From: Closterium sp. NIES-65
Taxonomy: Eukaryota; Streptophyta; Zygnematophyceae; Desmidiales; Closteriaceae
Direction: 5' to 3'
DNA length: 64,000 nucleotides
NCBI GenBank assembly: GCA_948144175.1
Contig: CANXME010002527.1
Coordinates: 124,001-188,000, forward strand
In this document: positions 1 through 64,000 of the stretch, one piece after another
Position numbering within the stretch: the stretch's first letter is position 1
Layout of the letters: each line of letters opens with the position of its first letter
Notes under the pieces: generated by a model
Databases searched by the model: none
Told to the model about the DNA's origin: nothing
What the model saw: only the letters and a program-made list of their open reading frames with translations
Made by a program: the position numbers and the translations under genes

Positions 1-1061
1 GTGCTAAGGTGTGTGAGTCCCTTCGAGTGAAAAAATCAAAAGTTGGCTTCCTTGGGTGCGGAGATGCGCGGTCCGAAAAGAAAGAGGCTCTGATAACCAA
101 CTGTTACGGGTGCAATAAATCGAAGTAGCGAGAATTGAAATAAGGTGTCAAACGAGTACAAAATGTGAGCGAAGGCATGAGCGAACATTTATACGCGAAA
201 CATGCAAACGGTAACGCGGTGCGTGCGAGCTAGCTAGTGCTATGCTGGAAGCGAGGTTTAGGCCAGCAGTGCGAGGTTTGGTGAAACAGTGCACGCGAAG
301 TCGGCGAAGCCCTGTTAGCAGTAACGGGCGAACAACGGCTGCTGCTGTACGCGATGTTGCCGGGCATGCTAAGGAATATCGAGAAAATTCCTTACATATA
401 TATATCCCTTCCACTTTTAGTTGGAAAGGGGCAAAAAATTCTGGTGTACCTATCATTCCTGGAGAACCCATCTGATCTGGTGTCATACATGACGTGTCAT
501 GTTAACGCTGCCACGACGGTCGTGGATCTTGGCAGCATCGTGGCGGAAGTCAACCATGCCACATCGTCAGACCCTCCTGATTTTCTGTTTACTTTGGTGA
601 ATGACTGGGCATGCCAGCGCAGCGCCAGCATTTTCTAGGCTTCGATTCAGCGTATGTAAACGCGGCGATGGTTCTTTCCTTGAAAGACGCGAGGGCGTAT
701 GCAAAACCGGCCATGGTTCTGTGATTTCCAGAGATTTCGAACAGTTAACACTTAGCACACTCAGAGCACCTCGTTGCAGACTGGTTACAGGCACGCCACC
801 TGAGTTTGGCTGTTAACGTACGCGATGAACAAAGTGACGGAATGAAACCAAATGAAACCAATTGTTGAGATCAGACTGTAACTCCGCTTGCTTTTCCTGC
901 TCTTCAGAGCAGCCATCGCATCGACGTCACCTTCACTTCAGAACTTACAGATCAGTTTCTTGAGCTTGGAGTGAGCAGCCTTCACTATCTGCCTTACTGC
1001 ATCTGCTTGTCGTTCGCAGTTCCGTTGCGTTTTCGAGTTAATCTTCTCCTCCCACAGCGCA
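1..1061. other. Upstream region, no gene recognised
   Basis: I see no supported coding region. Short open frames overlap on both strands without recognisable protein content. The last ~150 bases lead directly into the TL17-like start codon at 1062 and probably hold its promoter and 5' UTR, but I could not pick out a convincing TATA box. Confidence 0.4.
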
Positions 1062-2174
1062 ATGGCGACCGTCGCTGCACCGTCCACCAGCCTTCGCTGC
1101 TCCGTACTGCCCTCGCAGGGCAAGGCCGTCGCTGGCCGGCAGCTCGCAGTTGTCTCTGCCAGGCCCGCAGCAGCATTTTCAAGGAAAGCGGCACTTGTCG
1201 CGAGTAAGTGGGCAATGTTACACAGTTGTTTTCGTGAGTTACCATCCGCGCGAGTGAGTAGACATTTCTGCGAGTACATTTACTTTCTGGTCAGGTTTAA
1301 GTTTCCGCAAGTGAGCAAGCACATTCACCAAGTAGACACTGCGAGACATATGTTTTGCTATTGTCGTCATTAACAAATTAGTGCACCGCATCGGAGAAGC
1401 CTTATCACGCTTTTGAGTCGACTCAAAAGCATCCTTATCACGTAGAACTTAGTTGTAGTGTAATGTCATGACACCACGCGACGCGTACCTCGTATCACTG
1501 CTTCTGTCATCTCGCCGTTTCGTGCTCTTTCGCACTCGCTGTGTTACACGGTAACATGATATATGGTGACGTCAGACATATTCGCTGCTTCAGACATCTA
1601 CGCTGTGACATTACATGGTGACACTGTATGGTGTTAGAGACGGTGCAAGACGGTGGCTTCACCAACGAATGACAAGGTACATCAATCATGACGGGTATCG
1701 AACGCCAATCACCAGCTCGACTGGTCATATGGAGCAATGACCGGAATGTTCCCCGGAGGCCACACAAATCTTGCACGCCCTCTCTCCAGATATCAACGGT
1801 TGGATTTCCCACAAGCATCAAACATCCCCCTCTCCCCTCTCTCTCGCGTCAAAGCTACCGTCCCCCCCCCCCCCGCCCTCCTCTCTTTCCCCAACTTCGT
1901 TCCCCCCCTTTCGTTTCCCCCTTTCCCCCCCCTCCTTCCCCCCCCTCCCCCCCCTTTCCCCCACTAAACCGGGCTGCTCACACCCCCCACCTTTCCCTTT
2001 TCTCCTCAACCCCTCCCCCTCTCCCCACCCTATTTCGTCCTCCCAGGGGCCTCGGGGGAGGAGAAGCCATCTCTGGCGGCGTCCATCGCCACGGCGGCAG
2101 CCACCGCCATCTGCTTTTAAGGCGCCTCGAAAGTCCTCCCTCCCCCCCTTTTCCATCCCTCCCTTCCCCCGTCT

Positions 2175-2206
<32 letters not shown>

Positions 2207-3902
2207 CCTCGCCCCCTGTTCCTCCTTCCCCCTTTCTCCCAGGGGCCTCGGCGGAGGAAAAGCCGTCATTGGCGGCGTCCATCGCCACGGCAGCTGCCAC
2301 CGCCATCTGCGGCGCATGTGTCGCCGTCTCGCTCGCTACTGCCGCTCCCGCCCTCGCTGCTCCCTCGCCCAGCCAGGTGAGGCTCGTAACAGCCAGGTGA
2401 GGCTCGTAACAGCCATGTGAGGCTCGGAACGGCCAGGCGAGGCTCGGAACGGCCAGGCGAGGCTCGGAACGGCCAGGCGAGGCTCGGAACGGCCAGGTGA
2501 GGCTCGGAACGGTCAGGCGAGGCTCGGAACGGCCAGGTGAGGCTCGGAACGGCCAGGCGAGGCTCGGAACGGCCAGGCGAGGCTCGGAACGGCCAGGCGA
2601 GGCTCGGAATGGCCAGGCGAGGCTCGGAACGGCCAGGTGAGGTTCGGCAAAGCCAGGTGAGGCTCGCTCTTCCATTCCCTCCTCGTCTTTCCCATTTTCC
2701 CATCCCCTTGCCCATCCCCTCCCCACCCACCTCCGCACCTCCCCCCTCCCCATCCCCCCACTGCAGGTGCGCTTCCCCTTGGCGGATAAGGTGCTGGACC
2801 TCAGGCAGTGCGACTTCTTCTTCTCAGGGGACAAGGAGAACCCACATCCCTCTCTTTTCCTCAATCCTCCTTCCCATTCTCCCATCTCCTTCCCCATTCC
2901 CTCCCCAACCTCCCCCCGCTTCACCCCCCCACCCTCCTCCCCTCTTCCCCTTCCTAACCTTCCTCCGCACCTCCTACCCCAGGTGCGCCTGCCCCCCCTG
3001 TCCAACGACCCGGCGCGCTGTGAGCGCGCGTTTGTGGGCAACACGATTGGGCAGGCGAACGGCGTGTCGGATAAGGTGCTGGACCTGCGGCAGTGCGACT
3101 TCTCGGGCGACAAGGAGAACCTCAAGGGCAAGACGCTGTCGTCCGCTCTCATGTCGGGCGCCAACTTCGACAACACCGACCTCACTGAGACCGTCATGAG
3201 CAAGGCTTATGCTGTTGGGGCCAGCTTCAGGGGTGAGTGAGAGCATCCTGCCAGGGCGCATGCCACATGTTTGGCTAGCGGGAGGCTTTTGCTCCCCTCT
3301 CGCTGCAGGCTGAGGAAAGCTAGTCTCACCGAGACCGTCATGGCCAAGTCGTACGCCGTTGGGGCCAGCTCTCCCACCTCTGTCCACATTTGATCCCCAC
3401 CTCATCCCCACCTCTGTTCACCTCATCATCCCCACCTCTGTTCACCTCATCATCCCCACCTCTGTCCACCTCATCATCCCCACCTCTGTCCACCTCATCA
3501 TCCCCACCTCTGTCCACCTCATTCCCACCTCTGTCCACCTCAGTCCCCCGGGCACCGACTTCAGCAACTCGGTGTTGGATCAGATGCTCTTCAGCGAGGC
3601 TGGTCTTCAGATCTTGACAATGCACCATTTTGACTCCTTGCATGCCCTTACCGTTCCTTTCCCACCCTCCTCGTTCAGGTGCGGACTTCAGCAACTCGGT
3701 GTTGGATCGGGTGCTCTTCAATGAGGCGGATTTGACGGGAGCGTCGTTCCGCAACGCGGTGCTGTCGGGGTCCACCTTCAACGACGCCAACCTCACCGAT
3801 ACAATCTTTGAGGACGCGCTGATTGGCTACGTCGATGTGCAGAAGCTCTGCCGTAACCAGACGCTCGGGGAGTTCACACGCCTCGAGCTCGGCTGCAAGT
3901 AG
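1062..3902 (+). CDS. TL17: Thylakoid lumenal pentapeptide-repeat protein (TL17-like), four exons
   Basis: Exons join(1062..1203, 2243..2376, 2983..3232, 3679..3902), about 249 residues. All introns are GT-AG (donors gtaagt, gtgagg, gtgagt) and phases match. Exon 1 encodes a Ser/Ala/Arg-rich chloroplast transit peptide starting MATVAAPSTSLRC. Exon 2 adds a hydrophobic Ala-rich segment ending APALAA, a typical thylakoid-processing signal; I see no twin Arg, so a Sec-type route is possible. Exons 3-4 hold tandem pentapeptide repeats of the A(N/D)Lxx type (for example GANFDNTDL, EADLTGASF, GSTFNDANL) and a C-terminal segment with IGYVDVQKLC that resembles plant thylakoid lumenal 17.4-kDa protein. 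Family function is poorly defined; it is a soluble lumen protein. The stop TAG is followed at once by TAA. ATG 1062 was chosen because it gives the transit peptide in good context. Each of introns 1-3 carries degraded copies of the next exon. Confidence 0.88.
1409..1430. repeat. 22-bp perfect palindrome in TL17 intron 1
   Basis: The halves GCTTTTGAGTC and GACTCAAAAGC form a perfect palindrome. It is flanked on both sides by CTTATCAC (1401-1408 and 1434-1441), so it looks like a tiny inserted palindrome with a duplicated flank, or the footprint of one. Confidence 0.6.
2047..2114 (+). pseudogene. Echo of TL17 exon 2 inside intron 1
   Basis: Preceded by a good acceptor (tcctcccag), this copies the first ~68 bases of exon 2 (EEKPSLAASIATAAATAIC) with a few substitutions, then stops at TTTTAA. 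It lacks the 3' half and the donor, so it could act only as a decoy acceptor. Confidence 0.8.
2371..2670 (+). repeat. Minisatellite, 15 x 20 bp, built on the exon 2 / 5' splice-site junction
   Basis: Fifteen units with exact 20-bp period, core CCAGGYGAGGCTCGGAAC. Unit 1 spans the authentic exon 2 end and donor (CCAG|GTGAGG). At least units 1, 2, 7, 9, 14 and 15 retain GTGAGG; most others have GCGAGG. The repeat therefore multiplies the 5' splice site itself. Confidence 0.92.
2767..2841 (+). pseudogene. Echo of TL17 exon 3 inside intron 2
   Basis: After an acceptor (ccactgcag) comes GTGCGC, as at the true exon 3 start (2983). An internal part of exon 3 is then missing and the copy resumes with the segment for DKVLDLRQCDF, followed by a small TTCTTC expansion and GDKEN. 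It is a diverged, internally deleted duplicate. Confidence 0.82.
3322..3371 (+). pseudogene. Echo of TL17 exon 3 3' end inside intron 3
   Basis: This segment copies the exon 3 end (LTETVMSKAYAVGAS, 3181-3225) with changes, ~90 bp downstream of the authentic donor. The donor GT is not preserved. Confidence 0.78.
3396..3545 (+). repeat. 24-bp tandem repeat in TL17 intron 3
   Basis: About six units of CTCATCATCCCCACCTCTGT plus YCAC; the last units are shortened. It is pyrimidine-rich and lies between two exon echoes. Confidence 0.85.
3552..3602 (+). pseudogene. Echo of TL17 exon 4 start inside intron 3
   Basis: This copies the start of exon 4 (TDFSNSVLDQMLFSEAG against ADFSNSVLDRVLFNEAD at 3680-3730), ~125 bp upstream of the true exon. 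It keeps the frame, but no good acceptor lies immediately before it. Confidence 0.82.
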
Positions 3903-5690
3903 TAAATCTGTTTGTCTGCCTCATTAAGGCACTTTTTGTGTGAATATGTATGCTTTATATTTTCCACTTGAAGCAATGGGCTGTCAGGCAAGTATGTTGT
4001 CATCAAAGCATAATCTCTTACAACGCAGCTGTTGTGATCAGGCCAAATTTAATCAGTGTAAATCACCCTGATACCCTGATTATCAGGGTGGTTTTTGGTA
4101 GTCACACTGATGGCCTAGGATATTTTTTTCAGGAGCTAGAATTTTCCTGATATGCCAGGGTTTACATTTAAAGCCCGAGGTCAGCATGGTAATTTCTCAA
4201 GTTATGTGGGTTTGAAACAGTTAGGCGAAAACCTGAAAATCGTGAATTTCGAAAATGTGTATGGGGCGAAACCGAATTCAGGAGGCGGGAAAAACACTCT
4301 TCGCAACGATACTATGCGAGAGCTGTCCCCGAGGACATGGGAGGGCCGAACGACCAGTGTGCGACAGAGCACTGCTCCCGCCCCAGCACTGGTGGGGCAC
4401 ACTGCGCTTCTCTTGGGGTTGAAATGGTGGGGAACGCGAAACTCACGCGAGTAAGAGTGAGGCAGTACACTGAACAATATTTCCTGTGATTACTAATCGA
4501 CTAAAATATTTGGATAAGAATGAGTGTAAGGAAATTCCCTTTTCCTTACTTCGCGTCCTTGCTCAGCGCGTACGTCACTGTAGCACCTCAGTCAGCACCG
4601 TTACCACTCGCGACCATCGCATCATTCATCATCCCGCCCTTTTCGCACATCGCATCCCGACCTCACGGCTCGGCTGGTAACCCGCGCTCCGGGCCTACGC
4701 TTCGACACTTTCCCAACCTCAGTCCCAGGCTCGACGCGCGACAACCACAGTCCATTACCGTTACCACTATTGTTTTCGCTATATAATCCTTCGCTCATGC
4801 CTTCGCTCATTGAACTTTTGCTTCGATAGTGCAATTCTCGTTCGTTCACTCAATTGCACTCGTAACAATGAGACTTCACTTCAGAATGACATAAAAAATT
4901 GAAGTGCTGAATTGGCATAGAAAAGCAAATTGTGAATCATGAAAATTACATATCAAGAAACACATTAGCAATACATTTCTAAGTGTACACTCTCAAGCTC
5001 AGATCCCGCAACTCATAAGGGTCTCGGCCGGCCACATAGGAACATGTCGTGCCTTTCCATGCACCAATCTGCATCCCCCCGGCCCACCGCAGCGCAGACC
5101 AGCCTTGCCCCACCGCACATGCCCTGACGTGCGCTGCCGCCAGCATCCTGCCGCACATCCTACTGACACTGCCAATCTCCATATTTTTGCCACGGCCCCT
5201 GCCTACCTTCACCCTGTGCTTGCCATTTTGCCTCCCTTTCACGCCACTCCGCACTGACCATGCCGCACAACACACTCCCTTACCCTTGCCCCATGATCCA
5301 CCAATTCGAATCCTTGCCTGCACAGTGCTGGCTGCTAGGCAAAGCGGCTCCCAATCCCTCCGTACATGCAGGGGCGGGGAACAGAGAGGGCACAGCCTCA
5401 TAGGGCGCAGATCAGCAGAGGGTATGGGCCAGCAGGGGAGGCACATATAGAAAAAGACGTGGTTTGGGAGAGGTGGGATGGAAGGCGTGGACAGCAAGCG
5501 GCAGGCACAAGGCAGCACGTGCACCTTCCGGGCACACCTGCGCGCGGATGAGAAGGGAAGGTGGTAAGGTGGGCAGGTGGTAAGGTGGGCAGGTGGTAAG
5601 GTCGGCAGGCGGTAAGGTGTGCGAGTGTGAAGGAATAAGAACAGAGGGTGGGGAGACACAGGGAAAAGGGACAAAGAAACGGGTAACACG
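3903..5690. other. Intergenic region, no gene recognised
   Basis: It holds a 27-base hairpin at 4064-4090 (10-bp perfect stem CACCCTGATA / TATCAGGGTG) and a segment at 4169-4205 resembling, in inverse orientation, part of the small MITE-like repeat at 7166-7263. No protein was recognised on either strand. Confidence 0.5.
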
Positions 5691-5695
5691 GAGAC

Positions 5696-5975
5696 AGGGA
5701 AGGGGATGGGGGGAAGCAGGGAACGGGATGGGGGGAAGCAGGGAAGGGGATGGGGGGAAGCAGGGAAGGGGATGGGGAGAAGCAGGGAAGGGGATGGGGG
5801 GAAGCAGGGAAGGGGATGGGGGGGAGCAGGGCAGAGGGTAGGGGGAAGCAGGGAAGGGGATGGGGGGAGCAGGGCAGAGGGTAGGGGGAAGCAGGGAAGG
5901 GGATGGGGGGAGCAAGGCAGAGGGTGGGGGGAAGCAGGGAAGGGGATGGGGGGGAGCAGGGCAGAAGGAATCAGG
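5696..5975. repeat. G-rich 22-bp minisatellite
   Basis: Tandem copies of GGGGATGGGGGGAAGCAGGG with variants carrying GGCAGAGGGTA. The long Pro/Ser-rich frames on the minus strand across 5.0-6.9 kb are a by-product of this bias. Confidence 0.85.
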
Positions 5976-6417
5976 GCAAAGGGGGAAGCAGGGCTGGTGG
6001 GAGAATGGGTGGTTGGGAAAAACAGAGACAAGGGGCAACAATTTGAGGGAAGTGAGGGCGATGAGGGGAAGCGCGTGGGGGAAAAGAACATCTGCGTACC
6101 CTTCTGTCCTGTCCCCTCTGTGTCTCTCATTCAGTCCCTTCCCCTCACGAGGAAGAAGGGTGGAAGAAAGGGTGAGAGAGAGGTTCGAAGAAAGAGAGAT
6201 AGAGAGAGGGAGAGGGAGGGAGGGAGAGATGGAAGGGAGGAAGAGGAGAAGAGCGTATGACAAGCGGAATAGAATGTGGGGAGGAAGGCGGTTGGTATGT
6301 GGGGGAGATGGAGGCGGGTATGTGGGGAGGCGAGGGCGACGGGCAGAAGCGAGGGCGTTATGGCGACGTGGAAAACGAAGACGTTGAGGAGGAGAGCGAG
6401 AGATGAGAAGAAGCGCG

Positions 6418-6575
6418 GGTGACGGGGAAGCAAGGGCGACGACGGGAAGCGCGGGTGACGGGAGAGCAAGGGCGGCGACTGGAAGCACGGGTGATGGGGA
6501 AGCAAGGGCGACGACGGGAAGCACGGGTGACGGGGAAGCAAGGGCGACGACGGGAAGCGCGGGCGACAAGCAGAG
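6418..6575. repeat. Minisatellite with GCAAGGGCGACGACGGGAAG units
   Basis: Roughly four imperfect units of about 36 bp. The Arg/Pro-rich readings of both strands are low complexity and not supported as protein. Confidence 0.75.
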
Positions 6576-7601
6576 GCGAGGGCGGCGAGGGTCGGCGAGG
6601 GAGATGAGGGAAATTGCGGGCGACGAGGAAAGCGGCATGACGTGGGAAAGAGCGGCCGACGAGGGGGAACATATGAGACTAACGGCAGCACGCGTCTGGC
6701 GACCCTGTACAGCATTCGCGTGAGCGACCTGTGCCTAAAACGGTACGATCGGGACGCGAGGCTGAACCGCAGCAAGTGTGAAAAGAGCATCTTGTGCGAC
6801 GCGAGCTTGAAAGCAAGGCGCGAGTAACGCGACGATTGCTCACTAACGTAAGTGCTGCGGGTGAACGGGTTGTAACACGAGACCGGCGACGTGAGGGGGA
6901 AATCGGAGCGTGCACTGACTAAGATAGTTGAGGTGGATACCTTTTTTTTTTTCCGCACAAAAAAAAAGCCCTAACAACGACTCGCTTTTGCCAACTAGCG
7001 CTAATTTTTGTCTTGGAGCTAGTACGACTTGGTAAGCAAGTTATGTGAGTGGTGAACAGTGCATATGGTTGGCGATCATCGCGTCAGTTCTGTTTTTGGG
7101 CACTCGGGTTCCGTTGTCGGAGGACGATTGCCTGGGGCTGCGAGAGTTTCTTCAAAACAAGTAGGGTAACCCTGTTTTTTGCGATTTCAAGTTCAGGAAT
7201 CTTGAACTTGAAAATTACCATGCTGTACCTGGGCTTTAAGGCACACTGATGACTCAGGGTTACCGATTTCATAATGAGTTGAACCCTGAAGCGAGTACCA
7301 TTCCCGCCCCCCCCCCCCCCCCCCCCCCCCTTTTCGCCCCCAATTCGCTCTCGCACTTCTGTCCCGGTATAAATAAGTTGAGGTAAATACAAGATTCATG
7401 CTGGAACGGCCCAGTTGGAAAATTGGATTTCGGAAGGAGGAAGACTCAGGATCTAATCTTGAGTGCCCGCGTTTTCCTTCAGAACTTCAGTAGAAACACT
7501 TCATCAGGGTATTGAAAATTGTTACACTGTGCCATAAGGGTAAATTTTTTAAACTATGGAAAATCCTGATGGAAAAGAATTTTCCCAAGGGGTCACACTG
7601 A
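6576..7601. other. Intergenic region with short repeats
   Basis: No gene seen. It contains a 98-bp MITE-like hairpin (listed separately), a ~30-base C tract around 7303-7332, and AT-rich DNA up to the MITE at 7602. Confidence 0.5.
7166..7263. mobile_element. Small MITE-like inverted repeat
   Basis: It begins GTAACCCTG and ends with the inverse CAGGGTTAC, and has an internal palindrome (TTCAAGTTCAGG / CTTGAACTTGAA). Part of its interior recurs inverted at 4169-4205. Class unknown; no clear TSD. Confidence 0.5.
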
Positions 7602-8103
7602 TACCGTCAGCCCCCAGATAGAAGCGCCCCTGGGGTTATAGAGAAACACGTTTTTTTAGGGGGTGCGCTTATAATTGAGGATTTTTATAAGCGCCGGTGC
7701 TTATATAATAGCATATATGAAATTCGTCGTTTTTCCACCAAACTGTAGATCCCGTTCTTGCGAATTGAATCGAGTCGAAACTATATAGGGTTCGATTGAG
7801 AATCTCGCATGCAAGTTGGCGGGGATTGATTCCCTGCCAACACACACAGTCAGAATGTGAAACTATACTGTACAAGGCTGTGATTGAGAATCTCGTGTGC
7901 AAGTTGGCAAGGATTGACTCCCTCTGCCAACACACACAGTCAGAATGAGTCAACGTGCGCCCTTGACAGCTCATTCTGACTGGACGCGTTGCCAGTGAGC
8001 TGGGCGAGGGTGAGGGGGCACCGAAATTCAAAATGTGGGAATGAAAATGTTGAGTCTAGTTACAAAGATTTCAGTAAAATTATAATAAAAAAGAAGAGGG
8101 TGG

Positions 8104-8235
8104 TGTCAGAACATATAGCTTATACATTTGTGTAGGCTGTAGTGGGGTAGCCCATATGGGGTACAACCCAATTAGGGTTAGTACTTGTACCCAACTCTTT
8201 CATAGTTGAATCATTCTCTCGTTCTCATTCTCACA
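8104..8235 (+). repeat. copia-1 left LTR
   Basis: 132 bp, TG...CA. Contains the conserved core GTAGTGGGGTAGCCCATA and the AACCC-AATTA-GGGTT hairpin shared by all copia-type LTRs here. Confidence 0.95.
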
Positions 8236-8435
8236 TGGAATCAGAGCAGGTCCCCTCCTAGGGACTGTTCCTTGGGCCCACCGAAGCGCGCCTCGGGTCG
8301 CGCCTGCCTTTTTTTTAACGGCCCGTCGAGTCGCAACTAGCGGCTCGTCGCGCCGCCCTTACGGTCGCGTCGAGCCGCCCTAGCGGCTGCGACGCGCCGC
8401 CCTTTTCCCGGCCCGTCGCCGCCCTTACCCGCGGC

Positions 8436-8900
8436 TTTGCGCTGCCCTCACAGGCGGCTTCGCGCCGCCCCTACCTGCGGCCTCGCGCCGCCCAGGCCCG
8501 TCGCCGCCCTTCCCGCGGCTTCGCGCCGCCTCTACCTGCGGCTTCGAGCCGCCCCGGCCCGTCGCCGCCCTTACCTGCGGCTTCGCGCCGCCCCGGCCCG
8601 TCGCCGACCTTACCTGCGGCTTCGCGCCGCCCTTGCACCGGCTCGTCGCCGCCCTTACCTACGGCACGTCGCCGCCCTACCTACGGCCCGTCGCCGCCTT
8701 TACCTACGGCTCGTCGCCGCCCTTACCTACGGCCCTCCGCCGACCTACCTGCGGCCCTACTCGCCGCCCTACCTGCGGCCACCCGCCAACCTACCTGTGG
8801 CGCACCCGCCGCCCTACCTGCGGCCACCCGCCGACCTACCTGCGGCGCACCCGCCGCCCTACACTTCGCGGCCCCGCCGCCCTGCTTTAGCGGCCCCGCC
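8436..8900 (+). repeat. copia-1 5' leader minisatellite
   Basis: GC-rich tandem repeats of the type CGCCGCCCTTACCTGCGGC between the PBS/hairpin and the coding region. The frame is open through it and encodes Arg/Pro/Ala low complexity; I regard it as untranslated leader. Confidence 0.75.
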
Positions 8901-9402
8901 GCCCTTCTGCTGCGGCCCCGCCGCCCTGCACCTGGGGCCCCCGCCAACCCGTCTGCTGCGGCCCTGCCACTCTCCTCTCCTGCCCGCCACCCGAGCCGCC
9001 GACCGCAGCACCACCCTGCAACGTGCAGCCGAGCAGCCCAGCAGCCGAGCCGCCCAGCAGCCGAGCGCCGAGCCGCCGAGCCGCCCAGCCGCCGACCCGC
9101 CCAACAGCCGAGCCGCCCTACTACCGAGCCGCCGGCGCCGCCGAGCTAGTGCCGAGTCACCCGAGCCGCCCGAGCCGCTCGAGCCGCCCGAGCCGCCCGA
9201 GCCGCCCGAGCTGCCCGAGCCATCCGAGCCGCCCGAGCCGCCCGAGCCGCCCGAGCCGCAGCGCCACCTCAGCCGCCCGAGCCGGCGGGTCGCCGAGCCG
9301 CCGAGCTGCAGTTGCTGCCGAGCAACCGTACCGCCGAGCCGCTGTGCCGCCGAGTCGCCGAGTCGCCGAGTCGCCGAGTCGTCGAGCCTACTCTTCCCAC
9401 CA

Positions 9403-12400
9403 ATGGTGAGCCCCTCCCTTACAAGCGCGCTGCCTGCTGCTTGCTTGGCTGCCTGCCTTACTGCTGCTACTCCTGGTCCTGCTTCGACTCGCGGCGGCCA
9501 GATGCAGCTCCAGCGGCGCCCACGCGCGTCTCTCACGCCTCAGCAGCTTCGTGAGTGGTACGCTCAGAGTAGAGGGTCTCTCAATTCTGTTCGCTGCTCT
9601 TACGTGATTCGCACTGGTGCTCGGACTGGTCAACCTTGTGGGACGCCTAGTCACACACCGTCCCGCTGCTTTGCCCGTCTGAGCGACGCCTGGCGTACCC
9701 AGTTTGGCGACGAGGCTGAGCTCCCCGACTGGGTGGAGTTGCTTAGGCAAAGGGTAGATATATTCGCTCTTGACTATGATGCTATTCTCACTGCCATGTA
9801 TGCATTGCCTACTAGTGCTGGCCGTGCTGGTCACCTGTGCGTACCGCCTGACCCAGGTATAGAGCCTGTTGCTCTAGCTGCTGGTGAGGCTGCTGCTCTG
9901 GGTGCTAGTGTGTCTCCTGCTCCAGGTACAGGTGCGGCTGCTGCTCTAGGTGCTAGTGAGTCTGCTTCCTCAGGTGCGGGTGAGTCTGCTCTCCCAAGTA
10001 CCGCGTCGGCTCCGGCCTCTCACACCTTCACCCTTGACTCGGGGACTTCCCGCTCCTTCTTTCGAGACTGCACCACACTCACGCCGCTTGGTCGGCCAGT
10101 TGCAGTCTCTCTTGAAGACCCCTCTGGGGGCCCTGTCCTTGCTCACTTCTCCACTGTCCTCCCGTGTCCGGCGGCCCCCCCTGGCACCGTGTCTGGTCTT
10201 TACCTCCCCTCGTTCTCTACGAACTTGGTGAGTGGTGCTGACCTGCAGGATGCGGGGGCTCACCAGTTCACTCCTGCGAGTCAGCGGGTGACCCACTGCA
10301 CAGACGCTCGGACAGGCCGACACCTGGCCACGTTTACTCGTCAGCCGGGGTCGAGCCTGTACACATTGACCACTAAGTCTCCTCCAGTCGCTGAGTCTGG
10401 TAGGGTAGCTGCGTCGGGTCAGGTGTTTGCTGCAGCGTCAAAGTCTGGTCCTAAGTCTGCCCCCTGTTCGTGTCGTCTCCTGTCTCACGAGACTCTCCTC
10501 TGGCAACACCGCCTTGGTCACCCCTCTTTGCTTCGGCTCAGAGGCATGGCCTCTCGTCTTCTTGTTTCTGCTCTCCCCCGGTCCCTCCCTCCCCTTCCTC
10601 AGGGCCCTGGCCCTACCTGTGTCCCCTGTGTCGAGGGGCGCCAGCGTGCTGCCCCTCACTCCTCCCAGTTTCCTCCGACAGAAGCCCCGTTGCAGACGCT
10701 TCACATGGACGTGTGGGGCCCAGCCCGCGTCCGTGGACAGGGTCACGAGCGCTACTTCCTGCTAGTTGTTGACGACTACTCGCGTTACACCGCAGTCTTC
10801 CCCTTGCGCAGCAAGGGTGATGTCACTGAGGTGCTGATCGACTGGATCCGCGCAGCTCGTCTCCAGCTCAGGCAGAGCTTTGGCTCGGACTTTCCTGTTC
10901 TGCGTCTACACTCGGACAGAGGCGGAGATTTTTCCTCTGGCCTTCTGAGAGCCTACTATCGCGCACGGGGCATCCGTCAGACCTTCACGCTTCCGAACTC
11001 CCCGCAGCAAAATGGGATTGCTGAGCGCCGCATAGGCATGGTCATGGACGTCGCTCGTACGTCTATGATGCATGCGGCTGCCCCCCCCAGCCTTGCTGTG
11101 GACGGGGAAGGTTGGCGATGCGTCGGCGTTCCGGGTCTGGGGATCTCGGGCGTTTGTCCGCGACTTGTCTGCGGACAAGCTGTCCCCTCGTGCTGCTCCT
11201 TGCGTCTTCCTGGGGTTCCCCCCTGACGCGCCTGGGTGGCAGTTCTACCACCCCACCTCTCGCCGTGTTCTGTCCTCCCAGGACGTCACGTTTGACAAGT
11301 CGGTCCCCTACTACCGCCTCTTCCCTTGCCGCACTTCGTCCCTCCCCCCGCCCCCGCTCTTCCTTGTACCAGGTCCACCCCAGGTAGACCCCCTACCCCC
11401 TCAGGGTCCTGCCCCTTCCGGTGTGTCCCAGGTAGACGCAGTCGAGCGTGTCGAGGTCACTGGTGACTCTGGTGCTGCTGAGGGTGCTGAGCCTGGGGGT
11501 GATGAGCCTGGGAGTGCTACGCGTGGGGGTGCTTTGCCTGGGGGTGCCGGGCCTGGGGGTGCTGAGCCTAGAGGTTCTCCGCCAGGAGGTTCTCCGGGTG
11601 CTTCGTCTCGCCGGGAGCCACTCTCTCCACAAGAGCTGCGCGAATGGTTTGCCCGGCGCTGGAGCCGTGCTGCTGGTGCTGGAGGTTCATCGGCTACTGG
11701 GGGTGCTGAGCCTAGGGGTGCTGAGCCTGGGGGTGCTGAGCCTGGGGGTGCTGAGCCTGGGGGTGCTGAGCCTGGGGGTGCTGAGCCGGGGGGTGCTGAG
11801 CCTGGGGGTGCTGAGCCTGGGAGTGCTACGCCTGGGGGTGCTTTGCCTAGGGGTGCCGGGCATGGGGGTGCTGAGCCTGGAGGTGCTCCGCCTGGAGGTT
11901 CTCCGGGTGCTTCGTCTCGCCGGTAGCCACTCTCTCCACAGGAGCTGCGCGAGTGGTTTACCCGGCGCTGGAGCCGTGCTGCTGGTGCTGGAGGTTCGTC
12001 GGCTACTAAGGGTGCTGCTGTCGCGGGTCCCGGAGGTGCTCGTTCTGGGAGTACTTGATCTGCTGGGCCTGCAGGTTCGACTAGAGCTGGTGCTGCTAAG
12101 GGTGTTGGCGCTGAGACTACCACTCGCGGTCCTGCTGGGGGTGCTCCTGGTGTTGCTGGAGGTTCTTGAGCTCCTGGAGGTGCTGGTGAAGCGGGTGCTC
12201 CTGCTGGAGGTATTGGTGCTGTCCCTGCTGTTTCTGGCGTCGCCACGCGGCTCGACCGTACTTTGTTCCACTCCTGCAACAGGTTCTTGGTCTTCCACCT
12301 TCTACTGGTCCTCCTCCTTCCTTAGAGTGTCCACAGCCTGTCCCTTCAGAGTTACAGTTGCAGCCTACTTCCCCTTTGCATGCTCCTTCTCCCTACACTG

Positions 12401-14502
12401 GTCCTACAGGGGGTCTTGCTGAGCATCGTGAGCCTGCGTCTCGCCCTACGTTGCCTGTCCATACTGCTCGCACTAGTGGTCGTGGTTCGCGTCCGCGTCC
12501 TCCTTCTGTCCCTGGCACGCACAGGATGTCTCTGCGTCCGTCCATTGCTCCTCTGCGTGCCCCTTTGCCTTCTCCTTCTGGGTTCTCTCTTCCTGCTCCC
12601 GGAGTCGGATTCTCTTCGTGCTGCCAGTCCTACTGTCACGCGTCTCCTTGCTACTGTCGTCACTGACCCTTCTTTCGAGTCCACTGCTGCGTCTGCCCTA
12701 GTTGATGAGCTCGTCGACTTTGCTGCTCGCTGTCGCCTAGACTACGCTTCCAGTCTTGTTGCTGAGTCTGAATCTGTCTATCCTCCGTCCGTCAGGGGTG
12801 AGTGTGCCCTTGGCACGGACGTCCTTGAGGACAGGCAGGAGGAGTTCCAGTGCTTGGGCGCTGCTTCACCTTATCTCTTGTCCGTATGTTTACCCCTGAG
12901 GGAGACTCGGATGCACTTGACATCCCGACTCCGCGCTCTTACGCGGAGGCGATAGAGGGTCCCTACTCCTCTCAGTGGCAGGCAGCTATGGATGCAGAGA
13001 TGGCTTCCTGGAAGTCCACAGGCACCTACGTTGACGCTGTCCCCCCTCCTAGGGCGAAGATTGTCATGGGCATGTGGATTTTCAGGGTGAAGCAGCCGCC
13101 AGGTTCTCCGCCTGTCTTCAAGGCGCGTTACGTGGCTCGTGGCTTCTGTCAGCGGCAGGGAGTTGACTACTTTCAGACCTTCTCCCCCACCCCGAAGATG
13201 ACCACTCTTCGGGTACTGCTGCACGATGCTGCTCACCGTGACTACGAGCTCCACTCTCTCGACTTCAGCACTGCTTTCTTGCAGGGCAGCCTGCACGAGG
13301 AGATCTGGCTGCGCCGCCCACCTGGCTTCATTGGGTCTTTCCCTCCTGGTACCCAGTGGAGTCTCCGGCGTCCAGTCTACGGTCTCCGCCAGGCGCCACG
13401 TGAGTGGCACGACACACTGAGGACTACGCTTTCGGCTCTTGGGTTTGCTCCTTCTACTGCCGACCCGTCGCTGTTTCTGCGCACCTACACCTCTCTGCCA
13501 CCGTTCTACATCCTCGTGTACGTCGACGACTTGGTCTTTGCCACAGCGGACGCTGCTGGACTCGCCTACGTGAAGTCCGAGCTGCAGAAGAGACACACGT
13601 GCACAGACCTGGGTGAACTGCGCAGCTACCTTGGCTTGCAGATCACTCGGGACAGAGCACGCCGCACCATTACCTTGACTCAGTCACACATGGTGCAGCA
13701 GGTCCTTTAGCGCTTCGGCTTCACGTACTCCTCGCCTCAGGCCACTCCTCTGCCTACTCGCCACTCACTCTCAGCTCTGCCTTCGGATGAGTCCGTAGAG
13801 TCGAGTGGCCAGTATCCAGAGCTTATTGGCTGCCTCATGTACCTGATGACCTGCACACGACCTGACCTTGCATACCCTCTTAGCATTCTTGCACGCTATG
13901 TTGCTCCTAGGAGACACAGACCCGAGCACATGGCTGCAGCGAAGAGGGTGTTGCGCTACTTGTGCAGTACGTCGGGCATGGGGCTAGTGCTTGGAGGGCG
14001 GAGTCCAGTGGTCCTCACTGGGCACGCAGACGCTTCTTGGGCTGACGACTAGGCTACGCAGCGGTCGTCCCAGGGTTACACCTTCAGCCTTGGTTCCGGC
14101 TCTGTTTCGTGGCGGGCTACTCGCTCGTCTTCTGTTCTCGGCTCCAGTTGTGAGGCTGAGATCTACGCCGGGGCCATGGCTGCACAGGAGCTTCACTGGC
14201 TCACCTACCTGCTAACCGACCTTGGAGAGCCGCCTCGTTCTCCTCCAGTCCTGTACGTAGACAACAAGGCCATGCTGGCCTTGTGTCGAGAGCAGAGACT
14301 CGAGCACAGAACAAAGCATATTGCTCTCTGCTACTTCCTTGCTCGTGAGCTACAGCAGCGTGGTCAGTTGCGGCTTGCGTACGTGGCCTCTGAGGCCAAC
14401 ACTGCTGATGTTTTCACCAAGGCACTTCCGCCTTGTGATCATCAGCGCTTCTGCACTCAGCTGGGCCTTGTGCCTGTCTTGCCTCACTTGCTCACCCCTT
14501 GA
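9403..14502 (+). pseudogene. copia-1 gag-pol remnant lacking the gag capsid domain
   Basis: In order: a short N-terminus after ATG 9403, the LTPQQLREWY motif, the Cys/His motif C-x13-C-x4-H-x4-C, protease (LDSGTSRSFF, with Thr for the usual Ala), GAG-pre-integrase (LLWQHRLGHPS), integrase (MDVWG, HSDRGGDF, QQNGIAERR), a Gly-Ala-Glu-Pro linker, RT (YVDDLVFA near 13520) and RNase H (DNKAMLA). Breaks: a ~100-bp deletion at ~11,088 removes integrase sequence after HAAAP and changes frame; TAG at 11924, 13708 and 14050; frame change between 11.93 and 12.85 kb. The UBN2-type gag domain (MATPS...) of other copias here is absent, as in copia-5. Not functional. Confidence 0.9.
11695..11895 (+). repeat. 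copia-1 linker minisatellite (15-bp units encoding AEPGG)
   Basis: Near-perfect copies of GCTGAGCCTGGGGGT between integrase and RT. The unit is a multiple of three, so array-length changes keep frame. Confidence 0.9.
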
Positions 14503-14707
14503 CCTTGTTTGTACTGTTACGTATATATATACCTGCTCTTGCTTGTCTAGCCTTATATATATATGTAATCCTGCATGTGAACTGGCCTTATGGCCTTGAA
14601 CTTGTGCTCCGAATGTGTGGTGACTTTGTGATCCACCCTGGGCTTGCTTTGCTTTGCTTGACTGGTCTTGTGACCCCTTGTTCTCCCCCACTTTGCCTAT
14701 GGGGGTG

Positions 14708-14839
14708 TGTCAGAACATATAGCTTATACATTTGTGTAGGCTGTAGTGGGGTAGCCCATATGTGGTACAACCCAATAAGGGTTAGTACTTGTACCCAACT
14801 CTTTCATAGTTGAATCATTCTCTCGTTCTCATTCTCACA
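14708..14839 (+). repeat. copia-1 right LTR
   Basis: 132 bp, two substitutions from the left LTR, followed by TSD GGTGG. Confidence 0.95.
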
Positions 14840-14968
14840 GGTGGCGCTTATAATCCGTAAGCCTTCAGGGGTGTGCTTATAATCGAGGACCGGATATTAG
14901 CGCCCTCATCCTTTCATAAGCGCCGGCGCTTATCCGAGGCCTGCGCTTCTATCCGTGGGCTTACGGTA

Positions 14969-15044
14969 ATCAGGTTTTTGCAAAGGTGCAGGACTGATGA
15001 TAAGGGTTGCTCAAAACCAAAAATTAGCCCTGGTTGTGATGATC
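14969..15044. other. 76-bp spacer between MITE-A and MITE-B
   Basis: Unique DNA between the outward-facing ends (..TTACGGTA and TACCGTAA..) of two oppositely oriented MITEs. Confidence 0.7.
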
Positions 15045-15572
15045 TACCGTAAGCCCCCGGATAGAAGCGGAGTCCTCGGATAAGCGCCGGCGCTTATAAA
15101 AGGATGAGGGCGCTTATATCCGGTCCTCGATTATAAGCACACCCCGGAAGGCTTACGGATTATAAGCGCCACCTTCTTCTTTTTTATTATAATTATACTG
15201 AAATCGTTGTAACGAAACTCAACATTTTCATTCCCACATTTTGAATTTCGATGCCCCCTCACCCTCGCCCAGCTCACTGGCAACGCGTCCAGTCAGAATG
15301 AGCTGTCAAGGGCGCACGTTGACTCATTCTGACTGTGTGTGTTGGCAGAGGGAGTCAATCCTTGCCAACTTGCACGCGAGATTCTCAATCACAGCCTTGT
15401 ACAGTATAGTTTCACATTCTGACTGTGTGTGTTGGCCGAGAATCAATCCCTGCCAACTTGCATGCGAGATTCTCAATCGAACCCTGTATAGTTTCGACTC
15501 AATTCAATTCGCAAGAACGGGATCTACAGTTTGGTGGAAAAACGACAAATTTCATATATGCTATTATATAAG

Positions 15573-15707
15573 TGTCAGATGATTATATTACTGATGCATA
15601 TATTTAGGCTGTAGTGGGGTAGCCCATAGGGGGTACAACCCAATTAGGGTTGGTATTTGTACTTGTTTCATTTCATAGTGCACTCATTCCTCGCCTCTAT
15701 CTCAACA
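15573..15707 (+). repeat. copia-2 left LTR
   Basis: 135 bp, TG...CA, with the AACCC-AATTA-GGGTT hairpin. Confidence 0.95.
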
Positions 15708-15989
15708 TGGTATCAGAGCAGGTTCCCTAGTGGGAACTGTTCCTAGGGCCCACCTACTATTCCGTCCTGCCCGAAGCGCGCTCTGCCCTAGCCCGAGTCG
15801 CGCTGGGCCTTTTTTTTCCTTTGGCGGCCCGATCGCGTCGAGCCGCCCGCGATTTTTTTGGCGCGCCACCTACGCGGCCTCGTCGCGCCGCCCCTAGACG
15901 GCCGCGCTGCGTCGTGCGTGCCGCCCTCCAGTCGCGCGCCGCCCCCTCTGACCCTCGCGACGCCGGCGCCGTCTCTGACGGCCCCGCGA

Positions 15990-16430
15990 TCGCCTGCGAC
16001 GGCCCCGCCGTCCCCTCTACCGGCCCCTCCACTACACTTGACGGCCTCGCCGTCCCCTCTGCCGGCCCCGCCGCTGCACTTGACGGCCCCGCCGTCCCCT
16101 CTGACGGCCCCGCTGTCCCCTCTGCCGGCCCCGCCGCTGCTTCAGACGGCCCCGCCGCTGCACCTGACGGCCCCGCCGTCCCCTCTGACGGCCCCGCCAC
16201 TGCACCTAACGGCCCCGCCGTCCCCTCTGACCGGCCCCGCCACTGCACCTACCGGCCCCGCCGCTACCCCTGACGGCCCCGCTGCTGCACCTGCCGGCCC
16301 CGCCGCCTCATCTGCAGGCCCCGCCGTCTCACCTGCCGGCCCCGGTGCTGTACCTGACGGCCCCGCCGCTTCACCTACCGGCCCCGCCACTACCCCTAAC
16401 GGCCCCGCAGCTGCATCTCCCGGCCTCGCC
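15990..16430 (+). repeat. copia-2 leader minisatellite
   Basis: Imperfect units containing GACGGCCCCGCCG and CCGGCCCCGCCG at ~21/42-bp spacing, then CCGAGCCGCC repeats up to the gag start. Sequence differs from the leaders of the other families. Confidence 0.8.
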
Positions 16431-16770
16431 GCCCCAGCAACTGCGCCGCCCCAGCAGCCGACCCGGCCCAGCAGCCGAGCCGCCCCAGCAACCGAGCCGC
16501 CCCAGCAGCCGAGCCGCCCCAGCAGCCAAGCCGGCCCAGCAACCGAGCCGCCCCAGCAGCCGAGCCGCCCCAGCAGTCGAGCCGCCCCAGCAGGCGAGCC
16601 GCCCTAGCAGCTGAGCCGCCCGAGCCGCCCGAGCCACCGAGCCGCCCGAGCCGCCCAGCAGCCGAGTCGCCGAGCCGCCCGAGCCGCCCGAGCCGCCCGA
16701 GCCGTCTGCACTGCCCTGTCTGGTGAGCACTGAGCTTTACTCTGCGCACTGCCCTCACCCTACTGCTGTC

Positions 16771-19700
16771 ATGGCTACCCCCAGTGTCCTCACCTTCGAC
16801 ACTGAGGGCAGAGCCATCGACTTTGACGTGTGGGTAGACGACCTGCTGCTTTTCCTACAGTGCGACAGAGCTGACGGCCTCTCTCTCTTTGATCTCACTT
16901 TTGGTGCCTCTCCCGCCCCTGCTGCTACTGAGGATGCCACTGTTTGCTCAGTGTGGGCCACACGCGATGCTGCTGCACGTCTTGTTGTGCGTCGCCACCT
17001 CCCTCCCTCTGAGCGTGCACACTTTGGGTCGTACAAGAGTGCTCAGACCTTGTACGACGCCGTTATTGCACGCTACTCCACCCCTGCCACTGCTGCACTG
17101 AGCCGCCTCATGCTACCGTACCTCTTTCCCGACCTTGCTTCCTTTGCCACAGTCGCCGACCTCATTACCCACCTGCGCACTTGTGACGCTCGCTTCCGCG
17201 CTGCGCTTCCTGCTGAGTTCTGCGCCAAGAACCCCCCCCCCCCAGTACTTCACTCTCTACTACATTGTCGCCCGCCTCCCTGACTCCCTTCGCGGAGTCA
17301 GGGACGACTTACTCTAAGTCTGCCCCACCACTCTCACTTTTGACCTCCTCGAGAAGTCCCTCCTAGCAGCCGAGAAGAGCATTCTCGCTGTAGGGGCCTC
17401 TCGTGGTGACCCGCGCACCCCCATCTTTGAGGGGTGTTCCCCCTCCCCCCTCCTGCCCTCTGTCGCCTCTACTGCTACAGCCGACCTAGTTGGTTTTGAG
17501 ACGGTCGGCGCGGCGTCTGCCCCCAGTGGGAGACGTCGCTCTGGCAAGGGCAAGGGGGGCAGGAGCGGTGGTGGCGGCGGCGGGGGCGGTGGAGGCGGCG
17601 GTGGAGGCAGCGGAGGAGGTGGGGGTGGTAGCGGGAGTGGTGGCGGGAGTGGAGGTGTCAGCGGCGGCAGTGGAGGCGGGGGTGGCAGCGGCGGTGGTGG
17701 TGGGAGTGGAGGTGGAGGCGGCGGTGGCGGCAGCGACAGTGGGAGTGGCGGTGGCAGCGGAGGTGGTGGCGGCGGCGGCGGAGGAGGCGGCGGAGGAGGT
17801 CGTGGCTTGTCGCAGAGGAGTGGCTCCGGTGGCGGTCAGCGCCAGCAGCAGCGGCAGCAGCGTGGTCAGGACACCCTCTCCCCACAGCAGCTCCGTGAGT
17901 GGTACACTGCACGTCAGAGGGGTGGGGGTACTGGTCCGTGCACCTACGTCTTGCGCACTGGCGACCGTGCGGGTGAGCCGTGTGGTGGTCCACACTCCGC
18001 CCAGCGCTGCTTCGGCCGCCTGACTGACGCTTGGCGCCGCCAGTTTCCAGACGCCTCTGAGATCCCTCGCTGGGACCAGCTGTCTAGGGTAGGAGTAGCT
18101 ATCTTTGATCTTCACTTTGATGCTATTCTTGCTGCCATGTATGCTGTGACTATTAGTGAGGAGGGTGACTGTTACCGGTGTTTCCCGCCCGACCCAGGCA
18201 TTGGTACTGCGGCTCTAGGTGCTGTTGAGGCTACTGCTCCAGGTGCTGGTGAGGCTGTCGCTCTAGGTGCCAGTGAGTCTGTGTCCTCAGGTGCTGGTCA
18301 GTCTGCTCTCTCAGGTACTGCGTCGGCTCCGCCCTCTCTCACCTTCACTCTTGACTCAGGGGCGTCTCGCTCCTTCTTTCGAGACCGCACCACACTCACA
18401 CCGCTTAGTCGGCCAGTGGCGGTCTCCCTGGCGGACCCCTCTGGGGGTCCTGTTCTGGCTCGCTACTCCACTGTCCTGCCGTGCCCTGCGGTCCCGTCTG
18501 GCGCCCTGTCCGGTCTCTACCTCCCCTCGTTCTCTACGAACTTGGTGGCGGGTGCTGACCTACAGGATGCAGGGGTCGACCAGTTCACCCCTGCACGCCG
18601 ACGGGACACCCACTGCACGGACGCGAACACGGGTCGACACTTGACCACGTTCACCCGTGGGCCGGGGTCGAGCCTGTACACACTCACTGTTCCGTCTCCT
18701 CCTCCTCCGTCTGGTCAGGTAGCTGCGTCGGGTCAGGTGTTTGCTGCAGCGTCCAGGTCTGGTGCTGAGTCTGCCCCCTGCTCGTGTCGCCTCCTGTCCC
18801 ACGAGACCCTCCTGTGGCACCACAGGATGGGTCACCCCTCCCTACCTCGTCTCCGGGGCATGGCCTCTCGCCTTCTTGTCTCTGGCCTTCCCCGGTCCCT
18901 CCCTCCCCTTCCTCCGGGGCCTGGCCCTCCCTGTGTCCCCTGTGTCGAGGGTCGCCTGCGGGCTACCCCTCACTCCTCCCCGTTTCCTCCGACGGAGGCC
19001 CCGATGCAGACGCTTCACATGGACGTGTGGGGCCCAGCCCGCGTCCGTGGACAGGGTCACGAGCGCTACTTCCTGCTGGTGGTTGACGACTACTCGCGTT
19101 ACACCACAGTCTTCCCCTTACGCAGCAAGGGTGAGGTCACTGAGGTGTTGATCGACTGGATCCGCGCAGCTCGTCTCCAGCTCAGGCGGAGCTTCGGCTC
19201 GGACTTTCCTGTTTTGCGTCTGCACTCGGACAGAGGCGGAGAGTTCTCCTCCGGCCTTCTGCGAGCCTACTGTCGGGCACGAGGCATCCGCCAGACCTTC
19301 ACGCTTCCGGACTCTCCGCAGCAGAATGGGATTGCTGAGCGCCGCATTGGCATTGTCATGGACGTCGCCCGTACGTCCATGGTGCATGCGGCTGCCCCCC
19401 ATTTTCTGTGGCCGTTTGCGGTTCGGTACGCGGCGCATGAGATCAACCTTCAGCCCAGGGTCTCCAGACCGGAGACCACCCCAGCCCTGCTGTGGACGGG
19501 GAAGGTTGGCGATGCGTCGGCGTTCCGTGTCTGGGGATCTCGGGCGTTTGTCCGCGACTTGTCTGCGGACAAGCTGTCCCCTCGTGCTGCTCCTTGCGTC
19601 TTCCTGGGTTTCCCCCCTGACGCACCTGGGTGGCAGTTTTACCACCCCACCTCTCTTCGTGTTCTGTCCTCCCAGGACGTCACGTTCGACGAGTCGGTTC

Positions 19701-22700
19701 CCTTCTACCGGCTCTTCCCCTACCGCACTCCGTCCCTTCCCCCCCCGCCCCTCTTCCTGGTCCCAGGTCCCCCCCCGGTAGACCCCCTCCCCCCTCAGGG
19801 TCCTGCCCCTTCAGGTGTGTCTTAGGTAGACGCGGTCGAGCCTGTCGAGGTCACTGGTGATTCTGGTGCTGCTGCGCGCGCTGAGCCTGGGGGTGCTGAG
19901 ACTGGGGGTGCTGAGCCTGGGGGTGCTGAGCCTAGGGGTACTGAGCATGGGGGTGTTGAGACTGTGGGTGCTGAGCCTGGGGGTGCTGAGCCTGAGGGTA
20001 CTGAGCCTGGGGGTGCTGAGCCTGGGGGTGCTGTGCCTGGGAGTGCTGAGCCTGGGGGTACTGCGTCTGGGAGTGCTGCGCCTGCTGCTTCTGTTCCTGG
20101 TGGTTCTCTAGACCGTTCCTCACGCCGCGAGCCACTCTCTCCTCTGGAGCTGCGTGAGTGGTTTGCCCGGCGCTGGAGGCGAGCTGCTGGAGCTTGGGGT
20201 ACTGCGGGTGCTGGAGGTTCCGTTGCTGCCGAGGGAGCTGGTACCACGGGTCCCGGAGGTGCTCGTACTGAGGGTACTGGAGCTGCCGGGCCCGGGGGTG
20301 CCTCTGGAGGTGGAGCTGCTGCGGGTGCTGGCGCTGAGGGTACGACTGTCGGTCCTACTGCGGGTACATTTGCAGCTGCTGGTGGTGCTGGAGTTGGAGC
20401 TGCTACTGGTGCTGGTGCTGCCTCTGGAGGTGTTGGTGCTGTCCCTGCTGTCTCTGGCGTTGCTGCGCGGCCTCGGCCGTACTTCGTTCTGCTCCTTCAG
20501 CAGGTTCTTGGTCTCCCGCCTTCCACTAGTCCTTCTCCTCCCGTAGAGTGTCCACAGCCTGTCCCGTCACAGTCACAGTTACAGCCCGCCTCTCCCCTGC
20601 CTTCTCCTTCTCCCTACGCTCGTCCTACTGGAGGTCTTGCTGAGCATCGTGAGCCTGCGTCCCGCCCTGCGTTGCCAGTCCGAGCTGCTCGCCCTGGTGG
20701 TTGCGGTTCGCGTCAGCATCCTCCTCATGTCCCTGGCACGCACCAGATGTCTCTGCGTCCGTCCACTGCTCCTCTGCGTGCCCCTTTGCCTTCTCCTCCT
20801 CAGTCTTCTCTTCCTACACTTGCCGACCCGGAGTCGGACTCTCACCGTGCTGCCAGTCCTACTGTCACGCGTCTTCTTGCTTCTCTTGTCACTGACCCTT
20901 CCTTTGAGTCCGCTGCTACGTCTGCCCTAGTTGCTGAGCTGGTCGACTTTGCTGCTGCCTGTCGTCTGGACTACGCTGCCAGTCTTGTTGCTGAGTCTGC
21001 GTCTACTGCGTCTGCGTCTGCCTGTCCTCCGTCCGTCGGGGGTGACTGTGCTCTTGGCACGGACGTCCTTGAGGACAGGCAGGAGGAGTTCCAGTGCTTT
21101 GCCGCCGCTTTGCCCCATCTCATGTCCATGCTTGTTGCCCCTGAGGGAGACCCGGATGCTCTAGACATCCCGACCCCACGCTCTTACGCAGAGGCGATGG
21201 CCGGTCCCTACTCCTCTCAGTGGCAGTCAGCCATGGACGCAGAGATGGCTTCCAAGAAGTCCACAGGCACCTACGTTGACGCTGTTCCCCCTCCTGGGGC
21301 GAACATTCTCAGTAGCATGTGGATCTTCAGGGTGAAGCGGCCGCCGGGTTCTCCGCCTGTCTTCAAGGCGCGCTACGTGGCTCGTGGCTTCAATCAACGA
21401 CAGGGAGTTGACTTCTTTCAGACCTTCTCCTCCACCCCGAAGATGACCACTCTTCGGGTTCTACTGCTTGTCGCTGCTCAGCGTGACTACGAGCTACACT
21501 CTCTAGACTTCAGCACTGCTTTCCTGCAGGGCCGCCTGCACGAGGAGATCTGGCTGCGCCGCCCTCCTGGCTTCACTGGGTCGTTCCCTCCTAGTACCCA
21601 GTGGAGCCTCCGGCGGCCAGTCTACGGTCTCCGCCAGGCGCCGCGTGAGTGGCACGACACACTGAGGACTACACTTGCGGCTCTTGGGTTTGCTCCTTCT
21701 ACTGCTGACCCGTCGCTGTTTCTGCGCACCGACCCCTCGCTGCCGCCTTTCTACATCCTCGTGTACGTCGACGACTTGGTCTTTGCCACTGCGGACACTG
21801 CCGCACTCGCCCACGTGAAGTCCGAGCTGCAGAAGAGACACACGTGCACAGACCTGGGTGAACTGACAAGCTATCTTGGCCTGCGGATCACCCGGGACAG
21901 AGCACGCCGCACCATTACCCTGACCCAGTCACACATGGTGCAGCAGGTCCTTCAGCGCTTCGGCTTCACGTACTCCTCGCCTCCGTCCACTCCTCTGCCT
22001 ACGGGACACTCGCTCTCAGCTCTGCCTTCGGATGAGTCCGTAGAGTCGAGTGGTCCGTATCCAGAGCTTGTGGGCTGCCTCATGTACCTGATGACTTGCA
22101 CTCGACCTGACCTCGCATACCCTCTCAGCATCTTAGCACGCTATGTTGCTCCCGGCCGTCACCGGAAGGAGCACATGGATGCAGCTAAGAGGGTGTTGCG
22201 CTACTTGTGCAGTACGTCGGGCATGGGGCTAGTGCTTGGAGGGCGTGAGCGGCCTGTGCTCACTGGGCACTCAGACGCTTCTTGGGGTGACAACCAGGCT
22301 ACTCAGAGGTCGTCTCAGGGTTACACCTTCAGTCTTGGCTTTGGCTCTGTCTCTTGGCGCTCTACTCGCTCTTCTTCGGTTCTCAGCTCCAGCTGTGAGG
22401 CTGAGATCTACGCCACGGCCATGGCTGCCCAGGAGCTTCGCTGGCTCACCTACCTGCTGACTGACCTTGGAGAGCGGCCTCGTTCTCCTCCAGTGCTGTA
22501 CATCGACAACAAGGCAACCATTGCCTCGTGTGAGGAGCACAGACTGGAGCACAGAACGAAGCACATTGCTCTACGCTACTTCCTTGCTCGAGAGCTGCAG
22601 CAGCGTGGTCAGCTTCGCCTGCGTTTCGTGGCCACTGAGGCCAACACTGCTGATGTGTTCACCAAGGCATTTCCGCCTCGTGACCATCAGCGCTTTTGCA

Positions 22701-22747
22701 CTCTGTTAGGCCTTGTGCCTACTGGGCCTCACTTGCTTACCTCTTGA
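16771..22747 (+). pseudogene. copia-2 gag-pol, one frameshift and two stop codons
   Basis: Starts MATPSVLTFD, the gag start shared with inner-3 and copia-4. Gag domain ~16.77-17.24 kb; a C-run at 17,231-17,243 causes a frameshift. The downstream frame is open from 17,135 to 22,747 except for TAA 17315 and TAG 19823 (CAG in sister copies). In order: gag C-terminus, long Gly-rich stretch (17.55-17.80 kb), LSPQQLREWY, zinc-like motif C-x13-C-x3-H-x4-C, protease LDSGASRSFF, GAG-pre-integrase LLWHHRMGHPS, integrase (MDVWG, HSDRGGEF, QQNGIAERR), AEPGG linker, RT (YVDDLVFA), RNase H (DNKATIA; ends HLLTS). All catalytic residues remain. Integration in cis is unlikely given the gag frameshift. Confidence 0.93.
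19860..20110 (+). repeat. copia-2 linker minisatellite (AEPGG units)
   Basis: Imperfect 15-bp units GGTGCTGAGCCTGGG between integrase and RT, as in the other copias. Confidence 0.88.
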
Positions 22748-22966
22748 CCTTGCTTGTACTGCTGCATATATATATCCTTGCTCTTGCTTGTTTAGCACTG
22801 TTATATATATATGCTCTGCTGCATGTGAACTGGTCTTGTGGCCTTGACCTTGTGCTCGGAATTTGTCTGGTATCCTTGAGATCCACCCTGAGCTTGCTTT
22901 GCTTTGCTTTGCTTTGCTTGACTGGTCTTGTGACCCCTTGCTCTCCCCACTTTGCCTATGGGGGTG

Positions 22967-23101
22967 TGTCAGATGATTATATTACTGATGCATATATTTA
23001 GGCTGTAGTGGGGTAGCCCATAGGGGGTACAACCCAATTAGGGTTGGTACTTGTACTTGTTTCATTTCATAGTGCACTCATTCCTCGCCTCTATCTCAAC
23101 A
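22967..23101 (+). repeat. copia-2 right LTR
   Basis: 135 bp, one difference from the left LTR; followed by TSD ATAAG. Confidence 0.95.
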
Positions 23102-23204
23102 ATAAGCACCGGCGCTTATAAAAATCCTCAATTATAAGCGCACCCCCTAAAAAAACGTGTTTTTTTATAACCCCAGGGGCGCTTCTATTCGAGGGCTGAC
23201 GTTA

Positions 23205-23926
23205 ATAACCATAAATCTTGTCTGGCCAGACAGACAGTTCAATGACAGGCAGATCCCACAAACCTGGGCGCTTGGGGAATTTGTAGTTTAGAAATGAATG
23301 ATGGCATGGCATTGTGCAATGTGCTTGCTTTTCTGCATGGAGTGCGTTGAAAGAATGTTGAGGCTGTGAGCGGTAAATGAAACAATTTTGAAGGTTAATT
23401 TTTCTTTGCTTCAATTCTTATGCTACGATACAGAAATTGAGTTTCAAATACAATGCTCAAACAGAAGTCCGAATATATACGTATAAGCTTTTAGAGAGTT
23501 GAAGTAAGGAGATGCTGATTGTGGAGAGGAAGCTGGCTGTATTGTGACCTGAATAGTGGCGTCGCCAGGTGACCTGATCCTTAGGACACGTCACCTCAAG
23601 CGGATCGGCCGATCGAGCCCAAGCTCGGTAGAGATCGGTGCCCATGACTGCACAGCAACGGCGCACCGATTACAGGTTACAGGTTCGGTATGGCAGGTTA
23701 CGGGGTTATGGTAACCTAGCCTGCGACAACAGCAATGCTGTCGTGCGCAGAATCGCATTGAGAAACCTAGGGTATGCGATGACGAGCGAAAACATTCGAA
23801 TTTGACTGTCACTTGTGGCGCGAAATAAATACCCTGCCACCCAATCTCACGCTCGATATTTTTACTTTGCTGTATCGATCAGGGCTCCCGTAGGTGACAT
23901 GTTAGTGGGCACATTTTTACTGTATA
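23205..23926. other. Unique intergenic DNA
   Basis: No gene, repeat or RNA recognised between MITE-B and the TSD (GTATA, 23922-23926) of the next LTR element. Confidence 0.5.
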
Positions 23927-24056
23927 TGTCAAAATTAGAAGGAAAAAAGAGGAATGAACTAGCAGAAATGGGGATACAAATAGCAAACCCTAGAAGGGTT
24001 GTACTCGCTATAGAGCACCCCACTACAGGCTAGAACATAAGAATAATATTCTGACA
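23927..24056 (-). repeat. outer-3 LTR (3' LTR of the minus-strand element)
   Basis: 130 bp, TGTCAAAATT...ATTCTGACA on the plus strand. Carries AACCC-TTCTA-GGGTT. Confidence 0.94.
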
Positions 24057-24735
24057 CACCCCCATAGCCAAAGTGGGGTGTAATCAGCAGAGCAGGCAAA
24101 GCAAAACAAGCTCAGGGTGGATCACAATGTCACCACACATTCTGAGCACAAGTTCAAGAAGAAATAGTTTAGAGTTCACAATTATAAGCAAAGCTAGTGG
24201 TAGTCACAACGGGCAAGTGAGGAGGAGGAGGGAGAGTGAGGGGAGAGGAGATAGGAGGCGACGGCTGAAGCTGCTGACACACGGGCAACAGGAGGCAGAC
24301 TGGCACAGCGGCTACCGGACAGCGCCCGGACTACAGGAGTAACAGGCCCCGCGGCTCAAATAGCGGCGGACGGGCAACGGACCCACGGGCGGCTGGCACA
24401 GCTGGCTACGACTGGGCTACCGGGACAGCGCCCCGGACTACAGGTGCTGCGGACGACAAGCCGGCAGCCTCCGCTCAACCTCCCGCAAACAGTCCCACCC
24501 CCCTGATACACACCCACTGCTACACCGCTAGCTCTACTCCCACGCACCCCCCCTTAAACCCTAAACCCCAGTCTCCCACACAACCACCCCCCTCAGCGAC
24601 AGCTGCAGCAGTGGGAGACGAAGGAGGAGGAGGAGCAAGGGAGGAAGGCACACCGGCCACCCCCATACCCGCCACCCCACAGCAAGCGGCCCCCTCAGGT
24701 CGCCACGACAGACGACGGGAAATGGCAGGGGGAAA

Positions 24736-24768
<33 letters not shown>

Positions 24769-25234
24769 AGCGGTGTGGTGAAAGGGGCCCACCACGGGCC
24801 TGGTAGGGTCGCAGGTAGGGAGACGGGGCCAGGGCCGCGTCGGAGGGCGGGGCCGCAACAAGGGGCGGGGCCGCGACGAGGGCCGGGGCCGCGACGTAGG
24901 GCGGGGCCGCTTCGAGGGGTGGGGTCGCGACGCAGGGCGGGGCCGTGTCGAGGGGCGGGGCCGCGACGGTCGGGGCGGGGCCGCGACGTAGGGCGGGGCC
25001 GCTTCGAGGGGCGGGGCCGCGACGGTCGGGGCGGGGCCGTGACATAGGGCGGGGCCGCTTCGAGGGGCGGGGCCGCGACGCAGGGCGGGGCCGCGACGTA
25101 GGGCGGGGCCGCGTCGAGGGGCGGGGCCGCGACGGTCGGGGCCGCTTCGAGGGGCTGGGCCGCGACGCAGGGCGGGGCCGCGACGTAGGGCAGAAGCCCG
25201 CCGCGCGCCTCGGGGCGCACAGCGGGCAAAGAAC
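24057..25234 (-). other. outer-3 internal region, non-coding
   Basis: Contains copia-like 3'-UTR sequence near 24,057-24,170, a block at 24,680-24,722 shared with the copia-5 leader, a ~30-base G run (24,737-24,766) and GGGGCGGGGCCGCGACG-type leader repeats (24,830-25,190). The Pro/Ala-rich frames here are repeat readings. Confidence 0.75.
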
Positions 25235-25370
25235 TGTGAAATGAGTAAGCAGGAATGAATGAACTATGAATGAAAGCAGTACAAATATGAAACCCTAACT
25301 GGGTTGTACCCCCTATGGGATACCCCACTACAGCCTACACAGCAGTATAAGCTATAGATATGTTCTGACA
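25235..25370 (-). repeat. inner-3 3' LTR
   Basis: 136 bp, identical to 32545-32680. Hairpin AACCC-AGTTA-GGGTT (read on the element strand, TAACT). Confidence 0.96.
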
Positions 25371-25575
25371 CACCCCCATAGGCAAAGTGGGGGAGAACAA
25401 GGGGTCACAAGACCAGTCAAGCAAGACAAAGCAAAGCTCAGGGTGGATCACAAAGTCACCACACAGTCCGAGCACAAGAGCAAGGCCAAAGGCTAGTTCA
25501 CAAGCAAGAGTACAGACATATATAAAGCTAGACAAGCAAGAGCAGGTATATATATATATCACAGTACAAGTGAAG

Positions 25576-28500
25576 TCAAGAGGAGAGCAAGTGAGGCAAG
25601 ACAGGCACAAGACCCAGCTGGGTGCAGAAGCGCTGATGGTCACAAGGCGCAAGTGCCTTGGTGAACACATCAGCAGTGTTGGCCTCAGAGGCCACGTACG
25701 CAAGTCGCAACTGACCACGCTGCTGCAGCTCACGAGCAAGGAAGTAGCGGAGAGCAATGTGCTTCGTTCTGTGCTCCAAGCGCTGCTCTCGACACAAGGC
25801 CAGCATAGCCTTGTTGTCTACGTACAGCACTGGAGGAGAACGAGGCGGCTCTCCAAGGTCAGTCAGCAGGTAGGTGAGCCAGCGAAGCTCCTGTGCAGCC
25901 ATGGCCCCGGCGTAGATCTCAGCCTCACAACTGGAGCCGAGAACCGAAGACGAGCGAGTAGACCGCCACGAGACAGAGCCGGAACCAAGGCTGAAGGTGT
26001 AACCCTGTGACGACCGCTGCGTAGCCTGGTCGTCAGCCCAAGAAGCGTCCGCGTGGCCGGTAAGGACCACTGGACTCCGCCCTCCAAGCACTAGCCCCAT
26101 GCCTGACGTACTGCACAGGTAGCGCAATACCCTCTTCGCTGCAGCCATGTGCTCCGGTCTGTGTCTCCCAGGAGCAACATAGCGTGCAAGAATGCTCAGA
26201 GGGTATGCAAGGTCAGGTCGTGTGCAGGTCATCAGGTACATGAGGCAGCCAACAAGCTCCGCATACGGACCACTCGACTCTACGGACTCATCCGAAGGCA
26301 GAGCTGAGAGTGAGTGGCGAGTAGGCAGAGGAGTGGCCTGAGGCGAGGAGTACGTGAAGCCGAAGCGCTGAAGGACCTGCTGCACCATGTGTGACTGAGT
26401 CAAGGTAATGGTGCGGCGTGCTCTGTCCCGAGTGATCTGCAAGCCAAGGTAGCTGCGCAGTTCACCCAGGTCTGTGCACGTGTGTCTCTTCAACAGCTCG
26501 GACTTCACGTAGGCGAGTCCAGCAGTGTCCGCTGTGGCAAAGACCAGGTCGTCGATGTACACGAGGATGTAGAACGGCGGCAGGGAAGTGTCGGTGCGAA
26601 GAAACAGCGACGGGTCAGCAGTAGAAGGAGCAAACCCAAGAGCCGCAAGCGTAGTCCTCAGTGTGTCGTGCCACTCACGCGGTGCCTGGCGGAGACCGTA
26701 GACTGGCCGTCGGAGGCTCCACTGGGTGCCAGGAGGGAAAGTCCCAGTGAAGCCAGGTGGACGGCGAAGCCAGATCTCCTCGTGCAGGCTACCCTGCAAG
26801 AACGCAGTGCTGAAGTCGAGAGAGTGAAGCTCGTAGTCGCGCTGAGCGGCTATGTGCAGCAGCACCCGAAGAGTAGTCATCTTCGGGGTGGGAGAGAAGG
26901 TCTGAAAGTAGTCAACTCCCTGCCGCTGACTGAAGCCACGAGCCACGTAGCGCGCCTTGAAGACAGGCGGCGAGCCCGGCGGCCGCTTCACCCTGAAGAT
27001 CCACATGCCACTGACGATGTTCGCCCCAGGAGGGGGAACCGCGTCAACGTAGGTGCCTGTGGACTTCCAGGAAGCCATCTATGCATCCATAGCTGCCTGC
27101 CACTGAGAGGAGTAGGGACCCTCTACGGCCTCCGCGTAAGAACGCGGAGTCGGGATGTCTAGTGCATCCGGGTCTCCCTCAGGGGCAAGCAGTACAGACG
27201 CGAGATGAGGTGAAGCAGCCGCTAGACACTGTAACTCCTCCTGCCTGTCCTCTAGGACGTCCGTGCCAAGAGCACACTCACCCCCGACGGACGGAGGACA
27301 GACAGACACAGACTCAGCAACAAGACTAGCAGCGTAGTCGAGACGACAGCGAGCAGCAAAGTCGACGAGCTCAGCGACTAGAGCAGACGCAGCAGTGGAC
27401 TCAAAAGAGGGGTCAGTGACGACAGTAGCAAGCAGACGCGTGACAGTGGGACTGGCAGCACCAAGAGAGTCCGACTCAGGGTCCGCAAGCGCAGGAAGAG
27501 AGGACTCAGGAGGAGAAGGCAAAGGGGCACGCAGAGGAGCAGTGGACGGACGTAAAGACATCCGGTGCGTGCCAGGGACAGGAGGAGGACGCTGACGCGA
27601 ACTGCGACCACTAGCGCGAGCAGCACGAACAGGCGATGCGGGACGAGACGCAGGCTCACGACGCTCAGAAAGACCTCCAGTAGGACCAGTGTAAGGAGAG
27701 GGAGCAGGCAGTGGAGAGGAAGGCTCCAGTAGGGGCTGCGACTGGACAGGCGGTGGACCCTCTACTGGAGGAGAAAGACCAAGAACCTGCTGAAGGAGCG
27801 GAACGAAGTACGGCCGAGGCCGCGCGGCAGCTCCAGACTCAGCAGGGACAGCACCAGCACCCTCAGCGACAGCACCAGCGCCACCCACACCTCCAGCGGC
27901 AGGACCAACAGCAGCAGGCTCAGCACGAACGCCCTCAGCAGCTCCAGCTCCAGGAGGACCTGCAGGGCCAGCAGCTCCGGGACCGGCTGCACCCGCACCC
28001 TCGACGGTCGAAGAAGCTCCAGCTCCAGCTCCAGCAGCACCTCCCGACTCAGCAGCACGCCTCCAGCGGCGAGCAAACCACTCGCGCAGCTCCTGTGGAG
28101 AGAGGGGCTCCCGGCGAGACGCAGCAGCAGGAGAAACCCCAGGCTCAGCAGCTCCAGACGCAGCACCCCCAGGCTCAGCAGCTCCCAGCTCAGCACCCCC
28201 AGGCTCAGCAGCTCCCGACCCAGCACCCCCAGACCCAGCACCTCCAGGCACAGCACCCCCCGGCTCAGCACCCCCAGGCTCCGCACCCTCCGCAGTAGCA
28301 CCCTCAGGCCCAGCACCCCCAGCAGAAACACCCCCAGGCTCAGCACCCCCGCGCACAGCACCCCCAGAGTCAGCACCCCCAGGCTCAGCACCCGCAGCAG
28401 CACCAGAGTCACCAGTAACCTCGACCGGGTCAACGGCGTCTACCTGGGACACACCTGAGGGGGCAGGAACCTGAGGGGGGAGGGGGTCTACCGGGGGGGG

Positions 28501-31482
28501 AACCGGCACAAGGAAGTCCGGGGGAGGGGGGAGGGAAGGAGTGCGGTAGGGGAAGAGACGGTAGAAGGGGACTGACTCGTCGAACGTGACGTCCTGGGAG
28601 GACAGAACACGACGAGAGGAGGGGTGGTAAAACTGCCACCCTGGGGCGTCAGTGGGGAAGCCAAGGAAGACACAGGGAGCAGCACGAGGGGACAGCTTGT
28701 CCGCAGACAAGTCGCGGACAAACGCCCGAGATCCCCAGACACGGAACACAGACGCATCGCCAACCTTCCCTGTCCACAGCAAGGCTGGGGACATCGCAGG
28801 CCGAGAGACCCGGGGGTGAAGGTTGAGCTGATGCGCCGCGTACCTCACCGCAAACGGCCACAGAAAATGGGGGGCAGCCGCATGCATCATGGACGTACGA
28901 GCGACATCCATGACCATGCCAATGCGGCGCTCAGCAATCCCATTTTGCTGTGGTGAGTCCGGAAGCGTGAAGGTCTGGCGGATCCCCCGTGCGCGACAGT
29001 AGTCTCGCAGAAGGCGAGAAGAGAACTCTCCGCCTCTGTCAGAGTGCAGACGCAGAACAGGAAAGTCCGAGCCGAAGCTCTTCCTGAGCTGGAGACGAGC
29101 CTCGCGGATCCAGTCGATCAGCACCTCAGTGACCGCACCCTTGCTGCGCAAGGGGAGGACTGTGGTGTAACGCGAGTAGTCGTCAACCACCAACAGGAAG
29201 TAGCGCTCGTAACCCTGCCCACGGACGGGGGCTGGGCCCCACACATCCATGTGAAGCGTCTGCAGGGGAGCCTCTGTCGGGGGGAAGTGGGAGGAGTGAG
29301 GAGTAGCCCGGAGGCGACCCTCGACACAGGGGACACAGGAAGGTCCTGGCCCGGAGGGGAGAGGAGGGAGAGACTGGGGAAGACCAGAGAAAAGGACACG
29401 GGAAGCCATGCTCCGAAGACGGGGCAAGGAGGGGTGGCCAAGACGGTGGTGCCACAGGAGAGTCTCGTGAGACAGGAGGCGACAAGAACAGGGGGCAGAC
29501 TCAGGACCTGACCGGGACGCAGCAGCAAGTACCTGACCCGACGCAGCCACCTGACCAGACGCAGGGACAGGAGGAGACTCAACGGTCAGGGTGTAGAGAC
29601 TCGACCCCGGCCGACGTGAGAACGTGGCCAGGTGTCGGCCTGTGCGAGCCTCCGTGCAGTGGGTCACCCTCTGACGCGCAGGAGTGAACTGGTGAACACC
29701 CCCATCCTGCAGGTTCGCTCCACTCACCAAGTTCGTAGAGAACGAGGGAAGGTACAGACCCGACAGGGTGCCCGAAGGGGCAGCCGGACACGGGAGGACA
29801 GTGGAGAAGTGAGACAGGACAGGACCCCCAGAGGGGTCAGCAAGGGAGACCGCAACCGGCCTGGCTAGCGGCGAAAGGGTAGTGCGGTCTCGAAAGAAGG
29901 AGCGAGAAGCTCCGGAGTCAAGTGTGAAAGTGAGGGAGGACGAGGACGACTCAGTACCTGAGAGCGCAGTCTCACCAGTACCTGAGAGCGCAGACGCACT
30001 GGCACCTAGAGCAGCAGCCTCACAAGCACCTAGCGCAGCAGTACCAATGCCCGGGTCGGGCTGAAAACACCGGTAACCCTCATTCTCCTCACTATAATCC
30101 ACAACATACATAGCAGTAAGGATAGCATCAAAATCAAGATCAAAGATCGCTACACCAGCCCTGAGAAGCTCATCCCAGCGAGGGATCTCACTAGCCCCAG
30201 GGAACTGCTGACGCCAAGCGTCCGTCAGGCGGCCAAAGCAGCGCTGGGTGGCGTGGGCACCCCCACACTGCTCACCCGCGCGGTCGCCGGAACGAAGAAC
30301 GTAGGTGCAGGGACCAGTACCCCCACCCCTCTGACGCCCAGCGTACCACTCACGAAGCTGCTGAGGCGAAGGGATGTCCCGCGAGCGCTGCTGCTGCTGA
30401 CGGTGCGAGCGCTGGCCACCACCACCGCCGCTACGCTGCTGGGTACCACCTCGACCAGCTCCACCTCCTCCACCACTACTGCCTCCTCCGCTGCCGCCTC
30501 CACTGCCTCCACCTCCGCCGCCTCCACCTCCGCCGCTGCCTCCACCACCACCGCTGGCACCACCACCACCGTCTCCGCCGCTGCTGCCGCCACCACCACC
30601 ACCACCCCCGCCACTAGCCCCGCCGCCACCCCCACTCCCTCCGCCGCCACCGCCGCCACCGCCACCGCCCCCTCCAGCTCCACCCGCGCCCTTGCCCCCC
30701 TTGCCCTTGCTGGAGCGACGTCTCCCACTAGGGGCAGACGCCGCGCCGACCGACTCAAGACCAAGCAGGTCGGCAGCAGCAGCAGAGGCAACAGAGGGCA
30801 GCAAGGGGGAAGGAGAGCACCCCTCAAAGATGGGGGTGCGAGGGTCACCACGAGAAGCACCTACAGCGACTATGCTCTTCTCCGCTGCAAGGAGGGCCTT
30901 CTCGAGGAGGTCGACGGTGAGAGTGGTGGGACAGACTGCGAGAAAGTGGTCCCTGACGACGCGAAGGGAGTCAGGGAGGCGTGCGACTACGTAGTAGAGA
31001 GCGATGTACATGGGGGGGGGGTTCTTAGCGCAGAACTCAGCAGGAAGGGCGGCGCGGTAGCGAGTGTCACTAGTGCGGAGGTGCGTAATGAGGTCAGCGA
31101 CAGTGGGAAAGGCAGAGAGGTCAGGAAAGAGGTAGGGAAGCATGAGACGGCTCAGTGCAGCAGTGGCAGGGGAGGAGTAGCGCGCAACTACAGCGTCGTA
31201 CAAGGTCTGAGCACTCTTGTACTGACTAAAGTGCGCACGCTCAGAGGTAGGGAGGTGGCGACGCACAGCAAGACGTGCAGCAGCATCGCGGGTGGCCCAC
31301 TTAGAGCGGACAGCGGGATCAGCATCAGCAGCAGGAGCAGGAGAGGCGCCAGAGGTGAGGTCAAAGAGAGAAAGGTCGTCAGCCCTGTCGCACTGTAAGA
31401 ACAGCTGCAGGTCGTCTAACCAGACCTCAAAATCAATGGCGCGACCCTCAGCGTCAAAAGCTAGGACACTAGGGGTAGCCAT
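25576..31482 (-). pseudogene. inner-3 gag-pol polyprotein, full length with one TAG
   Basis: 1,968 codons from ATG 31482 (MATPSVLAFD). In copia-4 an in-frame TAG lies four codons before this ATG, which supports the start. In order (codons): UBN2-type gag ~1-230; Gly-rich ~265-355; SPQQLREWY; C-x13-C-x3-H-x4-C; protease D522-S-G-A; GAG-pre-integrase HHRLGHPS; integrase D746, D815, E851 (D-x35-E); AEPGG linker with REPLSPQELREWF; RT YIDD 1642-1645; RNase H with DNK; end HLLSS. The only break is TAG at 27079-27081 (codon 1468, GAG in sisters, AMDA*MASW) in the RT N-terminal part. Gag, protease and integrase could still be made; RT would need readthrough. Confidence 0.95.
28140..28400 (-). repeat. 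inner-3 linker minisatellite
   Basis: 15-bp units (plus strand CCCAGGCTCAGCACC and variants) encoding AEPGG-type repeats between integrase and RT. Confidence 0.88.
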
Positions 31483-31559
31483 GGCGACGACAGCGACGCA
31501 GTGCAAGCAGTAGGGAAAGAGCCGCAGTGGCAGTGGGACTGTGCTCACCAGGCAGGGCA

Positions 31560-32440
31560 GGTCGAGTAGGTATGCAGAAAGGCGGCTCAGCGACCTGGCG
31601 GCTCGGGTGCTGGGCGGCTCGGGCGCAGGGCGGCTCGGCTCCCGGGCGGCTCGGCGGTAGGGCAGCTCGGGGGCAGGGCGGCTCGGCTCCTGGGCGGCTC
31701 GGCGACAGGGCGGCTCGGGTGCAGGGCGGCTCGGCTCCCGGGCGGCTCGGCTGCAGGGCGGCTCGGCTCCCGGTAGTAGGGGGGGGGGGGGGGGGGGGCC
31801 GCGGTCGAGCAGGCGGCCGGGGCCGCGGTAGTAGCGGGCGGCGAGGCTGTGCGAGCAGGCAGCCGGGGCCGCGACAGGAGCGGGCGGCGGGGCCGCGGTC
31901 GAACAGGCGGCTGGGGCCGCGGTCGTAGCAGGCGGCCGGGGCCGCGATCGTAGTGGGCGGCGGCCGCGGCGTAGCGGGCGGCAGGGCCGCGTCGAGCAGG
32001 CGGCCGGGGGCTGCGTCGAGCAGGCGGCTGGGGGCCGCGACAGGAGCGGGCGGCGGGGCCGCGGTCGAACAGGCGGCTGGGGCCGCGGTCGTAGCAGGCG
32101 GCCGGGGCCGCGGTCGTAGCAGGCGGCGGCCGCGGCGTAGCGGGCGGCAGGGCCGCGTCAAGCAGGCGGCTGGGGGCCGCGTCGAGTAGGCGGCTGGGGG
32201 CCGCGACAGGAGCGGGCGGCGGGGCCGCGGTCGAACAGGCGGCTGGGGGGCCGCGGTCGTAGCAGGCGGCAGCCGCGGCGTAGCGGGCGGCAGGGCCGCG
32301 TCGAGCAGGCGGCTGGGGGCCGCGTCGAGCAGGCGGCTGGGGGGGGGGCCGCGTCGAGCAGGCGGCTGGGGCCGCGATCGTAGCGGGCGGCTGGGGCCGC
32401 GACTTAGCGGGCGGCTGGGCCGCGTGTGGGAGGGAGGCGA
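31560..32440 (-). repeat. inner-3 leader minisatellite
   Basis: GC-rich repeats such as GGCGGCTGGGGGCCGCG and GAGCAGGCGGC between gag and the leader hairpin, including a G run at ~31,779-31,796. Confidence 0.8.
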
Positions 32441-32544
32441 CACGGAGGGTCGCTCGATAGCGGAAAAAAAAAAAGTTGAGCGCGCCTCGGGGCGCGCTTC
32501 GGTGGGCCCTAGGCAGAGTTCCACAGGGAACCCGCTCTATACCA

Positions 32545-32680
32545 TGTGAAATGAGTAAGCAGGAATGAATGAACTATGAATGAAAGCAGTACAAATATGA
32601 AACCCTAACTGGGTTGTACCCCCTATGGGATACCCCACTACAGCCTACACAGCAGTATAAGCTATAGATATGTTCTGACA
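32545..32680 (-). repeat. inner-3 5' LTR
   Basis: 136 bp identical to 25235-25370; the PBS complement lies at 32531-32544. Confidence 0.96.
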
Positions 32681-32685
32681 AGAAC

Positions 32686-32827
32686 CGCCGCGCGCCTCGG
32701 GGCGCACGGCGGGTAGAAAACCGCCGCGCGCCTCGGGGCGCACGGCGGGAGGAAAAAGTAGCAGCGGAAGTGAGGTGGTAACTCACCCACAGGATCGATC
32801 CAAGGGGATCGACCTGCTCTGATACCA
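32686..32827 (-). other. outer-3 leader and PBS
   Basis: Two tandem units of CCGCCGCGCGCCTCGGGGCG plus CACGGCGG, then the PBS complement (TGGTATCAGAGCAGG on the minus strand) touching the 5' LTR. Confidence 0.8.
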
Positions 32828-32957
32828 TGTCAAAATTAGAAGGAAGAAAGAGGAATGAACTAGCAGAAATGGGGATACAAATAGCAAACCCTAGAAGGGT
32901 TGTACTCGCTATAGAGCACCCCACTACAGGCTAGAACATAAGAATAATATTCTGACA
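32828..32957 (-). repeat. outer-3 LTR (5' LTR)
   Basis: 130 bp, one difference from 23927-24056; TSD GTATA follows. Confidence 0.94.
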
Positions 32958-32962
32958 GTATA

Positions 32963-33482
32963 TTCGCGAACATTCACAAAATTTAGGGAAAATATGCCAC
33001 GCGTAATCAACAAGGGTCTCGATAATATGTTTTGAAAAAAAAAAAAAAAAAAACGGGTACGGTGCCCGCAAAGGGTGTTTTCACGTGGTTGATATTACGT
33101 TTCACGGAATCAGTCACAATCAACGGGGAAAAAAAAAACAAGAGGCGACGAAATCGTCTTAGGGTTGCGAAGCGTTTACGCATTTGTAAACACCAAATAT
33201 ACTGTACATAATACTGTAGTATAACAGTTAGTGTGCTTTATCTTGTCAGGTTTTGAAAAATGACTTCTGCAGGCATCGACCTCAAGACTTTTCCACTAAT
33301 CACGGAAGCTTAACCAACTGTACTAACAATACTATTCATCAGCCAATTGGCAAAATTTGTAAATAATATTTGTGACGAATCTGACACCTCTTTAGAGTTT
33401 GTTCACCCCTCTTCTTCTCCCTCGCTAGTTGAGCTTCCCTCAAGTTTGGCTCTACCTACTAGTTCGAGTTCCTACTAAGGTG
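32963..33482. other. AT-rich unique spacer
   Basis: Contains two A runs (33,036-33,053; 33,128-33,137). No gene or RNA recognised. Confidence 0.5.
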
Positions 33483-33487
33483 AGAAC

Positions 33488-33744
33488 TGTCGAGAGTAAA
33501 AGGAATTAAGTTGAAAGGTGGGGCCTAGGCTTAGGAGCCTAGGCCCGAACTTAGGTGTCGAGTAGGTTTCCCTAGGCGAGGTATCGAGTGAGTTGGAAGA
33601 GAGAAATTGGAGAATGAGGTGCTTCACTATAGTTTTGAAGTACATATAGCAAAGGAAACACATAAGGTGCACCACCAATACAAAGTTTAAATAACTACAC
33701 TACTGCTAGAACTACATGCAGTTATAATAAATATAATTTTGACA
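33488..33744 (-). repeat. TRIM 3' LTR
   Basis: 257 bp. Contains a 10-bp perfect hairpin GGGCCTAGGC-TTAGGA-GCCTAGGCCC. Confidence 0.94.
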
Positions 33745-34518
33745 TCCCCCCGTAACTGCATGCAGGAATAGCTAAGTGCAGAGCACAACCTGCAGAGGTA
33801 CACCAACGAACAATAAAACAAGCAACAGCAGGTACACCCCCTCCATCTCCTCACCCTCCCCCTTCCCCTCCCCCACACTGCTGCAGAAGCAGCAGAGAAA
33901 GGGGGAAGAGAGGAGAGGTGGAGGGACGGCTGCTTGTTGCCTCACACCCGCCACCCCGATACCACTCCCCCTGCTCCCCCACATCCTCACACCCTCCTCC
34001 CCCAGCGGCAGCTGCAGCGGTGGGACTGAAAGAAGGAGGAGGGGAAGGGAGAGAGGTGACGCCACACTCCAACACCCTCCACCCCCATACCCTCCTCCCC
34101 ACGGCTGCAGGGAGGCAAAGGAAGAAGGGGGGTGGGAAGGAAGAAAGCCGCAGAGCGGCGAAGAGGTGTCGGTGCAGATGGGTCAGGGGCGGCTTCAGGG
34201 AGTGCAGGGGCGGAAAGAAGGCCCGTCGCGGGCCAGTGCCACGGGGCGCACGACGGGTAGAATAAAAGGGCCCGATCGTGTGCCTCGGGGCACACGACGA
34301 GCAGGGCACCATCGTGTGCCACGGGGCGCACGATGGGCAGTTGAAGGGCACCGTCACGTGCCACGGGGCGCGCGACGGGCAGGGAAGGAGTCACACGCCC
34401 GTGGGCGGGACAAGGTAAAAATAAAATCGTCACGCGCCCTAGGCGCGCGACCGGAAAATATTAGCAGCGGAAGTGTAAAGCGGGCCCACAGGCCAGGACG
34501 AACTCAGCTCTGATACCA

Positions 34519-34775
34519 TGTCGAGAGTAAAAGGAATTAAGTTGAAAGGTGGGGCCTAGGCTTAGGAGCCTAGGCCCGAACTTAGGTGTCGAGTAGGTTT
34601 CCCTAGGCGAGGTATCGAGTGAGTTGGAAGAGAGAAATTGGAGAATGAGGTGCTTCACTATAGTTTTGAAGTACATATAGCAAAGGAAACACATAAGGTG
34701 CACCACCAATACAAAGTTTAAATAACTACACTACTGCTAGAACTACATGCAGTTATAATAAATATAATTTTGACA
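34519..34775 (-). repeat. TRIM 5' LTR
   Basis: Identical to 33488-33744; followed by TSD AGAAC. Confidence 0.94.
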
Positions 34776-34780
34776 AGAAC

Positions 34781-35101
34781 TTCTTTAACCCATCAAGTAG
34801 ATTAAGTTACGCGATTACGAGCTAGTCTAATGTTGGCCTAAGGCATATTAGTCTAGGTCGTATTGGTAGCTTTTAAAGGATGAAAATCGTTAAAGCTTAG
34901 GTTGTAAACTTGCTGCAAAGATTTTAGCTTCAGGTTTTCCATAAGCCTGCATCTGTTTTTTCTGTTTTTCATCGACTAACATCTCCTAATCTCGTGTCTT
35001 AACTGTTTAGAAGGGATGCGGGTTGTTTAAGCTAAGGGTAGAGGCCCTTTGTCTAGACTTCATCGTTTTTCCTTGCCTTTCTATGGCCCTATTCTTTGTC
35101 T
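34781..35101. other. Unique spacer
   Basis: AT-rich DNA with no recognised feature. Confidence 0.5.
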
Positions 35102-35106
35102 CTTAC

Positions 35107-35244
35107 TGTCAGAGGTCCACTGGTGATCCCCTATTGATCCTAGGGAAGGGTTACAGGCATGTTGGCCTGGGGGGTTATGGGCGCACTGACCCGCTACTTA
35201 ACAAGCCCTTTTATCCCAATGGTCTAGTGGTTGGGATTCTGACA
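35107..35244 (+). repeat. Miniature element left LTR
   Basis: 138 bp, TGTCAG...CTGACA, inverted terminal 6 bp (TGTCAG/CTGACA). Confidence 0.9.
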
Positions 35245-35313
35245 TGATGTCAGAGCGAAGGTCTTGGGTTCGAATCCCACTGTGTGCACTTCGGGCATCC
35301 CAGTGCGGGGGGG

Positions 35314-35451
35314 TGTCAGAGGTCCACTGGTGATCCCCTATTGATCCTAAGGAAGGGTTACAGGCATGTTGGCCTGGGGGGTTATGGGCGCACTGACCCG
35401 CTACTTAACAAGCCCTTTTATCCCAATGGTCTAGTGGTTGGGATTCTGACA
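35314..35451 (+). repeat. Miniature element right LTR
   Basis: 138 bp with one change (ctaggg to ctaagg). Confidence 0.9.
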
Positions 35452-35456
35452 CTTAC

Positions 35457-35838
35457 TGCATATCTAGCATCTATTTCTATTGTTCTTCATCGTTTCTGCC
35501 TTTCGTCTCTACGTCGTATGCATATTTTCACTTTTTGTTGTTCCTAGATCTAGAACCGTCATATCCTCCTATTTGACGCGAAATCGCTTTAGGCCTAATC
35601 TTTCTGTCGGTTTATTCGTTATCTTTCATAATCTCATTGCTTTTCTTGCTCGTATGGCGTCTCTCTCCTTGTCCAACTTTCTCGCTCGCCCCCCTCCGCC
35701 TTGTCCGCTCACCTCTTTCCTTTGTCCGCCTCAATTTGTATCTTCTTACTCAAGTTTTACTTCAACACTTCTTCCCTCTCTCGTTCGTTCACTCTCCCTC
35801 TCTCGTTCTCTCTCTCCCGTTCTCTCTCTCTCTCTCTC

Positions 35839-35887
<49 letters not shown>

Positions 35888-36123
35888 CTCTCTCTCGTTC
35901 TCTCTCTCTTTCTCTCTCTCTCTTTCTCTCTCTCCCGTTCTCTCTCTCTCGTTCTCTCTCTCTTTCTCTCTCTCTCTTCTCTCTCTCCCGTTCTCTCTCT
36001 CTCGTTCTCTCTCTTTCGTTCTCTCTCTCTAGTTCTCGCTCTCTCGTTCTCGCTCACTCGTTCTCTCTCTCTCCCTCTTGTTCTCACTCTCTTTCGTTCT
36101 CTCTCACGTCATCTCTCTCTCGT

Positions 36124-36196
<73 letters not shown>

Positions 36197-37471
36197 CCCT
36201 CTCTCGTTCCCTTTGTCTCGTTCCCTCTCACTCGTACCCTCTCTCTCGTTCCCTGTCGCACGCTCCCTCTCTCTCGTTCCCCCCCCCTCTCTCTCCCTCG
36301 CTATAGGTAGCAGTAGATTAATATCTGGTTTATAAGTCGTGTGTTATTGATTCCAACTTTATGTACCGATGTTCAAGCGTGTATTTGCTGGTTGTTATGT
36401 GTTTCTTTTTTCGTTTTTTTTTCCTACATACTCTCATTATTGCTTCAGTCATTTCGTCGTTCTTTGTTGCATATTTTCTGTCTTTCTTTTCTGTGCCCCC
36501 ATCCCTATTATCGTCTCCTGTTTTCATCTGTTATCTACTACAATGTCCCCCCTATTATATGCCTACTCATTTTCATACTTCCGTGGACTTTGTATATTAA
36601 CTTTTGTTTTACTTCTTTACTTGGAACGTATCAGTTGCTTTATGAATTTATGCCTTCATTTGTATCGTGGCATTTCAACATCTAGATATTGGTTTACGAC
36701 GTCGTTTAGGTCGTGTGCATTTCCTTGCTATCTGTGTTCAATAAGCCAGCTTGTGGAGTTGCTTTTCAAAGTTGGCATCAATATCTCCCTCCTTTCCCCC
36801 CCTCCCTTCTCTTTTCACCCTTTCTGTTTCTCCCTTTCCTCCCCCCCAAGGGTTTGGTGTACATTTCGGGAAGGCATGTTCAATTTTAGAAGTCGGAAGA
36901 TAGCAGTTGTGGTGCTTGTTTGTATGGTATTGTATTGTATTGTATTGATGTTTGATTGTTTTTACAGTTTGTGCATTGAGCTTTTGTGTTTGCGTGAATC
37001 TGTGTGATCTTGTATATGCATTTGTATGTGTGTATGTGTGTGGTGTGGTTGTATGCATTCATTCATATCCATTGCAATAACAATGCATGTCTGTGATTTT
37101 TAAAAAGGAAGCTGAGGTCTATCATTTCACAAAAGGTTCATTGGCACACTTAGTGACTCGTGTGCGACCACTTCGAACTGGATTTGATAGAGTTGACTTC
37201 GTTTTTTTACTTCACAGATTGTGTTGTTTCATGTTGTAGTTGATTATTAAAAAACTAAGCTATTGACCTCCCCCCCATGCTAGGCAGGGGATGCGGTAGC
37301 TTAGCTTTTGGGAAATTAACTATCACGCATTTTTATCCATTTACCATCATGCACGCGTGCGTTTTTATATTCCACATTATACGTTATGCATACTAAAGCA
37401 TTCTCCATGCATAAGCATCTATTCCACTTGTTTCATTACATTCATATAAGCATGCGTGTCGAATTCATGAC
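35457..37471. other. Unique, pyrimidine-rich region without a recognised gene
   Basis: Ser/Leu-rich frames arise from the CT microsatellite; the remainder is T-rich with an inverted motif near 37,255-37,305 (AAGCTA / TAGCTT). It could be a UTR or intron of an unseen gene, but nothing supports a product. Confidence 0.45.
35803..36195. repeat. CT microsatellite with CTCTCTCGTT interruptions
   Basis: About 390 bp of (CT)n broken regularly by CGTT. Confidence 0.95.
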
Positions 37472-37476
37472 TCAAG

Positions 37477-37608
37477 TGTCAGAACATTATAGCTTACTTA
37501 TTTGTCTTGGCTATAGTGGGGTATCCCATACAGGGTACAACCCAATTAGGGTTTCCTATTTGTACTCACTTCGTTCATAGTCATTTCATTCTCGTTCTAT
37601 TCCTCTCA
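37477..37608 (+). repeat. copia-4 left LTR
   Basis: 132 bp, TGTCAGAACATTATAGC...CCTCTCA. Confidence 0.94.
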
Positions 37609-37689
37609 TGGTATCGAGCAGGTTCCCCTGTGGGAACTGTGCTTAGGGCCCACCACTACTTCGAACTTTTTTTTTTACCCGGAGTGCGC

Positions 37690-38455
37690 TCCGGGCTCTC
37701 TCTCTTACCTCTGTCGACCGGCCCTTAGCCGCCCGTGCGCCGCCCGTTCAGGCCTCACGCCGCCAGCGCGCCGCCCTAGACGCTAGCGCGCCGCCCGTCC
37801 CGGCTCCGTGCAGCCCGCGCGCCGCCCTTAGCAGCCCGCGCGCCGCCCTAAGCAGCCCGCGCGCCGCCCTAAGCAGCCCGCGCGCCGCTCGCCGCCCCAG
37901 GCCGCCCACGCGCCGTCCGCGCGCCGCCCTTAGCCGCCCGCGCGCCGCCCGCCAGGCCCCAGGCCACCCACGCTCCGCCCGCGCGCCGCCCTTAAACGCC
38001 CACATGCCGCCCGTGCGCCGCCCTTAGCCGCCCGAAGCGCAGCCCGTGAGCCGCCTGTGAGCCGCCCGTGAGCCGCCCGTGCGCCGCCCGTAGCCGCCCG
38101 AAGCGCCGCCCTTGAGCCGCCCGTGAACCGCCCGTGAGCCGCCTGTGCGCCGCCCGTGAACCGCCCGTCCCGGCCCCAAGCCACCCGTGAGCCGCCCACC
38201 CCGGTCCCGCTCCCAGCCGCCCTCGCGCCACGCTGTCCCGGCCCTTCGACGCCCGAGCCGCCCGTGCCACCCGCGTCACCCGAGACGCCCGAGCCGCCCG
38301 TGCCACCTGTGTCACCCGAGCCGCCCGAGCCGCCTACGCAGCTGAGGAGCCGAGCTGCCCGAGCCACCTTTGCCGCCCGAGCCGCCCGAGCCGCCTGTAC
38401 CGCCGAGCGCCCGAGCCGCCCGAGCCGCCCGAGCCGCCCGAGCCGCCTGAGGAGC
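37690..38455 (+). repeat. copia-4 leader minisatellite
   Basis: CCGCCCGTGAGCCGCCC / GCGCGCCGCCC units, followed by CCGAGCCGCC repeats. Confidence 0.8.
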
Positions 38456-38620
38456 TGAGCTGCTGGTCCTGTGGGGCTGCTGTTGTTACTGGGCCGGCAG
38501 AGCTGCTATGTTACCGTATTGCTGTGCTGCTGAGCTGCCCGACCCGTCCTGTCTGGTGAGCACAGCTCCACTGCTACTGCGTACCCCTTCCCGCACTGCT
38601 TGCACTACTAGTCTGTCGTC

Positions 38621-39380
38621 ATGGCTACCCCTAGTGTCCTAGCTTTTGACGGTGAGGGTCGCGCCATTGACTTTGAGGTCTGGGTCGACGACCTGCAGCT
38701 GTTCTTACAGTGCGATAGGGCAGACGGTCTTTCTCTCTTTGACCTCACCTCTGGCGCCGTCTCTGCCCCTGCTGCTGATGCTGACGCCACTGTTCGCTCA
38801 CAGTGGGCCACGCGCGATGCTGCTGCACGTCTTACTGTGCGTCGCCACCTGCCTACCGCTGAGCGCGCGCACTTTAGCCAGTACAAGAGTGCCCAGACCT
38901 TGTACGACGCTGTAGTTGCGCGCTACTCCTCCCCTGCCACTGCTGCACTGAGTCGCCTCATGCTCCCCTTCCTCTTCCCTGACCTTGCCGCCTTTCCCAC
39001 TGTCGCTGATCTCATTACGCACCTCCGCACTAGTGACACTCGCTACCGCGCTGCGCTTCCTGCTGACTTCTGCGCCAAGAACCCCCCCCCCATGTACATC
39101 ACTCTCTACTTTTTAGTCACTCGCCTCCCTGACTCCCTTCGTGTAGTCCGGGACCACTTCCTCGCGGTCTGTCCCACCACCCTCACAGTCGACAGCCTCG
39201 AGAAGGCCCTCCTAGCGGCGGAGAAGAGCATAGTCGCTGTAGGAGCCTCTCGAGGTGACCCCCGCGCCCCCATTTTTTAGGGGTGTTCTCCTTCCCCTCT
39301 CCTGCCCTCTGTTGCCTCTGCCGCTGCGGCCGACCTCGTTGGTCTTGAATCAGTCGGCGCGGCGTCTGCCCCTAGCGGGA
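38621..39380 (+). pseudogene. copia-4 gag, 5' part
   Basis: MATPSVLAFDGEGRAIDF... is the UBN2-type gag domain, ~219 residues, ending at TAG 39278 (GAG in sisters: APIF*GCS). Homology continues to SAPSG at 39,380, where copia-5 is inserted. An in-frame TAG four codons upstream of the ATG fixes the start. The rest of the gene resumes at 54,402. Confidence 0.93.
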
Positions 39381-39516
39381 TGTGGAGAATAGAGCGAGAA
39401 TGAATGAACTATGAGTGAAGTGAGTACAAATAGCAAAACCCTAATTGGGTTGTACCCCCTATGGTATACCCCACTGTAGCCTACACAACAGCATAAGCTA
39501 CATATATGTTCTGACA
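39381..39516 (-). repeat. copia-5 3' LTR
   Basis: 136 bp; carries the AACCC-AATTA-GGGTT hairpin on the element strand. Confidence 0.95.
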
Positions 39517-39724
39517 CACCCCCATAGGCAAAGTGGGGGAGAAAAAGGGGTCACAAGACCAGTCAAGCAAAGCAAAGCAAAGCTCAGGGTGGATCACAAA
39601 GTCACCACACAGTCCGAGCACAAGAGCAAGGCCACAAGGCCAGTTCACATGCAGGAGTACACACATATATATATAAAGCTAGACAAGCAAGAGCAGGTAT
39701 ATATATGTGACAGTACAAGTAAAG

Positions 39725-39957
39725 TCAAGAGGAGAGCAAGTGAGGCAAGACAGGCACAAGACCCAGCTAGGTGCAGAAGCGCTGATGGTCACAAGGTGCG
39801 AGTGCCTTGGTGAACACATCAGCAGTGTTGGCCTCAGAGGCCACGTACGCAAGCCGCAACTGTCCACGCTGCTGTAGCTCACGAGCAAGGAAGTAGCGAA
39901 GAGCAATGTGCTTCGTTCTGTGCTCCAGACGCTGCTCTCGACACAAGGCCAGCATGG
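39725..39957 (-). pseudogene. copia-5 RNase H C-terminal part
   Basis: Continuation of the copia-5 pol beyond the gypsy insertion: KAMLALCREQRLEHRTKH..., ending with the HLLSS-type C-terminus and TGA at 39725. TAG at 39767 replaces CAG (FCT*LGLV). Confidence 0.88.
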
Positions 39958-39961
39958 CCTT

Positions 39962-40378
39962 TGTCACCGCATATGCAAGGGATGCATATGCAATAACAGT
40001 AGAGTGCGGTGCTGTGAAGCAGTATAGCAAATAGCTAAGAATGCATTGAGGTAGATAGATAAGAAGTAGTGTAGGAGGTGTAGCCAGTAGCGAAGTGTCG
40101 GTTGCAAAGGGGTGCAAAAAGGGGGAAATATGTGGGAGCGGTTGGGATGAAGGGGGAAAGGCACCGAAGGGCGAAATGTGGGATTCGAACAAATCCCAAC
40201 CTCGAGCCGCACATTGGAAATGTGCAAGCCGAGGTTGGGTAAGGTCACCCACGCCCACTCACTCGATGCCTATTGTTCGGTATTCTTTCATACTAGTGCA
40301 GAGCGGCTATCCTAGCTACTACACGCGGTGGCACAGCACTAAGAAGGAACCGGTGCGGTGGGGGAGTGATTACGTACA
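39962..40378 (+). repeat. Gypsy repeat A1 (left partial LTR)
   Basis: 417 bp. Contains a hairpin-rich, tRNA-like stretch (40,170-40,250) and the segment 40261-40283 that is complementary to the PBS. Confidence 0.93.
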
Positions 40379-40400
40379 TACCGAACAATAGGCATCGAGT
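40379..40400 (+). promoter_or_regulatory. Gypsy primer-binding site complementary to its own LTR
   Basis: Starts immediately after the A1 terminal CA. Bases 40378-40400 are the exact reverse complement (23/23) of 40261-40283 inside A1 (core CGATGCCTATTGTTCGG). It does not resemble the iMet-tRNA PBS of the copias. This suggests self-priming as known for Tf1 of fission yeast. Confidence 0.7.
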
Positions 40401-40407
40401 CGCAGGC

Positions 40408-43400
40408 ATGGATAAATATGAGCTGCGTTGGGATAGGGTGTTTAGTCGCCGGGAGGAGGAACGAGCACGAGGTGAGCCGTCACGCGAGCGCGGGCGATCT
40501 CTGGAGCGCTCGCCGCGAAGGCCGGCATTTCGCGCAGATAGAGTCCCCGTCGCTGGGGATCGACGGGCGGAAGGGAGGCCTAGCGTGGCAGCGGGTGGAG
40601 AAGGAGACGCCGCAAGCGCGGACGGCGACGTGTGGCGAAGAGGGCATGATCGCGGAGATGGATACGGGAGCGGAGACCGGCGCGCTGTGGGAGTGTTCCG
40701 CTCGCCGGAAGAGCACGGGCGCCGCCGTGATGAGAGGGGCCGTTGGCCGGGCGTCGAGCGATTCGACGCCAACCGAGGAGGGGAGGCCGCAGAAGAGGAA
40801 GAGGCAGAGGAGGACGCAGCGAACCTGGAACGGGCGGTCGAAGACGCCGACGGAGAAGATGACGGCGAGGAACCCGCGGCTAGGATCGGAAACGCCGAGC
40901 CGGAAGGGGCGTACGTTGCCGGGGGCGCAAGCCAGGCAGGGGCAGAAGGATCGCGGTCGGGACGGTCGGAATCACGCGACCACGACGCAAGCCGCCAGGA
41001 GGAGCATTACGCGGAGAGGTCACATCAGCAGGAGCGGCGGGACTGGGGCGTGCATGCCGGCGCTGTGGGGACGCAAGGAGAACGCGGCAAAAGGGAGGAA
41101 GAGGGACCGCGCGCGTCAGGGGAAGGATCGCGGCGCCGGGAGCGGCCTTCTGTTGACCCCCGCGCACTCGACTGGCGCCAGGCTCAAGGGGGCCGGGGCG
41201 AAGACGGCGAACGATCGCCGGACAGGCAGCTGATGCATAAGGGAGGATGGGAGGGCGAGCCACGCGCAGCCAGCCACCACTGGCGGCGGGAAGAAGGACG
41301 CGAGGAGGGGCCCAGCTCATCAGAGAGGCGCGGCCAGCGGCAAGAAGGGCGCGGCGGGGAGGCACGGACGTCAGGCCCGCAAGCGCAATGGGAAAGGAGG
41401 GTGAGCAGCGGGTTCCGCTCGCCTCTCGCCCGGCAGCAGCGGGGAAGAGAAGGCGGCGGAGATAGGCGCTCGCCCGGAGATCGTCGGCAGCAAGGAAGGG
41501 GAGAAGCATGGGAACCGTCGCCAGAGAAGCAGCGGCAGCGAGAGACGAGCACGGCGAGATGGAGAGAGACACGAGTCTCGCCGGCACGAACGCGAGGGCG
41601 TGCGTGGGAGGAGAGGGGCCCGAGAGAAAGGCACGGTGACTCGGGCTGGAATCGGCGGGAGAGCAGAGCTGGAGGGGGGAGCTTAGCATATGGCGCTGAG
41701 CGAGCCCGAGAGGCCAGGGAAGGCATGGAGAGGGCCAAGGAGAGAAGGATTGGGGAAGAGCGGCTGGAAGGGGCCAGGGAATCGCGGGGAGAAGGGTGGG
41801 GAAGTACAGCCAGCGCAACGCGGGTGGAAGTGCCGGCGAGGTTCTCGGGGGACCAAAGGGTGGGGCCGGCCCTCAAGAATTACTTGATGCAGGTGGGGAA
41901 CGTGAGATACCGCTGTGACAGGCAAGGCATGGACCCAATAGACTTCTTCTTGAGCCTGCCCAACACTCTGGAGGGAGAGGCGGAGACCCTGTACCGCATG
42001 AGGATGGACGAGCTGCTGTGGAGGGCAGGGAGGTACGGGGAGGATCCCACCGAGGCATTTCTGGAGCGGCTTCAGCGTCAATTCCCGGGACACACGGCGG
42101 AGCGCGTGAGGGAGTTTCAGGAGTTCAGGAGGGGACGGCCAGAATCCCTACTGACCTACTACAACCGACTGATAAACTTGGCGGAGGATGTGAAATGTTC
42201 GGACAGCAGCCTCCTCATCAGTAAGTTTCTTGGAGGCCTGGACGAAACACTGGGGGGAGGACTGAGGATGAAGGTGTACGAGTTAGGGGCGGATGCGGCA
42301 CTAGAGGAGGTGTTTGACCTGGCGGAAAGGGTGGAGCTGGCACAAAGGAGGTATGAGGTCTACCTGCCGAGGCCGACAGAGAAGAGCCGCAGACCGACAT
42401 GGGCGGCGGCTATGATACCAGAGGAGCGGGGGAGGGTGGACCCACACGGGGAAGAGAGAGCCGACGCGCGCACCTGCTACCGGTGTGGACAGATGGGGCA
42501 CCTCCGCAGAGAGTGCAAAAACTGTGATGGATGTGGGAAGCCCGGGCACCGGAAACGAGAATGTCCGGATGCGGCGAAGTGTGAAATCTGCGGGAAGAAG
42601 GGGCACGAGGCCAAAGAGTGTTACCAGCGGGAGGGAGGGACAAGGAGGAAACCAGAGGAGCTGCAGCGGCAGATCAGCAGGCTGCAGTCTCAACTGCAGG
42701 CCATGGGGTCAGGGTGGGGAGCGGAGGCGGGGATGTACGCCAGGGACGAGGAGGGAGAAGGGGTGGAGCCGGACGTGCAGTGTGCCCTCATGGCCTGGAG
42801 AGGCAGGGAACAGGTGGGGCTGCGTAGCGGGGGGAAGGATGGCAGGCAGGAGCATAGCCGGAAGCCACGTGAGCAGGGGTCCAGGCCAGACGCGCCAGGA
42901 GGAGAGAAGACCCCAGCCCGCCACCCGCAGGAAAGACTCGCGTGCCAGACCTCGGTGCTGCTCGTGGAAGCAGGAGCGGTGGAAGTGGGGGGGGTGAAGG
43001 AAAAAACGGCGATCATTGACACAGGAGCACAGAGCGTGATGCTGGGTAAGGGGATGGCCGAACGGTTGGGGCTGATGGCCCCTGAGAGGCACGTGGCGAA
43101 GGGGATGTTAGTCATGACAGCAGAGGGAGGGGAACCAAAGTGGATGCCGTGCACCCGGACCCCCATAGAGTTGACACTGCTGCCAGGAGGGGAGCATGAA
43201 ACAAGGATCAGGATGAAGTGCGGAATCTCGGAGTCCGAGGACTTTGATCTGCTGATGGGGACGGAATTGGTGTTCGCTGTAGGCATGAGCATATGTACCT
43301 GGATGGAGAAGGTGGAGTTCCGAACGAGATACTGGAAGAAGGAGGGACCATTGGGGCAGCTGCCAGTGCAATTTGTAAGGGTGGAGCCGAAGCGGGCCTA

Positions 43401-44598
43401 TCAGGTCGGAGCAGGAGGGGCACAAAAGGGGCAGAGAGGAGCAGCAGAGACCAGGGAGGGGCCCAGGATGAAACTAATGGACAAGCCGGGGCAGTATAGC
43501 GATTGGCAGCAGCCCATCCGGCTAGTAGAGTTGTTCGGAGGAATCGGGGCAGGGCTGGCGGCAGCAGTGAGGAGTGGGATTGCGGTGCAGCAGTGGGTCT
43601 ATGTGGAACTGGCACCACAGGTGAGAAGGATGGCTGAGCATCACGCGCGGAAGCTGAGAGCTGAGTTCCCGGATCTCCTGAGTGAGAAAGTAATTCAGGA
43701 AGCCATGAGCAGTACGGTGCACGATGTGAGTCAGATCACAGAGGAGCAGGTGGCCAGCTGGGGGCAGGTGGACCTGCTGGTGGCAGGATGGGAGTGTCAA
43801 GGGGTGTCATGGGCGGGAAAAGGGAAGGGAGGGGAGGACCCGAGGACGAAGCTGATGGACAACCTGTTCGACATCCTGGAGTGGCTGCAGGAGAGGCAGG
43901 GCAGAGTGGCCTACTTGCTGGAGAACCTGGATCTAGAAGGGGATTGTAGAGAGCCGATTCGGCTGGTGAGGGAGAGGATTGGCCGGCACGTGGGAAAAGG
44001 GATGAGCTGTGATGCAGCCAGGGCAGGGTCGTACGCTCACCGCCTCAAGATGTACTGGCAAAACGTGGTTCCTGTGCTGGATCTGCAGGAGGAAGCAGAG
44101 GGGATGAGGAGGGCTACAGGGAGGAGGGTGGTGGACATCCTGGAGCCGGGACGGACTCCCGCGCCAGTTTGTCAAAGAAGTTACAGCAGGCACTACCCGT
44201 GCAACCAGGTGGGGCAGGACAGGAGGGCTCTGCCCACCTTGGTTGCTTTTGCAGAGGCAGCAGGCTACAGGTGGGAAAAGGGGGAGCCCGGACCCGGGCT
44301 GATATATGACCACAAGCGGGGACGGTGGGAGGAACCGACGGCATTAGAGAGGGAGCTGGCTATGGGATATGGAGAAAACGTGACGGCAGCACCAGGGGTG
44401 AGCGAGGAAGACAGGAGGAGGGCAATGGGGAATGCCATGGATGGCTACATGATGAGGTGGCTGGTGCAGAGGATGTGGCGAGAGATGGTCTTGGGTGGGG
44501 GGCAAGAGGCAGATAAGGGGGCGGCAGCAGCAGCCCCACAAGGAGCATGGACCTGCCAGGAGGAGGAGGGAGAGAGTGGACAGTGGGGGAAGCGATGA
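40408..44598 (+). CDS. Gypsy ORF1: Gag - zinc knuckles - protease - C5 DNA methyltransferase
   Basis: 1,396 residues from ATG 40408 (MDKYELRW), 8 bases after the PBS. In order: Arg/Glu/Gly-rich disordered region ~15-470; capsid-like gag ~475-665 (ARFSGDQR... YYNRLINLAEDV); three CCHC knuckles ~689-740, all C-x2-C-x4-H-x4-C; aspartic protease, D-T-G-A at ~871; C5 methyltransferase ~1035-1370. The latter shows motif I LFGGIGAG (1042-1049), motif IV W-E-C1130-Q-G with the catalytic Cys but Glu for the usual Pro, motif VI E1172-N-L, a motif VIII-like HRLKMYWQN and a motif X-like GNAM near 1342. C5 methyltransferases methylate cytosine; capture by gypsy elements is known in charophytes. HRLKMYWQN recalls Dnmt3- or phage-type enzymes. 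Activity is untested, and the Glu in motif IV is a caution. Stop TGA overlaps the ORF2 start. Confidence 0.92.
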   Translation: MDKYELRWDRVFSRREEERARGEPSRERGRSLERSPRRPAFRADRVPVAGDRRAEGRPSVAAGGEGDAASADGDVWRRGHDRGDGYGSGDRRAVGVFRSPEEHGRRRDERGRWPGVERFDANRGGEAAEEEEAEEDAANLERAVEDADGEDDGEEPAARIGNAEPEGAYVAGGASQAGAEGSRSGRSESRDHDASRQEEHYAERSHQQERRDWGVHAGAVGTQGERGKREEEGPRASGEGSRRRERPSVDPRALDWRQAQGGRGEDGERSPDRQLMHKGGWEGEPRAASHHWRREEGREEGPSSSERRGQRQEGRGGEARTSGPQAQWERRVSSGFRSPLARQQRGREGGGDRRSPGDRRQQGRGEAWEPSPEKQRQRETSTARWRETRVSPARTRGRAWEERGPRERHGDSGWNRRESRAGGGSLAYGAERAREAREGMERAKERRIGEERLEGARESRGEGWGSTASATRVEVPARFSGDQRVGPALKNYLMQVGNVRYRCDRQGMDPIDFFLSLPNTLEGEAETLYRMRMDELLWRAGRYGEDPTEAFLERLQRQFPGHTAERVREFQEFRRGRPESLLTYYNRLINLAEDVKCSDSSLLISKFLGGLDETLGGGLRMKVYELGADAALEEVFDLAERVELAQRRYEVYLPRPTEKSRRPTWAAAMIPEERGRVDPHGEERADARTCYRCGQMGHLRRECKNCDGCGKPGHRKRECPDAAKCEICGKKGHEAKECYQREGGTRRKPEELQRQISRLQSQLQAMGSGWGAEAGMYARDEEGEGVEPDVQCALMAWRGREQVGLRSGGKDGRQEHSRKPREQGSRPDAPGGEKTPARHPQERLACQTSVLLVEAGAVEVGGVKEKTAIIDTGAQSVMLGKGMAERLGLMAPERHVAKGMLVMTAEGGEPKWMPCTRTPIELTLLPGGEHETRIRMKCGISESEDFDLLMGTELVFAVGMSICTWMEKVEFRTRYWKKEGPLGQLPVQFVRVEPKRAYQVGAGGAQKGQRGAAETREGPRMKLMDKPGQYSDWQQPIRLVELFGGIGAGLAAAVRSGIAVQQWVYVELAPQVRRMAEHHARKLRAEFPDLLSEKVIQEAMSSTVHDVSQITEEQVASWGQVDLLVAGWECQGVSWAGKGKGGEDPRTKLMDNLFDILEWLQERQGRVAYLLENLDLEGDCREPIRLVRERIGRHVGKGMSCDAARAGSYAHRLKMYWQNVVPVLDLQEEAEGMRRATGRRVVDILEPGRTPAPVCQRSYSRHYPCNQVGQDRRALPTLVAFAEAAGYRWEKGEPGPGLIYDHKRGRWEEPTALERELAMGYGENVTAAPGVSEEDRRRAMGNAMDGYMMRWLVQRMWREMVLGGGQEADKGAAAAAPQGAWTCQEEEGESGQWGKR

Positions 44599-47381
44599 GT
44601 GAAGAGGGAAGAGAAGCTATGCGGGGACTGCTGGCCAAGCACAGGAAGTGCTTTGCCTTCACACTGCAAGAACTGGGAAGGTGCAAAATGAAGGAGATGG
44701 AGCTGAAACTGAGCAGCACGGAGCCGGTGTTCCAACGGCGTAGGAAGATGCCGCACGGAGATGAAGAGATATGCAAGGAGAAGATTAAGGAGCTGTTGGC
44801 GGCCGGACTGATCCGGCGCTCAGAATCAGAATACGCCACACCAACAGTGGTGGCAGCGAGGAAGGACTTAACAGGAGAGATCCTGAGCAGGAGGATGTGC
44901 GGAGATTACCGAGCGCTCAACAAGATTACCGTGGCGGACAGGTACCCAATGCCGATGGCGGAAGAGATATTTGACAAGTTAGCAGAGGGGGTGTTCTTCA
45001 CGACGCTGGACCTGCGGCAGGGGTTCAATCAGATAAAAATCAGGGAGGAGGACGTTAGGAAGACGGCATTTCACGGGCCGGATGGGCTGTACGAGTGGCT
45101 TTACATGCCATTCGGGCTGAGGAACGCATCAGCAGTGTTTCAGAGAGTCATGGATGCAGTGCTGAGGGACGTAGAATGTGCAGCGTGCTACATAGATGAC
45201 GTGGTGATCTTCAGCACCTCCGAACAGCAGCACCTGCAAGATGTGGAGAAGACACTGGCAGCAATAGAAGCAGCGGGACTCACGTGTCACCCGAAGAAGT
45301 GTAGGTGGGGTGAGCAGACCGTTCAGTATCTGGGCTACGAGGTGAAGGGGGGGCAGATCGGGATCCAGCAAGCAAAGGTGGAGGTGCTGGATAGGCTGCG
45401 AGAATCAAAGGACAAGACAGGGCTGAGAGCGGTGTTGGGGTTTCTGAGTTACTACCGGCGATTTGTGCCCAACTTCAGCAGGCGGGCAGCGGTGTTGAAC
45501 GGACTGTTAAGGGAGGACAGGACATGGGAGTGGGGGGAAGCGCAGAAGGGGGCATTGCAGGACCTGATGGCGGCGGTGAAAACGGCAACCGTCTTGCAGC
45601 TGCCAGCAGCGGACCAACCCTTCACCCTCTACACCGACTGGAGCAGCCAAGGGATGGGCGGGATACTCTGCCAGGAGGTGGAAGGGGATGAGAAGGTGGT
45701 GGCCTACGCGAGTAGGAGCTGCAACTCGGCGGAGGCACAGTACAGCTCGTACACAGGGGAGGGACTAGCGGCAGTATGGGCTGTGGGGCACTTCAGGGTC
45801 TACTTGCAGGGGCGGGAGTTCACCCTGGTGACGGACCACCAGCCACTGACATGGCTGATGACGACACCAGGGTTAACAGGCAGGAATGCACGATGGGCAA
45901 TGAAGCTGCAGGAGTATGACTTCAAAATCAAGCACAGGCCAGGAAAAACCTTGCAGCATGTGGACGGCCTCTCCCGTAACCCCCCACCGCTAGAGCCAGC
46001 AGTGACCCTTGCGCTGCTGGCCAGACAGGTGGAGCTGAGCGGGGCCAGGAGAAGCAAGGGGCCGGCTGATATCTGGGAGGATGAGCAGGCTGTGAGATGG
46101 GTGAAGGGAGAGACAGGGGCAGACGAGGAGATGAGCGAGAGGGTGAGAGCAAGGGGGCACCACTACAGGTGGTACCAACAGCAGTTGCAGATACAGACCG
46201 AGGGTGGGTGGAAGCTGGTGCCGGCCCCAGGTGACAGGGAAGCAGTGATAAAGGAGGTGCACTCAAGGCTGGGGCACTTCGGGCATGAGAGGACAGTGCA
46301 GTTGCTGAAGACGGGCTGGTGGTGGGAGGGAATGCGCAGGCAGGTGCAGAAGTGGGTGGAGGGATGTGAGGCCTGCCAAAGGAGCCGAGCAAACCTGACC
46401 CAAGCCAAGGCCGAGCTGCAGTCCCTGCCCATCCGTGGGTTAGGCTTCAGATGGTCCTTGGACCTGGCGGGGGAACTGCCGCTGAGCCGGGGGGGGAAAC
46501 GGTACATAGTGCTCATGGTGGAGCACGTGAGCAAGTGGCTGGAGGTGAGGGCTATCCCTAGCAAGAGCTCAAGACATGTGGCAGCAGCATTCAAGGAGCA
46601 AGTAATATGCAGATTTGGGGCGTGTGCAGAGGTGCTCACCGATCAAGGCACAGAGTTTCAAGGGGAGTTCAGGGAGCTGTTAGAGGAAGCGGGAATCACC
46701 CACAGGCGCACCTCTCGCTATCACCCACAGAGTGATGGGCTGACCGAGCGCCTAGTGCAGACACTGAAGCGAGGGCTACGGGCATATGGGGAGAAGAGGA
46801 AGCGGGAATGGGACAATGAGCTACACTGGATTGCGGCAGGATATAGGTTTGGGAAGCAGGCAGCCCTGAGAGACCATTCACCCTACAGCCTTCTGTTTGG
46901 TTGTGAGCCGGTGCTACCTGTGGGGGCACCACGGGTCCTCACGGACACAGTGACAGCAGGCACCATAGACAACTGGGTGGCCTTGTCAGAGGCCAGAGCA
47001 AGGTACCTCCGAGTGATCATGCCAGCAGCGCTAGAAAACCTACATACGGCACAGCTGAGAGACGCCAGATGTTATGAGCAACGCCAGCAGCAGGGGATGT
47101 TGGGAAGGAGAGAGAAAAAGGGAGCAAGTGAGGGGCAGGAGGTGTACCTGAAAAGGGCAAAACAGGACACGCTGGACGTCGGGGTGGGGACCGAGAGGTG
47201 GAGGGTGAAGGAAGTTCGGCCCTCGGGTATTCTCGTGCTGGAGAACGAAAAGGGGGCACAGCTGAAGAAGCACCAGACCAACACGGCCCTGGTGAGGGGG
47301 AGCAAGCCTCAACAGGCTGGTCCTGTGACACGAGCTCGAGCTACCCAAGCACGGGCACAGGAGGGGGCAGTGAGTGACTGA
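44595..47381 (+). CDS. Gypsy ORF2: reverse transcriptase - RNase H - integrase
   Basis: 928 residues from ATG 44595 (MSEEGREAM), which overlaps the ORF1 stop as ATGA; the frame is also open back to ATG 44547 (944 residues), 52 bases into ORF1, so -1 frameshifting is an alternative, though I see no good slippery heptamer. RT: DYRALNKIT, TLDLRQGFNQI, catalytic Y-I-D-D 199-202. RNase H: YTDWSSQG with D348. Integrase: H/H near 556-566, C-E-A-C near 591, catalytic D623, D683, E718 (D-x34-E, one shorter than the usual 35). No chromodomain seen; the C-terminus is Arg/Gln/Ala-rich and ends inside repeat B1. The pol order RT-RH-INT places it in Ty3/gypsy. All catalytic residues are intact. Confidence 0.95.
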   Translation: MSEEGREAMRGLLAKHRKCFAFTLQELGRCKMKEMELKLSSTEPVFQRRRKMPHGDEEICKEKIKELLAAGLIRRSESEYATPTVVAARKDLTGEILSRRMCGDYRALNKITVADRYPMPMAEEIFDKLAEGVFFTTLDLRQGFNQIKIREEDVRKTAFHGPDGLYEWLYMPFGLRNASAVFQRVMDAVLRDVECAACYIDDVVIFSTSEQQHLQDVEKTLAAIEAAGLTCHPKKCRWGEQTVQYLGYEVKGGQIGIQQAKVEVLDRLRESKDKTGLRAVLGFLSYYRRFVPNFSRRAAVLNGLLREDRTWEWGEAQKGALQDLMAAVKTATVLQLPAADQPFTLYTDWSSQGMGGILCQEVEGDEKVVAYASRSCNSAEAQYSSYTGEGLAAVWAVGHFRVYLQGREFTLVTDHQPLTWLMTTPGLTGRNARWAMKLQEYDFKIKHRPGKTLQHVDGLSRNPPPLEPAVTLALLARQVELSGARRSKGPADIWEDEQAVRWVKGETGADEEMSERVRARGHHYRWYQQQLQIQTEGGWKLVPAPGDREAVIKEVHSRLGHFGHERTVQLLKTGWWWEGMRRQVQKWVEGCEACQRSRANLTQAKAELQSLPIRGLGFRWSLDLAGELPLSRGGKRYIVLMVEHVSKWLEVRAIPSKSSRHVAAAFKEQVICRFGACAEVLTDQGTEFQGEFRELLEEAGITHRRTSRYHPQSDGLTERLVQTLKRGLRAYGEKRKREWDNELHWIAAGYRFGKQAALRDHSPYSLLFGCEPVLPVGAPRVLTDTVTAGTIDNWVALSEARARYLRVIMPAALENLHTAQLRDARCYEQRQQQGMLGRREKKGASEGQEVYLKRAKQDTLDVGVGTERWRVKEVRPSGILVLENEKGAQLKKHQTNTALVRGSKPQQAGPVTRARATQARAQEGAVSD

Positions 47382-47464
47382 GGCAAGGCAGCACAGAGCA
47401 GGGAGGGTTGAAGAAGAACAACAGGAAGAAGAGCAAGTACTGATGAGGGTCACACACTCCGACA
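47371..47464 (+). repeat. Gypsy repeat B1
   Basis: 94 bp starting TGAGTGACTGAGG directly after the PPT, ending CTCCGACA. Together with GC and A2 it makes a canonical LTR. Confidence 0.93.
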
Positions 47465-47466
47465 GC

Positions 47467-47883
47467 TGTCACCGCATATGCAAGGGATGCATATGCAATA
47501 ACAGTAGAGTGCGGTGCTGTGAAGCAGTATAGCAAATAGCTAAGAATGCATTGAGGTAGATAGGTAAGAAGTAGTGTAGGAGGTGTAGCCAGTAGCGAAG
47601 TGTCGCTTGCAAAGGGGTGCAAAAAGGGGGAAATATGTGGGAGCGGTTGGGATGAAGGGGGAAAGGCACCGAAGGGCGAAATGTGGGATTCGAACAAATC
47701 CCAACCTCGAGCCGCACATTGGAAATGTGCAAGCCGAGGTTGGGTAAGGTCACCCACGCCCACTCACTCGATGCCTATTGTTCGGTATTCTTTCATACTA
47801 GTGCAGAGCGGCTATCCTAGCTACTACACGCGGTGGCACAGCACTAAGAAGGAACTGGTGCGGTGGGGGAGTGATTACGTACA
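47467..47883 (+). repeat. Gypsy repeat A2
   Basis: 417 bp, 3 differences from A1. It is joined to B1 through GACA-GC-TGTC, a 10-bp palindrome. Confidence 0.93.
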
Positions 47884-47885
47884 TG

Positions 47886-47979
47886 TGAGTGACTGAGGCA
47901 AGGCAGCACAGAGCAGGGAGGGTTGAAGAAGAACAACAGGAAGAAGAGCAAGTACTGATGAGGGTCACACACTCCGACA
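47886..47979 (+). repeat. Gypsy repeat B2 (right terminal)
   Basis: Identical to B1. It is separated from A2 by two extra bases (TG) and followed by TSD CCTT. Confidence 0.93.
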
Positions 47980-47983
47980 CCTT

Positions 47984-50900
47984 GTTGTCTACGTACAGCA
48001 CTGGAGGAGAACGAGGCGGCTCTCCAAGGTCAGTCAGCAGGTAGGTGAGCCAGCGAAGCTCCTGTGCAGCCTTGGCCCCTGCGTAGATCTCAGCCTCACA
48101 ACTCGAGCTGAGAACCGAAGACGAGCGAGTAGCCCGCCACGAGACAGAGCCGGAGCCAAGGCTGAAGGTGTAACCCTGTGACGACCGCTGCGTAGCCTGG
48201 TCGTCAGCCCAAGAAGCGTCCGCGTGACCTGTAAGTACCACTGGACTCCGCCCTCCAAGCACTAGCCCCATGCCCAACGTACTGCACAGGTAGCGCAATA
48301 CCCTCTTCGCTGCAGCCATGTGCTCTGGTCGGTGTCTCCCAAGAGCAACATAGCGTGCAAGAATGCTCAGAGGGTATGCAAGGTCAGGTCGTGTGCAGGT
48401 CATCAGGTACATGAGGCAGCCAACAAGCTCTGGGTACGGGCCACTCGACTCTACGGACTCATCCGAAGGCAGAGCTGAGAGCGAGTGGCTAGTAGACAGA
48501 GGAGTGGCCTGAGGCGAGGAGTACGTGAAGCCGAAGCGCTGAAGGACCTGCTGCACCATGTGTGACTGAGTCAAGGTAATGGTGCGGCGTGCTCTGTCCC
48601 GAGTGATCTGCAAGCCAAGGTAGCTGCGCAGTTCACCCAGGTCTGTGCACGTGTGTCTCTTCAGCAGCTCGGACTTCACGTAGGCGAGTCCAGCAGTGTC
48701 CGCTGTGGCAAAGACCAAGTCGTCGACGTACACGAGGATGTAGAACGGTGGCAGTGAAGTGTCGGTGCGCACAAACAACGACGGGTCAGCAGTAGAAGGA
48801 GCGAACCCAAGGGCCGCAAGTGTAGTCCTCAGTGTGTCGTGCCACTCACGTGGTGCCTGGCGGAGACCGTAGACTGGCCGTCGGAGGCTCCACTGGGTGC
48901 CAGGAGGGAAAGTCCCAGTGAAGCCAGGTGGACGGCGCAGCCAGATCTCCTCGTGCAGGCTCCCCTGCAAGAACGCAGTACTGAAGTCGAGAGAGTGAAG
49001 CTCGTAGTCGCGCTGAGCGGCTATGTGCAGCAGCACCCAAAGAGTGGTCATCTTCGGGGTGGGAGAGAAGGTCTGAAAGTAGTCAACTCCCTGCCGCTGG
49101 CTGAAGCCACGAGCGACGTACCGCGCCTTGAAGACAGGTGGAGAGCCCGGCGGCCGCTTCACCCTGAAGATCCACATGCCACTGACGATGTTCGCCCCAG
49201 GAGGGGGAACCGCATCAACGTAGGTGCCTGTGGACTTCCTGGAAGCCATCTCTGCATCCATAGCTGCCTGCCACTGAGAGGAGTAGGGACCCTCTACGGC
49301 CTCCGCGTAAGAGCGCGGAGTCGGGATGTCTAGTGCATCCGGGTCTCCCTCAGGAGCAAGCAGTACAGACGCGAGATGAGGTGAAGCAGCAGCCAGACAC
49401 TGGAATTCCTCCTGCCTGTCCTCTAGGACGTCCGTGCCAAGAGCACATTCACCCCCGACGGACAGAGGACAGACAGACGCAGACTCAGCAACAAGACTAG
49501 CAGCGTAGTCTAGACGACAGCGAGCAGCAAAGTCAACGAGCTCAGCGACAAGAGCAGACGCAGCAGCGGACTCAAAAGAGGGGTCAGTGACGACAGTAGC
49601 AAGCAGACGCGTGACAGTAGGACTGGCAGCACAAAGGGAGTCCGACTCTGGGTCGGTAAGCACAGGAAGGGAGGACTCAGGAGGAGAAGGCAAAAGGGCA
49701 CGCAAAGGAGCAGTGGACGGACGCAGAGATATCCGGTGCGTGCCAGGGACAGGAGGAGGACGCGGACGCGAACCACGACCACTAGCGCGGGCAGCACGAA
49801 CAGGCAACGCGGGACGAGACGCAGGCTCACGACGCTCAGCAAGACCTCTAGTAGGACCAGTGTAAGGAGAGGGAGCAGGCAGTGGGGAGGTAGGCTCCAA
49901 CAGTGACTGCGACTGGACAGGCTGTGGACACTCCACCGGAGGAGAAAGACCAAGAACCTGCTGCAGAAGCGGAACGAAGTACGGTCGAGGCCGCGCGGCA
50001 GCTCCAGACTCAGCAGGGACAGCACCAGCACCCTCAGCGACAGCACCAGCGCCACCAACACCTCCAGCGGCAGGACCTCCAGCAGCACCAGCAGCAGAAC
50101 CACCGTCAGGACAGACAGCAGCAGACTCAGCACCAACGCCCTCAGCAGCCCCAGCTCCAGTAGGACCCGCAAGCGTAGCACCTCCGGGACCGGCGGCACC
50201 AGTACCCTCGACGGTCGAAGAAGCTCCAGCTCCAGCAGTACGCCTCCAGCGGCGAGCAAACCACTCGCGCAGCTCCTGTGGAGAGAGGGGCTCCCGCCGA
50301 GACGCAGCACCAGGAGAAACCCCAGGCTCAGCGGCTCCAGACGTAGCACCCCCAGGCTCAGCAGCCCCAGACTCAGCACCCCCAGGCTCAGCAGCTCCAG
50401 ACTCAGCACCCCCACGCTCACCAGCTCCAGCTCCAGTAGGACCCGCAGGCCCAGCAGCTCCGGGACCGGCAGCACCAGCACCCTCAGCAGTCAAAGGAGC
50501 TCCAGCTCCAGCAGCACGCCTCCAGCGGCGAGCAAACCACTCGCGCAGCTCCTGTGGAGAGAGCGGCTCCCGCCGAGACGGAGAAACCGGAGGGCCCCCA
50601 GGTCCAGCAGTCGCAGGCTCCGCACCTCCAGGCTCAGCACCCTGAGGCTTAGCAGCTCCTGACGTAGCACCTCCCGGCTCAGCACCCCCAGCAGCAGCAC
50701 CCCCAAGCTCAGCACCCCCCGGCCTCGCACCCCCAGACTCTGCACCCGCAGCAGGACCAGACTCAGCGGCAACCTCGACTGGCTCGACTGTGTCTACCTG
50801 GGACACACCTGAAGGGGCAGGAACCTAAGGGGGGAGGGGGTCTACCGGGGGGGGAACTGGCACCAGGAAGTCCGGTGGGGGGGGGAGGGAAGGAGTACGG

Positions 50901-52945
50901 TAGGGGAAGAGGCGGTAGAAGGGGACTGACTCGTCGAACGTGACGTCCTGGGAGGACAGAACACGACGAGAGGAGGGGTGGTAGAACTGCCACCCTGGAG
51001 CGTCAGGGGGGAAGCCAAGGAAGACACAGGGAGCAGCACGGGGGGACAGCTTGTCCGCAGACAAGTCGCGGACAAACGCCCGAGATCCCCAGACACGGAA
51101 CGCAGACGCATCGCCGACCTTCCCCGTCCACAGTAACACTGGGGACATATCGGGCCGAGAGACCCTGGGGTGAAGGTTGAGCTGATGCGCCGCGTAGCGA
51201 ACCGCAAACGGCCACAGAAAATGGGGGGCAGCCGCATGCATCATGGACGTACGAGCGACATCCATGACCATGCCAATGCGGCGCTCAGCAATCCCATTTT
51301 GTTGTGGAGAGTCCGGAAGCGTAAAGGTCTGGCGGATCCCCTGTGCACGACAGTAGTCTCGCAGAAGGCGAGAGGAGAACTCCCCACCTCGGTCAGAATG
51401 CAGACGCAGAACAGGAAAGTCCGAGCCGAAGCTCCTCCTGAGCTGGAGACGAGCCTCGCGGATCCAGTCGATCAGCACCTCAGTGACAGCACCCTTGCTG
51501 CGCAAGGGGAAGACTGTGGTGTAACGCGAGTAGTCGTCAACCACCAACAGGAAGTAGCGCTCGTGACCCTGCCCACGGACGGGGGCCGGGCCCCACACGT
51601 CCATGTGAAGTGTCTGCAGAGGAGCCTCTGTCGGGGGAAACTGGGAGTAGTGAGGAGCAGCCCTGAGGCGCCCCTCGACACAGGGGACACAGGAAGGTCC
51701 TGGTCCCGAAGGAAGGGGAGGGAGAGACTGGGGAAGACCAGAGACAAGGACACGGGAAGCCATGCCCCAAAGACGGGGCAAGGAGGGGTGGCCAAGACGG
51801 TGGTGCCACAGGAGAGTCTCGTGAGACAAGAGGCGACACGAGCAGGGGGCAGACTCAGGACCAGACCTGGACGCAGCAGCAAACACCTGACCTGACGCTG
51901 CTACCTGATCGGACGCAGGGACAGGAGGAGACTCAGTGGTCAGGGTGTAGAGGCTCGACCCCGGCCGACGCGAGAACGTGGCCAGGTGCCGGCCTGTGCG
52001 TGCGTCCGTGCAGTGGGTCACCCGCTGACTCGCAGGAGTGAACTGGTGAACCCCCGCATCCTACAGGTCTGCACCACTCACCAAGTTCGTCGAGAACGAG
52101 GGGAGGTACAGGCCAGACAGGGTGCCCGAGGGGGCAGCCGGACACGGGAGGACAGTGGAAAAGTGAGCGAGGACAGGACCCCCAGAGGGGTCAGCCAGGG
52201 AGACTGCAACAGGCCGATAAAGCGGCGTGAGTGTGGTGCGGTACCGAAAGAAGGAGCGAGAAGCCCCAGAGTCAAGTGTAAAGGTGAGGGAGGCCGAAGC
52301 CAACGTGGTACCTGAGAGCGCAGCCTCACCCGCACCTGAGGAAGCAGACTCACTGGCACCTAGAGCAGCAGCCGCACTTGTACCTGGAGCAGGAGACTCA
52401 CTAGTACCCAGAGCAGCTGCAGCCTCACCAGTAGCTAGAGCAGCAGGTCCTATACCCGGGTCAGGCGGTACGCACAGGTGACCGGCACGGTCAGCACTAG
52501 TAGGCAATGCATACATGGCAGTGAGAATAGCATCATAGTCAAGAGCAAATATATCTACCCTCTGCCTAAGCAACTCCACCCAGTCGGGGAGCTCAGCCTC
52601 GTCGCCAAACACGGTACGCCAGGCGTCGCTCAGACGGGCGAAGCAGCGGGACTGTGTATGACTAGGTGTCCCACAAGGCTGACCAGTCCGAGCACCAGTG
52701 AGAATCACGTAAGAGCAGCGAACAGAACTGAGAGACCCTCCACTCTGAGCGTACCACTCACGAAGCTGCTGAGGCGTGAGAGACGCACGGGGGGGTCGCG
52801 GGAGCTGCATCTGGCCGCCACCAGTAGTAGAAGCAGCAGGAGTGGTAGCAGTAGTAGCGCCACCACCCCTACAGCCCCAACCAGCGTACCACTCACGCAG
52901 CTGCTGGGGCGTGAGGGACTCACGCAGACGTCGATGGGGCCGCAT
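47984..52945 (-). pseudogene. copia-5 gag-pol (capsid-less), with TAG stops
   Basis: One frame read from ATG 52945 (MRPHRRLRESLTPQQLREWY). In order: two copies of SLTPQQLREWYA; Cys/His motif C-x13-C-x4-H-x4-C; protease LDSGASRSFF; GAG-pre-integrase HHRLGHPS; integrase (MDVWG, HSDRGGEF, QQNGIAERR); linker with two REPLSPQELREWFARRW copies; RT (YVDDLVFA near 48,725); start of RNase H, cut by the gypsy at 47,984. Stops: TAG 52061 and TAG 50825, both CAG in sisters. The UBN2 gag domain is absent. The closest relative here is copia-1 (shared QMQL..PRASLTPQQ). Confidence 0.92.
50300..50760 (-). repeat. copia-5 linker minisatellite
   Basis: Two blocks of 15-bp AEPGG-type units (50,310-50,440 and 50,590-50,760) separated by a copy of the SPQELREWF segment. 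Confidence 0.85.
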
Positions 52946-53399
52946 CTGGCTCCACGAGTAGAGGCAGGAGCAGGAGTAGCAGCAGTAAGGCAGGCAGCCA
53001 GGCAAGCCAAAAAGGGAGGCAGGCAGGCAAGCAGGCGACGCGCAGCGTGCTAGCAGGGCAGGGGCTCACCAGTGGTGGGTAGAGTAGGCTCGGCGACTCA
53101 GAGGCTCGGCAGCACGGCGGCTCTGCGGCTCGGGTGACTCGGGCGGCTCGGCGGCAGGGCGGCTCGGCAGCAACTGCAGCTCGGCAGCTCGGCGACCCGG
53201 CGGCGCGGCTGTAGGGCGGCTCGGCTGCTGGGAGGCACGGGTATAAAGCGGCTCGGCGGCGAGGCGGCTCGGCTGCAGGGCGGCTCGAGACGAAGGAGGA
53301 GGAGAAGTAGGGGAGACCACACATCTGCCACCCCTCAGCTGGCAGCAAGCGGCCCCCTCAGGTCGCCTCGACAGGCGACGGGAAAAGGGGGGGGGGGGG

Positions 53400-54160
53400 G
53401 GGGGGGGGGGGGGGGAGGCGGCTCGGGCGGCTCGGGCGGCTCAGGCGGCTCGGGCAGCTCGGGCAGTCAGCGGCACAGGCGGCTCGGGCGGCTCGGCTCC
53501 TCAGCTGCGCAGACGGCTCAGGCGGCTCAGGCTGCACGGCGGCTAACGAGCGGCGTGGGGGGGGCAGGACGGCGGCGTGCAGCAGGGACGGGCGGCGCAC
53601 GGGCGGTGTGAGGCCGGGACGGGCGCGCGCGGGCGGCTAGGGGCCGGGACGGGCGCGCGCGGGTGGCTAGGGGCCGGGACGGGCGGCGCGCGGGCGGCTA
53701 GGGGCCTGAACAGGCGGCGCGCGAGCGGCTAGGGGCCGGGACGGGCGGCGCGCGGGCGGGTAGGGGCCTGAACGGGCGGCACGCGAGCGGCTAGGGGCCG
53801 GGACGGGCGGCGCGAGGGCGGCTAGGGGCCTGAACGAACGGCGCGCGAGCGGCTAGGGGCCGGGACAGGCGGCGCGCGGGCGGCTAGGGGCCTGAACAGG
53901 CGGCGCGCGAGCGGCTAGGGGCCGGGACGGGCGGCGCGAGGGCGGCTAGGGGCCTGAACGAACGGCGCGCGAGCAGCTAGGGGCCGGGACAGGCGGCGCG
54001 CGGGCGGCTAGGGGCCTGAACGGGCGGCGCGCGAGCGGCTAGGGGCCGGGACGGGCGGCGCGCGGGCGGCTAAGGGCCGGGACAGGCGGCGCGCGGGCGG
54101 CTAGGGGCCGGGACAGGCGGCGCGCGGGCGGCTAGGGGCCTGCAGGGCAGGCCGAAAAAG
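53400..54160 (-). repeat. copia-5 leader minisatellite
   Basis: CGGCTCGGGCGG units, then ~31-bp units GGCGGCGCGCGGGCGGCTAG plus GGGCCGGGACG (53,600-54,140). A G run at ~53,387-53,414 adjoins a block shared with outer-3. Confidence 0.85.
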
Positions 54161-54260
54161 TGAGAGCGAGGGCCCGGAGCGCGCACCGGGCAGAAAAAAA
54201 AAAGTTTAAAACGTGGTGGGCCCTAAGCACAGTTCCCACGGGGGAACCTGCTCGATACCA

Positions 54261-54396
54261 TGTGGAGAATAGAGCGAGAATGAATGAACTATGAGTGAAG
54301 TGAGTACAAATAGCAAAACCCTAATTGGGTTGTACCCCCTATGGTATACCCCACTGTAGCCTACACAACAGCATAAGCTACATATATGTTCTGACA
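54261..54396 (-). repeat. copia-5 5' LTR
   Basis: 136 bp, identical to 39381-39516; followed by TSD CGGGA and resumption of copia-4. Confidence 0.95.
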
Positions 54397-54401
54397 CGGG
54401 A

Positions 54402-57400
54402 GACGCCGCTCTGGCAAGGGCAAGGGGGGCAAGGGAGCGGGTGGGGCCAGCGAGGGCGGTGGAGGTGGAGGTGGAGGCGGCGGAGGGAGTGGGGGTGGCG
54501 GTGGAGGGGGTGGCAAGGGGTAGGGGTGCTAGTGGCGGCAGTGGAGGCGGGGGTAGCGGCAGCGGTGGTGGTGGGAGCGGAGGTGGCGGAGGCGGCGGCG
54601 GTGGAGGCGGAGGCGGAGGCGGTGGAGGCGGAGGCGGGGGTGGCGGTGGTGGAGGTGGTCGGAGTGGCACTTCGCAGCGGAGCAGCACTGGGGGTGGTCA
54701 GCGCCAGCAGCAGCAGCAGCCTTCTCGCGACATCCCCACCCCTCAGCAGCTCCGTGAGTGGTACACGCAGCGTCAGCGTGGTGGGGGTTTTGGTCCCTGC
54801 ACCTACGTTCTTCGCACTGGCGACCGTGCTGGAGAGCAGTGTGGGGGTACCCACACCGCCCAGGGCTGCTTTGGCCGCGTGACGGACGCTTGGCGCCAGC
54901 AGTTCCCGGAGGCCGCGGAGATCCCCCGCTGGGGAGAGCTGTCTAGGGCTGGTGTAGCTATCTTTGATCTTGACTTTGATGCTATCCTTGCTGCCATGTA
55001 TGCTGTGACCATTAGTGATGAGGGTGACTGTTACCGGTGTTTCCCGCCCGACCCGGGCATTAGTACTGCTGCTCTAGGTGCTAGCGAGGCTTCTGCTCTA
55101 GGTGCCAGTGCGTCTGTGTTCTCAAGTACTGGTGAGGCTGCTCTCTCAGGTACTGGTGATGCTGCTCTCTCAGGTACTCCTGAGTCTGCGCTCTCAGGTA
55201 CTGCTTCGGCTTCGGCCTCCCACACCTTCACCCTCGACGCTGGAGCGTCTCGCTCCTTCTTTCGGGACCGCACCACCCTCACGCCGCTTAGTCGGCCGGT
55301 TGCGGTGTCCCTGGCTGACCCCTCTGGGGGTCCTGTTCTGTCTCGCTTCTCCACAGTCCTCCCGTGTCCGGCGGCTCCCTCTGGCACCCTGTCTGGTCTC
55401 TACCTCCCCTTGTTCTCTACGAACTTGGTGAGTGGTGCTGACCTACAGGATGCGGAAGTCCACCAGTTCACCCCTGCTCGTCAGCGAGTGACGCACTGCA
55501 CAGAGGCTAGCACAGGTCGTCACCTGGCTACCTTTACACGTCAGCCAGGGTCGAGCCTGTACACACTGACCACTGCTTCTCCTCGAGTTGCTGAGTCTGG
55601 TAGGGTCCCCTCGTCAGGTCAGGTGTTTGCTACACCGTCCAGGTCCGGTCCTGGGTCTGCCCCCTGTTCGTGTCGTCGCCTGTCTCACGAGACTCTCCTC
55701 TGGCACCACCGCCTGGGTCACCCCTCTCTACTTCGGCTCAGAGGCATGGCCTCTCGTCTTCTTGTGTCTGGTCTTCCCCGGTCCCTCCCTCCCCTTCCTC
55801 AGGGCCCTGGCCCTGCCTGTGTCCCCTGTGTCGAGGGGCGCCAGCGTGCTGCCCCTCACTCCTCCCAGTTTCCTCCGACAGAGGCTCCGTTGCAGACGCT
55901 TCACATGGATGTGTGGGGCCCTGCCCGCGTCCGTAGACTCGGTCACGAGCGCTACTTCCTGTTGGTGGTTGACGACTACTCGCGTTACACCTTAGTCTTT
56001 CCCTTGCGCAGCAAGGGTGATGTCACTGAGGTGCTGATCGACTGGATCCGCGCAGCTCTTCTCAAGCTCAGGCATAGCTTTGGCTTTGACTTTCCTGTGT
56101 TGCGTCTGCACTCGGACAGAGGCGGAGAGTTCTCCTCTTGCCTTCTGCGTGCCTACTGTCGTGCGCGAGGCATCCGTCAGACCTTCACACTTCCGGACTC
56201 ACCGCAGCAAAATGGGATTGCAGAGCGCCGCATTGGCATGGTCATGGACGTCGCTCGTACGTCCATGATGCATGCGGCTGCCCCCCATTTTCCGTGGCCG
56301 TTTGCGGTCAGGTACGCGGCACATCAGATCAACCTCCACCCCAGGGTCTCCAGGCCGGAGACCTCCCCAGCCCTGCTGTGGACGGGGAAGGTTGGCGATG
56401 CGTCGGCGTTCAGGGTCTGGGGATCTCGGGCGTTTGTCTGCGACTTGTTTGCGGACAAGCTGTTCCCTCGCGCTGCTCCCTGCGTCTTCCTAGGGTTCCT
56501 ACCCAACGCCCCTGGGTGGCAGTTCTACCACCCCACCTCTCGCCGTGTTCTGTCCTCCCAGGACGTCACGTTCGACGAGTCGGTACCCTACTACCGCCTC
56601 TTCCCCTACCGCACTTCGTCCCTCCCCCCACCCCCGCTCTTCTTGGTACCAGGTCCCCCCCCGGTCGACCCCCTACCCCCTCAGGGTCCTGCCCCTTCAG
56701 GTGTGTCCCACGTAGACGCGGTCGAGCCTGTCGAGGTCAAGGTGACTCTGGTGCTGCTGTGGGTGCTGAGCCTGGGGGTGCTGAGCCTGGGGGTGCCGAG
56801 CCTGGGGGTGCAAAGCCTAGGGGTACTGAGACTGGAGGTGCTTCGCCCGGAGCTTCTCCGGGTGCTTCGTCTCGCCGAGAGCCACTCTCCCCGCAGGAGT
56901 TGCGTGAGTGGTTTGCCCGGCGTGCTGCTGGTGCTGGAGGTTCTTCGGCTGCTGGAGGTTCCCGGGGGTGCTCGTACTGGGAGTACTGGAGCTGCTGGGC
57001 CTGCGGGTTCTACTGGTGCTGGTGCTGCTGAGCGTGTTGGCGCTGAGACTACTGCTGGCGGTCTAGCTGGCAATGCTCCTGGTGCTGCTGGAGGTTTTGG
57101 AGCTACAGGAGGTGCTACTGGAGGTGCCGCTGGAGGTGCTACGGGGGGCTCAGGAGCTACTGGAGGTGCTGCTGGAGGTGCTACTGGAGGTTCTGGAGCT
57201 GCTGGGGGTACTGGTGCTGTCACTGCTGTTTCTGGCGTCGCCTCGCGGCCCAGACCGTACTTCGTTCCCCTCCTGCAGCAGGTTCTTGGTCTTACACCTT
57301 CTCCTAGTCCTTCTCCTCCTCCCTTAGAGGGTTCACAGCCTGTCCAGTCAGAGTCACAGCTACAGCCTGCCTCCCCTTTGCCTGCTCCTTCTCCCTATGC

Positions 57401-59513
57401 TGGTCCGAGTGGGGGTCTTAGTGAGCGTCGTGAGCCTGCGTCTCGTCCTGCGTCGCCTGTTCGTACTGCGCGCACTAGTGGTCGCGGTTCGCGTCAGCGT
57501 CCTCCTCCTGTCCCTGGCACGCACCGGATGTCTCTGCGTCCGTCTTCTGCTCCTCTGTGTGTCCCTTTGCCTTCTCCTCCTGCTTCCTCTCTTCCTGCTC
57601 TTGCCGACCCGGAGTCGGACTCTCTTCGTGCTGCCAGTCCTACTGTCACGCGTCTCCTTGCTACTGCCGTCACAGACCCTTCTTTCGAGTCTTCTGCTGC
57701 GTCTGCCCTTGTCACTGAGCTCGTTGACTTTGCTGCGCGCTGTCGTCTAGACTACGCTGCTAGTCTTGTCGTTGAGTCTGAGTTTGCCTGACCTCCGTCT
57801 GTTGGGGGTGAGTGTGCCCTTGGCACGGACATCCTTGAGGACAGGCAGGAGGAGTTCCAGTGTCTGGCCGCCGCTTCACCTCATCTTGCGTCTGTACTGC
57901 TCGCCCGTGAGGGAGACCCGGATGCACTAGACATCCCGACTCCGCGCTCTTACGCGGAGGCGATAGAGGGTCCCTACTCCTCTCAGTGGCAGGCAGCTAT
58001 GGATACAGAGATGGCTTCTTGGAGGTCCACAGGCACCTACGTTGACGCAGTTCCCCCTCCCGGGGCGAACATAGTCAGTGGCATGTGGATCTTCAGGGTG
58101 AAGCGGCCGCCGGGTTCTCCGCCTGTCTTCAAGGCGCGTTACGTGGCTCGTGGCTTCAGCCAGCGGCAGGGAGTTGACTACTTTCAGACCTTCTCTCCCA
58201 CCCCGAAGATGACCACTCTTCGGGTACTGCTGCACGTTGCTGCTCACCGTGACTACGAGCTGCACTCTCTCGACTTCAGCACTGCATTCTTGCAGGGCAG
58301 CCTGCACGAGGAGATCTGGCTGCGTCGCCCACCTGGCTTCACTGGGTCTTTCCCTCCTGGTACCCAGTGGAGTCTCTGGCGTCCAGTCTACGGTCTCCGC
58401 CAGGCGCCACGTGAGTGGCACGACACACTGAGGACTACGCTGGCGGCACTTGGGTTTGCTCCTTCTACTGCCGACCCGTCGCTGTTTCTGCGCGCCAACA
58501 CCTCTCTGCCGCCGTTCTACATCCTCGTGTACGTCGACGACTTGGTCTTTGCCACAGCTGACACTACTGGACTCGCCTACGTGAAGTTCGAGCTATAGAA
58601 GAGACACACGATTACTGACCTGGGTGAACTGCGCAGCTACCTTGGCTTGCAGATTACCTGGGACAGAGCACGCCGCACCATTACCCTGACTCAGTCACAC
58701 ATGGTGCAGCAGGTCCTTCAGGGCTTCGGCTACACGTACTCCTCGCCTCAGGCCACTCCTCTGTCTACTCGCCACTCGCTCTCAGCTCTGCCTTCGGATG
58801 AGTCCGTAGAGTCGAGTGGCCCGTATGCAGAGCTTGTTGGCTGCCTCATGTACCTGATAACCTGCACACGACCTGACCTTGCATACCCTCTTAGCATTCT
58901 CGCACGCTATGTTGCTCTTGGGAGACACCGACCAGAGCACATGGCTGCAGCGAAGAGGGTGTTGCGCTACTAGTGTAGTACATCGGGCATGGGGCTAGTG
59001 CTTGGAGGGCGGAGTCCAGTGGTCCTCACTGGGCACGCAGACGCTTCTTGGGCTGACGACCAGGCTACGCAGCGGTCGTCACAGGGTTACACCTTCAGCC
59101 TTGGTTCCGGCTCTGTTTCGTGGCGGGCTACCCGCTCGTCTTCTATCCTCGGCTCCAGTTGTGAGGCTGAGATCTACGCCGGGGCTATGGCTGCCCAGGA
59201 GCTTTGCTGGCTCACCTACCTGCTGACTGACCTTGGAGAGCCGCCTCGTTTTCCTCCAGTCTTGTACGTAGACAACAAGGCCATGCTGGCCTTGTGTCGA
59301 GAACAGCGGCTGGAGTAAAGGACAAAGCACATTGCTCTCCGCTACTTTCTTGCTCGTGAGCTACAGCAGCGTGGACAGTTGCGACTTGCGTACGTGGCCT
59401 CTGAGGCCAACACTGCTGATGTTTTCACCAAGGCACTTGCGCCTTGTGATCATCAGCGCTGCTGCACGCAGCTGGGTCTTGTGCCTGTCTTGCCTCACTT
59501 GCTCACTTCTTGA
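54402..59513 (+). pseudogene. copia-4 gag C-terminus and pol, degenerate
   Basis: Resumes at RRRSGKGKGG after the copia-5 insertion, with a frame change in the Gly-rich tract near 54.5 kb. Then IPTPQQLREWY, C-x13-C-x3-H-x4-C, protease LDAGASRSFF (Ala for Ser), GAG-pre-integrase, integrase (MDVWG, HSDRGGEF, QQNGIAERR), a linker read partly in an alternative frame (LSLGV), RT (YVDDLVFA near 58,530) and RNase H (DNKAMLA). Stops: TGA 57789, TAG 58596 (CAG in sisters), TAG 58971, TAA 59316. Ends HLLTS TGA at 59511. Confidence 0.92.
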
Positions 59514-59725
59514 CCTTGCTTGTACCTTCACATATATATACTCTTGCACTTGCTTGCTTGGCTCTTGTATATCTCAGTATATGATCTTGCATGTGGACTG
59601 GCCTTCTGGCCTTTGAACTTGTGCTCGGAATGTGTGGTGACTTTGTGATCCACCCTGAGCTTTGCTTTGCTTTGCTTGACTGGTCTTGTGACCCCTTGTT
59701 CTCCCCCACTTTGCCTATGGGGGTG

Positions 59726-59857
59726 TGTCAGAACATTATAGGTTACTTATTTGTGTAGGCTATAGTGGGGTATCCTATAGGGGGTACAACCCAATTAGGG
59801 TTTCCTATTTGTACTCACTTCGTTCATAGTCATTTCATTCTCGTTCTATTCTTCTCA
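59726..59857 (+). repeat. copia-4 right LTR
   Basis: 132 bp, about seven differences from the left LTR; PPT tatgggggtg upstream; TSD TCAAG follows. Confidence 0.94.
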
Positions 59858-59862
59858 TCAAG

Positions 59863-60180
59863 TAATTATCATTGCACCGATCAGCACGGTAAAAATATAA
59901 TGCAAACATGACAACAAACTATTACAATGAAGGAAAATCATTCCCCAAAAGATAGTGAACAATATCTAAAACTTCTCAACATGCACAGTATGGGAAGGGT
60001 ATTACTGTAGTTTACGAATTTTATTTTCGTGTTTTAATAAATATAAATATGAAAATAAAATTTGGCAAAATCGATTGTAAAGGGTTGCTTCGCAACTTAA
60101 AAAAAAAAAACGCGAATGGTCACAAATGAAACTCCCGCCTCAAAAAGATAATACCCAAAACGAACCTGGATACATTTTCG
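59863..60180. other. AT-rich spacer
   Basis: No gene recognised. Confidence 0.5.
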
Positions 60181-60183
60181 GAT

Positions 60184-60220
60184 GAATCAACCCTAAACAC
60201 AATTCGCCAGGTGTTTAGGG
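60184..60220. repeat. Hairpin with AACCCTAAACAC stem
   Basis: ATCAACCCTAAACAC and its exact inverse GTGTTTAGGGTTGAT flank a 10-base loop. The same stem sequence recurs at the centre of the foldback at ~60,968-61,012. Confidence 0.8.
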
Positions 60221-60720
60221 TTGATCCGTTCCCGAACCGTCGCCGTTTCCGATTGGTTTTTAGTTTTTTTAGAAGTTATCTGATTAGTTTGGCTGCGAGC
60301 GGGGAATTTTGTAGAGTTTCAAGAGTTTTTGGCGGGAGTTACATGTGTGACCTCTCGCGTGATTTTTTAACCTGTTTTGAGTTACTAAATCCGTGACCCC
60401 ACTTACCAAGCCCGTCAGCAAACCCGATAGGGTGATCTCACGCGTTTTGTTTTTACCACTCACGTTATCGAGTCCCATATTGGTTACTCGTGACATAATT
60501 TCCCCGAAATTTAGCTACTTTGTTGATCACGACGCTACAGTGCTACACCCCATGCGCAAAACCGATCTTTTAGCCAATCGATCCGCTTCAGGTGACGTGT
60601 CCTTAGGGCGACGTCAGGTTGTACAACTTTTTGTACGCCCTCTCTGGTAAAATTCGTTTCAACACGGTGCAGAGCGGTAGTCGTCGAAAAATGCTTTTCA
60701 CTGTGTGTAATGACCTGACC

Positions 60721-61256
60721 TCGCCCTTACGATTAGGCAGGGGAAAGTACATCCCAGCTCCTGTGTTTCGGAGTTCTCTCATATTTAGCCTCCGATTTAC
60801 CAAAAGGCAGGTTTTTTTGGGATTTCTCTCATGCGAGGCCCAAAGTATGTTCAAAACTGGTCCTGCGGGACAAAATTTTCGACACGTGTCCATTTTCGCG
60901 TCAGTTTTTTTTCGACGGGGTTAAAACCAGAAAACCATTAGGGAACCAGGACACAATTTCGGGAAGGATCAACCCTAAATACGGGGACCCGCTAGGTGTT
61001 TAGGGTTGATCCGTCCCGCAAATGTGTCCTGGTTCCCGAGGAGTTTTATGTTTTTTGCACCCGTCGAAAAAAAATAATGCGAATTGGACACGTGTCGAAA
61101 AAAAATTCCCGCAGGACCAGTTTTGAACATAATCTGGGCCTCGCGTGAGCAAACTTCCAGAAAGTAGTACTTTTTTAGTGAACCTGGAGCTAAATATGAG
61201 AGAAATCTGAAACACAGGAGCTGGGATGTACTTTCCCATTAGGCAGTCTTAGGGCG
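60721..61256. mobile_element. Foldback-like long inverted repeat
   Basis: Arms of ~265 bp (60,721-60,985 and ~60,996-61,256) are reverse complements at roughly 80% by eye, sharing for example GGAAAGTACATCCCAGCTCC and GTTCAAAACTGGTCCTGCGG. The centre carries CAACCCTAAA / TTTAGGGTTG. No coding capacity. It could be a MITE or foldback transposon; termini and TSD are unclear. Confidence 0.75.
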
Positions 61257-61957
61257 TATCCCATGAGTTCATTTGGGTAGAAAATCATATTATTTACGTA
61301 ATTTCGACAAAGCAAAAGAGTGTACACTCTGACGTGAAAAACACGCAGCGCGTCAGCACAGCGCCAAACGAAATTGACCCACGCGGAGTCATAGCCCCAC
61401 CCACACAAAAATCGTCATCCGAACATGGGCCGCGAGCGGTAACCGGCCACAGTGCGAATCAACTGTGCTCTTTGCGAAGTTTAGTTTTTTCTTCGCGCGA
61501 CTGAATGTGGGCGAAGTCTCTGATTGGGGTAACGTAATGGAGGACCGGTACGAAGTGATCTCACGTACCTTGTACGTGGGATAGTACGAACATCTTGACG
61601 TCCTAGGCGTGTCATCCGGTGCGTCATTGAATACGCATGTCATGCAGGGAAGGGTTTCAGACGGGAAACAGGGTTACAAAACTGAACTTGAACTGTAAAC
61701 GAACTCGTGAGACACGCCCTTACCACTTCGTCAGCTGTTAGGGTAAGTATTCATGTCTATGGCACGAGGGTGAAGTAAAAGCGGAACTCTCTTCTGGAGG
61801 GTGACGGCCATTCACTTCCGGCGAGGCCTCCCGTTCGACGTCGAACCCTAGAAAATCGTTCCGAGTGTAGAACCAGTGATCACTGTCTCCTTGACGTTGC
61901 GCTTTAGGAGATCGCTGCGGATAGACAAGGTGATTGTTGTCGTCTTCTTGATGCGCC
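61257..61957. other. Upstream region of PRP38
   Basis: No other gene seen. It probably holds the promoter and 5' UTR of PRP38; I could not identify a core promoter motif with confidence. Confidence 0.4.
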
Positions 61958-64000
61958 ATGGCAAATCGAACGGATCCAAGGGCGCGAACGGTTCACGGCA
62001 CGAACCCGCAGAATCTGGTGGAGAAGATTCTGCGCGCCAAGATCTATCAGAACATTTACTGGAAGGAGCAATGTTTCGGCCTCACAGGTTCGTCTTTTCG
62101 ACTTCGAAAGAGGAATTGTTCATTTAATTTTCTTTTCTTTCGTTCTCATTGCGTCAGCTTTTCGTCGCCTTTGCCGATGAACTCGATGCTGCGTCCTCTT
62201 GACCACTTTCTCTCAAACACTGACCTTCTAACCCTTAGACCTCGAGATTATCGGATTATCGTTATGTTCCGCCGTTTCCGCCCTCCCCCCGGCCCTCCCC
62301 TCCCCGCCTCCCGATACCTTTCGTGACCTTTGTCGCTGTTTCGCGTTGCGAGTTTCGGTTCCGTCTCTTCCTGTCTGCGTTTCTTCACCCTTATTTCCAC
62401 TTATGCCACTTGAGTTTCTTGGGTAAATATCGTTTTCCCGGTTCCCCTGTTTTCGTCCCCGTTCCTGCAAGCAATTAAATTTCTGTAAATAAAAACCCTT
62501 CATTTTTCGTGGTGTTTCCTCCGTCTCTTCGCGGCAGCTGAAACCCTGGTCGACAAAGCTATGGATCTGGACCATTTCGGAGGAACCTTCGGAGGAAATC
62601 GCAAGCCCACCCCGTTCATGTGCCTCATTCTCAAGATGCTTCAGATTCAACCCGAGAAGGAGATCGTGGTCGAGTTTATAAAGAACTCAGATTACAAGTG
62701 AGTACGTTACTTGATGTGTCGACGGTCACATCTGCGTGGTTTTCAAGATTCTTCAGTTTTTATCGTTTTTTTCGGGGATGCGAGTTGGGCTTTTTAAGGG
62801 GCGACGACGCTCTATTGTTGGAATTTTGCAACCTATATCGTCTCCTTCCTTCCTTCCCCCCCTCCCCTCCTTCCCGCCTCCCCCTTCCACTCCCCGCCCC
62901 CCTTATACCCCTCAGGTATGTGCGGTTGCTTGGAGCGTTCTACCTGCGGCTGGTGAGCAAGCGCATGGACGTGTACCAGTACCTGGAGCCACTCAGCTCA
63001 GACCTACTCTTTCCATCACCCAACTCTCATACCTGCCATTCCCCTCCTCTCTCCCATGCACCCCCTTCCTTTCTCCGCAGGTACGTTCGCCTGCTTGGAG
63101 CGTTTTACCTGCGGCTGGTGGGCAAGCCAATGGATGTGTACCAGTACCTAGAGCCGCTGTACAACGATTATCGGAAAGTGCGGAGAAAACTGGAGAGTGG
63201 AAGTGAGTTATTTGTTCTCGCCTATCTATCGTTATCGTTGTAAGTTCTAGGTGTGTCTAGGTTTGTATATGCGCTAGCCTGGGAGCCACCAGGGACGTGT
63301 ACCAGTACCTGTGAAGCCACTGTACAACGACTGTCGAAAGGTTCGAAGGAAACTGGAGAGCGGAAGTGAGTTCCCATTCTTGTCCATCGTTATCCTTGAG
63401 AGGTCTCTAAGTGTGGGCTAGGTGTCTTAAGTTTCTGAGTGTGCTAGCCCGAAAGCCACCAGGGACGTGTACTAGTACCTGGAGCCTCTGTACAACGACT
63501 ACCGCAAAGTGTGGAGGAAACTGGAGAGTGGAAGTGAGTTACTGCTCTTGTCTTTCATTATTGTTGAGAGGTTTATTTGGGTAGGTTTCAAGTGCTCTAG
63601 TGCAGAAGCCATTTCGGACGTGGAGCCAATTCTAAGCGGTATAAACTCGTACCTGGAACCTTTGTACAAAATTATTAAGGAGCTTCTCACACTCGACTCC
63701 AGTCACAACATCGCTTCACCACTCCCCCTTTCCCCCTCTGCCCCACCCCTCCCCCCCCTCCTCGCACTACCTCGTGCCTCCAGCCTTTGTGTTGGAGGAG
63801 TTTATCGAGAAGCTCCTCGCACGTGGACGAGTTTATCGAGGAGCTTCTCACACTCGACTCCAGTGTGACATTGCTTACCCCCGCCCGTCCCTCCTTTTCC
63901 CCATCCCCCTCCTTTCGTTCCCCTCTCCCCCCATCCGTGCACTACCCCACACCTCCAGTGTTAGTGTTGTCGCATGTGGACGAGTTCATAGAGGAGCTTT
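61958..64000 (+). CDS. PRP38: Pre-mRNA-splicing factor PRP38 (PRP38A type), 5' part
   Basis: Exons join(61958..62087, 62538..62697, 63081..63202, 63959..>64000), GT-AG introns with compatible phases. The product starts MANRTDPRARTVHGTNPQNL, then YWKEQCFGLT, FGGTFGGNRKPTPF, LKMLQIQPEKEIVVEF, KYVRLLGAFYLRL, VYQYLEPLYNDYRKVR and SHVDEFIEEL, co-linear with plant and animal PRP38. PRP38 is a U4/U6.U5 tri-snRNP-associated protein needed to activate the spliceosome in the nucleus. The gene runs off the window. Exon 3 could have used any of several copies; 63081-63202 was chosen because it alone is complete with acceptor, uninterrupted frame and donor. Partial copies of exons 3 and 4 occupy introns 2 and 3. 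Confidence 0.93.
62916..62994 (+). pseudogene. Echo of PRP38 exon 3 (5' two-thirds) in intron 2
   Basis: Has its own acceptor (acccctcag) and encodes YVRLLGAFYLRLVSKRMDVY and QYLEPL, then diverges without a donor. It lies exactly 165 bp before the true exon 3, and the frame stays open between the two copies. Confidence 0.88.
63294..63365 (+). pseudogene. Echo of PRP38 exon 3 3' half, copy 2
   Basis: GACGTGTACCAGTACCTGTG...GGAA followed by a GTGAGT donor; TGA and frame changes inside. The copy includes the following intron bases, so it is a DNA-level duplication. Confidence 0.88.
63464..63533 (+). pseudogene. Echo of PRP38 exon 3 3' half, copy 3
   Basis: GACGTGTACTAGTACCTGGA...GGAA plus a GTGAGT donor; an in-frame TAG replaces CAG. 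~170 bp after copy 2, sharing intron sequence such as AAGCCACCAGG. Confidence 0.88.
63617..63680 (+). pseudogene. Echo of PRP38 exon 3 3' half, copy 4 (most degraded)
   Basis: GACGTGGAGCC...TACCTGGAACCTTTGTACAA resembles DVYQYLEPLYN; no donor. Confidence 0.7.
63680..63875 (+). pseudogene. Echoes of PRP38 exon 4
   Basis: GAGCTTCTCACACTCGACTC occurs at ~63,679 and again at 63,841, the latter preceded by GTGGACGAGTTTATCGAG (VDEFIEELLTLDSS). A third partial copy of the same motif is at 63,792-63,820. They precede the true exon 4 start at 63959. Confidence 0.82.

Follow-up and report, generated by a model that had tools for sequence, protein, structure and literature searches.

A DNMT3-type cytosine methyltransferase domain predicted in the polyprotein of a Ty3/gypsy retrotransposon with DIRS-like split repeats

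A retrotransposon occupies positions 39962-47979 of the window, by which we mean the whole 64,000-nucleotide stretch of Closterium sp. NIES-65 DNA analysed here. It begins with TGTCAC, ends with CCGACA and has CCTT on each flank. The insertion lies in a Ty1/copia element, within its RNase H part; two broken minus-strand frames of that element flank it. The following features were identified:

39958-39961, no strand: target-site duplication CCTT, left copy
39962-40379, plus strand: repeat A1, 418 nt, begins TGTCAC, 3/418 differences from A2
40408-42468, plus strand: gag, an Arg/Glu/Ser-rich N-terminal region of ~470 aa and a capsid-like part, read from the translation
42469-42630 (end approximate), plus strand: zinc knuckles, three CCHC stretches (PF00098, E 1.9e-10)
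42979-43128, plus strand: aspartic protease core (PF13650, E 8.9e-5, 23.6 bits, slightly below the cut-off of 24.3)
43501-44505, plus strand: DNMT3-type C5-cytosine methyltransferase (MTase) domain, assigned from profiles, PDB matches and fold, with the catalytic Cys in GWECQG at 43786-43803
44506-44600, plus strand: linker between MTase and reverse transcriptase (RT), site of the frameshift in the window copy
44892-45344, plus strand: RT (PF00078, E 8.2e-31; Ty3 is the best PDB match)
45612-45917, plus strand: RNase H (PF17917, E 1.5e-32)
46236-46727, plus strand: integrase, zinc-binding domain (PF17921, E 1.1e-17) and DDE core, rve (PF00665, E 1.5e-14)
47360-47369, plus strand: polypurine tract GGAGGGGGCA, immediately 5' of B1, read from the sequence; GGAGGGGGC also occurs in L058, L059 and L060, full-length elements of three other families
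47370-47464, plus strand: repeat B1, 95 nt, ends CCGACA, identical to B2
47465-47466, plus strand: GC spacer separating B1 from A2; the GACA-GC-TGTC junction is a perfect palindrome, in 4/4 separate insertions
47467-47884, plus strand: repeat A2, 418 nt, from repeat comparison
47885-47979, plus strand: repeat B2, 95 nt, from repeat comparison; its CCGACA is the element end
47980-47983, no strand: target-site duplication CCTT, right copy

The first open reading frame, ORF1 (40366-44598; GTG start, first ATG at 40408), encodes zinc knuckles, then the aspartic protease and then the MTase. The initial annotation had read ORF1 as running past the protease into a C5-MTase with its motifs in order, and had placed this domain between protease and RT of a Ty3/gypsy carrier. 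These readings were borne out. The position of the MTase follows from the Pfam domain order and from an uninterrupted 2379-aa frame on a second contig, L057. Ty3 Gag-Pol is the best PDB match (3.2e-80), and the order gag-PR-RT-RNaseH-IN, the Ty3-type RT and the DDE integrase are those of Ty3/gypsy elements. Pfam searches of ORF1 and ORF2 returned no gag match and no phage-integrase match indicative of a tyrosine recombinase; the zinc-binding and rve domains of an integrase were found instead. No further DNMT3-associated domain was seen among the Pfam matches of the element.

The MTase domain ends near 44505 and is followed by linker to the end of ORF1, whose stop at 44598 is the product of a frameshift between MTase and RT in the window copy. 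In the close family, 29/29 other loci aligned here are without the shift. One of them, L057 on contig C2203, is the same insertion at the same site; aligned with the window over 9.9 kb it shows 0 mismatches and 6 gap openings, and it reads through as a single frame. A programmed frameshift between ORF1 and ORF2 was ruled out on these grounds, as the other 29 loci are without the shift and L057 differs by gaps alone. Because this same-site copy has one frame and no mismatches, the split in the window is probably technical, that is, a sequencing or assembly indel. The natural product would then be one Gag-PR-MTase-RT-RNaseH-IN polyprotein.

The repeats refine the Ty3/gypsy assignment. Retrotransposons of the PAT/DIRS type carry split direct repeats in the order A1-coding-B1-A2-B2. 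The window copy has A1, the coding region, the polypurine tract, B1, GC, A2 and B2, in place of two LTRs. The same A-coding-B-A-B order, GC spacer and GACA-GC-TGTC palindrome were found in L058, L059 and L060, which are flanked by perfect 4-bp duplications (CGTG, TTGG and TGAA). TG...CA ends with a 4-bp target duplication are thus present in all four separate insertions, window included. Split direct repeats, as in DIRS/PAT elements, are present, and two complete terminal LTRs, as in Ty3/gypsy elements, are absent in 4/4; a plain two-LTR element was ruled out by the repeat map. The repeat order is that of PAT/DIRS elements, but the present element is without a tyrosine recombinase and has target-site duplications. 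The repeat arrangement together with its ends and duplications shows DIRS-like split repeats combined with DDE-type integration. The A and B repeats differ at 3/513, 1/465, 9/566 and 27/843 positions across the four insertions; since such differences are few, some copies are recent. A joined-end intermediate, circular or tandem, may be opened by the integrase at the palindromic B-GC-A junction. The 2-nt spacer of the palindrome would suggest a cut with a 2-nt stagger, and such a cut could produce the observed TG...CA ends.

Within the region 43501-44598, where the initial annotation had called a C5-MTase and proposed a Pfam profile search, PF00145 matched above its cut-off (E 1.7e-6, 28.1 bits, cut-off 22). 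TIGR00675 matched with E 4.4e-10 and 39.7 bits, below that model's cut-off of 100.65. A phmmer search of the PDB with the single window sequence found DNMT3A (E 6.3e-5). With a profile of 20 genomic copies, 20/20 of which match PF00145 at the E limit used, DNMT3A reached 3.1e-15 (59 bits), DRM 9e-9 (37.7 bits), HhaI 6e-7 (31.8 bits) and DNMT2 2e-3 (20 bits). As a control, a phage MTase query ranked HhaI (100 bits) above DNMT3 (88 bits). In an unrooted maximum-likelihood tree of 29 sequences, 12 elements and DNMT3A were split from part of HhaI and 15 phages with 97% ultrafast bootstrap, a subfamily placement in which eukaryotes are sampled by PDB chains. The motifs I, IV, VI, VIII, IX and X are in canonical order, and the rearranged (DRM) order is absent in the element MTase.

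An AlphaFold2 model of the domain had a mean pLDDT of 76.5 and a pTM of 0.80. Means of ten-residue blocks were 80-97 over residues 1-100, and the catalytic loop and the target-recognition part were weaker. The model leans on phage MTases, since its input was the window protein aligned with 48 of them. The best 50 of 181 PDB entries matching the model (E <= 0.001) were all DNMT3-family, the best at 1e-13 and with a TM-score of at most 0.76 by target length. The listed entries are DNMT3A, 3B or 3C, with DNMT3L present in many of the structures. A missing SAM-binding fold, which the initial annotation had named as evidence against its call, was not seen in this predicted structure. The catalytic domain of human DNMT3A/DNMT3B is the best PDB match by both sequence and fold, with the same motif order and an AHRxRxYW-type motif VIII, at 24-33% identity over the aligned core columns (12 elements). 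The element MTases have WEC and are fused to Gag-Pol, whereas the human enzymes have PC. By these comparisons the element MTase is of DNMT3 type rather than bacterial type.

The motifs lie at 43531 (LFGGIG), 43786 (GWECQG), 43915 (LLENLD), 44035 (AHRLKMYWQN) and 44425 (MGNAM), in that order. A census of 80 loci gave 70 near full-length domains, 12 of them with stops; the 58 stop-free domains represent 54 distinct sequences including the window. The residue preceding the catalytic Cys was Glu in 54/54, and the Pro of the PC motif was not found. The substitution had already been read from the window, as had a Dnmt3/phage-like motif VIII, whose Dnmt3-like character agrees with the residue census and with the profile: the element ranks DNMT3 over HhaI, the reverse of the phage MTase. 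Since Glu is present throughout, the WEC variant is family-wide and no lesion of the window copy. The catalytic Cys (motif IV) was kept in 52/54 sequences, the Glu of motif VI in 54/54, and the His and Arg of motif VIII in 54/54 and 53/54, respectively; LFGGIG of motif I was nearly invariant. The Asn of motif VI was present in 50/54 and replaced by His in 4/54, and His was also found in 3/3 further loci. The retained Cys, motif VI Glu and motif VIII Arg, in a domain under selection, argue that Glu for Pro probably tunes the active site instead of abolishing catalysis.

Three genome searches listed at least 123, at least 112 (one short fragment having been removed from 113) and, with the phage MTase as query, at least 127 MTase places. 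Merging gave 301 distinct places among the matches listed, a count that is inflated by duplicate contigs and includes a host exon (L047) and, at C170:1360319 with the same score, probably its duplicate. Of the 127 places listed with the phage query, 61 were shared with the other two lists and 66 were not. RT was scored at 150 places among 11,611 candidates. Three RT places from outside the MTase lists were read, and all three carry an open MTase frame, so more MTase places exist than were listed.

RT lies downstream of the MTase in ten lineages. Trees of the two domains have four clades in common (support 0.99-1.0), and pairwise identities of MTase and RT are correlated (Pearson r 0.91, Spearman 0.56; 45 non-independent pairs). 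These data indicate that the MTase is co-inherited with RT in several deep lineages. The deeper branching order of the MTase tree differs from that of the RT tree, so some domain exchange is possible.

Omega among recent copies was 0.281 for the MTase (23/29 loci), 0.281 for the protease region (17/29) and 0.236 for the start of RT (23/29). This set leaves out loci that contain stops or are out of frame, as well as duplicate sequences; the 29 loci include duplicate contigs and are not all independent insertions. Within the window clade, MTase dN was 0.147-0.178, with dS at 1.17, 2.15 or saturated, and RT dN was 0.035-0.066, so RT is more conserved than the MTase. Between two families, identity was 74% for the MTase, 75% for the protease, 87% for RT, and 59% and 53% for the linkers flanking the MTase. 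By these values the MTase is under purifying selection. Its faster evolution than RT across families appears to count against a methylating role.

The host genome comprises 874 Mb in 2400 contigs and contains two DNMT1-RFD matches; an ADD_DNMT3 search gave no match in the genome, nor any in its controls. The exon at L047 is chromomethylase-like; its best PDB sequences are 9mvy, 7ubu and 4fsx (with 4ft2 and 4ft4) at 2e-33, followed by a DNMT1 chain at 9e-14. We take 4fsx, 4ft2 and 4ft4 to be the maize chromomethylase ZMET2. Chromomethylases first appear in charophytes, according to PMC6453930, and the exon thus points to a streptophyte as the likely host. C-to-T singletons in 30 aligned loci of the element were found at 52/367 CG and 78/633 CHG sites, and at fewer CHH sites (72/1382). 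Inserted copies therefore look, from their substitutions, methylated in the manner of plants. Such an excess of CG and CHG over CHH resembles host MET1/CMT-type methylation and so needs no enzyme from the element.

The initial annotation had correctly pointed to retrotransposon DNMTs in dinoflagellates and Klebsormidium as precedent. According to de Mendoza 2018 (PMC5890265), KnitGypsy-Dnmt3 of Klebsormidium nitens is an LTR Gypsy element whose Pol frame includes a Dnmt3, with Gypsy domains, DIRS-like repeats and Ka/Ks < 0.2. That paper also gives the DIRS repeat order. The combination of Gypsy, DIRS-like repeats and Dnmt3 is thus already known from that element. The same source reports that KnitGypsy-Dnmt3 gave no methylation in yeast, an outcome its authors call inconclusive, and that the DNMT of a Symbiodinium DIRS element methylates CG there. 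Methylation of cDNA was proposed by de Mendoza et al. for DIRS elements. PMC12344493 cites de Mendoza 2018 for streptophytes and dinoflagellates and names the LTR type as Copia. Among the matches listed in a literature search of titles and abstract starts, no Gypsy element with a DNMT was found besides that of PMC5890265.

With KnitGypsy-Dnmt3, as described there, the present element shares the Gypsy domain set, the Dnmt3-type MTase in the Pol frame, the DIRS-like repeats, purifying selection on the MTase and a streptophyte host. It differs in having Glu instead of Pro beside the catalytic Cys, to judge from the statement on KnitGypsy-Dnmt3 that key functional residues are conserved, and in its many copies, K. 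nitens being given fewer than Symbiodinium. The host is a different one, and TG...CA ends, 4-bp duplications and the palindromic junction are documented here beyond that description. SymbioDIRS-Dnmt3 of Symbiodinium likewise has a DNMT3-type MTase in Pol and A-coding-B-A-B repeats, but it has a tyrosine recombinase, whereas the present element has a DDE integrase and a Ty3-type RT. The initial annotation had left separate capture and a diverged relative side by side. Because the odd build is shared, we favour the latter: compared by description of their build, the present element and KnitGypsy-Dnmt3 likely share descent. New are the further host of 874 Mb with a chromomethylase-like exon, the MTase places, ~300 of them listed, that fall into several deep lineages, the family-wide Pro to Glu change beside the catalytic Cys and, in recent copies, an MTase omega similar to those of protease and RT.

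The MTase most likely serves to methylate newly made DNA of the element itself, a role to which we give about an even chance. The polyprotein would be cut by its own protease, and the MTase would be packaged together with RT and integrase. It could then methylate cytosines of fresh element DNA before or at integration. A new copy might thereby resemble heterochromatic or gene-body DNA of the host, or be protected against defences that recognise DNA lacking methylation.

Alternatively, the domain might be a DNMT3 fold with weak catalysis or none, kept for binding DNA or protein, for example to hold cDNA in the particle, to pair with a host DNMT or to steer integration. DNMT3L, which acts without catalysis, is a model for such a role. 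The exchange of Pro for Glu in every distinct sequence and of motif VI Asn for His, the latter in a lineage rich in long open frames, would both count against methylation and fit this explanation, as does the inconclusive yeast result with KnitGypsy-Dnmt3 (PMC5890265). In a purely structural domain the nucleophile would be expected to drift, yet Cys, motif VI Glu, LFGGIG and the motif VIII His-Arg are kept or nearly invariant. We regard a non-catalytic function as unlikely, though as second in probability to methylation of the element's DNA.

Less probable still is that the substrate is RNA or an RNA:DNA hybrid, met during packaging or reverse transcription, and not finished DNA. The polyprotein contains the MTase next to RT, and RNA methylation was raised by de Mendoza et al. 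for a LINE-type case (PMC5890265). The closest relatives are, however, the DNA-methylating DNMT3s (59 bits), and the tRNA-methylating DNMT2 scores only 20 bits.

It is very unlikely that the enzyme acts on the host, countering or redirecting silencing through altered chromatin methylation. Its high copy number (301 distinct places among the matches listed) and the DNMT1-type and chromomethylase-like genes of the host would suit such a role, but DNA methylation in plants normally promotes silencing, and the mutations of the copies at CG and CHG sites look like those of silenced DNA. Equally improbable is that the MTase was acquired recently from phages or bacteria and is not of DNMT3 type: tblastn matches in 260 phage records (23.5-31.2% identity among the 30 listed) and a PHROG 116 score of 59.7 bits point that way, but the origin is disfavoured by the ranking of DNMT3A over HhaI, by the tree, which puts the element MTase with DNMT3A, and by tblastn of 30 viral and 22 GTDB stretches matching conserved-peptide patterns, 0 of which encode a relative.

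A further reading is speculative and rather doubtful. The element MTases may form a Glu-Cys, rather than Pro-Cys, class of DNMT3 that evolved in retrotransposons and is still catalytic with an altered active site. Its substrate might be single-stranded or hybrid DNA while reverse transcription is under way. The element itself would start from a circular or tandem form, opened at the palindromic internal junction, and insert by means of its DDE integrase.

Retrotransposons are the usual targets of DNA methylation. A further large genome now has a gypsy lineage that retained a DNMT3-type enzyme through deep divergence, and the K. nitens case of 2018 looks less like a curiosity than like a strategy of long standing. 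With its many copies and its WEC variant, the family provides material for testing activity and substrate of such enzymes. The clean ends (TG...CA), the duplications of 4 bp and the palindromic junction demonstrate LTR-like integration by an element with split repeats. Insertion from a circular or tandem form, if true, would set its replication apart from that of ordinary LTR elements.

The methyltransferase element is inserted in a Ty1/copia element (RVT_2, rve), nested within the copia RNase H region, and the copia reading frame is broken where it sits. Much of the window is occupied by additional copia-type ORFs. The features are as follows:

39767-40258 and 47798-50806 (minus strand), 50825-52021 (minus strand): interrupted Ty1/copia frame (RVT_2, rve)
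40408-41820: start of gag in the inserted element, ~470 residues, Arg/Glu/Ser-rich
8437-11223, 17807-22744, 25579-31548 and 54441-57788: copia-type ORFs (rve, gag_pre-integrs, RVT_2)
53531-54266 and 37777-38471: a pair of tandem repeat arrays, both G+C-rich

The Arg/Glu/Ser-rich gag start is poorly conserved, with 40% identity between families. The two arrays are in part reverse-complementary to each other; one has a 31-bp spacing and the other is built of units of roughly 9 to 11 bp. A search of the whole 64-kb window against Rfam at the gathering threshold gave no matches.

A second contig (locus L057, G000:C2203:6265-16165) also carries this insertion in the identical position; its 9.9-kb alignment with the window has no mismatches and 6 gap openings. 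Duplicate or allelic contigs with indel differences between them are retained in the assembly, and element copy counts are therefore inflated.

Methyltransferase sequences of the host were also observed. Locus L047 (G000:C2390:13393-14893) is a host exon, chromomethylase-like and with a canonical PPC motif. DNMT1-RFD matches were found at L079 and L080.

Among the 54 distinct stop-free methyltransferase sequences compared, two (L065 and L067) lack the catalytic Cys, carrying Phe and Tyr; these are probably lone lesions or inactive copies. In the lineage comprising L058, L074, L075, L076 and L246-L248, the E-N of motif VI is replaced by E-H. Among the matches listed, open frames of 2456-2491 aa occur at many places in the L058 lineage, and its E-H is a second deviation from the canonical active site.
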